Origin: Alphaproteobacteria bacterium | Lineage (GTDB): Bacteria > Pseudomonadota > Alphaproteobacteria > HIMB59 | Length of the DNA stretch: 51,549 nt | Assembly (NCBI GenBank): GCA_029246865.1 | Contig: JAQWMI010000045.1 | Location: forward strand, 1-51,549 | Direction: 5' to 3' | Shown here: one piece after another, positions 1 through 51,549 of the stretch | How the letters are laid out: each line of letters begins with the position of its first letter | Position numbering within the stretch: position 1 is the stretch's first letter | Notes under the pieces: generated by a model | What the model saw: only the letters and a program-made list of their open reading frames with translations | Databases searched by the model: none | What the model was told of the DNA's origin: nothing | Position numbers and translations under genes: made by a program

Positions 1-92
1 CACATGATCCCTTGGGAGAGTGCAATGGCGAAGGGCGTGAACCTCCAGATATTCAACCACGTCCAGAACGAGGCCATTGCAGCCACGGCGGC
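1..92. other. GC-rich segment fused to lon at the window edge (probable chimera)
   Basis: Bases 1-90 are about 58% G+C (52 of 90 counted), against roughly 30% in the rest of the window. The lon reading frame (minus strand) is normal up to Ser-Ile-Ala-Arg-Ala just after the Walker A motif. The family's usual Thr-Gly-Arg continuation is then replaced by residues that do not resemble Lon. Read on the plus strand, the segment is open and looks protein-like (for example IPWESAMAKG). I read it as foreign sequence joined at about position 92, most simply an assembly or amplification chimera at a contig end. A real rearrangement is less likely. Confidence 0.7.
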
Positions 93-1199
93 TCTTGCTA
101 TTGACTTTCCTAGAGATGTTTTACCAACTCCTGGGGGGCCAATAAAACAAAGAATTGTACCAGTGGTTTTATTAGATCTTTTTTTTACTTCTAAAAATTC
201 AAGTATTCTCTCTTTAACTTTTTCAAGACCATAATGGTCTTCGTTTAAAATTTTTTCAGCAGCATTAATATTGTTATTTTCATCAGAAAATTTATTCCAA
301 GGAATATCCAACATCCATTCGAGGTAATTTCTTATTACGGAAGCTTCAGCGGACATAGGGCTCATAGTTTTTAGTTTTTTAAACTCATTTACAGCTTTGT
401 CTTTAGCTTCTTTTGATAAATTGATCTCATTGATTTTTTTTTCAATTTCAGCATATTCATTATTGCCGTCCTCACCATCACCTAATTCTTTTTGAATTGC
501 CTTCATTTGCTCGTTTAGGTAATACTCTCTTTGAGTCTTCTCCATTTGTCTTTTTACTCTATTTTTAATTTTCTTTTCTAAAGCTGAAAAATTAAGTTCT
601 TTTGAGAAGTAGCTAAGTAAATTTTTTATTTTTTTATTAACATCGAATGTTTCTAAGTTTTTTTGTTTGTCCTCGATACTCATATTGAGATTATAGTAAA
701 CGTTATCAACAAATTGATGTGGGTCATCAATATTGAGAAGACCTTCTAGTATGTCATTATTATTGCCTATATTTTGGATATAGTTTTGAAATTCGTTTTT
801 AAGAACTCTCAATGAGGCTTTTAGTTCAGCTGAATTTTTTTTATTAATTACAACTTTTTCAAGTTTTGCGGAGAGAAAAGAATTACTATCCTTAATTTCA
901 GACTTAATTTTAAAAATTTCAATCCCTTCTGTTAGAACCTTATAGGTGTTATCAGGCAGTTTAAGAAATTGTATTATTTTGGACTTAACTCCGTAGGAAT
1001 AAATATCTTTAGAATTAGGATTATCCTCTGTTGGTTCTTTTTGAGTGAATAAATAGATAACCTTATCGTTACTATTCATAGCATGATTAATTGCATCAAT
1101 AGATTTAGATCTACCAACAAAAAGCGGAGATGTGATTGAGGGAAAAACCACTAAATCTCTTAATGGCAGAATTGGTCCAGTTACAAAATTTTTATCCAT
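1..1199 (-). CDS. lon: Lon ATP-dependent protease, N-terminal part (truncated at window edge)
   Basis: Cytoplasmic AAA+ serine protease that degrades misfolded and regulatory proteins. The ATG at 1199-1197 opens a frame running without a stop to the window edge. It begins MDKNFVTGPILPLRDLVVFP, the usual start of the Lon substrate-binding domain. A coiled, charged middle region follows (around REYYLNEQMKAIQKELG, the classic Lon helical stretch). The Walker A motif GPPGVGKTS lies near residue 355, as in E. coli Lon. Only about 370 residues are present, so the rest of the AAA+ module and the Ser-Lys protease domain are missing. The last ~30 codons (1-92) are not Lon-like and are probably chimeric. 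It follows clpX by 23 bp, the common alphaproteobacterial order tig-clpP-clpX-lon. Confidence 0.93.
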   Translation of the reverse strand, partial: MDKNFVTGPILPLRDLVVFPSITSPLFVGRSKSIDAINHAMNSNDKVIYLFTQKEPTEDNPNSKDIYSYGVKSKIIQFLKLPDNTYKVLTEGIEIFKIKSEIKDSNSFLSAKLEKVVINKKNSAELKASLRVLKNEFQNYIQNIGNNNDILEGLLNIDDPHQFVDNVYYNLNMSIEDKQKNLETFDVNKKIKNLLSYFSKELNFSALEKKIKNRVKRQMEKTQREYYLNEQMKAIQKELGDGEDGNNEYAEIEKKINEINLSKEAKDKAVNEFKKLKTMSPMSAEASVIRNYLEWMLDIPWNKFSDENNNINAAEKILNEDHYGLEKVKERILEFLEVKKRSNKTTGTILCFIGPPGVGKTSLGKSIARAAVAAMASFWTWLNIWRFTPFAIALSQGIM

Positions 1200-1222
1200 A
1201 CTAATAAGATAGTGAGGATTTT

Positions 1223-2467
1223 TTAATTTTCACCTATTTTTTTTTTAATTTTTACTTTTTCTTTATAAATTAGTATTGGTTGATTATTAATAACTGCGTC
1301 CTTATTTAACACCACTTTATCAACAGAATCTTTATCTGGAATATCAAACATGCAGTCCAAAAGTAATTTTTCTAGAATGGATCTTAAGCCTCTTGCTCCT
1401 ATCTTTTTTTCTTGGGCTAATAATGCAATTTGCCTTCTTCCATCGTCTGTAATTTCAAATGTCACACCCTCAAAAGAGAAAAGTGCTTCGTATTGTTTAG
1501 CTATTGCATTTTTTGGAGTGATCAGAATTTTTTCTAAATCGTCGAGACTAAGTTCATTTAAATTTGCATTTACAGGCAATCTGCCAACTAACTCAGGTAT
1601 AAGACCAAATTTAATTAAATCATCATTTTCTAACTTAGATTTAAATTCTTGATTTTCGCTTATAGCCTTATTGAAACCAATTGTTTTTTTATTAATTCTA
1701 TTTTTAATTATTTTATCAACACCTTCAAAAGCTCCACCACAAATAAACAGTATATCCTTAGTATCGACTTGTAAAAATTCTTGCTGAGGATGCTTTCTTC
1801 CTCCTTGTGGAGGAACACTTGAAGTTGTTCCTTCTATGATCTTGAGAAGTGCTTGTTGAACGCCTTCACCAGAAACATCTCTAGTTATTGATGGATTTTC
1901 ACTCTTTCTTCCAATCTTGTCAATTTCATCAATGTAAACAATTCCCTTTTGAGCAGAATTAACATCATAATCGCATTGTTGTAATAATCTCAAAATAATA
2001 TTTTCAACATCTTCCCCTACATAGCCTGCCTCAGTTAAAGTAGTAGCATCAGCAATTGTAAAAGGGACATTAAGAAATTTAGCTAAAGTTTGAGCTAGTA
2101 AAGTTTTACCACAGCCTGTTGGTCCAATAAGCAAGATATTAGATTTTGATATCTCAATGTCCTTAACAGGTTTTTGAACTCTCTTATAGTGATTATAAAC
2201 AGCAACAGAAAGGATTTTTTTAGCCTGCTCTTGACCAATGATATGATTTTCTAAATAACTAAAAATTTCACTTGGTTTAGGTATTTCAAATTTCTTTTTA
2301 GTGTCAATTTTGTCATCTTCTACAAGAATATCCTTACATAAAATTACACACTCATTACAAATGTAAACACTAGGTCCTGCAATTAATTTTTTGACTTCTT
2401 CTTGGCTTTTTCCGCAAAATGAGCAGGAAATTTTTTTATCATCAGTGGCTATAGGTAAATCTGCCAT
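1223..2467 (-). CDS. clpX: ClpX, ATPase subunit of ClpXP protease
   Basis: AAA+ unfoldase that recognises tagged substrates and feeds them to ClpP. The N-terminal zinc-binding domain has Cys15, Cys18, Cys37 and Cys40 (CSFC...CNEC). Walker A GPTGCGKT is at about 115-122, Walker [10 protein letters not shown] near 176-185, and the C-terminal D2-small domain is present. The length of 414 aa is normal for the family. The start codon overlaps the clpP stop by one base (TAATG), which implies translational coupling. lon follows 23 bp downstream. Confidence 0.98.
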
Positions 2468-3069
2468 TAAATATCTTCTCTTTTTGTTATTACTTTGTCA
2501 ATAAGTCCGAATTTCATTGCCTCTTCAGCGTCAAAAAATTTATCTCTTTCCATGGCTTTATCTATTTCATTAATACTAATATTTAAATGTTTTTGATAAA
2601 TTTCATTAATTCTTTTTTTAGTCTTAAGTATTTCTTCAGCCTGAATTTTGATATCAGTAGCTTGTCCAGAAAAACCACCTGATGGCTGATGGATCATAAT
2701 CTTTGAATTAGGTGTTGCAAATCTTGAACCAGAGGCGCCGGCACATAATATTAGAGAGGCAGCTGATGCAGCCTGACCTAGACAAACTGTTGAGACTGAG
2801 GGTTTGATGTATTGCATAGTGTCGTACATCGCAAGACCCGCAGAAACTACACCTCCTGGAGAATTTATGTAAAGATTAATTGGCTCATCAGGAGCTTCAG
2901 ATTCTAGAAAAAGTAGTTGCGCGCAAACTAATGAAGCTAAGTTGTCTTCAATGGGGCCTGTAAGAAAAATTATTCTCTCTCTTAAAAGTCTAGAAAAAAT
3001 ATCAAAGGATCTCTCACCTTTACCAGATTGCTCAATTACTACGGGTACTAAATTCATATCAATACTCAT
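2467..3069 (-). CDS. clpP: ClpP, serine peptidase subunit of ClpXP
   Basis: Barrel-forming serine protease. The catalytic triad is visible as Ser102 (GQAAS), His127 (MIHQPSGG) and Asp176 (ERDKF). The spacings of 25 and 49 residues match E. coli ClpP exactly. The length is 200 aa. An ATG lies at 3069 and a second one four codons later. The gene sits between tig, whose stop is the next base upstream, and clpX (1-bp overlap). This is the standard chaperone/protease operon. Confidence 0.98.
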
Positions 3070-4320
3070 TTATTTTTTATGACCATGATCGTGGTTATGA
3101 TCGTGGTTATGTCCCTGTTGCTCAATAGTTCTTAACTTCATAAAATCATCTAAACTTAGCTTAGTTTCTTTTATTTTAAAAGTTTTCAGAGATTCATCGG
3201 CAATTTTATTTCTTAATAACGTCGCGTAACCCATTTCTGCAGTTTTTTGATCAATTTTTTCGCCATAATATGTTTTTAAGTACTCTTGTAATTCTTTTTG
3301 ATCAACCGCAACCTTAAAAAAAGACACAAGTTCAGAATAAATTACATCTTTTCTTATATTATCAGTTAAAATTTTTTTTAAACTTTCAGTTCTTTCTTTA
3401 TCTTCTTCCTTAATACTTGAGGTATCAACTGAATAATTTCTTTTTAACTCAATGTTAATAACTTCGTCATGAATTTTAATATCTTGTTTTTCTAAAAAAG
3501 TTTTTAAAATTTCTTCAATATAAAAATCTTTTTTCATGAACTCAGTATCATCAGACAACTTTTTATTAATTTGTGTATTCAGCTCGTCAATATCTTTGAT
3601 TTTAAGAACCTTAACTAGATCTTCATCAGTTTTTGGATATATTTTTTTATAAGTTTTAATAATTTCAATTTCTATATTTAATTTATTAATTTCAGTTTTA
3701 ACATTATTTTTTATTTCGCATCCTATTAAAAGTTTTTTAATTTGATTAAAAATTTCTTCTTTAGTATCCGTTGTTAAATCAATCCTAACTTGTTTTTGAG
3801 AAAAGATGGCTTTTAACTCGTCAGAATAATTACTAATTTCAAAATCTACTACGGACTCAGCAGTTACTTTATTTTCCTCGTCTAAAGTATAATATTCTTT
3901 TCTTATTTTTTCTCTGAAATCATCAATGTCAGATTTTTTAATGTCCACATTATAAGATTTTATTTCTGTTGATTTCATACCTTCAATATCAATCTTGGGC
4001 TTGTGATAGAAAGAAACTTTGAAGTTAAAATTATCTTTAAAATCCACTTGAGGTTGAATTAGCGATACAATTTTTTCTTTATCCGTAATGTCAGTAATAT
4101 TTTTAGATATTTGTTCATTCAAGACTTCATTTTCAATTTGAGGTCCAATTTTAGATTTTATAATTGTAGCAGGAACTTTTCCTTTTCTAAAACCCGACAC
4201 TTCAAAAGTTTCCTGTTTTTCTGTGATTTTTTCAGAAATAATATTTTCTATAGCATTCTTGTCTAACGTAACTTCATATTGAGATAAGTAGTCCTTTTTT
4301 TCTATTGATTTATAATTCAT
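3070..4320 (-). CDS. tig: Trigger factor (ribosome-associated chaperone) with His-rich C-terminal tail
   Basis: Binds nascent chains at the ribosome exit tunnel. The ribosome-docking signature GFRKGKVP is near residue 43. A weakly conserved middle (about 135-225) corresponds to the FKBP-like PPIase domain and looks reduced, and a helical C-terminal chaperone domain follows. The frame is open further upstream to a GTG at 4365, but that would run through the 3' half of tRNA-Leu. The ATG at 4320, preceded by a GGA-type ribosome site, is the sensible start and gives 416 aa. The protein ends in a histidine-rich tail (GHNHDHNHDHGHKK), a possible metal-binding element. clpP follows immediately. Confidence 0.93.
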   Translation of the reverse strand: MNYKSIEKKDYLSQYEVTLDKNAIENIISEKITEKQETFEVSGFRKGKVPATIIKSKIGPQIENEVLNEQISKNITDITDKEKIVSLIQPQVDFKDNFNFKVSFYHKPKIDIEGMKSTEIKSYNVDIKKSDIDDFREKIRKEYYTLDEENKVTAESVVDFEISNYSDELKAIFSQKQVRIDLTTDTKEEIFNQIKKLLIGCEIKNNVKTEINKLNIEIEIIKTYKKIYPKTDEDLVKVLKIKDIDELNTQINKKLSDDTEFMKKDFYIEEILKTFLEKQDIKIHDEVINIELKRNYSVDTSSIKEEDKERTESLKKILTDNIRKDVIYSELVSFFKVAVDQKELQEYLKTYYGEKIDQKTAEMGYATLLRNKIADESLKTFKIKETKLSLDDFMKLRTIEQQGHNHDHNHDHGHKK

Positions 4321-4335
4321 TTTTTTTCCATTTTT

Positions 4336-4419
4336 TGGTGCGGATGAAGAGACTCGAACTCCCACAGATTGCTCCGCTGGTACCTAAAACCAGTGCGTCT
4401 ACCATTCCGCCACATCCGC
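4336..4419 (-). tRNA. tRNA-Leu (anticodon TAG)
   Basis: Class II cloverleaf. The acceptor arms GCGGATG/CATCCGC pair perfectly. The anticodon stem CTGGT/ACCAG closes the loop TTTAGGT with anticodon TAG. There is a variable arm, and a T-loop of TTCGAGT on a GGGAG/CTCTT stem. Discriminator A and CCA are encoded (4338-4336). Its 3' end lies 15 bp before the tig start. Confidence 0.96.
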
Positions 4420-4434
4420 GCATCATTAAATTAG

Positions 4435-4512
4435 TGGGGCGAGTAAGGGGTCTCGAACCCCCGACCTTCGGTACCACAAACCGACGCTCTAACCAACTGA
4501 GCTACACCCGCC
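4435..4512 (-). tRNA. tRNA-His (anticodon GTG)
   Basis: Cloverleaf with acceptor GCGGGTG/TACTCGC, anticodon loop TTGTGGT (anticodon GTG) and T-loop TTCGAGA. Base 4512 supplies the extra 5' G(-1) opposite C73, the identity mark of tRNA-His. CCA is encoded at 4437-4435. It lies 15 bp from tRNA-Leu and is probably co-transcribed with it. Confidence 0.96.
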
Positions 4513-4521
4513 ACAAAAAGT

Positions 4522-4954
<433 letters not shown>

Positions 4955-4992
4955 CAAAACAATTATAATAAAAATATAAAGGAGATAAAGAT

Positions 4993-6408
4993 ATGGATAA
5001 AAAAGCATTACAAAAACTTATAGACGAAAAGAATATTACTTATATTGATTATAGGTTTACTGACCCACTTGGAACTTGGCATCATTTCTCTCATCACATT
5101 GGCACTTTTGAGATGGATGTTTTTGAAGAAGGCGTTGGTTTTGACGGTTCATCTATTCGTTGTTTTCAGTCTATTGAAGCAAGTGATATGATTCTTATTC
5201 CTGATGCTTCTACTGCTTTTGTTGATCCCTTTTTTGCTGATCCAACACTAGTCTTAATTTGTGACATCCAAGACCCCATTACTGGACAAAAATACGATAA
5301 AGATCCAAGATATGTTGCAAAAAAATCAGAAGAGTATGTAAAATCCTCTGGAGTTGGTGATAGTATTTTTTTTGGAGCCGAAGCAGAATTTTTTCTTTTC
5401 AATGATGTAAAAATTTCTACCGATCCACACCACTCTTCTTTCTCTGTAGACTCAGGTGAAGCTGTATGGAATAGAGGTGCTGATGAAAGACCTAACTTAG
5501 GTTATAAAATTAAAAATAAATCAGGTTATTTCCCTTGCCCTCCGCATGACACAATGCAAGACGTTAGATCTGAAATGGTTAATCATATGGTATCAATTGG
5601 CTTAAAAGTCGAAGCTCAACATCATGAAGTTGCTACTGCAGGACAACAAGAAATTGATTTAAAATTTGACACATTACTATCTCATGCTGACGACTTACAA
5701 AAATATAAATATGTTGTGAGAAATACAGCTAAGATGAATGGTTTAAGTGCCACATTTATGCCTAAACCTCTATCAAATGACAATGGATCAGGCATGCATT
5801 GCCACCAAAGCATTTGGGCAAATGGAAATCCAATTTTCTTCAAAGAAGGTGGTTATGCTAATTTAAGTGATGAAGCTAAATTTTATATTGGTGGACTATT
5901 AAAACATGCTCCATCCTTACTTGCTTTCACTAATCCTACAATAAATTCTTTTAAGAGATTAGTACCAGGATATGAAGCGCCAGTTAAACTTGCTTATTCT
6001 AATAGAAACAGAAGTGCTATATGTAGAATTCCGGCTTACTCCCCTTCTCCAAAGGCAAAAAGAGTAGAATTCAGATGCCCAGACGCAACAGCAAATCCAT
6101 ATTTAGCATTTGCAGCAATGGTTATGGCTGGTATGGATGGGATTAAAAATAGAATAGATCCCGGTGAACCTATGGATAAGAATCTTTATGATCTACCCCC
6201 TGAGGAACAAGCTAATATCAAAGAAGTTCCAGCATCCCTAGAAGAAGCAATCAATAATTTAGAAAAAGATCATGATTATCTTCTTGAAGGAAATGTATTT
6301 ACAAAAGATTTGATTGAATCAATTATTGAGTACAAAAGAGAACAAGAAATTGAGCCAAATAAACTTGCCGTAACTCCAAAAGAGTACGACATGTATTACG
6401 ATTACTAA
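4993..6408 (+). CDS. glnA: Glutamine synthetase type I
   Basis: ATP-dependent ligation of ammonia to glutamate; the main ammonia-assimilating enzyme. It has 471 aa, with beta-grasp N-domain residues DPLGTWHHF, the catalytic stretch HHEVATAGQQEID, and NRSA and EFRCPD motifs. The adenylylation-site tyrosine is about Tyr399 in NLYDLPPEE, equivalent to E. coli Tyr397. A strong ribosome site (AAAGGAG) precedes the ATG. Its stop overlaps the convergent glnE stop by four bases. Adjacent glnB and glnE imply classical PII/GlnE covalent control. Confidence 0.98.
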   Translation: MDKKALQKLIDEKNITYIDYRFTDPLGTWHHFSHHIGTFEMDVFEEGVGFDGSSIRCFQSIEASDMILIPDASTAFVDPFFADPTLVLICDIQDPITGQKYDKDPRYVAKKSEEYVKSSGVGDSIFFGAEAEFFLFNDVKISTDPHHSSFSVDSGEAVWNRGADERPNLGYKIKNKSGYFPCPPHDTMQDVRSEMVNHMVSIGLKVEAQHHEVATAGQQEIDLKFDTLLSHADDLQKYKYVVRNTAKMNGLSATFMPKPLSNDNGSGMHCHQSIWANGNPIFFKEGGYANLSDEAKFYIGGLLKHAPSLLAFTNPTINSFKRLVPGYEAPVKLAYSNRNRSAICRIPAYSPSPKAKRVEFRCPDATANPYLAFAAMVMAGMDGIKNRIDPGEPMDKNLYDLPPEEQANIKEVPASLEEAINNLEKDHDYLLEGNVFTKDLIESIIEYKREQEIEPNKLAVTPKEYDMYYDY

Positions 6409-8732
6409 ATCTTAATTTTATTAAGATAAAAATTTAAATCTATTTTAGATTTAACGCCAATTAAATCTTGGTTATTTAAAGTTTTCTTTAGGTAACCAAG
6501 ATCATTTTCAAAATCTAAATGACGATAGCTATTAATTTTACCAATATTAATAAACAAATCATAAAAAGAAATCACACTTTTTAAATCAATAGATTTAGAT
6601 TTAATATTAATAATTTTATTAAGGTAATTAGAATCTATTTTTTTAAATGAATTAGAAATCTTTAACTTGTCAATTTTGAATCTTTTCTTTATTGAAACGT
6701 GATCTGATAAAATATCACACTTTAGAAAAGACAATTTATAAAAGTCATCATCATTAGAATGAAAAAAACTTAAAAAGTCATCATAACCAATAATAAGATC
6801 AGCGTCATTACCAAATGGTTTATTTCTATGGTCAATATCGATAACGTTTTTATCTAAGTATTGATTAATAATTAGATAAAATCTTTTAATTATTTTAATA
6901 GCATGCATATGATTAATGTTGGAATCCATTTTTATAAAAAAAATATCAGTATCTGAATAGGATAAATTTTGATAAAGAGCAGTACTACCAAACAAAACAG
7001 GAACAATTTCTGTATCAGATAAATTATGGTTATTTAAATATAATTTTTTAACTAATAGAAATAAATTAAAAAGAAAAGATCTTATTTTCCTACTTCTTTG
7101 ATATTGATATTGCTCTAAAGAATAGCTTTTATTTAAATAGTTATAGTCAAAGAAGAAAAGATCTTCATAAAAATTATTAATAGAATTTCTAAGGTTTAAG
7201 TCAAAATCAAGAATGTCAGGTGAATTAATTTTATTAACATAACTGAAATGTCTTCCAGAGATAAAAATTAAAGATTCTACTAAATAATTATATTTATTAA
7301 TCTGATTAGACAACTTTGGAGAATGAGAAAATATAAATATAATCTTATCAAGGATCAAAGGATTATATTTATACAAAGCAGCCAGATGAATTCCTGATTT
7401 ATAATAAGTTAATAGGTAATCAAATTTAATTACTAAATCATCTTTATTTTTCAAGTTGTTAATATTTGATAAAAAAGCATTAATTATATTATCAAAGTCT
7501 TTTTTTATTTGATTTGAGTTAAGTTTATCATTTGATCGCTGAAACCAATTATTAATGATTGAAGAACTACTAGAATTAAAAATTTTTAAATCATAGGAAA
7601 ATTCAGAAACCTCAGGTTTAAATAACTTATTATAAATACCAATAACATTCTGACTATGGTTTGATAATTTGATGTCTATGCTTTCATCAAAAATTAATAA
7701 ATCAGAATTATTAAAAGAAAGTGTATTAATTTTAGAATTAAATTTAATATGAAGGATATCTTCAGTCCAACGAAAATAGTAATAAGCATTTTTAATTATT
7801 AATAAATCCGAACTAGAAATAATGTTAGGATAATTACCTAATCTATCAAATAAATTATGTATAGAAATATTACGGAGATTTTTAAATTTACCAGACCAAA
7901 TTAATTGAAAAAAATGTAGAATATTTTCGCATGTTCTTATATAGCCAGGTGAAGATTTTATATCAATTATTGATTTTGTAGATTTAGAAAAAGTAAATAA
8001 TTTTTTAATTTCATCGATAGCATAAAAATCAAAACTTTTTCTATAAAGAAAATTATGAATTGACGACTTAAAATTAAGATATAGTGAATAATTACCACAT
8101 AGAAAAGATGACCTATGAAACGCTAATCGTTCCCAATTTCTTCCTACTGAGGAATAGTAATTAATAGAGTTATCGATATCAGAAATTATAGAGTCTGAAC
8201 CAAAATCAGGTCTTAGTCTTAAATCTATTTTATGAAAATATGAAATTGAAACATTAGAAATATTTGAAAGAATATTTTTAATGATTTTATTAAAACTTCT
8301 GAATGAAATATCATCACTTGATTTAAAAAAAATAATTAAATCAATGTCACTAGAGTAATTGAGATCACAAACACCCAACTTACCCAAACTTAAAATAAAG
8401 AAGTTTTTACGATAATTTTTATATTCTAAAGAAAGATAATGATGAAAAATTCTACTAAGATATTTTTGCATGATCAGTGACCATAATCGAGAGGAGGTAA
8501 CATGATCATTAATGCCCCTATAGCGACTTATAAAAATTAATACTATAATTTGGTCTTTGAGTTTTTGAAATTTTTCATACTTTTCAGATTGAGAGTTAAA
8601 ATAATCTGGTAAATTATTATTAAAATATTTAACAATTGATTTTTTACTATAATCAGAATTATTAAAACTACTTATTAAATTATGGTGACTTTTAATAAAA
8701 TTAGAATAATTGGTTAAATTATCTAACTCCAA
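6405..8732 (-). CDS. glnE: Reduced GlnE, glutamine synthetase adenylyltransferase/deadenylylase
   Basis: Attaches AMP to glutamine synthetase or removes it, under PII control. The N-terminal nucleotidyltransferase signature SLGKLGVCDLNYSSDIDL is at about 115-132, followed by DLRLRPDFGSDS. The C-terminal copy is degenerate: near residue 580 FGSTALYQNLSYSDTDI keeps the Gly-Ser and the Asp pair, and DIDHRNKPFGNDADL follows. The protein has 775 aa, well short of the usual ~950, and is extremely rich in Asn, Ser, Ile and Lys. It starts with TTG at 8732, overlaps the upstream dusA by 10 bp, and no ATG is near. It is convergent with glnA, sharing CTAA at the stops. It could have lost one of the two activities. 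Confidence 0.88.
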   Translation of the reverse strand: MELDNLTNYSNFIKSHHNLISSFNNSDYSKKSIVKYFNNNLPDYFNSQSEKYEKFQKLKDQIIVLIFISRYRGINDHVTSSRLWSLIMQKYLSRIFHHYLSLEYKNYRKNFFILSLGKLGVCDLNYSSDIDLIIFFKSSDDISFRSFNKIIKNILSNISNVSISYFHKIDLRLRPDFGSDSIISDIDNSINYYSSVGRNWERLAFHRSSFLCGNYSLYLNFKSSIHNFLYRKSFDFYAIDEIKKLFTFSKSTKSIIDIKSSPGYIRTCENILHFFQLIWSGKFKNLRNISIHNLFDRLGNYPNIISSSDLLIIKNAYYYFRWTEDILHIKFNSKINTLSFNNSDLLIFDESIDIKLSNHSQNVIGIYNKLFKPEVSEFSYDLKIFNSSSSSIINNWFQRSNDKLNSNQIKKDFDNIINAFLSNINNLKNKDDLVIKFDYLLTYYKSGIHLAALYKYNPLILDKIIFIFSHSPKLSNQINKYNYLVESLIFISGRHFSYVNKINSPDILDFDLNLRNSINNFYEDLFFFDYNYLNKSYSLEQYQYQRSRKIRSFLFNLFLLVKKLYLNNHNLSDTEIVPVLFGSTALYQNLSYSDTDIFFIKMDSNINHMHAIKIIKRFYLIINQYLDKNVIDIDHRNKPFGNDADLIIGYDDFLSFFHSNDDDFYKLSFLKCDILSDHVSIKKRFKIDKLKISNSFKKIDSNYLNKIINIKSKSIDLKSVISFYDLFINIGKINSYRHLDFENDLGYLKKTLNNQDLIGVKSKIDLNFYLNKIKI

Positions 8733-9652
8733 ATAATTTCTCTTTTCTGAAATATCGATAGTATTTCATCAATAGTTTTTGTATTTAAAATCTTTTTTTT
8801 ATATTTTTTAGAGTCTTTTAAGTTTGTTAATAGCGTTAATAAAGACTTTTGTATTAAGTTTTTTTTTACAATTGGATATTGAAGAATAAAAGATAAGTAA
8901 TTTATAACTTTACTATCAATATCATTTATTTTGCTTATTCCATTATTATGAAGAAATAAAGATTCATCAGAAAATTTTCTACCTATCATCACATCTGTTA
9001 TATTATGTTTATTAAAATTATTAATAATATCTAAATTATTAATTTCTCCGTTTGGGATTAACTGAATATCAGGAAAATCCTTAAGACATTTTAAGAAGAG
9101 TTTGTAGTTAATATTTGGAATTGTTCTATTTTTTTTAGTATTTAAATTTAGCACTCCATTTCTGCAATGAATTATAACCTTGCCAATATTATTAGATTTA
9201 AACATGTTTAAAAAATTATAAATATAATCTTGGTCCTCATCTAATCCTAACCCTAATCTACACTTTACTGATACTATTTTTTTTGATTTTGAAAATTCTT
9301 TCAAGCAATTATTTACTTGTTCTGGATATTGAGTGAGAGCTAGACCAAGTTTATTTTCTTGTACTCGAGAACTTGGGCAACCTAAATTAAAATTAATTTC
9401 TGATATATAAGGAATATTATTTATAATATTTAAACATTGTGAAATTTCATTCGGATTAGATCCAGCAATTTGAATGACACTTTTATTAAGAGTACAAAAA
9501 TGTTTTGTAAGAGTTTTTTCAGTATTAAAAATGATTGCCTTATCTACAATCATTTCTGAATATGTTTTTACTTTATCTTCATATAAAAAATGCATTAAAT
9601 TTCTAAAATAATAATCTGTGTAGCCCATCATTGGAGCAACGTGAAAAATCAT
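8723..9652 (-). CDS. dusA: tRNA-dihydrouridine synthase, DusA type
   Basis: FMN enzyme that reduces uridine to dihydrouridine in the tRNA D-loop. The N-terminus HVAPMMGYTDYYFR, the active-site stretch NLGCPSSRVQ (catalytic Cys), SVKCRLGLG and IIHCRNG follow the DusA pattern in order on a TIM barrel. It has 309 aa. Its ATG overlaps the stop of the upstream lipid-A N-domain gene (ATGA), and its end overlaps glnE by 10 bp, so the four genes from the glycosyltransferase to glnE look like one transcript. Confidence 0.93.
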   Translation of the reverse strand: MIFHVAPMMGYTDYYFRNLMHFLYEDKVKTYSEMIVDKAIIFNTEKTLTKHFCTLNKSVIQIAGSNPNEISQCLNIINNIPYISEINFNLGCPSSRVQENKLGLALTQYPEQVNNCLKEFSKSKKIVSVKCRLGLGLDEDQDYIYNFLNMFKSNNIGKVIIHCRNGVLNLNTKKNRTIPNINYKLFLKCLKDFPDIQLIPNGEINNLDIINNFNKHNITDVMIGRKFSDESLFLHNNGISKINDIDSKVINYLSFILQYPIVKKNLIQKSLLTLLTNLKDSKKYKKKILNTKTIDEILSIFQKREIIWS

Positions 9653-9913
9653 TTATTTGAAAAATATATGAAGTAAATGTTTCTTAAGTAAACAATGAGT
9701 CCAAAAGATTGCGCTAATATAAATACTGGATCAACTCTATAAATTGCATAAATTAAAGTAATTAGACCTCCAATTAAGCTAAAGTACCAAAAGAGAATAG
9801 GAATCTCACTTTTCTTTTTTTTTTTCAGATGAAATCCATTGAACCACCCATCTCATAAAAAATAAGCCTTGCCCAAAGAAACCTATTCCCAACCAAATTG
9901 TTTCATTTGTCAT
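9649..9913 (-). CDS. Lipid-A biosynthesis N-domain (LAB_N) membrane protein, frame broken at an A11 tract
   Basis: Small membrane protein of the LAB_N family, often beside ArnC/DPM-type glycosyltransferases as here. The ATG at 9913-9911 overlaps the glycosyltransferase stop (ATGA) and opens MTNETIWLGIGFFGQG. The C-terminal half (SEIPILFWYFSLIGG through a second hydrophobic stretch to IYFIYFSNK) ends at a TGA that overlaps the dusA start. The two halves are in different frames. The break falls in a run of 11 A's (minus strand, 9815-9825), and ten A's would give one continuous 87-aa protein. Both end overlaps are intact, so a sequencing slip or transcriptional slippage is more likely than decay. 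Confidence 0.85.
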
Positions 9914-10629
9914 TTATTTTTTTTTACTAAAGTGTGAAAATTGTTTAAATATCTGTTTTTCAACCATACAATGCCAAATAAATCGTAAATACCCGCTAGA
10001 GCTCTTCCTAAATTATTATAATTACTGACTCCAGAATGTCTATTGCGGTGATTTACATTAATGTAATGTGTTTTGCACCCTATCATTTTAAATAAAAATG
10101 GCATGAACCTATGCATATTTTTGAAATGTGGTAATAACATATAATCAGATTTATTAAAAATTTTTATTCCACAACCAGAGTCAGGATGATTATCGTCAAG
10201 AATTAGAACTCTAATATAGTTAGCAATTTTAGAAGCAATAACTTTAGAAATAGTATCTTTTCGTGAGTGTCTAAAACCTTGAATAAATACTTTATTTTTC
10301 TTTAACTCTAAAAATTTTTTAAAAAGTAAAGGTATATCAGCTGGATCATTTTGTAGATCCCCATCAATTGTAATGATTATATCATTTTTAGTATTAATAA
10401 TTCCTGTATGAATTGCTGCGCTTTGGCCTAAGGTAGAATCATGGGAAATAAACTTAAATTTGGTATTTTTAATTTTTTTAAGTTGAGTCTCAGATTTATC
10501 TTTGGAGGCATCATTAACGAATATTACTTGCGATAAGGGGACTTTACTACAAGAAGCCAGTATCTCCTTAAAAAGAATTGGGATATTTTTTTCTTCATTG
10601 AAAATTGGTGCAATTACAGTAAAACTCAT
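9910..10629 (-). CDS. Family 2 glycosyltransferase (ArnC/DPM-like)
   Basis: GT-A fold enzyme likely to transfer a sugar from a nucleotide donor to polyprenyl phosphate at the membrane. It opens FTVIAPIFNEEKNI and has the acidic signature DGDLQNDP at 89-96 and a QGFRHSRKD stretch. At 239 aa it lacks the two-helix C-terminal membrane anchor of many ArnC proteins. The LAB_N protein overlapping its stop may supply the membrane part. The sugar is unknown. It is divergent from hisI, with 34 bp between the starts. Confidence 0.85.
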   Translation of the reverse strand: MSFTVIAPIFNEEKNIPILFKEILASCSKVPLSQVIFVNDASKDKSETQLKKIKNTKFKFISHDSTLGQSAAIHTGIINTKNDIIITIDGDLQNDPADIPLLFKKFLELKKNKVFIQGFRHSRKDTISKVIASKIANYIRVLILDDNHPDSGCGIKIFNKSDYMLLPHFKNMHRFMPFLFKMIGCKTHYINVNHRNRHSGVSNYNNLGRALAGIYDLFGIVWLKNRYLNNFHTLVKKNK

Positions 10630-10663
10630 TGGTAAATAAACCTTTGTTAATTATTGTAAATTA

Positions 10664-10999
10664 GTGGAAAAAATTAAATTATCAAATATCAAATATGATA
10701 AAAATGGATTAGTTCCTGTTATTGTTCAGGATTTTAAGACTCACAAGGTATTAATGCTCGCTTACTCAAATAAAGAGGCAATAGAGTTGTCATTAAAAAA
10801 AAAGACTGCTCATTTTTGGAGTAGAAGTAGAGAAGAATTATGGTTAAAAGGTGCAACTTCAGGAAATTATTTAAAAATAATTAATGTTCTTATTGATTGT
10901 GATAACGATTCTTTAGTCTATAAAGTTGATTTAGATAATAAACAAGCCTGTCATACGGGAGAAGAGAGTTGTTTCTTCAAGGAAATAGATGATGAATGA
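10664..10999 (+). CDS. hisI: Phosphoribosyl-AMP cyclohydrolase
   Basis: Third step of histidine synthesis, opening the adenine ring of PR-AMP. It has 111 aa with VQDFKTHKVLMLAY, WSRSREELWLKG, the metal-binding acidic group DCDNDS and the C-terminal Cys pair ACHTGEESCFF. It starts with GTG at 10664. The 3' end overlaps thrS by 11 bp. This is the single-domain form, without the HisE part. Confidence 0.95.
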   Translation: MEKIKLSNIKYDKNGLVPVIVQDFKTHKVLMLAYSNKEAIELSLKKKTAHFWSRSREELWLKGATSGNYLKIINVLIDCDNDSLVYKVDLDNKQACHTGEESCFFKEIDDE

Positions 11000-12767
11000 G
11001 ATTATAGCTTATAAAAATTCTGACGGAACATATTCCGATACCAATACTGAAGGAAGTCAACCAGTAAGAAAACTTACTGAAGATGCACAAAATATAATGA
11101 GACATGATATGGCGCATATTATGGCTGAGGCTGTAATTTCTTTATTTCCTAAAGCAGAACCTACTATAGGTCCATTTATAAAAAATGGCTTTTATTACGA
11201 TTTTGATATTGAAAGAAATTTAAATGAAGAAGATATAGTTAAAATTGAAAATAAAATGAAAGAAATTCTCAAAGAAACTAGAAGCTTTAAAAAAAAATCA
11301 ATTGATAAAGAGAAAGCTTTAGAATTATTCAAAAATAATAAATATAAATTAGAACTAATTAAAAATATTAGTGATGAAGAACTTACTATTTATGAACAAG
11401 AAAACTTTATCGATCTATGTAAGGGCCCTCATCACTCAAGCACTAAGGAATACAGTCCTCACTTTAAAATAATAAATATATCGGGAGCTTATTGGAGGGG
11501 AATAAGTACCAATAAAATGCTTCAAAGAATATATGCAACTGCGTGGTTTTCAAAAAAAGAGTTAGACACTCACATTAAAAATATCGAAGAAGCCAAAGAA
11601 AGAAACCATAGAAGATTGGGAACAGATATGGGTTTATTTCTTTTAAGTGAGTTTTCTGCTGGTAATGTTTTTTGGAAAGCGAATGGTCTTACACTCTATA
11701 ACAATATAACTAATTACATTAGAGATGAACAAAGAAAACTAAACTATTTCGAAGTTAAAACACCTGAACTTGTTTCAAATGAATTATGGGTCAAATCAGG
11801 ACATTGGGATAATTTCAAAGAAAATATGTTCACAATTGAGTCAGATAATAAGACATTTGCTTTAAAACCAATGAATTGTCAATGTCACATAGTTTTATTT
11901 AATTCAGAATTAATTACTTACAAAGATTTACCTTTGAGATACTCAGAATTTGGAAAATGTCACAGATATGAACCATCGGGAGCTCTAAATGGACTTTTTA
12001 GAGTTCGTGGATTTACAATGGATGATGCTCATATTTTTTGTACAGAAAACCAAATTTATGAAGTGTGCAATGAAACAGCAAATTTAATTGAAAAAATTTA
12101 TAAACAGTTTGGATTTACAAAAGTGAAATACAACATTTCTACTCGACCTGAAAAAAGTATAGGTTCAGATGAAGACTGGGAAAACTCTGAAACACAATTA
12201 AAAAAAGTTCTGACGGATAGTGGTAAAGAATTTAATATCTTAGAAGGTGAAGGTGCATTTTATGGTCCTAAGATAGAATTTACATTAGAGGATTCTTTGG
12301 GCCGTGAGTGGCAATGTGGAACTATTCAAATTGATTTTAATTTACCGAATAGACTTGGTGCAAAATATAAAGATAGTAATGATGACAATAAAACACCTAT
12401 TATGATTCATAGGGCTTTAATTGGATCTTTAGAACGTTTTATTGCTATTATACTGGAAAATACTAATGGTTGGTTGCCTCTATTTATTACTCCAGTTCAA
12501 TTAGCAATACTTCCTATATCTGAAAAATTTGCTGATTACTGTAATGATCTAAATAAAAAGATTAATCATAAAATTAGGTCTACCGTGGATTTATCTGACA
12601 ATAAACTTGGATATAAAATTAGATCATCTGTTACTAAGAAAATACCTTACACTTTAGTGATTGGAGAAAAAGAAATTGATAGTGCTACCTTTACCATTAG
12701 AGATAAATCTGGTGAAAATCAAACATTGAATAGTATAGAAGAATTAATCAATTTTTTTGATCAATAA
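10989..12767 (+). CDS. thrS: Threonyl-tRNA synthetase without the N-terminal TGS domain
   Basis: Charges tRNA-Thr and edits Ser-tRNA-Thr. The editing domain has HDMAH (His39, His43) and DLCKGPHH. The class II core shows motif 2 (RYSEFGKCHRYEPSG) and the zinc ligands Cys in MNCQCH, His in DDAHIFC and His in MIHRALIGS. A C-terminal anticodon-binding domain follows. The protein has 592 aa. Only about 38 residues precede the editing domain, where the usual enzyme has a ~60-aa TGS domain plus linker, so TGS is absent. The start lies inside hisI (11-bp overlap), and no upstream start in frame would restore TGS. Confidence 0.96.
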   Translation: MMNEIIAYKNSDGTYSDTNTEGSQPVRKLTEDAQNIMRHDMAHIMAEAVISLFPKAEPTIGPFIKNGFYYDFDIERNLNEEDIVKIENKMKEILKETRSFKKKSIDKEKALELFKNNKYKLELIKNISDEELTIYEQENFIDLCKGPHHSSTKEYSPHFKIINISGAYWRGISTNKMLQRIYATAWFSKKELDTHIKNIEEAKERNHRRLGTDMGLFLLSEFSAGNVFWKANGLTLYNNITNYIRDEQRKLNYFEVKTPELVSNELWVKSGHWDNFKENMFTIESDNKTFALKPMNCQCHIVLFNSELITYKDLPLRYSEFGKCHRYEPSGALNGLFRVRGFTMDDAHIFCTENQIYEVCNETANLIEKIYKQFGFTKVKYNISTRPEKSIGSDEDWENSETQLKKVLTDSGKEFNILEGEGAFYGPKIEFTLEDSLGREWQCGTIQIDFNLPNRLGAKYKDSNDDNKTPIMIHRALIGSLERFIAIILENTNGWLPLFITPVQLAILPISEKFADYCNDLNKKINHKIRSTVDLSDNKLGYKIRSSVTKKIPYTLVIGEKEIDSATFTIRDKSGENQTLNSIEELINFFDQ

Positions 12768-12791
12768 CTATCAAGACTTGCTTGCTGAACA

Positions 12792-13685
12792 ATGAAAGAG
12801 CACACTAGTTCAGTAATAATTGTAATTATAGCTGGACTTATATGGAGTTTTGGAGCTGTTGTTGTAAAAAATATGACTGATCCTCAGTCATATCAACTAC
12901 CATATTTAATCATAAGAGGACTTACTGTTGCTATGATTGTTGGCAGCTATTTATTTTTTAAAGATAGAAAATATTTTTTTATAAATTTATTAAACATAGA
13001 TAAAATAACAATTTTTGGAGGTATTTTACTAACAATAACATTTATAGGTTTTATTTACTCAATTACTAATACTACCGCAGCTGTAACATTATTGATGTTA
13101 GCGTTAATGCCCTTTTTTGCATCTTTGATTGCCTATCTTTTTATTAACGAAAGAATTTCCAAAAAAAATTTAGTTGCGATGATTATTGCTTTTTTCGGAA
13201 TAGTAATAATGGTTCTTCAAAGTCAGTTAAGTGGTTCAACATTTGGTTTAATAACTGGTTTTATATCTAGTCTTGGATTTGCCGGTTTTACAGTTGCCTT
13301 GAGAAGTAAAAATAATAATGAAAAATTCTATATTTTAATTATTGGTGGTTTATTATGCTCCCTTATTTGCTCCATTATTTTAATAATAATGAATTTTTCT
13401 ATAGAAATACCAATTAACAATATATTGCTTAGCATAACACATGGTTTATTGGTGGCATGTGGATTAATTCTATATAGCATAGGTTCTAAGAAATTATTAT
13501 CTGGTGAATTAAGCTTATTATCACTTCTAGAAGTGGTTGGTGGTATTTTTTGGGCTTGGTTACCTTTTATGAATGTAAACGAGATACCAGATTTTTATAC
13601 TATGTTAGGAGGATTAATAATTTGTATTTCAATAATTATTAATTCTACAAATATTGAGATAATATTTTTTCAAAAAAAAAATTAA
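12792..13685 (+). CDS. DMT-superfamily permease (two EamA domains)
   Basis: Predicted inner-membrane transporter of about ten helices in two repeats (first from residue ~7, second from ~150), 297 aa. The Trp-Ser-Phe-Gly motif in the first helix and FINERISKKN at the end of the first repeat are typical of EamA proteins. It follows thrS by 24 bp and converges on a second EamA gene, sharing TTAA at the stops. The substrate cannot be told from sequence. Confidence 0.88.
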   Translation: MKEHTSSVIIVIIAGLIWSFGAVVVKNMTDPQSYQLPYLIIRGLTVAMIVGSYLFFKDRKYFFINLLNIDKITIFGGILLTITFIGFIYSITNTTAAVTLLMLALMPFFASLIAYLFINERISKKNLVAMIIAFFGIVIMVLQSQLSGSTFGLITGFISSLGFAGFTVALRSKNNNEKFYILIIGGLLCSLICSIILIIMNFSIEIPINNILLSITHGLLVACGLILYSIGSKKLLSGELSLLSLLEVVGGIFWAWLPFMNVNEIPDFYTMLGGLIICISIIINSTNIEIIFFQKKN

Positions 13686-14536
13686 ATTGATATGCAGGCT
13701 ACACCTATAAAAGTTAAAATTATTCCAATCTTTTGAATCTTTTCAATTTTTTCTTTGAGAATTATTCTAGCTAAGACTATTGTTACTAGCCCAAAACCTG
13801 AAGAAATAATTACAGCTATTCCAATTTTATCAAAGGAGTAAGCGGATACTAATAAAAAATAACCTGTTGTTTCTAAAATACCTTGAAATATGAGTATTGG
13901 TATCGATTTTTTTGTAAGTATAGGCTTAATACGGTAAAATATTAAAATTACTGAAACTGATAATAGACTAAAAAATCTAATATAAATTACTGTCTCAGTT
14001 GTTGAAAGATGGTTTGATGCCTCTTGAGAGAAAATTAATCCGAAAGCTAAACAAATACTAGAAACAAATGACATAATTACAGTAGATTTAATTTGTTTTG
14101 AGTTAAGACCCAAACTATCTTTAAAAGAACTTGCGCTAATAGAAATTAAAACTGCACCTGAAATTATTACAATACTCGCGATCCATTGTAATGCACTTGG
14201 CTCTGTTCCAAAAGCAAATCTAACTAAAAATACAAAAAAAGGATTAGTTGCCACAATAGCCGCAACAATAGAAACAGGCCCACTCTCCAAACCTTTATAT
14301 AAAAATAGAAGTCCAAACATAATCAAAATTCCTGCCATTAAAGATAAAACTACTCCCTTCAGATTAGGGCTAAACTCTCCATAAAAGACGAAATATAATA
14401 TTAAATAAAAAATACTTCCTACAACTAACATCCAAAATAAAGATCTTTGAAAACCGATCTCTTTAGAAGAAAATCTAGCTAGAAAATCACCAACACCAAA
14501 ACTTAATGCTGAAAGTATTCCAAAAATAACAGCCAT
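13682..14536 (-). CDS. DMT-superfamily permease (EamA)
   Basis: A second ten-helix EamA transporter, 284 aa, beginning MAVIFGILSALSFGVGDFLA. The first repeat ends around EPSALQWIASIVIISGAV and the second around LKEKIEKIQKIGIILTFIG. It is not a close copy of its convergent neighbour. It lies 17 bp upstream of no gene in its own direction; its start faces the sufA end. The substrate is unknown. Confidence 0.87.
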   Translation of the reverse strand: MAVIFGILSALSFGVGDFLARFSSKEIGFQRSLFWMLVVGSIFYLILYFVFYGEFSPNLKGVVLSLMAGILIMFGLLFLYKGLESGPVSIVAAIVATNPFFVFLVRFAFGTEPSALQWIASIVIISGAVLISISASSFKDSLGLNSKQIKSTVIMSFVSSICLAFGLIFSQEASNHLSTTETVIYIRFFSLLSVSVILIFYRIKPILTKKSIPILIFQGILETTGYFLLVSAYSFDKIGIAVIISSGFGLVTIVLARIILKEKIEKIQKIGIILTFIGVACISI

Positions 14537-14553
14537 TTAAATATTTGTAATAA

Positions 14554-14892
14554 TTAATTTTCTACGTGGAAGCTTTCTCCACATCCACATTCGCTAGTTT
14601 GATTTGGATTATTAAAAACAAATCTCTCCCCGAATTCTTCTTTTACAAAATCCATCTCGGTTCCGATAATGTACATTACAGCTTTATTATCAATAAATAA
14701 TGGCACATCATAATTTTCTAGCTTTTCACATTCATTAATATTTTCGGGTGTTGCGTAGTCCATAGTGTAACTAAGACCTGCACAACCTCTTGTATTAAGG
14801 CCAATTCTAAGGCCTACTTTATCTTTTTGTTCGGATAACATATTTTTAATTTTTAAAACAGCAGTGTCTGTAAGTGAAAATAATTGTGTCAT
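14554..14892 (-). CDS. sufA: Fe-S cluster carrier, SufA/IscA (HesB) family
   Basis: A-type carrier that passes Fe-S clusters to apoproteins. It has 112 aa with the three family cysteines in GCAGLSY and near the C-terminus in SECGCGESF. It is last in the suf operon, one base after sufT, so SufA is a better name than IscA or ErpA, though the three cannot be separated firmly by sequence alone. Confidence 0.92.
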   Translation of the reverse strand: MTQLFSLTDTAVLKIKNMLSEQKDKVGLRIGLNTRGCAGLSYTMDYATPENINECEKLENYDVPLFIDNKAVMYIIGTEMDFVKEEFGERFVFNNPNQTSECGCGESFHVEN

Positions 14893-14893
14893 A

Positions 14894-15283
14894 TTAAAAA
14901 CCTAGAGCTAATTTTGCATCCTCACTCATCATATCTTTAGTCCAGGCAGGTTCAAATGTTAATTTTACTTTAATTTGTCCACAATCTTCAATAGTAGCTA
15001 TTTTTTTTGCTATATCGTTTGGCATAGTGTCAGCAACTGGGCAATTAACGGTTGTTAAGGTCATTAAAACATCAATATTATTATTAACAATTTTAAGTTC
15101 ATAAATTAGACCTAAATCGTAAATATTGATGCCTAATTCAGGATCATTAATAAGTAAAATTTTATCGATCACTTGTTGTTTAGAAATCTCTTTAGAAGCA
15201 GACGATTTAAATTCACCCAATATTAATTCTCCCTCAGGATTTAATTTAGGTAAAAAATCAGCTAATGTCTTATCATCATTCAT
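14894..15283 (-). CDS. sufT: SUF-associated DUF59/MIP18 protein SufT
   Basis: Fe-S maturation factor of the DUF59 family. It has 129 aa with the hallmark DPELGINIYDLGLIYE, then TLTTVNCPVAD and FEPAWTKDMMSEDAK at the end. It overlaps sufS by four bases (ATGA) and precedes sufA by one base, so it is translated with them. In related organisms SufT helps mature Fe-S enzymes. Confidence 0.92.
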   Translation of the reverse strand: MNDDKTLADFLPKLNPEGELILGEFKSSASKEISKQQVIDKILLINDPELGINIYDLGLIYELKIVNNNIDVLMTLTTVNCPVADTMPNDIAKKIATIEDCGQIKVKLTFEPAWTKDMMSEDAKLALGF

Positions 15284-16494
15284 GATAATAATTTGTTTGT
15301 CTTATCAAGTGCGTCTATGAAAGTGCTAATGTCCTCTTTAGAGTTATAAATACCAAATGAAACTCTGCAAGTACCTGGGATTTTTAATTTTTTCATAAAG
15401 GGTTGACAACAATGGTGACCACTTCTAATCATTACTCCGTACTGATCTAAAAAAGTAGCAATATCATTATAATTTTTACCCTGGACATTAAAAGAGACAA
15501 TTGAAGAGGCAATAGTATCGTCAGATACTCCATATATATCAACATTACCTAAATTTTTTAGTTCATCTATTAAATTTTGACGCAATGTGACTTCTTCATC
15601 AAAATAATTTTCAAATTTATTTGTGATTAAATAATCTAATGCGGCGGACAAACCTGCCACTGCTTCGATCGGAGGTGTTCCAGACTCAAACTTGTTAGGT
15701 AAAAGGGCATTAGTAAAACTATCTAATTCTACTTGGTTTATCATACCGCCACCAAAAGAAACTGGAGGAAGTTTATTCAGTAAATCTTCTTTACCGTATA
15801 GCACACCCACTCCGGAAGGGCCGTATAGTTTATGAGATGAAAAAACGAAAAAATCACAATCTAATTCTTGAACATCAACTTTTCGATGAGCAATTGACTG
15901 ACATCCGTCTATAAAAAATAGAATATCTTTATTTGCAGTAGAAGTTTTAATTTTTTTAACATCTATCATTTGGCCTGTTACATTGGACATATGAGATATA
16001 GCTACTAATTTTGTAGAACTTGATATTGCATTTATAACATCTTCTTCTTTAATAGTACCGTTTGGTAAAAGAGGAATAACTTTAAATTTCAAATTTTTGT
16101 TCTTACATAAAGATAACCAAGGAAGAAAATTAGAATGATGCTCTAATTCAGTAGTGATTATTTCATCACCATCATTTAAAAGGGAAGACATAGCATGAGC
16201 AATGATGTTTGTTCCCTCAGTGGCGTTTTTAGTGAAAATAATTTCATTAGATGATTTGGCGTTAATAAAATTTTTGATTTTTTCTCTAGATGCTTCAAAT
16301 ATTTCTGTTGCATCTATACTGAGAGAGTTCATACCTCTATGAACATTTTCGTATGAATTTTGATAAAAATTAGTGATTGATTCGATTACTGAATTGGGTT
16401 TTTGAGAAGTAGACGCTGTATCTAGATATGTAATATTATTATTTCTAATTTTTTTTTGTAAGATAGGAAAATCTGATTTAAGAGACTTATACAT
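15280..16494 (-). CDS. sufS: Cysteine desulfurase SufS
   Basis: PLP enzyme that takes sulfur from cysteine for Fe-S cluster assembly. The PLP lysine is Lys222 (SSHKLYGPSG), His-rich ELEHHSN is near 117-122, and the catalytic Cys is at 362 in RSGHHCC. The length of 404 aa matches group II desulfurases. It overlaps sufD by one base. No sufE or sufU sulfur acceptor is seen in this window. Confidence 0.97.
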   Translation of the reverse strand: MYKSLKSDFPILQKKIRNNNITYLDTASTSQKPNSVIESITNFYQNSYENVHRGMNSLSIDATEIFEASREKIKNFINAKSSNEIIFTKNATEGTNIIAHAMSSLLNDGDEIITTELEHHSNFLPWLSLCKNKNLKFKVIPLLPNGTIKEEDVINAISSSTKLVAISHMSNVTGQMIDVKKIKTSTANKDILFFIDGCQSIAHRKVDVQELDCDFFVFSSHKLYGPSGVGVLYGKEDLLNKLPPVSFGGGMINQVELDSFTNALLPNKFESGTPPIEAVAGLSAALDYLITNKFENYFDEEVTLRQNLIDELKNLGNVDIYGVSDDTIASSIVSFNVQGKNYNDIATFLDQYGVMIRSGHHCCQPFMKKLKIPGTCRVSFGIYNSKEDISTFIDALDKTNKLLS

Positions 16495-17603
16495 TATAAA
16501 AAACTACTAACAATCTTATCAGAAATCTGCTTAAGGGAAACATTTTCAATTGAATCTAAAACTTCTTGGATAAAAGCTTTTTTAAGTATTTTAGTAGCTA
16601 AATCTGAACTTATACCTCTAGAGTTAAAATAATATAAATGATCTTGATCGATTTTACTAATAGTTGAACCATGACTACATTTCACATCATCAGCGTATAT
16701 TTCTAATTCAGGTTTGTTATTAGATTTTGAAATATCATCTAATAATAAAGATCTGCTCATTTGATATCCGTCAGTTTTTTGCGCAATTTTATCAACATAA
16801 ATTTTACCTTGAAAATTTGTAATAGCACCATGATCTACTATAGATTTAAATACCTCTTTACTTGAGGAATCAGGCTTATTATGTTGGATAAAGGAATAAT
16901 TATCATTAACACCTAAATTACAAAAGTTAGTTCCAGAAATTTTAGTGCTGCAATGAGAGGCTAAATTAAAATAAAATTCATTTCTTAACTGAACATTATT
17001 AGCCTGCAAAGCTGTTAGGTTTACATTTGAAGAATCATTTTGATTAAATTCATAAAAAATTAAAGAATTTTCTTTATTATAAGACATTTGTAAAATTTCA
17101 ATGTTAGCTTTTTCATGTATGTTAAATTTTAAGTAACGAGGACTCTTATTTGAATTTATTTCAGAGTCTATAATAATTAACGACATTTTTTCATTGTTGC
17201 TGTAATCAAATATAAAATTAAGTTCCAAATAATTAGACAAGTCAATTATACAAACTTCTTCATTAAAATTATTTAAATCGAAACTATGTACAACAGGATC
17301 CTTTATTAAGCTTGATAGTCTAATAGGGCTATCAGGAGCATTAAAAGTCCATTGCATATGATCTAGAGTAACATGCTCCATAGTTTTAGCATTTTTAAAA
17401 ATGTCATGAAAATTATCTTTAATATTAAGGTCAATACTATGAATATTCTTGTGAGCAATATTGTAATCAATTTTATTTAATTGAGCATATTTGTAGTTCT
17501 CGATTTTATGATTTCGAAAAGGATTAAGCTCTAGTAAGTTATTTTGAAAATATTGATTAAGTTTACTATTTTTTATATTTTGAATATATTTTTCAACATC
17601 CAT
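16494..17603 (-). CDS. sufD: Fe-S scaffold component SufD
   Basis: Partner of SufB in the SufBC2D scaffold. It has 369 aa. The weakly conserved N-terminal half is followed by the beta-helix core and the conserved C-terminal part with DDVKCSHGSTISKID and YYFNSRGIS, the same layout as SufB. It overlaps sufC and sufS by one base each. Confidence 0.95.
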   Translation of the reverse strand: MDVEKYIQNIKNSKLNQYFQNNLLELNPFRNHKIENYKYAQLNKIDYNIAHKNIHSIDLNIKDNFHDIFKNAKTMEHVTLDHMQWTFNAPDSPIRLSSLIKDPVVHSFDLNNFNEEVCIIDLSNYLELNFIFDYSNNEKMSLIIIDSEINSNKSPRYLKFNIHEKANIEILQMSYNKENSLIFYEFNQNDSSNVNLTALQANNVQLRNEFYFNLASHCSTKISGTNFCNLGVNDNYSFIQHNKPDSSSKEVFKSIVDHGAITNFQGKIYVDKIAQKTDGYQMSRSLLLDDISKSNNKPELEIYADDVKCSHGSTISKIDQDHLYYFNSRGISSDLATKILKKAFIQEVLDSIENVSLKQISDKIVSSFL

Positions 17604-18346
17604 TATGCTTGAGCCATTTTTTCATAGCCCTGTTCTTCCAATTCAAGAGCTAGCGAGTAATCACCAGATTTTACTATTCTTCCATCAGCAATAATGTGGA
17701 CAAAATCTGGCTTAATATAATTAAGTAATCTTTGATAGTGTGTTATAACTAAAAATGAATTTTCAGAGTTTCTAGCCTTGTTAACACCTTCAGAGACTAT
17801 TCGAAGAGCATCAATATCTAGTCCAGAGTCTGTTTCATCTAGAATTGCCAAGTCTGGATCAAGCATTGAGAGTTGGAGTATTTCCTGTTTCTTTTTTTCA
17901 CCGCCAGAATAATTAACATTTAAATCTCTTTTGAGCATATCCGGATTTATATTCAACTCTTGAGATTTTTTTTTAAGTTCTTTTGCAAATTCTAAAGCAT
18001 CAAGTTCAGGCTTGTTATTAAACTTTCTTTTAGCATTCATTGCAGTTCTTAGAAAAAAGGAAGTTTGAACTCCTGGTATTTCCATTGGATATTGAAATGC
18101 TAAGAAAAGGCCATTATTTGCTCTTTCATCCACGTCCATATCTAATAAATTATTATCTTTAAAATCTACTGAACCACCGTTGACTTGATATTTTTCTTTT
18201 CCTGAAAGAACATAAGATAAAGTGCTTTTACCAGATCCATTTGGACCCATAAGAGCATGAACCTCTCCTTTATTTATTTTTAGAGACAGACCTTTAAGAA
18301 TTTCTTTTTCATCAATTGAAACTTTTAAATTATTTATATTTAGCAT
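17603..18346 (-). CDS. sufC: Fe-S assembly ATPase SufC
   Basis: Soluble ABC-type ATPase that drives the SufBD scaffold. Walker A is GPNGSGKSTLS, the signature is NYSGGEKKK and Walker B is LAILDETDSGLD, the SufC form. It has 247 aa and is coupled to sufB and sufD by one-base overlaps. Confidence 0.98.
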   Translation of the reverse strand: MLNINNLKVSIDEKEILKGLSLKINKGEVHALMGPNGSGKSTLSYVLSGKEKYQVNGGSVDFKDNNLLDMDVDERANNGLFLAFQYPMEIPGVQTSFFLRTAMNAKRKFNNKPELDALEFAKELKKKSQELNINPDMLKRDLNVNYSGGEKKKQEILQLSMLDPDLAILDETDSGLDIDALRIVSEGVNKARNSENSFLVITHYQRLLNYIKPDFVHIIADGRIVKSGDYSLALELEEQGYEKMAQA

Positions 18347-19803
18347 TAACCCACACTTCCTTCTAGACTTATACTGACTAATTTCTTCGCTTCAACTGCA
18401 AATTCCATTGGAAGATTTTGAAGAACTTCTTTACAAAATCCATTTACTATTAAGCCAACAGCGTCCTCATGAGATAGACCTCTTTGCTGACAATAAAAAA
18501 GCTGGTCTTCATTAATTTTAGAAGTAGTAGCTTCATGTTCTACTTGAGCATCACTATTAGCTGACTCGATATAAGGTACAGTATGTGCGCCACATTCGTT
18601 GCCGATTAAAAGGGAGTCGCATTGTGTAAAATTTCTTGCATTAATTGCTGTTGGTTGAATTTTAACTTGACCTCTATAAGTATTACTAGCGTTTCCAGCA
18701 GATATGCCTTTAGATATAATTTTACTAGTTGTATTTTTTCCAATATGAATCATTTTAGTTCCCGTATCGGCTTGTTGAAAATTATTAGTAATTGCAACCG
18801 AATAAAACTCTCCTTTAGAATTATCACCTTGTAAAATACAGCTAGGATATTTCCATGTAATGGCTGAACCAGTTTCTACTTGAGTCCATGAGATTTTTGA
18901 ATTAACTCCTCTGCATGCTCCCCTTTTGGTCACAAAATTATAAATTCCACCTTTACCGTCTTTATCACCAGGATACCAGTTTTGAACTGTTGAATATTTA
19001 ATTTCAGCATTATCTAAAGCAATTAATTCCACGTTTGCTGCATGCAATTGATTTTCATCTCTCATAGGGGCAGTACAACCCTCCAGATAACTAACGTAAC
19101 TATTTTTATCAGCAATAATAAGCGTTCTCTCAAATTGACCTGTATTAATTGCATTAATTCTAAAATAGGTGGATAGTTCAACCGGACACCTTACGTTTTC
19201 AGGGATATAAACAAAAGAACCGTCAGTAAATACTGCTGAATTTAGTGCTGAAAAAGAGTGATCAGAGACAGGAATAACACTACCTAAGTATTTTTTTATT
19301 AACTCCGGGTGCTCTTGAATAGCTTCTGAAATTGGACAAAAAATAATTCCTAGATCATTTAATTGTTTTTTATAGGTAGTAGCAATAGAGACTGAGTCCA
19401 ATACCACATCCATAGCCACCCCAGATAGAACTTTTTGTTCTTCAATAGGTATTCCTAGTTTTTCATATGTTTTTAAAATTTCAGGGTCAATTTCATCTAA
19501 AGATTTTGGCTTATCTTTCATACTTTTTGGTGAGGAATAATAATAATAATCCTGATAATCAATTTCTGGAAAATTTAATTTAGCCCAATCAGGTTTTTTT
19601 AATTTGTTAAAAACATTAAATGCCTTAAGTCTCCACTCAAGCATCCATTCAGGTTCATTTTTTTGTTTTGATATATATTTAACAATTTCTTCATTTAATC
19701 CTTTTGGCGCTTGAATATTCTCAATATCTGATGAAAAACCGTATTTATAATCACCAGATTCAAGGGTCTTTACCTGTTTAATTGTTTGTTCAGTTGCTGC
19801 CAT
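18346..19803 (-). CDS. sufB: Fe-S scaffold protein SufB
   Basis: Main scaffold of the SUF machinery, on which clusters are built. It has 485 aa. Conserved stretches include [46 protein letters not shown] and [21 protein letters not shown]. It is first in the operon sufB-C-D-S-T-A. The 66 bp upstream hold no iscR or rirA-like gene, so the regulator must be elsewhere. Confidence 0.98.
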
Positions 19804-19869
19804 TTTGTTCTAATTTTATGTATAGGTTAAGTAGTTAAATATACAAGGAAATACGGAATTTATTAGATT

Positions 19870-20970
19870 TTAGTTCAGTTTTTGCTTAATAATTCCACCA
19901 CCTAGAACTCTTTCATTATCATAAAGAACGCAAGCTTGTCCTCTAGTGATAGACTCAGTCGGATTATCAAAAATAAAAGAATACGTATTTTCTTTTTTGT
20001 ATAAAGTACCTTCACTCGGCGTAGATAAAGATCGAATTTTTGCGCTGCATTTAATTTTTAGAGTTGGCGCTGAAATATCTATATCGGGCATTATAAAATT
20101 TAATTCATCAAGTATTAAAGATTGTCCTAGTAGGAGCTCCTTATCACCCACGATAATTTCATTGGTGTCTTTTATAATATCAACAACATATAAAGGCTTC
20201 TCAGAGGCGATACCCATTCCTCGTCTTTGGCCAATTGTAAAATTATGAATACCGTCATGCTTACCAAGTACTTTACCTGACTTGTCAATCACGTTACCCT
20301 CTTTAGCATTTAATTTAATAAAACTTTTGTAATCTCCATTTGGAATAAAACAAATATCTTGACTATCTTTTTTGTCATGGACATTTAAACCTAGTTTTTT
20401 TGCAAAATCTCTTGTTTCATTTTTAGTAAGAGAACCTAAAGGAAATCTTAAAAAGTCTAATTGCTCTTGAGTAGTTGCGAATAGAAAATAACTTTGGTCT
20501 TTGGTTTTATCATTAGCTCTAAACATAAGAGCTTTATCTACAGCCCCTTCTCTTTTAACATAATGTCCAGTAGCCATACAGTCCGCCTCTAATTTTTTAG
20601 CAAAATCCATTAGATCTCTAAACTTAACTGTTTCATTACATTTTATACAAGGAATTGGCGTATCACCATTCGCGTAAGAATCTATAAAATAATCAATAAC
20701 ATCTTTCTTAAAATTTTTTTCATAATTAAATACATAATGAGGGATATCTAATTTTTGAGCTACTCTTCTAGCGTCATATATATCTAAACCAGAACAGCAA
20801 GAACCTTTTTTTGCAGAGTCTTTGGATTCATACAATTGAAGAGTAATACCAATTACATTATAACCCTGCTCTTTTAATAATCCTGCTGTAACTGAACTAT
20901 CAACGCCACCAGACATGGCTACAACAACTGTAGTCTTTGAAGGTTCTTTATTAAATCCAAGTGAGTTCAT
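19870..20970 (-). CDS. mnmA: tRNA 2-thiouridylase MnmA
   Basis: Thiolates U34 of tRNA Lys, Glu and Gln. The PP-loop AMSGGVDSS is at 18-26, the catalytic Cys is in PCIKCNETVKF (Cys111), and the second sulfur-carrying Cys is in SQDICFIP. The length is 366 aa. It stands upstream of sufB on the same strand, which fits its need for sulfur from a desulfurase. It is divergent from the small hydrolase gene. Confidence 0.97.
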   Translation of the reverse strand: MNSLGFNKEPSKTTVVVAMSGGVDSSVTAGLLKEQGYNVIGITLQLYESKDSAKKGSCCSGLDIYDARRVAQKLDIPHYVFNYEKNFKKDVIDYFIDSYANGDTPIPCIKCNETVKFRDLMDFAKKLEADCMATGHYVKREGAVDKALMFRANDKTKDQSYFLFATTQEQLDFLRFPLGSLTKNETRDFAKKLGLNVHDKKDSQDICFIPNGDYKSFIKLNAKEGNVIDKSGKVLGKHDGIHNFTIGQRRGMGIASEKPLYVVDIIKDTNEIIVGDKELLLGQSLILDELNFIMPDIDISAPTLKIKCSAKIRSLSTPSEGTLYKKENTYSFIFDNPTESITRGQACVLYDNERVLGGGIIKQKLN

Positions 20971-21019
20971 TTAGGTGTTGCTATTATTATCAAAAATACT
21001 CTACAATCGCGATCTTATT

Positions 21020-21661
21020 ATGCCAGAAGTATTTATACAAGGTGGTGAGGGTAAACTTCAAGCGAAATATTCTCCCAGTGAAGAAGAAAAACCAAATATA
21101 GCAATAGTGCTACATCCTAATCCTAAACACGGAGGGACAATGGATTCAAAAGTAAACTATGCAGCATTTAAAGTTATGAAAGACAATGGTTTTTCAACAT
21201 TAAGAATAAATTTCAGAGGTGTGGGAAAAAGTGATGGAGCTTTTACTGAAGGTGAAGGAGAGCTAAATGATGCTAGCGTCTCACTGGATTGGTTACAAAA
21301 GAAAAATGAAGATTTTAAATCTTGTTGGATAGTAGGATTCTCTTTTGGCGCTTGGATTGGTTTTCAAACTTTAATGAGACGTCCAGAGGTCGATGGCTTA
21401 ATTCTTATAGCTCCTCCAGTAAATCTTTATGACTTTAACTTCCTGTCCCCCTGCCCTATAAAAACATTAATCATAAAAGCTGATCAAGATGAAATTGTAA
21501 AAAAAGATAGTATTAAGCAATTTTTTGAAAACTTCAAAAAACAAAAAAATGCTGATGTAACATTGGAAACCATTTCAAAATCAAACCATTTGTTTGAAAA
21601 TCAATTGAATCCTTTAATGGAAACAATGTCTAAGTATATTAAGAAAAATAGATCTAATTAA
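21020..21661 (+). CDS. Small alpha/beta hydrolase
   Basis: Soluble serine hydrolase of unknown substrate, 213 aa. It starts MPEVFIQGGEGKLQ, the usual beginning of this widespread family. An earlier in-frame ATG at 20975 would add an unlikely leader. The oxyanion part is HPNPKHGGTMDSKV, the nucleophile elbow GFSFGAW, the acid Asp-Gln-Asp in IIKADQDEI and the His in SNHLFE. Its stop overlaps the convergent anmK stop by 8 bp. Confidence 0.88.
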   Translation: MPEVFIQGGEGKLQAKYSPSEEEKPNIAIVLHPNPKHGGTMDSKVNYAAFKVMKDNGFSTLRINFRGVGKSDGAFTEGEGELNDASVSLDWLQKKNEDFKSCWIVGFSFGAWIGFQTLMRRPEVDGLILIAPPVNLYDFNFLSPCPIKTLIIKADQDEIVKKDSIKQFFENFKKQKNADVTLETISKSNHLFENQLNPLMETMSKYIKKNRSN

Positions 21662-22706
21662 TTTCACCTAAATATATATTATTATTAATACCTGTAGTAT
21701 CTTGGAATGTGGAAGGTATTTTTAGAAGTCTTCGAATAGCTAAATAAGCCATACCCTGAGATTCAATAAAATCACCATCTAATCCTAAATCATCAATATC
21801 AGTCACATTGCCATGGCATTTAGTTAAAATATCTACAAGTGTCTTATTTTTTCTCCCTCCCCCACAAAGTATGATTTTGCAATCCTTAGATTGCTTTATA
21901 ATTTCACAAGATAGAATACTCCATAAAGTATATAGAGTATTTTCAAGTGAATTCTGTGAATAAGCTTTTAAGTCATTAAAGTATTTATGGAAATAATTCC
22001 TATCTAATGTTTTAGGTAAATCTTTTTTAAAAAATACATCTAAAGAAATTTGTTTTTCTAAATCTGCAATCAAAGAGCCATTAAAAGAATAACAGCCATC
22101 TTTATCATAAGCAAATTCTTTACTATGAACTCTTATTAAGTCATCTGATAAAGAGTTTCCAAAACATAAGTCATATGCTTTTAAAGATTTATTTTTAATG
22201 ATCGTAATATTAGTGACTCCCCCTATATTAATAAAAACACAATTATTTATTCGAAATTTGTTTGATAATAGCTGATGAAAAATAGGAATTATTGGTGCCC
22301 CATAACCGCCATTTAATAAATCGTTTTTTCTAAAGTTTGAAACTATAAAAGGGTAAGACTGCGTAATAATTTTTTTATTAAAAATTTGTAATGATATTCT
22401 TAAGTTTTCATCATGAAATATTGTCTGTCCGTGAATGCCTAAAATATCAATTTTTAATGATTTATTCTTTGTAATTATTTTATCAAGAGATTTGACATAT
22501 TCATTAGAAATTAGACTTGGTAAATTAGGATTTGTTAAATAACAATCATTTAGGGTCTTTTGGATTTGATTTTTAAGTTCATCAGAATAAGGCTCAAAGA
22601 AGTTATCTATTTCTTGAAAACTGTTTTGCCCATTACTTTTGATAATACTAAGGTCTATACCATCTAAAGAAGTACCTGACATTGATCCAAGGGCAATATA
22701 TTCCAT
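21654..22706 (-). CDS. anmK: Anhydro-N-acetylmuramic acid kinase
   Basis: Recycles cell-wall anhydroMurNAc to MurNAc-6-phosphate. It has 350 aa. The N-terminal phosphate loop GSMSGTSLDGIDL, HGQTIFHDE, NIGGVTNIT and CGGGRKNKTL match the AnmK family in order. It is divergent from tyrS, with 33 bp between the starts, and convergent with the hydrolase. Confidence 0.96.
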   Translation of the reverse strand: MEYIALGSMSGTSLDGIDLSIIKSNGQNSFQEIDNFFEPYSDELKNQIQKTLNDCYLTNPNLPSLISNEYVKSLDKIITKNKSLKIDILGIHGQTIFHDENLRISLQIFNKKIITQSYPFIVSNFRKNDLLNGGYGAPIIPIFHQLLSNKFRINNCVFINIGGVTNITIIKNKSLKAYDLCFGNSLSDDLIRVHSKEFAYDKDGCYSFNGSLIADLEKQISLDVFFKKDLPKTLDRNYFHKYFNDLKAYSQNSLENTLYTLWSILSCEIIKQSKDCKIILCGGGRKNKTLVDILTKCHGNVTDIDDLGLDGDFIESQGMAYLAIRRLLKIPSTFQDTTGINNNIYLGEIN

Positions 22707-22739
22707 TTTATTAATTCAAAATTATGTTAACTATTAAAT

Positions 22740-23948
22740 ATGGTTGATTATATACAACAATTTAAAAATAGGCACTTATTCCATCAATGTACCAATGAGG
22801 AAGAACTGAACAATCAGCTAAATAAAGAGAAATCATCCTTTTATATCGGTTTTGACGCCACCTCAGATGCTCTTCATGCGGGCAGCCTTGTACAGTTAAG
22901 AGCTATCAAGCAGTTAGTCAAATTAGGACATCAAGCGATTATATTATTAGGTGGAGGCACAACAAAAGTTGGAGATCCTTCGGGAAAAGATGAATCTAGA
23001 AAAATTTTAGAATATGAGACGATTAATAATAATATAGAAAATTTTAAAAGAATTTTTAATCACTACTTTAGAGATTACAAAGATAACATAACGTATGTAA
23101 ATAATGACACTTGGTTGTCAGACTTAAACTATATTGAACTTCTAAGAACCGTAGGAAGTCACTTGTCTATTAATAGAATGCTGACTTTTGAAAGTGTTAA
23201 AGAAAGATTAAAACGAGAACAGTCTTTATCTTTTTTAGAATTTAATTATATGGTTCTACAAAGTTACGATTTCTACTATTTAAATAAAAACCATAATTGC
23301 TCTCTTCAAATTGGTGGCTCTGATCAATGGGGTAACATAGTTTTAGGCATAGAGTTAATTTCTAAAATTAGCAAAAAAAATTCATACGGATTAACTACCC
23401 CTCTTTTAACTACTTCCTCTGGAAAAAAAATGGGTAAAACTGAACAGGGAGCTGTTTGGATTGATAAAGAAAAATTTAATTCATTTAATTTCTTTCAGTA
23501 CTGGAGAAATGTTGATGATAGAGATGTTGAAAAACTTTTACTAATATTTTCAGACTTAGACAAAGAAGAAATTAAATCTCTAATAGAGGAAGATATAAAT
23601 AAAGCTAAAAAGAAGTTAGCTTTGGTAGTTACATCTGATTGCCACACTAGAGAAGATGCATTGGCCGCAGAGCAAAAAGCAACAGACCTATTTGAAAATA
23701 AGAACTTTGATCAAGATGTTGATTTAATTCAGATTAATAATGACGTTTCACTAAAATTAACTGATATTTTAGCTATAAATAAGCTAATCCATTCTAAATC
23801 TGAAGCAAAGAGAATGATTGAAAATAATGGAATTAAAATCAATGATATTGCAATTGATGATATTAATCATGAAATAACAGATAAAGATGAAGGTTCTATT
23901 TTAAAAATTGGAAAGAAAAAAATTTTTAAAATTTCTTTTAAAAATTAA
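22740..23948 (+). CDS. tyrS: Tyrosyl-tRNA synthetase
   Basis: Class I synthetase, 402 aa. It has the nucleotide site GFDATSDALHAGSL (HIGH-like LHAG), GGGTTKVGDPSGK, the tyrosine-binding GGSDQWGN and the KMSKS-equivalent SGKKMGKT. A C-terminal S4 RNA-binding domain follows from about 335. It converges on the MetX-like hydrolase with an 11-bp gap. Confidence 0.98.
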   Translation: MVDYIQQFKNRHLFHQCTNEEELNNQLNKEKSSFYIGFDATSDALHAGSLVQLRAIKQLVKLGHQAIILLGGGTTKVGDPSGKDESRKILEYETINNNIENFKRIFNHYFRDYKDNITYVNNDTWLSDLNYIELLRTVGSHLSINRMLTFESVKERLKREQSLSFLEFNYMVLQSYDFYYLNKNHNCSLQIGGSDQWGNIVLGIELISKISKKNSYGLTTPLLTTSSGKKMGKTEQGAVWIDKEKFNSFNFFQYWRNVDDRDVEKLLLIFSDLDKEEIKSLIEEDINKAKKKLALVVTSDCHTREDALAAEQKATDLFENKNFDQDVDLIQINNDVSLKLTDILAINKLIHSKSEAKRMIENNGIKINDIAIDDINHEITDKDEGSILKIGKKKIFKISFKN

Positions 23949-23959
23949 TAAAGTTTTCG

Positions 23960-24970
23960 TCATATTAAAATTTTGATCTGATTATTTACAAAATCAAGAT
24001 CTTCTTTACTTTTTGCAGCACCTGCATAATGACCATAATTAGAAGGAATAATCTCCAACTTTCCATTTTTTAAACTCTTTAATTCTTCTTTATTTTCTTC
24101 AGGTGGAAAATATAAATCATTAATACCGGGCATAAGAACAACGTTAGCTTTAATAGAACTTAAGGCTTCTTCTATATTTCCGTTAAATTTTTCATTATTG
24201 CTAATATCGTGTTCTTGCCAAGTTCTTATCATTGCTAATAAGTCATTAGCATCTCTTTTGTAGTAAATTGTTTTCCATAATTTATCGAGAACTTCCTGGG
24301 GACTTTTATATCCATCATTGAGATAGAGTTTTTCTCTAAACCAATTTTGACCTAAGGCCCAACCTGCCCAAGCCATGGCCATTGTTGTTTTTCCAGCATT
24401 TGGTTGTTCTTTGTAATTGCCTTCATTCCAATTTAGATCTGATGTTAGAGCGGCATACATTCCTTCTAAGAATACATGAGTATGACCACTAGTTTTTGCA
24501 TGAGCGCACATCGCTGCTATATTTTCTACCATATCTGGATACTGAGTTGCCCACTGGTAAGCCTGCTGGCCTCCCATGGACCAACCAACGACTAACTTAA
24601 TGTTTTCTATACCAAAAAAATTAGTAACTAAATTATGTTGAGCAGTAACATTGTCTTGAATTGTTATCAGCGGAAAGTTAGGTCCGTTTGAAGGCTCAAT
24701 AGTATTACTAGGAGAAGATGAAACTCCATTACAAAACATATTAGGAATTATTATGAAGTAGTCTTTCGGGTTAAGAGCTAACTGTTCTCCAATTAAATAA
24801 CCTTGTTCAAGATGAGTACCGGCATAACGAGTTGGATAAATAATTACATTATCTTTTTTTTCATTGAGCTCTCCTACTGTTAAATAAAAGAGCTCAAGAT
24901 TTATAGTTACCCCAGATTTGAGAGTAAAATTATCAAGCTTATGGACTTTAAGATTTGTACTACTGATCAA
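23960..24970 (-). CDS. MetX-like alpha/beta hydrolase paired with a GS-family ligase
   Basis: Homoserine O-acetyltransferase-like fold, 336 aa. The nucleophile elbow is GWSMGGQQ (Ser131), the acid Asp in PGINDLYFPPE and the His in YGHYAGAAK. Classical MetX proteins have a different substrate pocket and are usually longer, and nothing here belongs to methionine synthesis. It begins directly after the stop of the GS-like gene upstream, so the two probably act in turn. One plausible role is hydrolysis of a gamma-glutamyl amide or related amide or ester. The function is not known. Confidence 0.82.
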   Translation of the reverse strand: MISSTNLKVHKLDNFTLKSGVTINLELFYLTVGELNEKKDNVIIYPTRYAGTHLEQGYLIGEQLALNPKDYFIIIPNMFCNGVSSSPSNTIEPSNGPNFPLITIQDNVTAQHNLVTNFFGIENIKLVVGWSMGGQQAYQWATQYPDMVENIAAMCAHAKTSGHTHVFLEGMYAALTSDLNWNEGNYKEQPNAGKTTMAMAWAGWALGQNWFREKLYLNDGYKSPQEVLDKLWKTIYYKRDANDLLAMIRTWQEHDISNNEKFNGNIEEALSSIKANVVLMPGINDLYFPPEENKEELKSLKNGKLEIIPSNYGHYAGAAKSKEDLDFVNNQIKILI

Positions 24971-26368
24971 TTAAAATAGCTTTAGGTATTCTTTAATTTC
25001 CCAGTCAGTAGTTGTTGTATGATACCTACTCCACTCGTCATACTTGTAGCCAATAAAGTTTTTAAGCATAGACTCGCTAAATACTTCTTTAGTCAAAGGA
25101 TCTGCTTTAAAAGCATCAATAGCCTCTAATAAGTTTCTTGGAAGAGTTTTAATATTCTTACCTTCTTCTTCTGTAATGTCATAAAGACTTTTATTAGTAG
25201 CTTCAGGTGGTTGCATATTTTCAGTAATACCTTTAGTTACAGCAGCCGACATTAAAGTGAAAGTTAGATAGGGATTTTGTGTTAAGTCAGAAGCTCTATC
25301 TTCAATACAAAATCTGTTTTGAGGTAATCTAATCATAGCAGATCTATTGTTACTTCCGTAAGTCATGTGTGTGGGGGCCCAAGTATGTCTTCCTCCATCT
25401 AGACCTTCGACTGTAGGAACAAATCCATTATAAGAGTTAACTGTAGGACATGCTAATGCAGTAATAGCTGCACCATGCTCCAACATTCCAGCGACACCAT
25501 TCATAGCTCTTGATGAAAAGTTATCTCCATCTTTATAAATATTTTTATTTTTTTCACTAATACACTCAACACTATGATTGATATGCGCTCCTGATCTCCA
25601 ATCACTTATTTGAGTTTTAGGCATATAAGAAATAAAATAACCATGTTTTTTAGCAATTTCTTTAAGAAGAACTCTTAAAAATATAAATCTATCAGCCATT
25701 CCTAGCATATCAGTATAGCCAAAATCTAGTTCGTACTGACCATAAGCACCCTCTGCTACTACATCATGTAACTCCCACTTAAGATCCTCATTTAAAATAT
25801 CAATAATCTCTTTCAAAAAATTCATACCATCAATTGAATACTCCGAGTCATATCCAAAAGCTTGTCTTCTTAAAGAAATAGGATCTCTATCAATGGCTTT
25901 TACAGGCTTACCATCCTCCCACTTCATAACAAAAAATTCAGGTTCCATGCCCACATAAAATTTTAAATCTGCATCTGCATTTTTCTTAATTTGTTTTTTA
26001 AGGGTTTGTCTTGGGCAAACATCGTATGGCTTACCATTCCACCAAAGGTCAGAGAAAACCCACGCACATGTTTTATCCCAAGGACAAATTAATAATGAGT
26101 CAAGATCTGGAACAGGTATTTGATCATTGTCAGCAGCAGTTAATTCAGGGACAAAAGAAACTGAATGAACAGCAAACTGCGGTCCTTTACCGGCACATAA
26201 ATCTTCGAAGTCGCTGATGGGCATAGGTTTAGTTTTTGGACTACCTAAAAAATCAATCCAATGAGAATAAATATATTTAACACCTTTAGATTCTAAGTCT
26301 TTTTTTATCGCTTTTACTCTTGCAGGATCCGGTAAGGCATCCTTCATATTTTCAATATATTCTCCCAT
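24971..26368 (-). CDS. Glutamine-synthetase-family ligase (gamma-glutamyl-amine type, substrate unknown)
   Basis: ATP-dependent carboxylate-amine ligase fold of the GS type, 465 aa. The N-terminal beta-grasp part (SHWIDFLGSPKTKPMP) and catalytic core (GMEPEFFV, VAEGAYGQYELDFGYTD, NRSAMIRLPQNRFCIEDR) are present. An adenylylation-like loop SLYDITEEE is kept. It differs from GlnA (4993), from GmaS (29378) and from the GS at 35372, so the substrate is probably an amine other than ammonia. A strong AGGAGG lies before the ATG. The downstream MetX-like hydrolase adjoins it with no gap. Confidence 0.85.
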   Translation of the reverse strand: MGEYIENMKDALPDPARVKAIKKDLESKGVKYIYSHWIDFLGSPKTKPMPISDFEDLCAGKGPQFAVHSVSFVPELTAADNDQIPVPDLDSLLICPWDKTCAWVFSDLWWNGKPYDVCPRQTLKKQIKKNADADLKFYVGMEPEFFVMKWEDGKPVKAIDRDPISLRRQAFGYDSEYSIDGMNFLKEIIDILNEDLKWELHDVVAEGAYGQYELDFGYTDMLGMADRFIFLRVLLKEIAKKHGYFISYMPKTQISDWRSGAHINHSVECISEKNKNIYKDGDNFSSRAMNGVAGMLEHGAAITALACPTVNSYNGFVPTVEGLDGGRHTWAPTHMTYGSNNRSAMIRLPQNRFCIEDRASDLTQNPYLTFTLMSAAVTKGITENMQPPEATNKSLYDITEEEGKNIKTLPRNLLEAIDAFKADPLTKEVFSESMLKNFIGYKYDEWSRYHTTTTDWEIKEYLKLF

Positions 26369-26440
26369 CGTTCCTCCTGTTTTAACTATGTGTATTATAA
26401 GTATAAATATTTTTTTTTCATTAATAATAAAAAGATAATT

Positions 26441-26704
26441 ATGATAATATTAATCATGAATATAAGTTTGTTTAAGAGAAGTTGGAGAAAATTTTATAAA
26501 AGAGCTTTTGGTACGACATTTATCATACTAACTTTTATGACACTCATTGATCAAGGGTTAGCTAATCCTTTATTTGCCTCTAAGATTGTAGGAATGAAAA
26601 CTCTTATAGGAGCCTTTTTAAATATATTTTATTTTTCTATTGGTTCGGGATTATTGGCAATCCTAGCATTAGTAATTATGACAATAGCAACTAAAGAAAA
26701 TTAA
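26441..26704 (+). CDS. Small predicted membrane protein, unknown
   Basis: About 87 aa from the ATG at 26441; an alternative ATG at 26456 is possible, and neither has a clear ribosome site. A basic stretch FKRSWRKFYKRAFG is followed by two hydrophobic segments, roughly residues 22-45 and 52-82. It lies divergent from the GS-like gene, and its stop overlaps that of the convergent amidotransferase by four bases (TTAA), the same arrangement as other real gene pairs here. I do not recognise the family. Confidence 0.6.
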   Translation: MIILIMNISLFKRSWRKFYKRAFGTTFIILTFMTLIDQGLANPLFASKIVGMKTLIGAFLNIFYFSIGSGLLAILALVIMTIATKEN

Positions 26705-27441
26705 TTTAATAACTTTAGCCAATTTTTTAATTCAATCAGACGATTTTCATTATCATTTACTTCTTTTATCCTTAAGCTATTGATCAATGCATCAAAATCT
26801 AATTCGTTAATAATTTTACTATAATTTTTTTTCCAAAAAACCATGAGATTTGCAATGTAGTCGTAACCTAACTCTGAGTGATATTGAGTACAAAAGATTT
26901 TTTTTCTGGCTGAGTAAATTGACTGAATACAATTATCATTTTCAGCGATAGATTCAAAATCATTAGGAATATCAACGATAATATCGTAATGATGAGCGGG
27001 AGCATCAAAAACTATATTTTTACTCTTATAAATAGTCTTATTTAAAATAGGGTTTTTAATAACTATATTTTTAGCAATACCGAACTCTGGTTTATGACTT
27101 TTTTTTACTTGTTTACCCAGAGCTGTAACAATAACCTGCATACCCCAACAACTACCCCAAATAGGCTTATTAAGTTTTAGAATATTTGAGCAAAAATCTA
27201 GTTGAGATTTATTATGCTCATTTTCTTCATAAATATTCCCTCCACCTCCTGTCCACATAAAAGCATTATAATTATTTAAATCATAATCTACGTTATTATA
27301 GGAATTAAAAATATCAATTGTAGAGTTTGGCAGTGTGGATGTGATGAGTTCAGTAAATATTTCCTTTTGTAGATTACAGCCTGATTTGACATGATCTAAG
27401 TCACCTTCTTCTGTCCATCCATTAACAACAAGAATCTTCAA
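26701..27441 (-). CDS. Class I glutamine amidotransferase-like protein
   Basis: Stand-alone GATase1 domain, 246 aa. The nucleophile is Cys98 in WGSCWGMQ, TGGGGNIYE forms the oxyanion region, and the His-Glu pair is in TQYHSELG. It starts with TTG immediately after the TAG of the 59-aa gene, so it is coupled to it and to the amt unit. The family includes gamma-glutamyl hydrolases (PuuD type) and GMP-synthase-like glutaminases. Its place among gamma-glutamyl-amine genes suggests a gamma-glutamyl amide substrate, which is inference. Confidence 0.85.
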   Translation of the reverse strand: MKILVVNGWTEEGDLDHVKSGCNLQKEIFTELITSTLPNSTIDIFNSYNNVDYDLNNYNAFMWTGGGGNIYEENEHNKSQLDFCSNILKLNKPIWGSCWGMQVIVTALGKQVKKSHKPEFGIAKNIVIKNPILNKTIYKSKNIVFDAPAHHYDIIVDIPNDFESIAENDNCIQSIYSARKKIFCTQYHSELGYDYIANLMVFWKKNYSKIINELDFDALINSLRIKEVNDNENRLIELKNWLKLLN

Positions 27442-27621
27442 CTATTTTTTATTTTTTTTTTTAAAAATACTTTCTTTTAGATAAATATCATTATCTTTTT
27501 TTGCAATCTTTCTTAAAATTAATGCCATTATGATAATCCATACTACTGCGGCTATAAATTTATTTTCAATGACAAGTTGTACTAACTGTTGTGCGAAAAG
27601 ATTTGCCCCTTGATGTTCCAT
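27442..27621 (-). CDS. 59-aa single-helix membrane protein in the amt unit
   Basis: The ATG at 27621-27619 opens MEHQGANLFAQQLVQ and runs 59 residues to the TAG at 27444-27442. One hydrophobic helix (about 20-37, KFIAAVVWIIIMALILRK) is followed by a lysine-rich tail. The next gene's TTG start touches its stop. A perfect 13-bp stem-loop lies just upstream. I do not recognise the protein. Operon position and coupling support it as real. Confidence 0.65.
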   Translation of the reverse strand: MEHQGANLFAQQLVQLVIENKFIAAVVWIIIMALILRKIAKKDNDIYLKESIFKKKNKK

Positions 27622-27638
27622 TTTAATTAAGATTAAGA

Positions 27639-27670
27639 TTTAGGAGCGATCTAATTTGATCGCTCCTAAA
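27639..27670 (-). terminator. Perfect 13-bp stem-loop between the two small amt-linked genes
   Basis: Arms TTTAGGAGCGATC (27639-27651) and GATCGCTCCTAAA (27658-27670) pair perfectly around a 6-base loop. On the minus strand the hairpin follows the stop of the 62-aa gene. It is followed by an AU-rich stretch rather than a clean U-run (the T-run lies before it). It could be a weak terminator, an attenuator or an mRNA-stability stem that sets different levels for amt plus the 62-aa gene versus the genes beyond. Confidence 0.7.
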
Positions 27671-27682
27671 AAAATTTAAAAA

Positions 27683-27871
27683 CTACTTAGTGTTTTTATC
27701 TGTTTCTGACTCGTGTCTAGCAGCAGCCCATGTTGTAAAACATAAGATACCTATACAAACAAGTGTCCAAAAGATTAAAGTGCCTTCGCTATTAGCAGAA
27801 GTGAAATAAGCGTCGATATCACCGTAGCTAGTAGCCCCTTTTTCTCCTGGCCATGAGTTAAAAATGCTCAT
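27683..27871 (-). CDS. 62-aa single-helix membrane protein directly after amt
   Basis: 62 aa, beginning MSIFNSWPGEKGATSYGDID. One hydrophobic helix lies at about 31-50 (TLIFWTLVCIGILCFTTW), with a short charged tail. It lies 20 bp after the amt stop and has a ribosome-site-like AAAGGAC before its ATG. The family is not recognised. The position suggests a partner or accessory of the transporter. Confidence 0.7.
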   Translation of the reverse strand: MSIFNSWPGEKGATSYGDIDAYFTSANSEGTLIFWTLVCIGILCFTTWAAARHESETDKNTK

Positions 27872-27891
27872 AATAGTGTCCTTTCAACCAG

Positions 27892-29187
27892 TTAATAGTT
27901 AGTGGCTTTTAAACCAAGTTCAGCCTTGTCAATACCTGCTTGTTGAACGTGATCAGGAACTCTTAACCATCCCATCATTTTCATTACAAACGATACTCCC
28001 CATCCAGGTATGAAACCAACAGCAAACATAGTTAGACAGCCAACAAATTGACCATATAAACTAGCCGCTGGAATTGTATCGTCCATACCAGGGTAACCTG
28101 AAGCAAAGATACCCATGGCTAAAACACCCCAAATACCTGCTACACCGTGAACAGCTACAGCTCCTACTGGATCATCGATCTTAAAGACTTTATGTAACCA
28201 GTTATTAGCAGGAATAATAATACACCCACCAACAAATCCTAGAACGAAAGCTAGTCCTGGATACCAAATATCTAAACCAGATGCACATGAGAAAATACCT
28301 GCAAGTCCACCTGACATCATCCAAAAAGGATTACCTTTACTAATCCAGAAGGCACCAATCATACCACCAGCAAGACCCATTAGAGTATTGAAAGCAAATG
28401 AGGATAAAGTAGCTGGAACAAAGTAAATAGTGGTCCATGTATTAACACCTTCATAAGCTGGAATACCTGGCCAAATTAGACATGCTCCTAAGAAACCAAA
28501 GAATCCTACGATTATCATTAAAAGTCCTACAAAAGAGAACCTTAAATCATGTCCTTCTAGCTCATTCATTGATCCGTCAGCATTGTATCTGCCTACTCTT
28601 GGTCCTAAATTTAAGATAACACCAAATGCAAACCAACCTGCAATCATATGTACAACACCTGCTGCAGCTACATCATGATAACCAAATTTTGTTACCAACC
28701 AACCATCATAATGCCAACCCCATGAAGCGCCAAGATTCCAACAAACTGAACCTAAAAGCACAGCTAAGAAAACAAAAGAACTAATTCTAATTCTTTCGAT
28801 AACAGCACCTGAGAAAACTGAAGCAGTTGTACAAGCAAATAGAGTAAATGCAGCCCAAAAGACACCAGTTAATTGATCTGAAAGCATAGGTCCCATTGAT
28901 ACATTCCAGGGCACGCCATAACCTTCCATATCCATTGGAATTAATCCATGAGGAAATGCTAGGTAAATATACCACCCGAATAACCAAAATGTCGGTATCA
29001 TAAACGCAAAAGCGAGAAGATTTTTAACACCAGAAGAAACAGCGTTTTGCATTCTTGACGCTCCCACTTCGTACATTAAAAAACCAACGTGAATCGCAAT
29101 CATTAATCCAGTCATGATGTAATACCAGCCTTCGGCTGCCACATATGTCTGAGTAATGACCGCGGTTGTAAGTTCTTCTAAAGTCAT
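27892..29187 (-). CDS. amt: Ammonium/methylammonium transporter, Amt family
   Basis: Inner-membrane channel for ammonium, about eleven helices, 431 aa. The pore twin histidines are in AAAGVVHMIAGW and in VGAVAVHGVAGIWG. The N-terminal part (MYEVGASRMQNAVSSGVKN) differs from the E. coli AmtB pattern, so this is a divergent subfamily. AAGGAG precedes the ATG. It is divergent from gmaS across a 190-bp gap with a palindromic operator at 29281. This suggests that it takes up methylamine as well as, or instead of, ammonia, or recovers leaked ammonia; that is inference. Confidence 0.9.
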   Translation of the reverse strand: MTLEELTTAVITQTYVAAEGWYYIMTGLMIAIHVGFLMYEVGASRMQNAVSSGVKNLLAFAFMIPTFWLFGWYIYLAFPHGLIPMDMEGYGVPWNVSMGPMLSDQLTGVFWAAFTLFACTTASVFSGAVIERIRISSFVFLAVLLGSVCWNLGASWGWHYDGWLVTKFGYHDVAAAGVVHMIAGWFAFGVILNLGPRVGRYNADGSMNELEGHDLRFSFVGLLMIIVGFFGFLGACLIWPGIPAYEGVNTWTTIYFVPATLSSFAFNTLMGLAGGMIGAFWISKGNPFWMMSGGLAGIFSCASGLDIWYPGLAFVLGFVGGCIIIPANNWLHKVFKIDDPVGAVAVHGVAGIWGVLAMGIFASGYPGMDDTIPAASLYGQFVGCLTMFAVGFIPGWGVSFVMKMMGWLRVPDHVQQAGIDKAELGLKATNY

Positions 29188-29280
29188 TTTTTTTCTCCTT
29201 AATAATCAAATATGAGGAATCTAAAGATTCCCATTCCTGACCTAAATTTAAACTTTTATATGCTAAAACCTATTTTATTA

Positions 29281-29295
29281 TTTCATTTAATGGAA
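29281..29295. promoter_or_regulatory. Candidate IclR operator between amt and gmaS
   Basis: TTTCATTTAATGGAA, arms TTTCAT and ATGGAA with a 3-base spacer and one arm mismatch. It lies about 83 bp before the gmaS start and 94 bp before the amt start. It has the same pattern as the sites at 38266, 39087, 39120, 47312 and 51475. Confidence 0.65.
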
Positions 29296-29377
29296 CAACT
29301 TAAAAAAAAATACATTGATTTTATTGAATTTTTCATGTGAAATCGTTAAAAATTAACATCTAAATAGGAGAAAAAAC

Positions 29378-30685
29378 ATGTCAATAAATTTACATAATTA
29401 TGCCAAGAAAAATGGTATCGAATATTTTTTTGTAAGCTTTGTCGATATGTTTGGGATATTAAGATCAAAATTAGTTCCCTCTAGAGCTATAGATGAAATC
29501 CAATCTGAAGGAGCAGGCTTTGCAGGTTTTGCAACTTGGCTTGATATGTCTCCATCTGACCCTGATATGTTTGGAATGCCTGATGGAGATAGTGTAATAC
29601 AATTACCTTGGGATAAAAAAATTGCTTGGGTTGCCTGTGACTTATATATGTCTGGTAAGCCAGTTGAAGCGTCACCTAGAATTGCATTAAAAAGACAAAT
29701 GGAAAAAGCCGCCAAATTAGGAATGTATATGAAGTCTGGAGTTGAATGTGAATACTTTTTAGTAAACTCTAATGGTACCGAATTATCAGATTTAAAAGAT
29801 ACTCAAGAAAAACCTTGTTATGACTCTTCAGCCTTAATGAGAAGATATGATGTAATTACAGAAATATGTGACTCTATGATTGAGCTGGGATGGAATCCCT
29901 ATCAAAACGATCATGAAGATGCTAACGGTCAGTTTGAAATGAATTGGGATTTTTCTGACTGTCTAATTACCGCTGATAGACACGCTTTTTTTAAATTTAT
30001 GACTAAGACCATCGCTGAAAAAAATGGCTTAAGAGCTACATTTATGCCTAAACCTTTCACAAACTTAACTGGTAATGGTTGTCATAGTCATATTTCAGTT
30101 TGGGATAAATCAGGTAAGAAGAACTTATTTCATGACAAGAAAGATGAATTAGGTTTGTCTAAAACTGGCTATAATTTTCTTGGAGGAATTGTTCATAGTG
30201 CTGATAAAATGGCAGCAATTTTTAATCCTACAGTAAATAGTTACAAGAGAATTAATGGTTCTGTCACTCTTTCCGGAGCGACATGGTCACCAAGCTCAAT
30301 TACTTGGGCAGGAAATAATAGAACACATATGGTTCGTGTTCCAGGTCCTGGTCGCTTTGAACTGAGGTTAATGGATGGTGCTTCTAATCCATATTTACTT
30401 CAAGCTGGGAGTTTAATGCTAGGCTTAGATGGAGTGAATAATAAAAGAGATCCAGGAAAAAGATTAGACATCAATATGTACACGGAAGGACATAAAGCCG
30501 GAAAAGTAAAGAAGCTTCCATTAAACTTATTGGACTCTATTCGTAATTTCGACGCATCTACAATAATTAGAGAAGGTTTTGGAAACCAATTTGTTGATAG
30601 TTACGTAAAATTAAAGAACAAAGAATGGGAGTCTTACAATAAACATCTCTCCGAATGGGAAAGAAATACAACACTAGACTGTTAA
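29378..30685 (+). CDS. gmaS: Gamma-glutamylmethylamide synthetase (GmaS)
   Basis: Joins methylamine to the gamma-carboxyl of glutamate with ATP, the first step of the N-methylglutamate pathway. It has 435 aa, the length of the 'type III glutamate-ammonia ligase' family to which marine GmaS belongs. Family stretches seen are VSFVDMFGILRSKLVPS, GAGFAGFATWLDMSPSDPDM, NDHEDANGQFEMNWD, TGNGCHSHISVWDKSG and AGNNRTHMVRVPGPGRFE. The GlnA-type adenylylation loop is replaced by NMYTEGHKAG. TAGGAG precedes the ATG. The pathway genes mgs and mgd lie 10-16 kb away under the same putative operator. Confidence 0.92.
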   Translation: MSINLHNYAKKNGIEYFFVSFVDMFGILRSKLVPSRAIDEIQSEGAGFAGFATWLDMSPSDPDMFGMPDGDSVIQLPWDKKIAWVACDLYMSGKPVEASPRIALKRQMEKAAKLGMYMKSGVECEYFLVNSNGTELSDLKDTQEKPCYDSSALMRRYDVITEICDSMIELGWNPYQNDHEDANGQFEMNWDFSDCLITADRHAFFKFMTKTIAEKNGLRATFMPKPFTNLTGNGCHSHISVWDKSGKKNLFHDKKDELGLSKTGYNFLGGIVHSADKMAAIFNPTVNSYKRINGSVTLSGATWSPSSITWAGNNRTHMVRVPGPGRFELRLMDGASNPYLLQAGSLMLGLDGVNNKRDPGKRLDINMYTEGHKAGKVKKLPLNLLDSIRNFDASTIIREGFGNQFVDSYVKLKNKEWESYNKHLSEWERNTTLDC

Positions 30686-30689
30686 AAAT

Positions 30690-31247
30690 ATGCTATCACC
30701 TGACGTACTTAGAGAAAAATTTCTAGACTGGCAATGTCAATCTAGAATACAAGCTTTTAGAACTCAAAACGGAAGACCAAACTCATCGATGTCACCTTTA
30801 TTACTTGATAAAAAAGGTGATGAGTTGGCGCGCATAATAGTTGTTATCACTGAAAACAATCCTGTCAATACAACTAAAATGTTTGAGCATATTAATAGAG
30901 CTACCTATGATCCAGCTACTCGTTTTGATAAAATGAATAAATTCCTTTCTTCTGAATATTTTTTAGATAGGAATAATTTTTCAGACTCTGTTTTTGCAAC
31001 TTTCCCGTCTAGCTCAGCCATAACAAAAAAAATTTTAAAAGACGGTTCTTGTATTTTAGATTTTATTCATTTGTCCACAAACTATAGATTAGTATGCAAT
31101 CCATTTAAATTAGAAACAGACGAAGATCATTGGGAAAACATATACTGGCACAATAGAAATTTTAATCCTGGTTTAGGTTCAGATATTGATGTGATAAAAT
31201 TTATACCTGATTGGAAAAAATCAAAACTAATAAGAATTACAGATTAG
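30690..31247 (+). CDS. Conserved-looking protein coupled to gmaS, unknown
   Basis: 185 aa, beginning MLSPDVLREKFLDWQCQSRI. It is soluble, with no signal peptide or membrane helix, and rich in aromatics near the end (DEDHWENIYWHNRNF). I do not recognise a domain. It starts only four bases after the gmaS stop, so it is almost certainly co-translated with it and may help GmaS or the next step. Confidence 0.8.
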   Translation: MLSPDVLREKFLDWQCQSRIQAFRTQNGRPNSSMSPLLLDKKGDELARIIVVITENNPVNTTKMFEHINRATYDPATRFDKMNKFLSSEYFLDRNNFSDSVFATFPSSSAITKKILKDGSCILDFIHLSTNYRLVCNPFKLETDEDHWENIYWHNRNFNPGLGSDIDVIKFIPDWKKSKLIRITD

Positions 31248-31290
31248 CAGTTTAAGTAGTATTATCAATTTTTAAGAGTAATGTTTTGTT

Positions 31291-31674
31291 ATGACTTTAC
31301 AACACAAGCATTTAATAATAAGAGCAACAATCAAAAAACCCCCTTCTCATAATGACGTGAACACTCTTACTGACTGGATAAGAAAAGTTATAAGAAGTAT
31401 AGATATGAAAATACTAGGCGGCCCTTATACAACATATTGTGATATTAAAGGTAATAAAGGCATGACTTCAGTGACAATTATAGAGACAAGTCATATAGCG
31501 CTTCACACATGGGATGAAATAAACCCTGCATTACTCCAATTAGATGTTTATTCTTGTGCTGACTTTAATCCAGAAATTATTTTCAAACTAGTAAATGAAG
31601 AATTTGGAGCTATTAAAATTGAGAAAAAATTTATTAATAGGGAAAATGGATTAGAGGAAGTTAATTTAACTTAA
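31291..31674 (+). CDS. speD: S-adenosylmethionine decarboxylase (SpeD) family protein
   Basis: Pyruvoyl-type decarboxylase family, 127 aa. The self-cleavage serine (Ser67), proton-donor His72 and Cys89 are all present in IETSHIALHTW and DVYSCADF. The residue before the serine is Thr, not the Glu of the classical Glu-Ser cleavage site, and there are two extra residues before the Cys. It may make decarboxylated AdoMet for spermidine, or belong to the SpeD relatives that decarboxylate other amino acids. From memory this short form resembles SpeD proteins of marine phages. It is third in the gmaS unit, with a 43-bp gap. Confidence 0.85.
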   Translation: MTLQHKHLIIRATIKKPPSHNDVNTLTDWIRKVIRSIDMKILGGPYTTYCDIKGNKGMTSVTIIETSHIALHTWDEINPALLQLDVYSCADFNPEIIFKLVNEEFGAIKIEKKFINRENGLEEVNLT

Positions 31675-31680
31675 AAGGTA

Positions 31681-31705
31681 GGAGAGGAAAGTAATTTTCC
31701 CCTCC
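31681..31705. terminator. Bidirectional hairpin between speD and the 164-aa gene
   Basis: Arms GGAGAGGAAA and TTTCCCCTCC pair over ten positions with one A-C mismatch around a 5-base loop. T-rich DNA follows on the plus side (TATTCTATTTTTA). The hairpin lies in the 45-bp gap between convergent genes, so it can serve both. Confidence 0.75.
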
Positions 31706-31719
31706 AAAGTATTCTATTT

Positions 31720-32214
31720 TTATTCGACTAACTTAAAGTTCTCGCCTTTTGTATAGGTTCTCTTAAGTTGAACAAGAGGATGATTTGGTGACATTTGAAA
31801 TTTAATTAATAATTCCCTTGCTAACATATCTCTATCTTGTTGACCTTTAGGAAGTTTGATTTTTTTTGGTAGTGTTATCCATGCATTAGCATTTCTATCA
31901 AACACCGCTGGAGTATCACCTTCAAAACCCATATGGATGTCTTCTAACCAATTCAAATCATCCCAACCCATAATATCAATATACTTTTTAAGAAATGGTG
32001 TTAAGTGTTTGTAGTCGGGTATTAAATTAACATCATAACGATAACCGATATGTTGACCGATCATCTTTTCTCTTGATGATTTAATTTCCTTATCTTTTAA
32101 CTTAGCACCACCGACAACTTTGTAGCCAGTTTTTGTATCTTTACTCTTAGCTGTAGTTTTTTTCTTTGAACTACTTGGAGATTTTTTCTTTGTAGTTTTT
32201 TTCTTTTTTACCAT
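31720..32214 (-). CDS. Lys-rich protein at the end of the glxBCD-type operon, unknown
   Basis: 164 aa. The first ~40 residues are a low-complexity Lys/Ser/Thr tail (MVKKKKTTKKKSPSSSKKKT). The rest looks folded, with IGQHIGYRYDVNLIPDYKH, a Trp-rich GWDDLNWLEDIHMGF and KGQQDRDMLARELLI. It has no membrane helix, and I do not recognise a family. It follows the FMN-subunit gene by 17 bp on the same strand and the hairpin at 31681 ends the unit. The other mgs set in this window has no counterpart. Confidence 0.8.
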   Translation of the reverse strand: MVKKKKTTKKKSPSSSKKKTTAKSKDTKTGYKVVGGAKLKDKEIKSSREKMIGQHIGYRYDVNLIPDYKHLTPFLKKYIDIMGWDDLNWLEDIHMGFEGDTPAVFDRNANAWITLPKKIKLPKGQQDRDMLARELLIKFQMSPNHPLVQLKRTYTKGENFKLVE

Positions 32215-32231
32215 AAGTTATTTCCCTCCCT

Positions 32232-33566
32232 TTAAATTGAGTGATAGTTGTCGACACCAACAGTCAAGTCAGTACCTGCTAAAGGAACTTTAGCCATTGC
32301 TGATGACTCCATAGTTAGAGCAGCTAAATCTTCAGGCTCAAGTGAATGGATATTAGTTTTTCCACAAGCTCTTGCTAACATTTGGCACTCAAGTGTCATT
32401 GTACTTAATAGATTATAAACTCTATCTGCAGCTTCAGTTGGATCTAATCTGCTTCTTAGAACTGGATCTTGTGTTGCAACACCCACAGGACATCTTCCTG
32501 TATGGCAGTGATAACAGTAACCAGCTTCAACACCCATTTCTTTTTCGTAGTCTGCTTCTGGGATATCTTTGTTACAATTAAGCGCAACTAAACCAGCAGT
32601 TCCGATGGCGATAGCATCAGCACCAAGAGCTATAGCTTTAGCCATATCCGCTCCATCTCTAATACCTCCAGCAAATACAAGAGAAACTTCTCCAGATTTA
32701 CCAACATCATCTAGTGCTCTTCTAGCTTCTCTTACAGCAGCGATTCCAGGTATACCTGTGTTTGCAGCGGCGATGTGTGGACCAGCAGCAGTTGAACCTT
32801 CCATACAATCTAAAAAGATTGAATCAGGATCACATTTTGCAGCCATACGAACATCATCATAAACTCTAGAAGCACCAATTTTTAATTGAATAGGCACTTG
32901 ATTATCTGTTAACTCTCTTAACTCTTGGACTTTTAAAGCTAAATCATCAGGACCCATCCAGTCAGGATGTCTAGCTGGTGATCTTTGATCGATACCAGCA
33001 GGTAGAGATCTCATTTCAGCAACTTGGTCAGTAACTTTTTGACCCATTAAATGTCCACCCATACCGACTTTTTGACCTTGGCCAATAAATACTTCAATAG
33101 CATCAGCTAATTGAGCATGATGAGGGTTAAAACCGTATCTTGATTGGATACATTGATAGTACCATTTATTGGAATACCTTCTTTCATCAGGAATCATTCC
33201 TCCTTCTCCAGAACAAGTAGCACTTCCAGCCATAGCTGAACCTCTAGCCAAAGCAGTTTTAGCCTCATAAGAAAGAGCACCAAAACTCATACTTGTTATA
33301 TAGACAGGTATATCTAGTTTGATTGGATTCTTGGCTCTAGGACCAATTATCGTTTCTGTTAAACACTTCTCTCTGTATCCTTCGATAACAAATCTAGTTA
33401 ATGTACCTGGTAGAAAAACCAAATCATCCCAATGAGGGATTTTTTTCATAAGAGCCATACCTCTCATACGGTAACGACCTAGTTGTGCTTTGATATGGAT
33501 GTCATCCATCACTTCAGGAGTGAAGATTGAGTTTTTTCCTAATAATTGCGTATTACGTTTTGTCAT
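32232..33566 (-). CDS. glxD: FMN-binding glutamate-synthase-like subunit with Fe-S cysteines (GlxD/MgsC type, set 1)
   Basis: Corresponds to the FMN/Fe-S domain of glutamate synthase, where an amine reacts with a keto acid and is reduced. It has 444 aa, a TIM barrel with SMSFGALSYEAK, GQGQKVGMGG, FAGGIRDGADMAKAIALGAD, and a cysteine cluster Cys351, Cys354, Cys359 in CYHCHTGRCPVGVATQ, as in GltB. It is third in a set (amidotransferase, GXGXG, FMN subunit) preceded by a GS-like gene and a FAD oxidoreductase. About half of it is close in pattern to the copy at 39209, which lacks the cysteines. The symbol follows the rhizobial glx naming; the reaction is unproven. Confidence 0.87.
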   Translation of the reverse strand: MTKRNTQLLGKNSIFTPEVMDDIHIKAQLGRYRMRGMALMKKIPHWDDLVFLPGTLTRFVIEGYREKCLTETIIGPRAKNPIKLDIPVYITSMSFGALSYEAKTALARGSAMAGSATCSGEGGMIPDERRYSNKWYYQCIQSRYGFNPHHAQLADAIEVFIGQGQKVGMGGHLMGQKVTDQVAEMRSLPAGIDQRSPARHPDWMGPDDLALKVQELRELTDNQVPIQLKIGASRVYDDVRMAAKCDPDSIFLDCMEGSTAAGPHIAAANTGIPGIAAVREARRALDDVGKSGEVSLVFAGGIRDGADMAKAIALGADAIAIGTAGLVALNCNKDIPEADYEKEMGVEAGYCYHCHTGRCPVGVATQDPVLRSRLDPTEAADRVYNLLSTMTLECQMLARACGKTNIHSLEPEDLAALTMESSAMAKVPLAGTDLTVGVDNYHSI

Positions 33567-33571
33567 TTTTT

Positions 33572-34408
33572 CTAACCTAAGATACCTTTCTTTTCTGCTG
33601 GCTCTAAATTGTCATAATTCCATAGCATTCTTCCTGCCACATACTTCTTAAATTTAGAAGCTGGAACTTTACAATCAATTTCAGCATTTTTTATTTTTTG
33701 TTCTAACCATCTGATTTCATGATCATTCATTTCACCCTCAACACAGTCTGTTCCTAGCGATCTAGGCTCACCACCAACGAAGATAATTCCGTCATACATA
33801 GAGTCACCCATGTTTGCACTAACGTTACCACAAACAATGATACGACCTCTTTGCATCATAAATCCAGTATATGCTCCAGCATTACCACCAACTAAGATAG
33901 TTCCACCCTTCATATCAATACCGGTTCTTGCACCAGCGTCACCCTTACAGATTAAATCACCACCTCTAAGAGCTGCACCAAAACATGATCCTGCATTATT
34001 TTCTACAACAACCTTACCAGACATCATATTTTCAGCACATGACCAACCAACTCTTCCATTAATTCTAACAGTAGGTCCATCAATACAACCAACACCAAAA
34101 TAACCTAAGCTACCTTCAAATATTAAGTTTAATTTATTAAGTATTCCTACACCCAATGCATGCTTAGCACCGGGATTTTTAATAACAATTGAACCGTAAC
34201 CTTTTAGAAGTGCATTTCTAACCTTTTGGTTAAGTTCTTTACCGTCAAGATCTTTGCAATCAATTTCGGTTCTTTTATTAAAATCAACATCATGGTTACC
34301 ATAATACGTAAAATTTTCTTCCTCAGTAACTTCAAAAAATAATTTTTGAGATCTTCCAGATAAATTTTCGTCTTGGAAAGCAGTTACTTTTTTTTCTAAA
34401 CCTGCCAT
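33572..34408 (-). CDS. glxC: GXGXG beta-helix subunit, glutamate-synthase-like (GlxC/MgsB type, set 1)
   Basis: Corresponds to the C-terminal GXGXG domain of glutamate synthase, a right-handed beta helix that links the other two subunits. It has 278 aa. Repeating glycine turns are seen from about 110 to 245 (GYFGVGCIDG, CAENMMSGKVVV, GDAGARTGIDMKGG, GNAGAYTGFMMQRG, GNVSANMGDSMYDG). Its ATG lies inside the end of the amidotransferase gene (13-bp overlap), and the FMN subunit follows after 5 bp. It is longer at the N-terminus than the 231-aa copy at 40541. Confidence 0.88.
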   Translation of the reverse strand: MAGLEKKVTAFQDENLSGRSQKLFFEVTEEENFTYYGNHDVDFNKRTEIDCKDLDGKELNQKVRNALLKGYGSIVIKNPGAKHALGVGILNKLNLIFEGSLGYFGVGCIDGPTVRINGRVGWSCAENMMSGKVVVENNAGSCFGAALRGGDLICKGDAGARTGIDMKGGTILVGGNAGAYTGFMMQRGRIIVCGNVSANMGDSMYDGIIFVGGEPRSLGTDCVEGEMNDHEIRWLEQKIKNAEIDCKVPASKFKKYVAGRMLWNYDNLEPAEKKGILG

Positions 34409-35346
34409 ACTTTTACCTCCGCTTCATATGGGTCGTACGTTACAATTTCATGGGGAAAAATATTTCTAATTGCAACTTCTTCAGAAGCACAAGCGACGAT
34501 ATCTTTTCCTTCATAAATGACCATAGGTTTTGCAGCCATATGATCTTTAGCCATACCTAGTTGATTTTTAGTTGAAACAATGTAAGTGAAAACACCATCT
34601 AGCTCATCTAGACTATCATTCATTGCTTGTTCTAATTCAATTCCTTTAGACATTTTATCGGCAATATAAACCGCAATAATTTCCGAGTCACAATTAGAAT
34701 TAAAGCGATAGCCACTTCTCTCTAATACTCTTCGATTACCCCAATAATTAGTTAGTTGTCCGTTATGAACGACAGCTACATCCTGATATGGAAATGCCCA
34801 ATAAGGGTGAGCAGATTTAATATCCACATCAGACTCGGTTGCCATTCTTGTATGGCCGATACCATGAGTTCCCATAAATTTACCAAGACCATATTGATCT
34901 GCAACGACTGTTGCATCACCAAGATCTTTTATCAACTCAAGACCTTTTCCAATTGATAAGATTTCAGTTTTTTCAACTGTCTCTATCGCTTTTGCCAATT
35001 CTTCTAGATTTTCACTTTTATAAGTAAATTCATAGCGAAATGCGTAAGGAGTACTTGATGACTGCTTGGTAATCTTTGCTCCATGTTCCTTCATTAGTGC
35101 GTCCACCTGCTTTTTACGATCCTTTAGAACTTCTGGATCCTCAGTCTTAGCTGAACCTTTTACCTCAGCTGCATTTTCAGATATTTTAAATCTGAGAATA
35201 AAGCCAGTTTTCAAAGGCGTACCATACATAGCATAACCAGTTGAGTCTGGACCTCTATGTTTAATACCTTGAAGCATTAATCTCATTTGTTCACCGACAT
35301 TAACGCTTTTCTTACTTCTATTAATTACTCCTGCTATTCCGCACAT
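34396..35346 (-). CDS. glxB: Class II amidotransferase subunit (GlxB/MgsA type, set 1)
   Basis: N-terminal-nucleophile amidotransferase that would release ammonia or an amine from a gamma-glutamyl amide. I chose the ATG at 35346 because Cys2 (MCGIAGVI) must be the first residue after Met removal and AAGGAG precedes it. The frame is open further up to 35424, inside the GS gene, but such a leader would bury the nucleophile. It has 316 aa, with GHTRMATESD and VVHNGQLTNY as in purF/GltB amidotransferase domains. Confidence 0.9.
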   Translation of the reverse strand: MCGIAGVINRSKKSVNVGEQMRLMLQGIKHRGPDSTGYAMYGTPLKTGFILRFKISENAAEVKGSAKTEDPEVLKDRKKQVDALMKEHGAKITKQSSSTPYAFRYEFTYKSENLEELAKAIETVEKTEILSIGKGLELIKDLGDATVVADQYGLGKFMGTHGIGHTRMATESDVDIKSAHPYWAFPYQDVAVVHNGQLTNYWGNRRVLERSGYRFNSNCDSEIIAVYIADKMSKGIELEQAMNDSLDELDGVFTYIVSTKNQLGMAKDHMAAKPMVIYEGKDIVACASEEVAIRNIFPHEIVTYDPYEAEVKVWQV

Positions 35347-35371
35347 TTCGCTATTCTCCTTATAATTATTT

Positions 35372-36838
35372 TTATGGTAGGCAATCCAAGTATTTATCAA
35401 GATCCCACTGAGTTGGAGTAGCAAGAAATTCTTCCCACTCGTCAGTTTTGTATTCTGTAAATACTCTTAACATATCTCCAGGCATAGCGTCTTGAATAAC
35501 TTTATCTTTTGAAAGTTTTTCTAGAGCCTCACCTAAAGTCATTGGTAATTTTTCTTTACCTTCATTAGCTTCATACATGTTAGCTTGTTCAGGTTTACCT
35601 GGATCCATTTTTTCAGAAATACCATGACTAAATGCTTTAAGTAATCCTGATCCCATGAGGTAAGGGTTATGAGCAGAGTCTACTGAACGGTATTCAAATC
35701 TACCTGGTGCAGAAACTCTTAAACCACAGGTTCTATTTTGGAAACCCCAGTCTGCGTAAACTGGTGCCCAGAAACCTGCGTCCCAAAGCCTTCTGTATGA
35801 GTTAACCGTTGAAGAACCAATTGATGTAAGCGCTGGAAGATGTTCCATAACTCCACCAATTGCCTGAAGTCCAATTTTACCTGGAATTTTATTATCATCA
35901 GTATCGGGCATGAACACATTCTCGCCACCACTTCTATGGTGATAAACTTGCTCCATACCAGGAAGCGCCTTAACGTCGTTTCCACAAGGGATTACTTTGT
36001 CAGTTCCGTCTTTCCATAAAGAAATATTTGTATGACAACCAGAGGCTGAAACACCAACAAAAGGTTTTGATAAAAAACAAGCTATCAAATTAAACTCTCT
36101 AGCTACTTGAGCACAAATCTGCCTGTATGTTGATAATCTATCCGCGTTTCTCACTACGTCATCATAATTAAAGTTAAGCTCTAATTGACCTGGAGCATCT
36201 TCGTGATCACCTTGAATAATATCAAGACCCATCAGACGGGAGTATTCAATAACCTTCATATAAACAGGTCTCAAAGATTCAAATTGATCTATATGATAAC
36301 AATAAGGCTTAGAAAAACCAGAACCAGTAGGAGTTCCATCTTCATTTTTGGTCAACCACATCATTTCAGGCTCTGTACCTGCTCTTAATTCAAGGCCATG
36401 CTTATCCTTAAATTCTTGGTGATGTCTCTTTAAATTACCACGACAATCAGAAGTTAAAAAACCACCCGGATCTTCATCTTCTTCTCTGTTTCTAAAACAT
36501 GTACAAAAAACTCTAGCGATTCTTTTATCCCAAGGAAGTTGCATGAATGTTTCTGGATCGGGAATACCAACAAGCTCATGAGCTTCAGGCCCGTAACCAA
36601 TATAGTTGCCATTTCTATTAGTAAATAAATTTGCAGTTGAACCGTAAACTAATTGGAAACCTTTTTTAGCAACATTTTCCCAATGATCAGCAGGATAACC
36701 TTTACCTACAATTCTTCCTGTTACAGAAATAAATTGAAAGTAAATGTATTCAATACCCAGTTCATTTATTTTACTTCTTACTTTTTGTACGTTTTCATTT
36801 CTTTCTTTATCGGCAACGTATGTTTCTAATGCAGTCAT
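35372..36838 (-). CDS. Glutamine-synthetase-family ligase of the glxBCD-type operon
   Basis: GS-fold gamma-glutamyl ligase, 488 aa. Core stretches include GTEPEMMWL, GDHEDAPGQLELNFNYDD, GVSASGCHTNISLWKDG and the ATP/Glu region QNRTCGLRVSAPGRFEYRSVD. There is no GlnA-type adenylylation loop (NMYEANEGKEK). AGGAGG lies before the ATG. It sits between the FAD oxidoreductase and the amidotransferase subunit in one operon, so its product is probably handed to that set. It differs clearly from GmaS, so the amine may not be methylamine. Confidence 0.87.
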   Translation of the reverse strand: MTALETYVADKERNENVQKVRSKINELGIEYIYFQFISVTGRIVGKGYPADHWENVAKKGFQLVYGSTANLFTNRNGNYIGYGPEAHELVGIPDPETFMQLPWDKRIARVFCTCFRNREEDEDPGGFLTSDCRGNLKRHHQEFKDKHGLELRAGTEPEMMWLTKNEDGTPTGSGFSKPYCYHIDQFESLRPVYMKVIEYSRLMGLDIIQGDHEDAPGQLELNFNYDDVVRNADRLSTYRQICAQVAREFNLIACFLSKPFVGVSASGCHTNISLWKDGTDKVIPCGNDVKALPGMEQVYHHRSGGENVFMPDTDDNKIPGKIGLQAIGGVMEHLPALTSIGSSTVNSYRRLWDAGFWAPVYADWGFQNRTCGLRVSAPGRFEYRSVDSAHNPYLMGSGLLKAFSHGISEKMDPGKPEQANMYEANEGKEKLPMTLGEALEKLSKDKVIQDAMPGDMLRVFTEYKTDEWEEFLATPTQWDLDKYLDCLP

Positions 36839-36861
36839 TTTACTATTCCTCCTCCTTTACA

Positions 36862-38208
36862 TCAACTCCACGGGAACGGGCTCTTAGAGACCGGATGTAA
36901 TTTCCCTTGTTCATATCTAGAAAATCTGAATGGTTCTAAAATATCAGATTTTCCACCTAGTAATTCATCAGAGACTAAATCACCAATGCCAGCCATCTTA
37001 TAGCCATGGTTAGCATCAGCAATAATATAAACGTTCTCTCTGTACTGATCAAAAACAGGGAACCTATCGGGTGTTACACAACCAATACCACCTGCTTTTT
37101 GTTTTTTATAATTAGCATGACAGCCAACAAATTGCTTTTGGCAAAAAGCTAGAGCTGAGGTGAACTTATCTTCAAAAGATTCTCTTGGTTGGAATTCATT
37201 TGAATTGTGACCATAAGGATCTAAAGATACATCTTCATTAGCTTTTGTCACGTCATAGGGTGAAGAACCACCTTGAATACCATTTCTATAAACGTCTGGC
37301 TTATAATAAAATCCCCACATTTCATTTTCATGAATTGCGTGACCGTTTTTGTCGGACATCAGAGTTGCTTCTGTATCGACGTGAATAACGGGATATTCAG
37401 TTCCTTTAGCAGTTCTATATGAGTGAGGGTCTACATCTAACTCCCCTTCTTCCAAAGCCATATAAGACCACATCTGCAAGTCGTCAGTAAAAGATCCATC
37501 TGGCTTTTTAATTTTAATTGTTTTTGGTAAGTCCAACATTTCCCAAAAATTTCTTACCCACGGTCCTGCAGAAACAACTAACTGTTCGCATTCAATTGTA
37601 CCCTCACTGGTTTCAACTGATTTAACCGCCTGACTTCCACTTGAGGTATTAAGTGAAGTAACAGTGACACCTTCTAAAACTTTTGCGCCGGCACTAATAG
37701 CTAGCTTGTGGAAGCCTTCAATAGCTCCCCTATTTGCACCATATCCTGTTTTCTTTTCATGAAGAACAGAAGTAATACCTTGGGCTTGCCAATCAGGTAA
37801 AAGATCTTTCATATATTTATCGCAATCAGCTTCGCCTTCAATAAATTCAGAATCAAATCCCATTTCTTTTTGTTGTTGATAAACAGATGACATACCTTCG
37901 TGCATTAATTGAGAATTAATTTGCATGTAACCAACTGGCCTGTAAGTCAATGCTTCTGCATTTGCATTCCAAACTTTTATTGAGTGATCCATAAGATGTC
38001 TCATGGCAGGTTGAAAATAATTATTTCTTACGATGCCACAAGCTACGCCACTTGCACCGTCAGCCACTTTAGATTTTTCTAAAACAACAACTGAATTTTC
38101 TTTTAATTGGCCTTTTTTAGCAAGCTTCTGACAAAGATGCCAAGCAGTGCTCAGACCATGAATACCTGCTCCTATTATAAGGTAGTCACATTTAGATGGT
38201 ATGCTCAT
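36862..38208 (-). CDS. FAD-dependent amine oxidoreductase (DAO/SoxB-like)
   Basis: Flavoprotein of the D-amino-acid oxidase/sarcosine oxidase fold, 448 aa. The dinucleotide-binding GAGIHGLSTAW is at 13-23 and the C-terminal ADANHGYKMAGIGDLVSDE closes the FAD site. The stretch that in SoxB/MgdA carries the flavin-linked histidine (ARHDAVAWG) reads YGANRGAIEGFH here, so covalent FMN is not expected. GGAGG precedes the ATG, with a palindromic operator 58 bp upstream. It is first gene of the operon with the GS and glxBCD-type subunits, and would oxidise a secondary amine or N-alkyl amino acid; the substrate is unknown. Confidence 0.85.
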   Translation of the reverse strand: MSIPSKCDYLIIGAGIHGLSTAWHLCQKLAKKGQLKENSVVVLEKSKVADGASGVACGIVRNNYFQPAMRHLMDHSIKVWNANAEALTYRPVGYMQINSQLMHEGMSSVYQQQKEMGFDSEFIEGEADCDKYMKDLLPDWQAQGITSVLHEKKTGYGANRGAIEGFHKLAISAGAKVLEGVTVTSLNTSSGSQAVKSVETSEGTIECEQLVVSAGPWVRNFWEMLDLPKTIKIKKPDGSFTDDLQMWSYMALEEGELDVDPHSYRTAKGTEYPVIHVDTEATLMSDKNGHAIHENEMWGFYYKPDVYRNGIQGGSSPYDVTKANEDVSLDPYGHNSNEFQPRESFEDKFTSALAFCQKQFVGCHANYKKQKAGGIGCVTPDRFPVFDQYRENVYIIADANHGYKMAGIGDLVSDELLGGKSDILEPFRFSRYEQGKLHPVSKSPFPWS

Positions 38209-38265
38209 AATTCCTCCGATTTATAAATTGATATTCTAGTGACTGAGTGTAGAAAAACATATGAT

Positions 38266-38282
38266 GTTTCATTATATGAAAC
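38266..38282. promoter_or_regulatory. Candidate IclR operator before the FAD-oxidoreductase operon
   Basis: GTTTCATTATATGAAAC, a perfect palindrome with 7-bp arms and a 3-base centre. It lies 58 bp before the FAD-oxidoreductase start and just after the iclR stop. It is the most symmetric of the six sites. Confidence 0.75.
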
Positions 38283-38303
38283 AATTTAACAAGCTAAATA
38301 ACT

Positions 38304-39068
38304 TTATTTATCAACAATTAAGTTAGTTATTTTAAGTGAGGCATTTTGTAGTATTTTTATGTAATCAGGTAATTGTTTTGGTGACATCAAAACCTTACTT
38401 CCTGAAAAAGAAATACCTGCAAAAGATCTCTGATCATGATCAAGAATAGCAACACCTACACCATAAACGTTATCAAATGTCTCAGCATGATTAAGCGAAT
38501 ATCCTTGTTTACGAATCGTATTTAATTCTTTTTTGAGAGATGTAATATTTGCTATTGTGTGATTTGTATGAGGATAAAAATTATAACTTTTGTAGATAAG
38601 TGATATTTCATTATCCGGCCTGTAAGCAAGAATAACTTTACCAATAGCACAACAATGGGCATCAAGCCTCATGCGAAAAGTTCTGAAATTTCCACTATCA
38701 TTATTTGATGAGATTTTATCTGAATGCACAATTTGAGGTCCCTCTAACATAGCTAAATACGTGATCAATCCCGTCTGTTTTGAGATATCATTTAAAATAT
38801 CTTTAGACTCTTCAGATATAGATTGAAGATAATCTGATATTTCTCCAAACTGAAAAGCTTTATGACCCATCGTATAGGTATTAGTCTCAGAATTTTTATG
38901 AATATAACCTAACTGATTTAAAACTGATAATAATCTAAAAGTTGTAGTTCTCGACATGACAGCTTTTCTAGAAATAGAACTTGCCTTAAGAGGGAAAACA
39001 GATTGAGAGAGTATTTCGAGAATTTTAAAAGACTTTTGTAATGATTTATTAATATATTTACTTTCCAT
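38304..39068 (-). CDS. IclR-family transcriptional regulator
   Basis: 254 aa. The N-terminal winged helix-turn-helix (about 8-70, KSFKILEILSQS, SISRKAVMSRTTTFRLLSVL, LGYIHKN) is followed by the ligand-binding domain (GPQIVHSDK, DAHCCAIGKVILAY, GVGVAILDH, AGISFSG). It stands between the two mgs-type operons. Two palindromes lie within 70 bp upstream of its start, which points to self-control. Repeats of the same palindrome before the neighbouring amine genes make it the likely regulator of all of them. The ligand could be a gamma-glutamyl amide, N-methylglutamate or an amine, but that is guesswork. Confidence 0.92.
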   Translation of the reverse strand: MESKYINKSLQKSFKILEILSQSVFPLKASSISRKAVMSRTTTFRLLSVLNQLGYIHKNSETNTYTMGHKAFQFGEISDYLQSISEESKDILNDISKQTGLITYLAMLEGPQIVHSDKISSNNDSGNFRTFRMRLDAHCCAIGKVILAYRPDNEISLIYKSYNFYPHTNHTIANITSLKKELNTIRKQGYSLNHAETFDNVYGVGVAILDHDQRSFAGISFSGSKVLMSPKQLPDYIKILQNASLKITNLIVDK

Positions 39069-39086
39069 GTACTAAGCTCCAAAATG

Positions 39087-39101
39087 TTTCATATAATGAA
39101 A
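39087..39101. promoter_or_regulatory. Candidate IclR operator, proximal to iclR
   Basis: TTTCATATAATGAAA, perfect 6-bp arms, 19 bp upstream of the iclR start codon, where bound protein would block the gene's own promoter. Confidence 0.72.
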
Positions 39102-39119
39102 TTTGATATTATTATAAAA

Positions 39120-39134
39120 TTCCATATTATGGAA
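39120..39134. promoter_or_regulatory. Candidate IclR operator, distal to iclR
   Basis: TTCCATATTATGGAA, perfect 6-bp arms. Its centre is 33 bp (about three helical turns) from the centre of the proximal site, so two dimers could sit on the same face. Confidence 0.72.
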
Positions 39135-39208
39135 CATAAATAAATTATTAGATATAAAATTTATTCTCTAAATTTTCTTAAAATTTTTAATAAAAAATTA
39201 AAATTATG

Positions 39209-40537
39209 TTAATAATTATTTTTACTACCTGGAATCCAGTTAGTTCCTGATAGAGGCACACCTGCCATAGCTGCCGCTTCTACAGTTAAGGCACATAAGT
39301 CTTCAGGTTCAAGATTATGTAAATCATTTTTTCCACAAGCTCTTGCAATAGTCTGAGCCTCTAAAGTCATAACTTTTAAATAATTAGATAATCTTTTTCC
39401 TCCAGCTACAGGATCAAACCTTTTCATAAGCTTTGGATCTTGGGTGTTAATTCCAGCAGGATCTTTACCTTCATGCCAATCATCATAGGCCCCAGCAGTT
39501 GTACCTAGTTTTTTATATTCTGCTTGCCATTTAGGATCATTATCACCAAGAGCAATCAGAGCGGCAGAACCAATTGATACAGCATCAGCGCCTAGTGCCA
39601 TAGCTTTTGCAACATCCGCGCCATTTCTAATCCCTCCAGATACTATTAGTTGTACTTTTCTGTGCATGTCTAAATCTTGTAATGCTTGAACTGCAGGCCT
39701 TATACAAGCCAATGTAGGTTGACCAACATTTTCAATAAAAACCTCTTGAGTAGCTGCAGTTCCGCCCTGCATTCCATCGAGAACAACAACATCTGCTCCA
39801 GCCTTAACAGCTAAAGCTGTATCATAGTAAGGTCTTGAGCCTGCAACTTTTACAAATATGGGAACTCTCCAACCTGTGATTTCTCTTAATTCTAATATTT
39901 TAATTTCTAAATCATCTGGTCCGGTCCAATCAGGATGTCTACAAGCAGACCTTTGATCAATACCCTTAGGAAGCGTTCTCATATCAGCAACTCTATCGCT
40001 AATTTTTTGACCTAATAACATTCCTCCACCACCTGGCTTTGCTCCTTGACCAATCACAACTTCAATAGCATCTGCTTTTCTTAAATCATCAGGGTTCATT
40101 CCATATCTAGATGGAAGTAATTGGTATACTAAATTTTTAGACTGGCCTCTCTCTTCAGGTGTCATTCCTCCGTCACCAGTTGTAGTTGAAGTTCCAGCAA
40201 TACTAGCCCCTCTGCCAAGTGCTTCTTTAGCAGGTCCAGACAAAGCTCCAAAACTCATTCCTGCAATTGTAATTGGAATATCAAGATATAATGGATTTTT
40301 TGCATACCTAGTACCTAGCTGCACTTTTGTACTACAAGACTCTCTATAACCCTCATAGGGATATCTTGACATTGAGGCTCCAAGGAAAAGTAAATCATCA
40401 AAATGAGGTAATTTTCTTTTTGAACCACCACCCCTAATATCATAAATTCCTGTTTCAGCAGCCCTTCTAATTTCTGAATTTGTATATTCGTCGAATGTCC
40501 AAGACTGTCTAGGGGTTGTTTTAAATTTATCACTCAT
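39209..40537 (-). CDS. mgsC: N-methylglutamate synthase FMN subunit (MgsC), without Fe-S cysteines
   Basis: Glutamate-synthase-like FMN barrel, 442 aa (IAGMSFGALSGPAKEALGRG, GQGAKPGGGGMLLGQ, SGGIRNGADVAKAMALGAD). Where the paralogue at 32232 has three cysteines, this one has YDDWHEGKDPAGINTQ (351-366), so no Fe-S cluster can form there. It is last gene of the mgdABCD-mgsABC operon, three bases after mgsB. It would combine methylamine released from gamma-glutamylmethylamide with 2-oxoglutarate and reduce the product to N-methylglutamate. The assignment rests on operon context and family. Confidence 0.88.
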   Translation of the reverse strand: MSDKFKTTPRQSWTFDEYTNSEIRRAAETGIYDIRGGGSKRKLPHFDDLLFLGASMSRYPYEGYRESCSTKVQLGTRYAKNPLYLDIPITIAGMSFGALSGPAKEALGRGASIAGTSTTTGDGGMTPEERGQSKNLVYQLLPSRYGMNPDDLRKADAIEVVIGQGAKPGGGGMLLGQKISDRVADMRTLPKGIDQRSACRHPDWTGPDDLEIKILELREITGWRVPIFVKVAGSRPYYDTALAVKAGADVVVLDGMQGGTAATQEVFIENVGQPTLACIRPAVQALQDLDMHRKVQLIVSGGIRNGADVAKAMALGADAVSIGSAALIALGDNDPKWQAEYKKLGTTAGAYDDWHEGKDPAGINTQDPKLMKRFDPVAGGKRLSNYLKVMTLEAQTIARACGKNDLHNLEPEDLCALTVEAAAMAGVPLSGTNWIPGSKNNY

Positions 40538-40540
40538 TTA

Positions 40541-41236
40541 TTAATATTCCGAAACATTATCTATATTGAAATTATATAATTTTCTTGCAGAGCCGTACAT
40601 TTTAAAATCATTAGCATCAAAATTTTTTATGTTAGCTTTTTTTAATAAAGATTTTAATATTTCCATATCTTTTTTACTTATTTTTTTTTCTTCACAATCG
40701 GCACCTAAGGACTTAACAGTTCCTCTTACAAACAATTTTGCTTCATAGAGACTATCGCCTAATGCTTCGCCGGCATCACCACAAATAACCATATTGCCAG
40801 CTTGAGCCATAAATGCAGACATATGCCCAACAGATCCTTTGACTATAATATCTATACCTTTCATAGAAATACCACACCTTGAACTTGCATTACCATCAAT
40901 AATAAGGGTGCCACCATGAGCAGTAGCTCCAGCTGATTGAGAGGCATTTCCTTTTACGTGGACAGTTCCAGACATCATATTTTCAGCAACGCCTGTGCCT
41001 ACATTACCTTCAATAGTGATGAGAGCTTTTTGATTCATACCTGCACAATAATAACCAACATGACCTTTAACTAAAACTTCCATTTCATCTTTTAATCCAG
41101 CACAAACTGCATGATTACCAGTTGGATTAGTAACAAGATAATTTCTTAAGTTGGACTTAGGGTCAAGATTTTGCAAAAGATCATTTACTTCTCTTAAAGT
41201 TTTTTTCTTTAGGTCTAATTTAATTAGTTCCCCCAT
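40541..41236 (-). CDS. mgsB: N-methylglutamate synthase GXGXG subunit (MgsB)
   Basis: 231 aa of glycine-turn beta helix (GNVGTGVAENMMSGTVHVKG, GGTLIIDGNASSRCG, GDAGEALGDSLYEAKLFVRG). Its start lies 13 bp inside the end of mgsA, exactly as in the other set. It is probably the structural link between the amidotransferase and FMN subunits. Confidence 0.88.
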   Translation of the reverse strand: MGELIKLDLKKKTLREVNDLLQNLDPKSNLRNYLVTNPTGNHAVCAGLKDEMEVLVKGHVGYYCAGMNQKALITIEGNVGTGVAENMMSGTVHVKGNASQSAGATAHGGTLIIDGNASSRCGISMKGIDIIVKGSVGHMSAFMAQAGNMVICGDAGEALGDSLYEAKLFVRGTVKSLGADCEEKKISKKDMEILKSLLKKANIKNFDANDFKMYGSARKLYNFNIDNVSEY

Positions 41237-42114
41237 GAATACACTACTCCCGGTTCTGGTTCAAAAATTTTAGCCGTATTAACACCTGGCAGATGAGCCA
41301 TTGCTTGAAACTCAGATGCGATAGCTACATAGTCTTTTGTTTCAGCAATTACTGCTGGCTTACATGCAATTTCATCTCTAACAATAGCAAAGCCTTCTCT
41401 TGTTCCAGTAATAAAAGTGTAGAAACCATCAAGGTCCTTTAAACCATTCACGAGAGTTTCTTTTAAAGATTTTTTATTAGATAAACTATTTGAAACATAT
41501 CCAGCTGCAACTTCTGTGTCATTTTCAGAGTCAAAAGACTGACCTTGTTTTAAAAGTTTTCTTCGTAAGTTATTATGATTTGAAAGGGATCCATTATGAA
41601 CGAGACATTCGTCTTGCCCTGTAGAGTAAGGATGTGAGCCATTGGTTGTAATAGCACTTTCTGTAGCCATTCTTGTGTGTCCAATAGCATGAGTACCAGA
41701 AAACTTATCTAACTGAAAATTTTTTATAACGTCAATTGGATTACCGACTTGTTTAAAAATTTCAATAGACTTTCCGTATCCAACTAAAGATGCTTCTTTT
41801 AACTCAGTAGATATAAAAGAAACTATTTTTTTAGGATCTGAGTCTGAAGTTAAAATAACATGATCAGAATGTTGCTTAATTTTTAAATTCTTAAATTTTT
41901 TTGTAATAATCTTTTTGAAAGTATTAAAAGAATAATTATTTAAAAGGCAAACAGAGTATTTATATTCTTTAGATTTTTTATTTTCAGAGTATATGGCAAA
42001 ACCTGCACTATCTGGACCACGTGTGGCCATACCCTGCATCATTCCAGTTAGATATTTACCTAAGTCTTTTGAAAGTTTTTTATTTTTTAAATATATACCG
42101 ACGATGCCGCACAT
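41224..42114 (-). CDS. mgsA: N-methylglutamate synthase amidotransferase subunit (MgsA)
   Basis: Class II amidotransferase, 296 aa. Cys2 (MCGIVGIYL) is the N-terminal nucleophile. GHTRMATESAITTNGSHPY and CLVHNGSLSNH complete the site. GGAGAA precedes the ATG. It lies three bases after mgdD, linking the dehydrogenase and synthase halves in one transcript. It is expected to split gamma-glutamylmethylamide and pass methylamine on. Confidence 0.9.
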   Translation of the reverse strand: MCGIVGIYLKNKKLSKDLGKYLTGMMQGMATRGPDSAGFAIYSENKKSKEYKYSVCLLNNYSFNTFKKIITKKFKNLKIKQHSDHVILTSDSDPKKIVSFISTELKEASLVGYGKSIEIFKQVGNPIDVIKNFQLDKFSGTHAIGHTRMATESAITTNGSHPYSTGQDECLVHNGSLSNHNNLRRKLLKQGQSFDSENDTEVAAGYVSNSLSNKKSLKETLVNGLKDLDGFYTFITGTREGFAIVRDEIACKPAVIAETKDYVAIASEFQAMAHLPGVNTAKIFEPEPGVVYSWGN

Positions 42115-42117
42115 TTT

Positions 42118-42723
42118 TTATTCTCCAGCATAACCATACTCTAAAGCTGCATCAGTAATACTGTGATAAAAAGAACCACCAAAACTACGAAGACAGAAAA
42201 GTCTGAAAGTTGGATTTACATCATCTACAAAATCAACAGTAAAACTAATACCATTATAAGATGAATTGGCACAATTATTTTTTTTAAATTCTGAACCATT
42301 TAAGTTTAAAGGAGATCCTTTTTTTAGAATATCAATCGCATGCTTACCACAAATCTCTATGCCAGCTCTTGAGTGAGATATATCAGTGGTAGCAAAATCT
42401 TCTTCATTCACAGAATTTACAATTTTAGATTTGATATTCTTATCTGAAGACACAACTAAACAAATATCTGGGCCTGTCCAAAGAATTCTAGTTTCATTGT
42501 TAAAACTTACATTTGGGTAAGATTGAGGAAAATCGAGGTTATCAATTTTTATTGTTTCAGTTTTTACGTTACTACTTTTGAATTTTGCTATTTGAAAAAT
42601 TGAAAGATTTTTTAGCTCTTTAATTTTTAATAGGTCTTTAGATTCAATATCATGATAATTACCAAAATTGCCAATCTTATGATCATTATGTAATGCTGAT
42701 AAGACTATATTTGAATCGCTCAT
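42118..42723 (-). CDS. mgdD: N-methylglutamate dehydrogenase subunit D (SoxG-like gamma subunit)
   Basis: 201 aa, homologous in layout to the gamma subunit of heterotetrameric sarcosine oxidase (ILWTGPDICLVVS, DISHSRAGIEICGKHAIDILKKG, TFRLFCLRSFGGSFYHSITDA). This is a divergent version of a GcvT-like fold. The start overlaps the mgdC stop by one base. The choice between NMG dehydrogenase and sarcosine oxidase rests on the adjacent mgsABC. Confidence 0.85.
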   Translation of the reverse strand: MSDSNIVLSALHNDHKIGNFGNYHDIESKDLLKIKELKNLSIFQIAKFKSSNVKTETIKIDNLDFPQSYPNVSFNNETRILWTGPDICLVVSSDKNIKSKIVNSVNEEDFATTDISHSRAGIEICGKHAIDILKKGSPLNLNGSEFKKNNCANSSYNGISFTVDFVDDVNPTFRLFCLRSFGGSFYHSITDAALEYGYAGE

Positions 42724-45722
42724 TAAACTCTTACTCTTTCCCCTTTAGGGTCTACATAATGGGATGAAACAATTTCAACTGGTATTGAAATATTTTTTAG
42801 GGGATAAACAGCAAATAGCTGTTGTCCAATTTTATTCTTACCATCTTTCAAAACTCCAATTGAGAAAGGGTTATTGTATTCAACACTCCAACATGATGAA
42901 GAAACGTGACCTAATTTTGGGTTTGGTAAAGAGGCTTTATCATTTTCAACTAAATGAGCACCTTCAGGAATTTTAGTTTTCTTATCAACTGGAACTAAGC
43001 CTACTAAAGTTTGTCTTTCAGGATCTACGAAAGCATTTTTTTCTAAAGATCTCTTGCCAATAAAATCCTTTTTTTGACTGACCATGCCTTGTAATCCTAG
43101 GTCATACGGGACTGCTCTACCGTCTAGTTCTGGGCCAGAAACATGACCCATTTCAATTCTTAATGTAGCTAAAGCTTCTGTACCGTAAGGCTGAATACCA
43201 AATTCTTCACCGACTTCCATAATCTTATTCCACATAAATAAACCATGATTAGACTCGACGTTAACCTCATAAGCCAACTCACCTGAAAATGAGATCCTAT
43301 AAAGTTTTACATGTATTCCAGAAAATTCAGTTTCAACTAGACCCATAAAAGGAAAAGCTTCAGTAGAAAAGTCAACAGATGGGAAAAGTTTTTTCATTAA
43401 GTCTCTTGATTTAGGGCCAGCGATTGCAGCTCCTGACCATTGTTCAGTAGTAGACAATACGTTAACCTTTAGTTCTGGCCAAACTACCTGGAGGTAGAAT
43501 TCTAAATGAGAAAGAACATTTGCAGCCTGAGCGGTAGTGGTTGTCATATGAAAATGATTTTCAGATAATCTAGTAGTAGTACCGTCATCAAATACCATAC
43601 CATCTTCTCTTAACATAACTCCGTATCTGGCCTTACCAACAGGAAGTTTCATCCAAGCATTTGTATAAACTCTATTTAATAGTTCGGCTGCATCAGGGCC
43701 TTTAATATCAATTTTTCCAAGTGATGTAACATCACAAATTCCAACAGCTTTGCGAACATTGAGTGCTTCACGATTAACAGCATCGCTCATTGTTTCGTTT
43801 CCTCTTGGATAATATCTAGGTCTTAACCAAAGACCTGCATTAGTAAAAACAACATTATTTTCAACGTGCCAATTATGAGTTGGAGTTTTTCTTGTTGGTT
43901 GGAAATGATTACCAACTTCTCTTCCAACAATAGTTCCTATTGTGACTGGAGTATAAGGTGGTCTAAATGTTGTATGACCTACTTCTGGAACTATTTTTTT
44001 TTGGATATTAGAGACATGTTGTAGTCCATTTAAATTACTTGTCTTTCCTTGATCTCCTGCCATACCAAGAGTTGTATATCTTTTTACATGCTCAATTGAT
44101 CTAAAGCCCTCTCTTACAGCAAGTTCAACATCAGAAACAGCTACATCGTTTTGAAAATCAATAAACCTTTTTGGTTTTTTTCCCTCTGGTAGGGGCATAC
44201 ACCAAAATTTGTCATGAGCTTGGTATGAAGATTCCTTAGAGGTTGGGACAGTAGTGTTCTTATTATTAGAAGTAATGGAATTGGATAAATCAAAACCTAC
44301 TTGAAAACCTTCAGCTAGAGATTGTTTTAGCGTAAAAGATCCATTAGCGGAGCCAACCGCTGTTTCTTTTTGCCTTTTATTATTTGGAACAAACGCATCC
44401 AAGTCTTCGTCAAACTTTAATTTATTTCCGGCTTGAGAAGATAAATGAACCGTAGGAGTCCATCCTCCTGACATACAAATGCAATCACATTCTATTTCTT
44501 CTAAATCTGAGAAACTATCTTTATCTGAATTTAATTTTCCAATAGTTGCCGAGCTAATTTTAAGTCGGCCTTTAACATCAGCTACACCTGAATTAAATTT
44601 AATATCTAATCCTAAAGATTGTGCTTCTTTAACTAAATCTCCGTCTGAATTTTCTCTTGTATCTAATATTAATGCTTTGATATTATTTTTGTTAAATTCA
44701 ATTGCAGCTTTGTAAGCTGAGTCATTGTTTGTAAATATTATTGGTTTTTTACCTACGAGAGTTCCATAAACTTTCATGTATTCTGTTGCAGCACTGGCTA
44801 AAAAAATACCAGGTCTGTCATTATTACCAAATGAGAGAGGCCTCTCAATTGAGCCTGTTGAAACAACGACTTCGCCAGCTCTTATGTAGTGGAGTCTTTG
44901 TCTTGGCGTAAATTCACTAGGATTATCTATGTGATCGCTGACTCTTTCAAACATTACAGTCATATTATGATCATAGTAACCAAACACCTGTGATCTATTT
45001 TTTACGATTACATTTGGTAAACTTTTTAAATGATTAATAGTTTCGTCTGCCCATTCTTGACCAGATTGATTACCAATAGTTACATTATCTGTTAAAAGAG
45101 AACCGCCAAAATGAGCTTTATCTTCCGCTAATATCACTTTAGCTCCATTATTTGCAGCAGCAAGAGCGGCAGCAAGACCTGAAGGACCTGAACCAACAAC
45201 TAAAACATCACAATGCTCATAGTTATGTTCATATCTATCAGGATCTGGTTTTATAGGTGCCACACCCATACCCGCGGCTTTTCTTATAATTGGTTCGTAA
45301 ACACTCATCCAAAAACTTTTGGGCCACATAAAAGTTTTGTAATAAAAACCTGCAGGAAAAAATCTATTTAAGATATTATTAATTTCTCCAATATCAAATT
45401 TAACAGAAGGCCAGCAGTTTTGACTTCTTGCTTTTAAACCTTCAGTAATTTCAACTTCGGTTGCCATAATATTAGGCTCTGATTTATCACCTTCATGAAG
45501 TTGGACCATAGCGTTAGGTTCTTCAACACCAACTCCAAGGAAACCTCTAGGCCTATGGTACTTGAAACTTCTACCAACTAAATGAACCCCGTTAGCAATT
45601 AGAGCTGAGGCTAGAGTATCACCTTCAAAACCTTGGTAAGAGTCCCCATTAAAAATAAAATTAACAATTTTACTTTTATTAATAAGATTACTTTCAATTG
45701 TTGTTCTAAATGTACCGGTCAT
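42723..45722 (-). CDS. mgdC: N-methylglutamate dehydrogenase subunit C (SoxA-like alpha subunit)
   Basis: 999 aa, the size of sarcosine oxidase alpha. It has an N-terminal Fer2-like domain (about 15-100, FIFNGDSYQGFEGDTLASAL, with no cluster cysteines), a dinucleotide-binding domain (VVGSGPSGLAAALAAANNGA, near 175), and a C-terminal GcvT/tetrahydrofolate domain (about 610-999, GLWLRPRYYPRG, GICDVTSLGKIDIKGPDA, YGTEALATLRIEMGH). The folate domain would trap the methyl-derived carbon as 5,10-methylene-THF. It lies in the middle of the operon, 5 bp after mgdB. Confidence 0.88.
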   Translation of the reverse strand: MTGTFRTTIESNLINKSKIVNFIFNGDSYQGFEGDTLASALIANGVHLVGRSFKYHRPRGFLGVGVEEPNAMVQLHEGDKSEPNIMATEVEITEGLKARSQNCWPSVKFDIGEINNILNRFFPAGFYYKTFMWPKSFWMSVYEPIIRKAAGMGVAPIKPDPDRYEHNYEHCDVLVVGSGPSGLAAALAAANNGAKVILAEDKAHFGGSLLTDNVTIGNQSGQEWADETINHLKSLPNVIVKNRSQVFGYYDHNMTVMFERVSDHIDNPSEFTPRQRLHYIRAGEVVVSTGSIERPLSFGNNDRPGIFLASAATEYMKVYGTLVGKKPIIFTNNDSAYKAAIEFNKNNIKALILDTRENSDGDLVKEAQSLGLDIKFNSGVADVKGRLKISSATIGKLNSDKDSFSDLEEIECDCICMSGGWTPTVHLSSQAGNKLKFDEDLDAFVPNNKRQKETAVGSANGSFTLKQSLAEGFQVGFDLSNSITSNNKNTTVPTSKESSYQAHDKFWCMPLPEGKKPKRFIDFQNDVAVSDVELAVREGFRSIEHVKRYTTLGMAGDQGKTSNLNGLQHVSNIQKKIVPEVGHTTFRPPYTPVTIGTIVGREVGNHFQPTRKTPTHNWHVENNVVFTNAGLWLRPRYYPRGNETMSDAVNREALNVRKAVGICDVTSLGKIDIKGPDAAELLNRVYTNAWMKLPVGKARYGVMLREDGMVFDDGTTTRLSENHFHMTTTTAQAANVLSHLEFYLQVVWPELKVNVLSTTEQWSGAAIAGPKSRDLMKKLFPSVDFSTEAFPFMGLVETEFSGIHVKLYRISFSGELAYEVNVESNHGLFMWNKIMEVGEEFGIQPYGTEALATLRIEMGHVSGPELDGRAVPYDLGLQGMVSQKKDFIGKRSLEKNAFVDPERQTLVGLVPVDKKTKIPEGAHLVENDKASLPNPKLGHVSSSCWSVEYNNPFSIGVLKDGKNKIGQQLFAVYPLKNISIPVEIVSSHYVDPKGERVRV

Positions 45723-45727
45723 AATTT

Positions 45728-45994
45728 TTATAAGTCTTCTTCTAACTTTGCAGTATTAAATATTTCATGAGTAGCCGTATCCCTTAACGCCTTAAACCAT
45801 TGTCTGCAACCAGATACATGATGCCAGAACTCCTGATGCTTACCTCTAGGGTTATCTCTAAAGTAAACAAAGTCATCCCAATCTTTTGTAGAGACTTCTT
45901 CTCCTAATTTAGGTCTTTTAATAGTTGCATCACCACCATAAGCAAATTCATTTTGTGATCTCTTACCACAATGAGGGCATTTAATTTCTAACAT
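45728..45994 (-). CDS. mgdB: N-methylglutamate dehydrogenase subunit B (SoxD-like delta subunit)
   Basis: 88 aa zinc-binding small subunit. CPHCGKRSQNEFAYGGDA at the N-terminus and EFWHHVSGCRQWF later carry the likely Cys/His ligands, as in sarcosine oxidase delta. It is three bases after mgdA and 5 bp before mgdC. Confidence 0.9.
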   Translation of the reverse strand: MLEIKCPHCGKRSQNEFAYGGDATIKRPKLGEEVSTKDWDDFVYFRDNPRGKHQEFWHHVSGCRQWFKALRDTATHEIFNTAKLEEDL

Positions 45995-45997
45995 AAA

Positions 45998-47254
45998 CTA
46001 GCCTATCCAAGGTTTTGGACCGACACCCTTTTCATCAAGAATATTACCAGTGTGAAATCTCTCTAAGTTAAATGGTTCGTTTAATTCATGAGGTTCGTTT
46101 TTAGCAATAGTATGAGCAAACACAAAACCAGAACAAGGAGTTGCCTTAAAGCCTCCATAGCACCAACCACAGTTTAGATAAACACCGTCGATATGAGTTT
46201 TATCAATGATTGGAGTTCCGTCCATTGACATATCCATTATGCCTCCCCAACTTCTTAACATCTTTAATCTACTGAAATTTGGAAACACGGCTAATCCTCC
46301 TGATAAAACATGTTGTATCATTGGTAAGTTACCTCTTTGTGCGTAGCTATTGTAACCATCCAAATCGCCACCCATAACCATCTCACCTTTGTCTGATTGA
46401 CTGCAGTAAAAGTGTCCAGCTCCAAAAGTAACAACATTATGAAGAAGTGGTTTCACAGGTTCAGAAACACAGGCTTGTAAGACGTGAGCTTCAATTGGTA
46501 ATCTCATATTTAGCTTATCAGCAAGTAAGGTAGTACTTCCTGCAACGCACAGACCAACTTTTTTAGCTTTAATATCTCCTCGAGATGTTCTTACTCCAGA
46601 AATTTTTCCATTTTCAACATCAAATCCTGTAACTTCACAATTTTGAATAATATCAACTCCCATTGCATCAGCTTGCCTAGCATAACCCCAAGCAACTGCA
46701 TCATGACGTGCAGTACCACCTCTTGGCTGCATTAAACCTCCAACTATAGGAAAGCGACAAGTTTCAGAAAAATCAGCAAAGGGAATCATTTTCCTAACTT
46801 CTTCTCTATTAAGTAAAATAGCATCGATGCCATTTAATCTCATAGAGTTACCTCTTCTAGCATAGGCGTTCAGTTGACCATCTGTGTGCGCTAAATTAAT
46901 TATCCCTCTTGGGGAGTACATTACGTTGTAATTTAATTCTTGACTTAAATTTTCCCAAAGTTTCATCCCCAACTCATAGAAATGCGCATTAGCATCAAAC
47001 ATATAATTTGATCTTAAGATAGTAGTGTTTCGTCCGACGTTACCTCCACCAATCCAACCTTTTTCAATCACAGCAACATTGGTAATGTTATGTTCTTTTG
47101 CTAAGTAATAAGCAGTAGCCAATCCGTGTCCACCACCACCAATTATTATGACGTCATATTCTTTTTTAGGCTGAGGGTCTTTCCAAGCTAGATCCCAATT
47201 CTGATGATCAGAGAAAGCGTTTTTAATTAAACTAAATACTGAATATTTTTGCAT
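45998..47254 (-). CDS. mgdA: N-methylglutamate dehydrogenase subunit A (SoxB-like beta subunit)
   Basis: FAD/FMN amine dehydrogenase, 418 aa. The dinucleotide site is IIIGGGGHGLATAYYLA (36-52). The stretch GGTARHDAVAWGYAR puts His184 at the place of the covalently linked flavin in sarcosine oxidase beta. The C-terminal YLNCGWCYGGFKATP closes the FAD site. It is first gene of the seven-gene minus-strand operon, with a palindromic operator 58 bp upstream. By itself it cannot be told from SoxB. Confidence 0.88.
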   Translation of the reverse strand: MQKYSVFSLIKNAFSDHQNWDLAWKDPQPKKEYDVIIIGGGGHGLATAYYLAKEHNITNVAVIEKGWIGGGNVGRNTTILRSNYMFDANAHFYELGMKLWENLSQELNYNVMYSPRGIINLAHTDGQLNAYARRGNSMRLNGIDAILLNREEVRKMIPFADFSETCRFPIVGGLMQPRGGTARHDAVAWGYARQADAMGVDIIQNCEVTGFDVENGKISGVRTSRGDIKAKKVGLCVAGSTTLLADKLNMRLPIEAHVLQACVSEPVKPLLHNVVTFGAGHFYCSQSDKGEMVMGGDLDGYNSYAQRGNLPMIQHVLSGGLAVFPNFSRLKMLRSWGGIMDMSMDGTPIIDKTHIDGVYLNCGWCYGGFKATPCSGFVFAHTIAKNEPHELNEPFNLERFHTGNILDEKGVGPKPWIG

Positions 47255-47311
47255 TACTATATTATTCTTTTTTTAAAAATATATAGATCAATTTTGATTC
47301 TTTATTACCAT

Positions 47312-47328
47312 GTTTCATATTATGGAAC
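47312..47328. promoter_or_regulatory. Candidate IclR operator between mgdA and tmm
   Basis: GTTTCATATTATGGAAC, 7-bp arms with one mismatch; the symmetry continues three bases further out on each side (CAT...ATG). It lies 58 bp before mgdA and 106 bp before tmm, in a 179-bp divergent promoter region. Confidence 0.75.
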
Positions 47329-47433
47329 ATGATTAAGTCTAGAAAATATCTCAACATAATCAACTTAAAACAAACTATTTGTTAAAATTATGTTTATCTA
47401 ATAATATCATTTCAGGTTTAAAGGGAGTAATTA

Positions 47434-48774
47434 ATGACAAAAATAGCAATCATTGGAGCAGGACCGAGTGGCTTAGCTCAATTAAGAGCATTCGAATCAG
47501 CTGAAAAAAATGGAGATAAAATTCCAGAGGTTGTTTGTTTTGAAAAACAAGAGGACTGGGGTGGACTATGGAATTACACTTGGAGAACAGGAACTGATGA
47601 ATTTGGCGAACCTGTGCACTGCAGTATGTACAGATACCTTTGGTCTAATGGCCCTAAAGAATGCTTAGAATTTGCCGACTATAGTTTCGAAGAGCATTTT
47701 GGAAAACCTATAGCATCTTATCCACCAAGAGCTGTTATGTTGGATTATATTCAAGGAAGATTAGCAAAATCTAATTTTAGAGATAAAATCAAATTTAGAA
47801 CTCCTGTGAGAAGTGTAATTTTTAACAAAGAGAAAAATAATTTTACAATTACATCTCACGATCTTAAAAGTGATAAAGTTAATGTCGATGAATTTGATTT
47901 TGTTGTATGTGCAAGCGGTCATTTTTCAACCCCTAATGTACCAAGCTTTGATGGGTTAGATAAATTTGGTGGGCGTGTCATGCATGCGCATGATTTTAGA
48001 GATGCATTGGAATTTAAAGATAAAGATCTATTAATTGTTGGTACAAGTTACTCTGCTGAAGATATTGCCTCTCAATGCTATAAATATGGAGCAAAATCTA
48101 TAACCATTAGTTATAGAACTAATCCTACAGGTTTTCATTGGCCTGAAAATTTTTCTCAAGTTCCTTTAATAAGTAAAATTGAAGAAGGAAATAAGATTCA
48201 TTTCATTGATGGTTCTACTCGAGTTGTGGATGCTATTGTATTGTGTACTGGCTATTTGCATCACTTTCCTTTTCTAACCGATGATTTAAAACTGAAAACT
48301 AATAACTGCCTATGGCCGTTAGGAATTTACAAAGGTATTTTCTGGGTAGATAATCCAAAAATGATGTATCTTGGAATGCAAGATCAATTTTATACTTTTA
48401 ATATGTTTGATGTGCAGGCTTGGTATGCAAGGGATTATATGATGGGAAAAATCGCTCTTCCTAATAAAGATGAAATGCTTAAAAATAATCAAGATTGGAA
48501 AGATAGAGAAGAGAAACTTGAGACTGACGAGGATATGATCTGGTTCCAGGGTGATTATACAAAAGAGTTAATGGAAGCTACAGACTACCCAACCTTTGAT
48601 ATAGAAGGTGTTAATAATTTATTCATGGAATGGGAACATGATAAACATAATGATATAATGGGTTACAGAAATAAGTCCTATAAGTCACTCATGACTGGAA
48701 ATACTGCTCCAGCCCATCACACGCCATGGCTTGATGAACTGGATGACTCTTATGATTCATATATGAAGAATTAA
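47434..48774 (+). CDS. tmm: Trimethylamine monooxygenase (Tmm)
   Basis: NADPH/O2-dependent flavin monooxygenase that oxidises trimethylamine to TMAO. It has 446 aa. The FAD site is [14 protein letters not shown], the FMO signature [13 protein letters not shown], and the NADPH site [12 protein letters not shown]. The stretches [20 protein letters not shown] and [15 protein letters not shown] are typical of marine bacterial Tmm rather than of other FMOs. GGGAG precedes the ATG. It is divergent from mgdABCD-mgsABC and convergent (past a small reading frame) with tdm, the enzyme that uses its product. Confidence 0.93.
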
Positions 48775-48783
48775 AAGTATATT

Positions 48784-48966
48784 TTAGTTTTTACTTTTAA
48801 CCCTATTTGTATCTTCCATCCAAGATTTATATTTATAATTCTTATGAAGATTTACTTGGTGTACTAAATTGAATCTGTCAATAAAAGAGGGGATATAAGA
48901 CTCTTCTATTTTTTTTGCTATCTTTTGAGAGCAAAAGTTTATCTTTGTTTTTGTTTTACTAGCCAT
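48784..48966 (-). CDS. Possible 60-aa protein, unknown
   Basis: Open frame of 60 codons, lysine-rich (MASKTKTKINFCSQK...), with no recognised domain and no clear ribosome site. It sits between the tmm and tdm ends, the only gene-free space there. It could be a small real gene or chance. The rest of the gap (48967-49077) is AT-rich and shows nothing else. Confidence 0.35.
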   Translation of the reverse strand: MASKTKTKINFCSQKIAKKIEESYIPSFIDRFNLVHQVNLHKNYKYKSWMEDTNRVKSKN

Positions 48967-49077
48967 AAGATAAAAATATTAAAAACAAAAAGTATGTAAA
49001 TTATTTTTTTTTTCGATGAATTAATTCAATAATTCCGATAGTAGTTTGGAAATAAATTCAGATTTGTAAATTAGTAT

Positions 49078-51423
49078 TTAAGCTTTAACTCTTGATTTAT
49101 CAGGATCATAAAAAGGAAATCTCACAACTTTCGCTTTAATTCTTTTTTGATGTCCATCTAACTTACCAATTTCAACTTCTGTATCAATAGTAGAATAATT
49201 GATATCCAATTTACATAAAGCTATCATTTTTTTTAATGTTGGCGATTTCATCCCACTTGTAATGGTGCCTATTTGAGCTCTTCCACCAACTTCATGAACA
49301 CAGTCTCCATGTCCACACAGTTCATTACCATCAATCTCAAGACCAACTAAAGTTCTTTGAGGACTTGCTTTTCTTTTAATTAAGTTATCTTTGCCAATAA
49401 AATCATCCTCTTTAGATTTTAAGGGCACTGTAAAACTAATACCTGCCTCAAATGGATCCGTTTGATCATCAAATTCATAATTTGCAAAAATAAGTCCAGC
49501 TTCAATTCTTACTAAATCCAGAGCATCTAACCCCATAGGCAAAATTTGAAATTCCTTACCAGCTTCCATCACAGCATCCCAAACTTCAGTAGCATGTCTT
49601 GGATGACAAAAAATTTCATAGCCTAGTTCTCCAGTGTATCCTGTTCGAGAAACCATAATAGGAATACCATTTAATTGATGTAAATTACCTATTGTAAATC
49701 TAAACCAACCTAAATCTTGAAGAGAGACTTGATGGTCAGGAGTCCAAGTAATTTTTTTCATTATCTCTCTACTTCTAGGTCCTTGAACAGAAACGTTATG
49801 AAGATTATCAGTAGATGACTTGATCCAAACTTTTAATCCAAATTCCTTAGCCTTCTCTCTTAGCCATTCTCCACAGTATTCATCTCCACAAATCCATCTA
49901 AAATTAGTATCAGTCATTCTAAATACTGTTCCGTCGTCAACCATACCACCATGTTCATAGCACATGGCTGTGTACACAACTTGTCCTACAGCTAATTTTC
50001 TAATATTTCTTGTGCAGGTTCTTTGCATAAGCTCTTCAGCATCTGGACCTAAAATTTCAAATTTTCTTAATGCGGATAAATCCATAATAATAGCTCTTTC
50101 GCGACAAGCTTCGTATTCTTGAAGAGCGCCATTATTGTTATATTTTGTTGCAAGCCAAAAACCTTTATAATCAACTATGTTATCTGTAAGTTTAGATACT
50201 CTTGGATGAAATCCTGTTTCTTTTGTAAGTTTTGGTTCTGAGTCTGGCTTCATTCTAAATGCCCCTCCTTTACTATAGGGCTTTTTTGGTCTGTAAATTC
50301 TAACAAAGATATCCGTACAATTCCATCCATTAGCTGCATCAATATCATCTGGACATGCAGAAGAAATACACACTAAAGGCTTAAGAGCTTTAAACAAAAT
50401 ATAATCACCTGGCCTTGAATAGGGTTCGTCAAAAATAAGAGAGTTGTTACTGTCAATGCCAGTATTATAAAATAAATTAACTGCATTCCATCCAAGTCTT
50501 TTTCTGACCGAATACTTGTCTAAAGCATAATTAAAATTATCAGAACAATTAGGATGACCAAAATATCCGTGATCATCATAAAATTTTGAAGAACAGGCTA
50601 TACCATAAGTATCATGATGACCTACTGTATCTCTGATCACCTCAACTAAAGGTTCGTGATTTTCTGTAAAGTATTTTGAATGTAATCCTGGATTAGAAGT
50701 TCCGCCCATAATGTATCTAGAATTAGTAGTATCTATTACAGACTCCTTACCGTTTTGTAAATCTGTAGCATCAAAAGCTGTAAAATCAGAACACTGTCGA
50801 CCAAAAACATCTATAACTTGTATGTAGTCACCCTCTTCAACCTCATAGGCTTTAGCAGTTTGTCTCTTTATAAATATTTCTTGAATTGGATTTCCAATTG
50901 GATCAGGCAGCAAATATTCACCTTCGACTCTTGATTTAATTCTTTCAACAATTACTCTTAAATCCGTAGCAGGTACACCACTTGAAATAATATCCATATC
51001 ACCCGGAGCTGAAATAATACATATACAATTTTCTTGAGCTATAAATTTTTCAATAGATCCTTTTTCAGCTTCATTGGAAAAAACGAGAGTAGACTGATTA
51101 ATACTGTTAATATCAATACTATATTTTTTTAATTTTAATCGAGCGACTGTTGCGGACTCACTGTCATCATTTAAAATTTTTTTTGTTAAGGAGCCATCAT
51201 ACTCTTTTTTTAACCCTAATGCTGAAAGATCATTTTTCCCATTTTTTAAGAAAGTTACAATTTCGGCTTTTTGATATCCTTCAAGATTTAATATGTGAAA
51301 GCTATCACCTGTAGATAATTTCATAGCCATTGAACCATTACCAACAACAGAGTATTGCTCTTGATTATCTGCTAAGGCTGGTAGACCCGGCTCGTAAGGT
51401 CTAGATATTGAAGAAATAATCAT
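49078..51423 (-). CDS. tdm: Trimethylamine N-oxide demethylase (Tdm)
   Basis: Splits TMAO to dimethylamine and formaldehyde. It has 781 aa, with a DUF1989-type catalytic domain (about 150-390) and a C-terminal GcvT tetrahydrofolate domain (about 405-781, IMDLSALRKFEILGPDAEEL, GDEYCGEWL, GMKSPTLKK). Cys277, Cys293 and Cys357 are spaced 16 and 64 apart, the same spacing I recall for the zinc-binding Cys263, Cys279 and Cys343 of Methylocella silvestris Tdm. The folate domain may capture the formaldehyde. No clear ribosome site precedes the ATG at 51423. A palindromic operator lies 52 bp upstream. Confidence 0.9.
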   Translation of the reverse strand: MIISSISRPYEPGLPALADNQEQYSVVGNGSMAMKLSTGDSFHILNLEGYQKAEIVTFLKNGKNDLSALGLKKEYDGSLTKKILNDDSESATVARLKLKKYSIDINSINQSTLVFSNEAEKGSIEKFIAQENCICIISAPGDMDIISSGVPATDLRVIVERIKSRVEGEYLLPDPIGNPIQEIFIKRQTAKAYEVEEGDYIQVIDVFGRQCSDFTAFDATDLQNGKESVIDTTNSRYIMGGTSNPGLHSKYFTENHEPLVEVIRDTVGHHDTYGIACSSKFYDDHGYFGHPNCSDNFNYALDKYSVRKRLGWNAVNLFYNTGIDSNNSLIFDEPYSRPGDYILFKALKPLVCISSACPDDIDAANGWNCTDIFVRIYRPKKPYSKGGAFRMKPDSEPKLTKETGFHPRVSKLTDNIVDYKGFWLATKYNNNGALQEYEACRERAIIMDLSALRKFEILGPDAEELMQRTCTRNIRKLAVGQVVYTAMCYEHGGMVDDGTVFRMTDTNFRWICGDEYCGEWLREKAKEFGLKVWIKSSTDNLHNVSVQGPRSREIMKKITWTPDHQVSLQDLGWFRFTIGNLHQLNGIPIMVSRTGYTGELGYEIFCHPRHATEVWDAVMEAGKEFQILPMGLDALDLVRIEAGLIFANYEFDDQTDPFEAGISFTVPLKSKEDDFIGKDNLIKRKASPQRTLVGLEIDGNELCGHGDCVHEVGGRAQIGTITSGMKSPTLKKMIALCKLDINYSTIDTEVEIGKLDGHQKRIKAKVVRFPFYDPDKSRVKA

Positions 51424-51474
51424 TAATTAATCTTATTAGTTTTTTCTTAAAAAAGAATACTTAATGTTAACGAT

Positions 51475-51490
51475 TTTCATAATATGAAAC
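51475..51490. promoter_or_regulatory. Candidate IclR operator before tdm
   Basis: TTTCATAATATGAAAC, perfect 6-bp arms with a 3-base centre, 52 bp before the tdm start codon. It has the same pattern and nearly the same distance as the sites before mgdA and the FAD oxidoreductase. The remaining bases to the window end (51491-51549) show no gene. Confidence 0.73.
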
Positions 51491-51549
51491 GAATTTTAAT
51501 ATCGTTAAACAGAGATTTTTGAAAAAACATTTAAAACAATTGCGCCTAT

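Follow-up and report, generated by a model that had tools for sequence, protein, structure and literature searches.

The window, that is, the whole stretch of 51,549 nucleotides analysed here, carries two adjoining genes on its minus strand. GSx (24971..26368) encodes a glutamine-synthetase-like carboxylate-amine ligase of 465 aa, and HYD (23960..24970) encodes a 336 aa alpha/beta hydrolase of the family PRK07581 (NF005757), predicted to be of the MekB/CgHle esterase type. The first-pass annotation had described a glutamine synthetase (GS) homologue and a hydrolase of these lengths that abut exactly on one strand, and both open reading frames were confirmed, with no base between them. At the stop-start junction (24968..24973, minus strand) the TTG start of HYD directly follows the TAA of GSx. 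A strong AGGAGG ribosome site lies ahead of the ATG of GSx, and HYD is without a clear one of its own. We infer that the two genes are translationally coupled and expressed from one message.

The conservation of this arrangement was analysed in 37 genomes of the genus, whose completeness ranges from 50 to 99% (the assembly to which the window belongs has 1.29 Mb in 53 contigs). Both genes were present in 26 of them, only HYD in one (G031) and neither in ten, one of which (G009) has a 52-residue HYD fragment at 63%. The zero-base junction and the TTG start were found in all 26 genomes holding both genes; counted by loci, 26 of the 27 with HYD have GSx at zero distance and the TTG start, and one (L029) is without GSx. 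Among the loci in genome contigs, which come largely from the same genomes, the zero-base junction appeared in 33 of 34, the sole exception (L083) being a fragmented MAG with frame-shifted genes. Genes in GC-rich loci were called by ORF and codon-position rules and their starts may be misplaced. GSx gave dN/dS ratios of 0.02-0.08 and HYD of 0.04-0.22 (Nei-Gojobori, where dS was computable, with most dS values near saturation), and both genes are under purifying selection. Since the junction recurs and both genes are under such selection, the pair is real and conserved; chance adjacency was ruled out by the conserved junction and by the recurrence of the pair in other loci.

The genes of the genus block are ordered as an ammonium transporter, so called by resemblance (amt, 27892..29187, minus strand), a class-I glutamine amidotransferase-like protein of 246 aa (26701..27441, minus strand), a small reverse ORF, GSx, and HYD. 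The labels mgsA, mgsB, mgsC, soxA, amt, and tyrS were given by eye unless a family score is stated; the homologue of amt in a related locus (L126) matches the amt family TIGR00836 with a score below the cut-off. The block is bordered by tyrS at its HYD end; past amt, at the opposite end, come a glutamate-synthase-like set and gmaS (29378..30685, plus strand), which encodes a type III GS/GmaS-like ligase with an intact glutamate pocket and was used as the comparison for GSx. Considering that a trimethylamine N-oxide demethylase is encoded in the same window (49078-51423; 1121 bits on NF053776, cut-off 1100), the block appears to be located in a methylated-amine island. No methionine genes were seen among the window ORFs read, which agrees with the first reading of this DNA.

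Some further features of the region were recorded. The small reverse ORF that separates the amidotransferase from GSx (26390-26704) has no family match and is conserved in the genus, and in two relatives (L125 and L126) it adjoins HYD instead. In the same two relatives, which belong to the same taxonomic order, a glutamine riboswitch (RF01739) is located upstream of amt (L125:5565-5624 and L126:11007-11064), and none was found over threshold in the window. Two proteins without family match (30690-31247 and 31720-32214) stand beside gmaS across the genus. Two separate glutamate-synthase-like three-gene sets, recognised by eye, occupy positions 32232-35424 and 39209-42114 and flank a GS-like gene (35372-36838) which keeps Arg288 and has Ala at 231.

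GSx scored 266 bits on the catalytic domain profile PF00120 (cut-off 24) and 336 bits on TIGR03105 (type III GS/GmaS), below the cut-off of 469.6; the product of the neighbouring gmaS scored 641 bits on the latter. The GSx sequences form a clade with full support in the tree, and among solved structures GSx comes closest to glutamate ligases (9qur). The comparison covered 18 GSx sequences, of which some genus members are nearly the same and two plasmid copies are identical, and the ATP and metal residues are kept in 18/18. By comparison with the GmaS/type III GS enzymes (RhGmaS, 9qur), GSx is alike in fold, in length and in these residues, and Glu122, Glu124, Glu179, Glu186, His235, Arg312, Arg317, and Arg327 are common to both; four of them (Glu124, Glu179, His235, and Arg327) belong to the glutamate site.

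Differences are found in the pockets of acid and amine. In RhGmaS, six residues bind a glutamate analogue, Gly231 and Arg288 among them, and Asp177 of GmaS deprotonates the amine (PMC7948447). All 18 GSx sequences have Arg231, Gly288, Trp230, Val177, and Asp175 (RhGmaS numbering). The exchange of positions 231 and 288 (Gly231->Arg, Arg288->Gly) occurs in 18/18 GSx sequences and in 0/24 other GS-type proteins, and a glutamate site having both Arg288 and Gly231 is found in none of the 18. GSx also differs from GmaS by Asp177->Val, by Asn188->Asp and by a longer loop (GLDGG or GFEGG) after position 288. The predicted model of GSx is weak in the pocket loops (pLDDT <50 at 250-257 and 309-343), where the pocket is not interpretable. 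Taking into account that the Arg and the Gly which hold glutamate are exchanged and that a Trp is added beside them, the acid of GSx is probably not glutamate, at least not in its usual pose, and the ligase would otherwise be equipped to work. What is chiefly new here is that GSx makes up a GS subfamily of its own, one whose acid clamp is exchanged.

HYD is a member of the family PRK07581, with 415 bits and a cut-off of 332. The candidates for its catalytic triad, Ser131, Asp285, and His314, are invariant or near-invariant. Its predicted structure (pLDDT 84.6) has as closest solved folds MekB and an acetylester hydrolase of Corynebacterium glutamicum, whose structure entry we take to be that of CgHle (5efz, 5e4y, and 5d6o; 34% and 31% identity, TM 0.89), and the cephalosporin and homoserine acetyltransferases are further from the model than these two. 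HYD is thus a predicted serine hydrolase of the MekB/CgHle acetyl-esterase type, the closest by both fold and sequence; these esterases are not known to have a GS partner. One hydrolase, that of Gracilibacillus lacisalsi (L082:7971-8993), shows an internal repeat of ~23 residues and is missing its C-terminal part, which may reflect an error of assembly or reading frame.

On the MetX profiles HYD remained below the cut-offs (156 bits on TIGR01392, cut-off 500; 135 bits on PRK00175, cut-off 331). A true MetX of the same genome, located on another contig (C18), reached 508 bits on PRK00175 and 450 bits on TIGR01392, the latter also below 500. The MetX tunnel is described as lined by the motifs HALTGD and GHD(G/A)FL (PMC6937278). 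The MetX of the same genome carries HALTGD and GHDSFL; HYD is alike in overall fold, but both motifs are absent from it and PTRYAGTH and GHYAGA stand in their places. In a tree of 53 rows the MetX-like proteins are separated from HYD with support 99, and the grouping with true MetX, which the first-pass annotation named, together with complementation of a metX mutant, as refuting its proposal, did not appear. In spite of the fold resemblance and the 156 bits, that HYD is a homoserine acetyltransferase lying here by chance is scarcely credible, and a MetX identity was excluded on the profile scores, the motifs, the genome's own MetX and the tree.

GSx was found at an identity of at least 55% in 9 of 385 sampled alphaproteobacterial genomes, three of the nine being in the window's genus. 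HYD was over the cut-off in 49 of the 385, including all nine with GSx, so that no genome of this sample carries GSx alone (Fisher 4e-9, kinship ignored). The adjacency is widely conserved and not unique to the genome of the window; uniqueness was the other outcome which the first-pass annotation would have taken as a refutation. A sample of 398 genomes of the phylum gave no further genome with GSx at 55% identity or more; six non-self matches at 35-41% were obtained there, and one of these genomes had been counted in the class sample too. Three Rhodobacterales plasmid records carry GSx at 54%.

Twelve GSx loci other than the main locus of the genus were compared. One of them (L127) is a second GSx-HYD pair in the genus genome G015; as this genome is 4% contaminated and the contig of the pair is small, the pair may be foreign. 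HYD adjoins GSx in 9 of the 12; three ABC-transporter genes stand between the two in L156 (Leisingera thetidis), 1.3 Mb separate them in G317, and in G137 the contig ends at the GSx locus and a separate HYD is located elsewhere. The GSx-linked HYD proteins outside the main locus form one clade (11 rows, support 99), two non-adjacent ones included, and a joint clade of these with the HYD of the genus was neither supported nor rejected (AU p 0.149).

The company of the pair in these 12 loci includes a Rieske oxygenase and a glyoxalase in eight, an Lrp regulator in eight, a cupin in five, and a ureohydrolase in five. Five of the 385 class genomes have a Rieske orthologue at the 50% level or above, four of them along with GSx and one (G421) without. 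It was absent from the window's genome and from the three other genus genomes of the class sample, and the genus keeps GSx-HYD without Rieske, glyoxalase or cupin beside it. The only Rieske-type oxygenase of the window's own genome was considered as the missing partner and discarded as not an orthologue, being 26% like that of the operon. Compared with solved structures, the operon Rieske gave weak and mixed matches (salicylate 5-hydroxylase, carnitine monooxygenase). In L125 it contains the stretch ENYIEPYH, with Glu at a position that is Asp in many aromatic oxygenases; this Glu presumably marks quaternary-amine enzymes such as carnitine monooxygenase. The Leisingera plasmid locus has betaine-type neighbours (a BCCT transporter and a member of the trimethylamine methyltransferase family), and these two observations together lean towards N-methylated zwitterions. 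The ABC substrate-binding protein of L156 had no solved relative at E 0.001 and a generic SsuA-family likeness only.

The reading that we favour, tentatively and with a little less than even confidence, is that GSx and HYD each catalyse a step in the same breakdown pathway of a nitrogenous zwitterion, GSx being an ATP-dependent ligase of a non-glutamate acid. GSx would phosphorylate this carboxylate with ATP to give an acyl phosphate and would join the activated acid to ammonia or an amine, yielding an amide. In many relatives oxygenase and glyoxalase steps would come next, and HYD would then cut an amide or an ester further along. The order of tagging, oxidation and release seems likely because the operon of many relatives also encodes a Rieske oxygenase and a glyoxalase-like protein, frequently with a cupin; in the window's genome the route cannot be complete as written, since there is no Rieske orthologue there. 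As substrate of the route we expect a small zwitterion containing nitrogen, probably either N-methylated or of guanidino type.

Among the organic-amine ligases, NpaA1, AtdA1, and TdnQ are presumably linked to Rieske oxygenases, and the splitting partner of such ligases is a class-I amidotransferase-type protein, other than a hydrolase of HYD type. NpaA1, of the same superfamily as GSx, resembles it as a GS-like ligase that serves a degradation pathway together with an oxygenase; it is reported to retain the glutamate site and to alter the amine site (PMC11335346), whereas the acid pocket is altered in GSx.

One lineage bears on the order of the two steps. L071 and L072 have lost GSx except for its last codons (FKLF-stop), which are left as a scar ahead of the TTG of HYD (bases 7840-8012); a tblastn of GSx against the 8 kb upstream gave no match, and the dN/dS of HYD between the two loci is 0.08. 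HYD stays conserved after the deletion of GSx and is therefore useful without it, at least for a time, which weakens a strict coupling of GSx and HYD; HYD relatives of other bacteria also occur without GSx. It is conceivable that HYD works first, freeing a carboxylate from an ester, an amide or an N-formyl compound, and that GSx amidates the acid for a later step or for nitrogen storage. The nearness of HYD to acetyl esterases is consistent with this, as is its retention in a lineage where it may act on its own, and the order of reactions need not follow that of the genes. GSx, however, never occurs without HYD in the sampled class genomes, and nothing found separates this sequence of events from the two-step route preferred above. 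We consider it rather unlikely, though of appreciable weight.

The idea put forward in the first-pass annotation was a make-then-split route in which a gamma-glutamyl amide would be formed by GSx from glutamate and an amine and then be split by HYD, as in PuuA/PuuD and IpuC/IpuF, which are make-then-split pairs of ligase and hydrolase. It is consistent with the glutamate ligases (9qur) being the nearest solved relatives of GSx, with the neighbouring gmaS, which is such an enzyme by family, and with the four glutamate-site residues kept. In addition, three distant loci (L144, L145, and L146) have a GS-type ligase head to head with a PRK07581-type hydrolase, the ligases being 37-39% like GSx in the aligned part and having an intact glutamate pocket. 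The replacement of both Arg288 and Gly231 throughout GSx argues against it, as does the Val in place of the amine-site Asp177. GSx-HYD also differs from the PuuA/PuuD and IpuC/IpuF pairs in the hydrolase fold and the acid pocket, and the class-I glutamine amidotransferase at 26701-27441 fits the analogy better than HYD and is a candidate for an alternative gamma-glutamyl hydrolase. The make-then-split logic may stand, but gamma-glutamyl chemistry for this pair is doubtful and we assign it a low probability. In the literature searched we found no description of a MetX-like hydrolase that has a GS-like ligase as partner, and we do not claim that it is absent from print.

Guanidine or guanidino-acid metabolism was also considered as the home of the GSx-HYD route. 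Six records outside the genus (L125, L126, L156, L157, L158, and L209) have a ureohydrolase in the vicinity of GSx or HYD; that of L157 is nearest to 3-guanidinopropionase (3nip, 399 bits), and the sixth, 66% alike, is near the separate HYD of G137. Two of the distant pairs, from two genomes of one family, are located between two guanidine-I riboswitches and beside a large carboxylase (L144:5755-17650 and L145:1108-12950). In L144, where alone these scores were obtained, the carboxylase reached 1856 bits as urea carboxylase and the hydrolase 385 bits on PRK07581. A role in guanidine use is suggested for the GS-type ligase and the divergent hydrolase of these two loci. Moreover, a desaturase-family neighbour is found in 6 of 18 GSx-free loci with PRK07581 hydrolases (L198, L200, L201, L202, L206, and L207), and the one tested is weakly GntB-like (61 bits on the arginine hydroxylase, cut-off 380). 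On the other side, no guanidine riboswitch was found in the window, in L125, L126 and L156-L158, or in nine other HYD loci, the ureohydrolase of L125 is nearest to an agmatinase, and the GS pocket of the distant pairs is unlike that of GSx. The distant pairs and the desaturase neighbours make guanidino chemistry one option, not a finding for GSx, and as the setting of the route we hold it to be improbable. The guanidine riboswitch was set aside as a clue to the substrate of the GSx loci, its matches being only at the distant GS-type loci L144, L145, and L149. In the last of these (L149:8463-12049) a guanidine-II riboswitch (10530-10579) comes just after another GS-type ligase and precedes genes weakly like the Tdm protein of the window.

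The operon of Rieske, glyoxalase, cupin, GSx, HYD, and Lrp could, lastly, be the homarine operon published in 2026 and hence be already described. That operon reportedly comprises six genes, homABCDER, in hosts which are said to include Rhodobacterales and SAR11. No paper found in our literature search names the homarine genes. It is a serious candidate for identity with the Rieske-GSx-HYD operon, although we believe the identity itself to be unlikely. Genes that look by eye like those of N-methylglutamate metabolism adjoin GSx in the window, and N-methylglutamate dehydrogenase takes part in homarine use, as cited in PMC13390433. Against the identity, the genus has GSx-HYD without Rieske, glyoxalase and cupin beside it.

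Returning to the two-step route for a nitrogenous zwitterion, a more specific form of it can be drawn, which is speculative and has a small chance of being right. GSx would amidate a phytoplankton zwitterion (a betaine, an N-methylpyridinium-carboxylate or a guanidino-acid) by means of the swapped clamp, with the Trp for the cation; the amide handle would let the Rieske oxygenase attack, and HYD would remove the handle. If true, this tag-oxidise-untag logic on a carboxylate would mirror the way in which anilines are tagged at their amine. Given that the gene is joined to the hydrolase and, on the Leisingera plasmid and others, to a Rieske operon, one culturable relative would suffice to seek the substrate. 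Since the AEGEAN-169/HIMB59 group lives as bacterioplankton in the sea, the compound may belong to the marine dissolved nitrogen pool. GS relatives are known for changing the accepted amine while keeping glutamate; the acid clamp is swapped in all 18 GSx sequences, from several families, and this would mean that here the GS scaffold now serves a different acid.

Follow-up and report, generated by a model that had tools for sequence, protein, structure and literature searches.

A paralogous glutamate-linked operon as a candidate dimethylamine pathway in SAR11 and other Alphaproteobacteria

Known routes of methylated amine breakdown

Trimethylamine (TMA) and trimethylamine N-oxide (TMAO) are converted by Tmm and Tdm to dimethylamine (DMA) and formaldehyde. 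Methylamine is handled through glutamate by GmaS-MgsABC-MgdABCD, in which a ligase forms a gamma-glutamyl amide, a three-subunit synthase produces an N-alkylglutamate, and a flavoenzyme demethylates it. Homarine catabolism uses an operon of five genes plus a regulator and was considered as a possible identity for the operon described below; the papers found name none of its genes, and one of them reports only that Mgd takes part in homarine breakdown. DMA itself is oxidised directly to methylamine by Dmm, and the missing dmmDABC in SAR11 has been read as a bottleneck at which DMA builds up and reaches the atmosphere as marine aerosol (PMC5520151). The SAR11 strain HTCC1062, which has no dmmDABC, oxidises 14C-TMA and grows with TMAO as its sole nitrogen source (PMC8918994).

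Here we describe a six-gene operon from a SAR11-like marine bacterium that we consider likely to encode a glutamate-linked DMA pathway that is paralogous to the methylamine pathway. It resembles GmaS-MgsABC-MgdABCD in its predicted sequence of reactions and in its amine-pocket residues, but its ligase and FMN subunit lie in separate clades, its flavin enzyme is a single chain rather than a four-subunit complex and lacks the flavin-linking histidine of MgdA, it includes an extra conserved protein (K164), and its proposed amine is DMA. Like DmmDABC, the operon would act after Tdm; unlike DmmDABC, to which its proteins and chemistry are unrelated, it would bind DMA to glutamate first.

The operon and its neighbourhood

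The window, the 51,549-nucleotide stretch of DNA analysed here, carries the operon at 31720-38208 on the minus strand, with the frames of all six ORFs intact. It consists of a flavin oxidoreductase, a GS-like ligase, three glutamate-synthase-like subunits and the small protein K164:

36862..38208, minus strand: xFAD, FAD oxidoreductase, 448 aa, DAO/sarcosine-oxidase superfamily (PF01266, E=6.5e-34)
35372..36838, minus strand: xGS, GS-like ligase, 488 aa (PF00120, E=7.5e-77)
34396..35346, minus strand: xGAT, class II glutamine amidotransferase-like subunit (PF13522/PF13537)
33572..34408, minus strand: xGXG, GXGXG subunit (PF01493, E=4.4e-15)
32232..33566, minus strand: xFMN, FMN glutamate-synthase-like subunit with Fe-S cysteines (PF01645, E=2.3e-85)
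31720..32214, minus strand: K164, 164 aa, last gene of the module (no Pfam family; placed by its position after xFMN)

The first five match the Pfam families DAO, Gln-synt_C, class II GATase, GXGXG and Glu_synthase, respectively; the family search found no Gln-synt_N match in xGS. The initial annotation had described these parts as lying on one strand with gaps or overlaps under 30 bp, and we measured 23 bp (FAD-GS), 25 bp (GS-GAT, assuming that xGAT starts with MCGIAG at 35346 and not with the TTG at 35424), -13 bp (GAT-GXGXG), 5 bp and 17 bp. The MCGIAG start, judged from sequence, gives xGAT a predicted catalytic Cys2. Because the operon recurs with the same gene order in many genomes, it is not a chance array.

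Elsewhere in the window are genes for methylated amine use, together with a separate glutamine synthetase:

4993-6408: GlnA, separate, with Asp50' and the flap Glu
27892..29187, minus strand: Amt-family transporter, divergent from gmaS (TIGR00836, 203 bits, under the cut-off of 343)
29378..30685, plus strand: gmaS (TIGR03105, 641 bits, over cut-off)
38265..38283, no strand: palindromic operator that precedes the operon, TGTTTCATATAATGAAACA in the reading direction of the operon (motif matches)
38304..39068, minus strand: IclR-family regulator (PF01614/PF09339)
39209..42114, minus strand: mgsC, mgsB and mgsA, the N-methylglutamate synthase set (families and order)
42118..47254, minus strand: mgd operon, N-methylglutamate dehydrogenase (TIGR01372, 1318 bits; TIGR01373, 697 bits)
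47434..48774, plus strand: tmm, trimethylamine monooxygenase (NF058570, 803 bits, over cut-off)
49078..51423, minus strand: tdm, the DMA-producing TMAO demethylase (NF053776, 1121 bits, over cut-off)

The best PDB match of the window GmaS is RhGmaS (7cql, E=3.6e-180), and the two large Mgd subunits belong to the SoxA and SoxB families. This MgdABCD set, with a folate domain on its SoxA-type chain and a further chain of SoxB type, has no equivalent within the operon, where only the 448-aa DAO protein is present.

As had been proposed at the outset, the operon shares the IclR-type operator, and this motif is common to the operon, tmm, tdm, mgd/mgs and gmaS. The operator TGTTYCATAWTATGRAACA has 6 matches against 0.28 expected, and none of 100 shuffles reached as many. 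Across the whole 1.29-Mb genome the strict operator occurs at six sites, five of them in this cluster, and six sister species conserve it at positions -76 to -80 relative to xFAD. Two copies (39085, 39118) lie upstream of the IclR-family gene itself, and another is at 47311. The IclR regulator and this operator probably control the operon jointly with tmm, tdm, mgd-mgs and gmaS.

Parts of the operon compared with their methylamine paralogues

The initial annotation took every part to be a distinct paralogue, and identities to the window counterparts bear this out for the ligase (28%), the FAD enzyme (22%) and the FMN subunit (51%). In a phylogenetic check set beforehand, xGS and xFMN fell outside the GmaS and MgsC clades, respectively, both splits being supported at 100/100. 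xGS formed its own group outside the RhGmaS clade; the GS tree has long branches (GlnA, GS3), so we used only the xGS/GmaS split and no deeper order. Consistent with a ligase that differs from GmaS, xGS scored under the cut-offs of all GS equivalogs, reaching 287.8 bits for TIGR03105 (GmaS) against a cut-off of 469.6 and 640.7 bits for the window GmaS. All seven amine-pocket residues of RhGmaS (K30', Y147, Q175, D177, E179, E186 and N188; PMC7948447) are nevertheless kept in xGS, as is R312 in the comparison of pocket and catalytic residues, while the ammonia-site Asp50' and flap Glu of GlnA are replaced by Val and Trp in every xGS examined. The presence of the GmaS residues and the absence of these two suggest that xGS works like GmaS without being one, and its predicted pocket fits an alkylamine ligase rather than an ammonia ligase.

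An ammonium-assimilating GS/GOGAT variant would account for the GS-GOGAT-like domain set and for the Amt gene that follows the operon in SAR11. However, we regard it as very improbable, as xGS lacks both Asp50' and the flap Glu, a separate GlnA in the same window has both, and its operator and neighbouring genes are those of methylamine use.

The split GATase/GXGXG/FMN architecture of MgsABC is present in the operon. xFMN keeps the CxxCxxxxC motif, in line with the Fe-S cysteines originally read in it, whereas the window MgsC lacks all three cysteines. K164 directly follows xFMN in all loci read and is probably a partner of the xGAT/xGXG/xFMN complex. The earlier description of K164 as Lys-rich holds for its N-terminal tail, which is variable and belongs to AT-rich lineages, but not for its conserved C-terminal domain of about 100 residues. 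Among 21 members no Pfam family was found; a search of PDB sequences gave a single weak match (E=0.024), and the AlphaFold model (pLDDT 57) had no structural match below E=1.3.

xFAD aligns with MgdA at 22% identity over 202 aa and has no His at the place corresponding to His184 of the MgdA ARHDAV motif, confirming that the flavin-linking region is absent. The nearest solved chains are of the sarcosine oxidase type and L-amino acid deaminase, followed weakly by dimethylglycine oxidase/dehydrogenase. xFAD belongs to the same superfamily as the latter and the sarcosine oxidases and would perform an analogous N-demethylation, but it is only distantly similar to them, lacks the folate (GcvT) domain of dimethylglycine oxidase/dehydrogenase, and has a glutamate derivative as its proposed substrate. 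Its AlphaFold model (pLDDT 52) left the substrate domain and binding site unreadable and was not used.

Gene neighbourhoods bear on the substrate of xFAD. At seven loci (L057, L059, L061, L065, L082, L091 and L095), xFAD homologues adjoin mgdABC with no xGS. At L063, L082 and L091 the homologue is divergent from a GbcA-like Rieske oxygenase, with an OsmF-like ABC transporter nearby, and in some Roseobacters it stands beside mgdABC plus a betaine-type Rieske oxygenase. The occurrence of xFAD beside mgdABC without a ligase, in some Roseobacters with a Rieske oxygenase, points to N,N-dimethylglutamate as its substrate. Alternatively, DMA could be processed in another order, with xFAD converting gamma-glutamyl-dimethylamide to gamma-glutamylmethylamide for MgsABC and the second glutamate synthase serving another role. 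This order, which we think improbable, would likewise place xFAD next to xGS, but not, where any GS is missing, in the company of mgdABC and a Rieske oxygenase of the betaine type, a setting that fits an N-methylated amino acid; moreover, enzymes of this flavin family are not known to act typically on amides. In two genomes with xGS and Tdm (G425, G165) xFAD was not found, so another enzyme may do its step there.

Genome distribution and the candidate amine

SAR11 genomes carry the operon immediately downstream of tdm, both on one strand, and an amt gene follows it; in about ten further genomes from unrelated families, xGS lies about 2-12 kb from tdm. Among 118 SAR11-family genomes, xGS and Tdm each occur in 52 and together in 50 (50/52 Tdm-positive genomes). 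A class-wide alphaproteobacterial sample gave xGS in 27 of 37 Tdm-positive genomes versus 10 of 349 Tdm-negative ones (odds ratio 92). Using PF11927 (E<1e-40) as a proxy for Dmm, seen near tdm only in the three genomes whose loci were inspected closely (G350, G468 and G323), we found that 28 of the 37 Tdm-positive genomes have xGS, that seven others have a strong HODM/Dmm match, and that none has both. This exclusion has a Fisher p of 3.5e-6 by genome, an optimistic value since the sample is phylogenetically structured, and of 1.8e-4 by family. No operon part matched the HODM_asu-like (PF11927) subunit. Genomes of the window's genus have a weak PF11927 match (51-60 bits versus 159-272 for strong ones), which in the window's own genome is the sole match, interrupted and on another contig; it leaves some room for another DMA oxygenase in this genus.

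Together, this genome context makes DMA the best candidate amine. RhGmaS itself turns over DMA (Km 16 mM, kcat 2.6/s), but also takes ethylamine and propylamine, and the operon could instead serve another small amine (ethylamine, ethanolamine or an amino-osmolyte), its linkage to tdm reflecting general clustering of methylamine genes. The 10 xGS-positive genomes without Tdm, where the substrate may come from elsewhere too, are compatible with this, as are second xGS-like copies in some genomes (53-62% identical), which suggest that specificity may differ within the family. We nonetheless consider another amine unlikely, because it would leave unexplained the mutual exclusion with Dmm, the near-complete overlap with Tdm in SAR11, the shared operator and the adjacency of xFAD to mgdABC. 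A second, isofunctional methylamine pathway, such as a high-affinity GmaS/MgsABC, seems less probable still. The like domain set and gene logic, the identical pocket residues and two genomes with xGS but no GmaS (G165 and G140; loci L138 and L139) speak for it; yet xGS co-occurs with GmaS in most genomes, redundancy is unlikely in genomes of 1.2-1.4 Mb, N-methylglutamate can be handled by Mgd with no additional flavin enzyme, and such a pathway could not replace Dmm, though the distribution looks like replacement.

In the DMA pathway that we favour, homology and context suggest the following intermediates. xGS, a putative gamma-glutamyl-dimethylamide synthetase, would join DMA to glutamate at the expense of ATP; the xGAT/xGXG/xFMN complex would free the amine, condense it with 2-oxoglutarate and, by reduction of the iminium, yield N,N-dimethylglutamate, with glutamate given back. 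By gene context, xFAD would then oxidatively demethylate this to N-methylglutamate, from which the known enzyme MgdABCD would take off the last methyl group to give glutamate back. Since N-methylglutamate made by xFAD feeds Mgd, DMA would reach that step with no free methylamine on the way. The operon would stand in for the DmmDABC monooxygenase absent from SAR11. These predictions agree with the initial proposal of a parallel amine-glutamate route whose amine is not methylamine; in silico, the separate clades and pocket residues support that proposal, and genome context points to DMA as the amine. On a broader reading we are evenly divided: that a widespread, hitherto unrecognised route via gamma-glutamyl-dimethylamide and N,N-dimethylglutamate takes the place of the DMA monooxygenase in many Alphaproteobacteria, SAR11 among them, and has its final flavin step in common with a separate Roseobacter glutamate-betaine catabolism in which a Rieske oxygenase supplies N,N-dimethylglutamate.

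The operon could account for the passage of the most abundant bacteria of the ocean through a step of TMA breakdown for which they lack the known enzyme. If it is a DMA route, counting dmmDABC has wrongly suggested a bottleneck, DMA use in SAR11 would be about as common as tdm, gene-based estimates of marine amine cycling would change, and xGS would become a marker gene for counting the route. In the open-access literature, with bioRxiv outside its scope, searches for either N,N-dimethylglutamate or glutamyl-dimethylamide as a metabolite gave only unrelated-looking papers, and we found none that links DMA to both glutamine synthetase and TMAO demethylase, none on glutamate betaine with N-methylglutamate, or on enzyme assays of the operon proteins; given that scope, the DMA route may have been published elsewhere.

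A DMA route would also explain the growth of HTCC1062 on TMAO as a nitrogen source (PMC8918994). In that strain SAR11_1303 is annotated as an aminomethyltransferase, 1304 as monomeric sarcosine oxidase, 1305 as glnT, 1309 as hypothetical and 1310 as amt. Sun et al. 2011 assigned NMGS/GMAS to 1313-1316 and did not settle the role of 1304, which might act on unknown substrates; the HTCC1062 literature that we found assigns no function to the 1304-1309 set. By published annotations and order, rather than aligned sequence, SAR11_1304-1309 has the same gene order as the operon.

A six-gene operon and its shared operator

The six tightly packed minus-strand genes described in the initial annotation (31720-38208) were all confirmed as real.

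36862-38208, minus: xFAD, DAO-family flavin oxidoreductase
35372-36838, minus: xGS, GS-like ligase
34396-35346, minus: xGAT, class II amidotransferase subunit
33572-34408, minus: xGXG, GXGXG subunit
32232-33566, minus: xFMN, FMN glutamate-synthase subunit
31720-32214, minus: K164, 164-aa protein

The same region of the window also carries amt, gmaS, an IclR gene, mgsABC, the mgd operon, tmm (trimethylamine monooxygenase) and tdm (TMAO demethylase), neighbors that mark it as a region for trimethylamine degradation. The genome holding the contig is 1.29 Mb, and near relatives of the operon come from Pelagibacteraceae or uncultured Alphaproteobacteria. Each part of the operon had been proposed to be a paralogue separate from the methylamine set, and this was borne out: xGS is 28% identical to the window GmaS, xFAD 22% to MgdA over 202 aa, and xFMN 51% to MgsC. 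In maximum-likelihood trees, xGS separated from all GmaS, including RhGmaS (the GmaS of solved structure), and xFMN from all MgsC; as both trees split with 100/100 support, neither subunit falls inside the corresponding methylamine clade. K164 accompanies xGS and xFMN even where xFAD sits elsewhere, and is therefore more likely part of the ligase/synthase machinery than a partner of the flavin enzyme.

The operon also shares an operator with the methylamine genes, as first suggested. The palindrome TGTTYCATAWTATGRAACA precedes amt/gmaS, the operon, iclR (twice), mgd/tmm and tdm (6 matches versus 0.28 expected). Its strict form occurs at 6 sites genome-wide, 5 of them inside the window, while the reversed control had no site in the whole genome. 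Six sister species keep the site upstream of xFAD. The IclR protein probably controls the operon. The sole strict copy outside the window (L146:4896-4912; G000:C41:7895-7911) lies upstream of three genes whose translations resemble a tripartite tricarboxylate-type transporter, the substrate of which may belong to the same regulon.

Several nearby features were also observed. A SpeD-like S-adenosylmethionine decarboxylase gene (31291-31674) separates the gmaS group from the operon, and a 185-aa protein without known family (30690-31247), next after gmaS, is found again next to the xGS module of distant genomes. A carbon-nitrogen hydrolase gene, possibly an extra amide-acting enzyme, adjoins the module in several families (L116:8473, L119:16500, L126-L128, L130 and L131). 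The window MgsC (39209-40537) lacks all three Fe-S cysteines (GAYDDWHEGKDPAG), as do those of loci L032, L081, L100 and L149; MgsC of L036, L037, L056, L093 and L137 keeps CxxCxxxxC.

The ligase active site

RhGmaS binds methylamine through K30', Y147, Q175, D177, E179, E186 and N188, and lacks Asp50' and the flap Glu, the ammonia-handling residues of GlnA (PMC7948447). All seven pocket residues are present in 8/8 xGS examined, in which the GlnA Asp50' and flap Glu positions are Val and Trp; the window GlnA carries Asp and Glu there, as expected. Judged by these residues, xGS is predicted to act on some amine rather than on ammonia. RhGmaS turns over dimethylamine (DMA), if poorly (Km 16 mM, kcat 2.6/s), and DMA ligation is therefore chemically possible in a GS-like fold.

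Two further kinds of GS-like protein were seen. In a third window paralogue (24971-26368; region 23960-27441), flanked by a MetX-like hydrolase and a class I amidotransferase-like protein, Val replaces the GmaS catalytic Asp177. Second xGS-like copies, 53-62% identical, occur alongside the main xGS at G245:C1:351243, G356:C56:37033, G329:C1:2379537, G398:C191 and G243:C5, and are possibly ligases for a different amine.

Linkage to tdm and mutual exclusion with Dmm

DMA is the known product of Tdm. SAR11 contigs carry tdm, xFAD, xGS, xGAT, xGXG, xFMN, K164 and amt in that order, then mgsABC or gmaS, and unrelated families also have the module close to tdm. In a set of 386 alphaproteobacterial genomes, xGS was found in 27/37 Tdm+ versus 10/349 Tdm- genomes; of 118 SAR11-family genomes, xGS and Tdm each occur in 52, and the two occur together in 50. 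G363, a single-contig genome from the same genus as G283, has neither. This genome context points to DMA as the amine.

With fragments counted, xGS is present in 28 of the 37 Tdm+ genomes (one as a fragment only), and a strong match to PF11927, our proxy for the DMA monooxygenase Dmm, in 7; none of the 37 has both and 2 have neither (Fisher p = 3.5e-6 by genome, 1.8e-4 by family). Close reading of three Dmm genomes placed the PF11927 gene no more than ~15 kb from tdm, with neighbors including tmm, gmaS or mgd. The xGS module and Dmm look like two unrelated solutions to one step. An MgdA/SoxB-type protein is present in 37/37 Tdm+ genomes. Separately, the window's own genome has a weak, stop-interrupted HODM-like (PF11927) match on a contig other than the cluster's (G000:C34:4698-5168), with an open frame in G004, G028 and G029.

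SAR11 strain HTCC1062 can grow with TMAO as its only source of nitrogen, yet lacks dmmDABC, for which an unknown isoenzyme was suggested to substitute (PMC8918994); Lidbury et al. regarded the absence of dmmDABC in SAR11 as a bottleneck (PMC5520151). Published annotations of HTCC1062 SAR11_1303-1305, 1309 and 1310 agree with the operon in order. In Sun et al. (2011), SAR11_1304 is noted as a monomeric sarcosine oxidase that may act on unknown substrates, and the methylamine genes are placed at SAR11_1313-1316. SAR11_1305 and the transporter gene SAR11_1302 have been listed together in sulfur-limited stationary phase (ratios 0.19 and 0.22). Among the open-access papers searched, we found no assignment of this gene set to DMA.

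The flavin enzyme and the proposed pathway

Contigs of Pelagibius, Curvivirga, Leisingera, Tropicimonas, Epibacterium, a Burkholderiales and a Hyphomicrobiales MAG also carry xFAD without xGS, beside or near mgdABC. The xFAD gene of Tritonibacter, Tropicimonas and Epibacterium runs divergently from genes for a GbcA-like Rieske oxygenase and its reductase, and an OsmF-like betaine transporter is encoded close by. Rieske demethylases convert a betaine to a dimethylamino acid, and Mgd is known to remove the last methyl, from N-methylglutamate. Because xFAD would sit between these two steps, its gene context fits an N,N-dimethylglutamate demethylase; the starting compound in the Rieske-linked clusters is likely glutamate betaine.

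Taken together, the sequence evidence suggests that the operon most likely encodes a DMA pathway that runs through glutamate, a novel version of the GmaS-Mgs-Mgd logic in which xGS, the glutamate-synthase-like complex and xFAD would each carry out one reaction. The original idea of a parallel amine route stands and is narrowed, most likely to DMA. Gene content, separate clades, kept pocket residues, tdm linkage, mutual exclusion with Dmm and the shared operator were all observed directly; the three reactions, the part played by K164 and control by IclR are inferred.

Three Roseobacter clusters (L063, L082 and L091) combine a Rieske oxygenase and reductase, an AraC regulator, an OsmF-like ABC transporter and an xFAD homologue, with mgdABC present in L082 and L091; they are candidates for glutamate-betaine catabolism.
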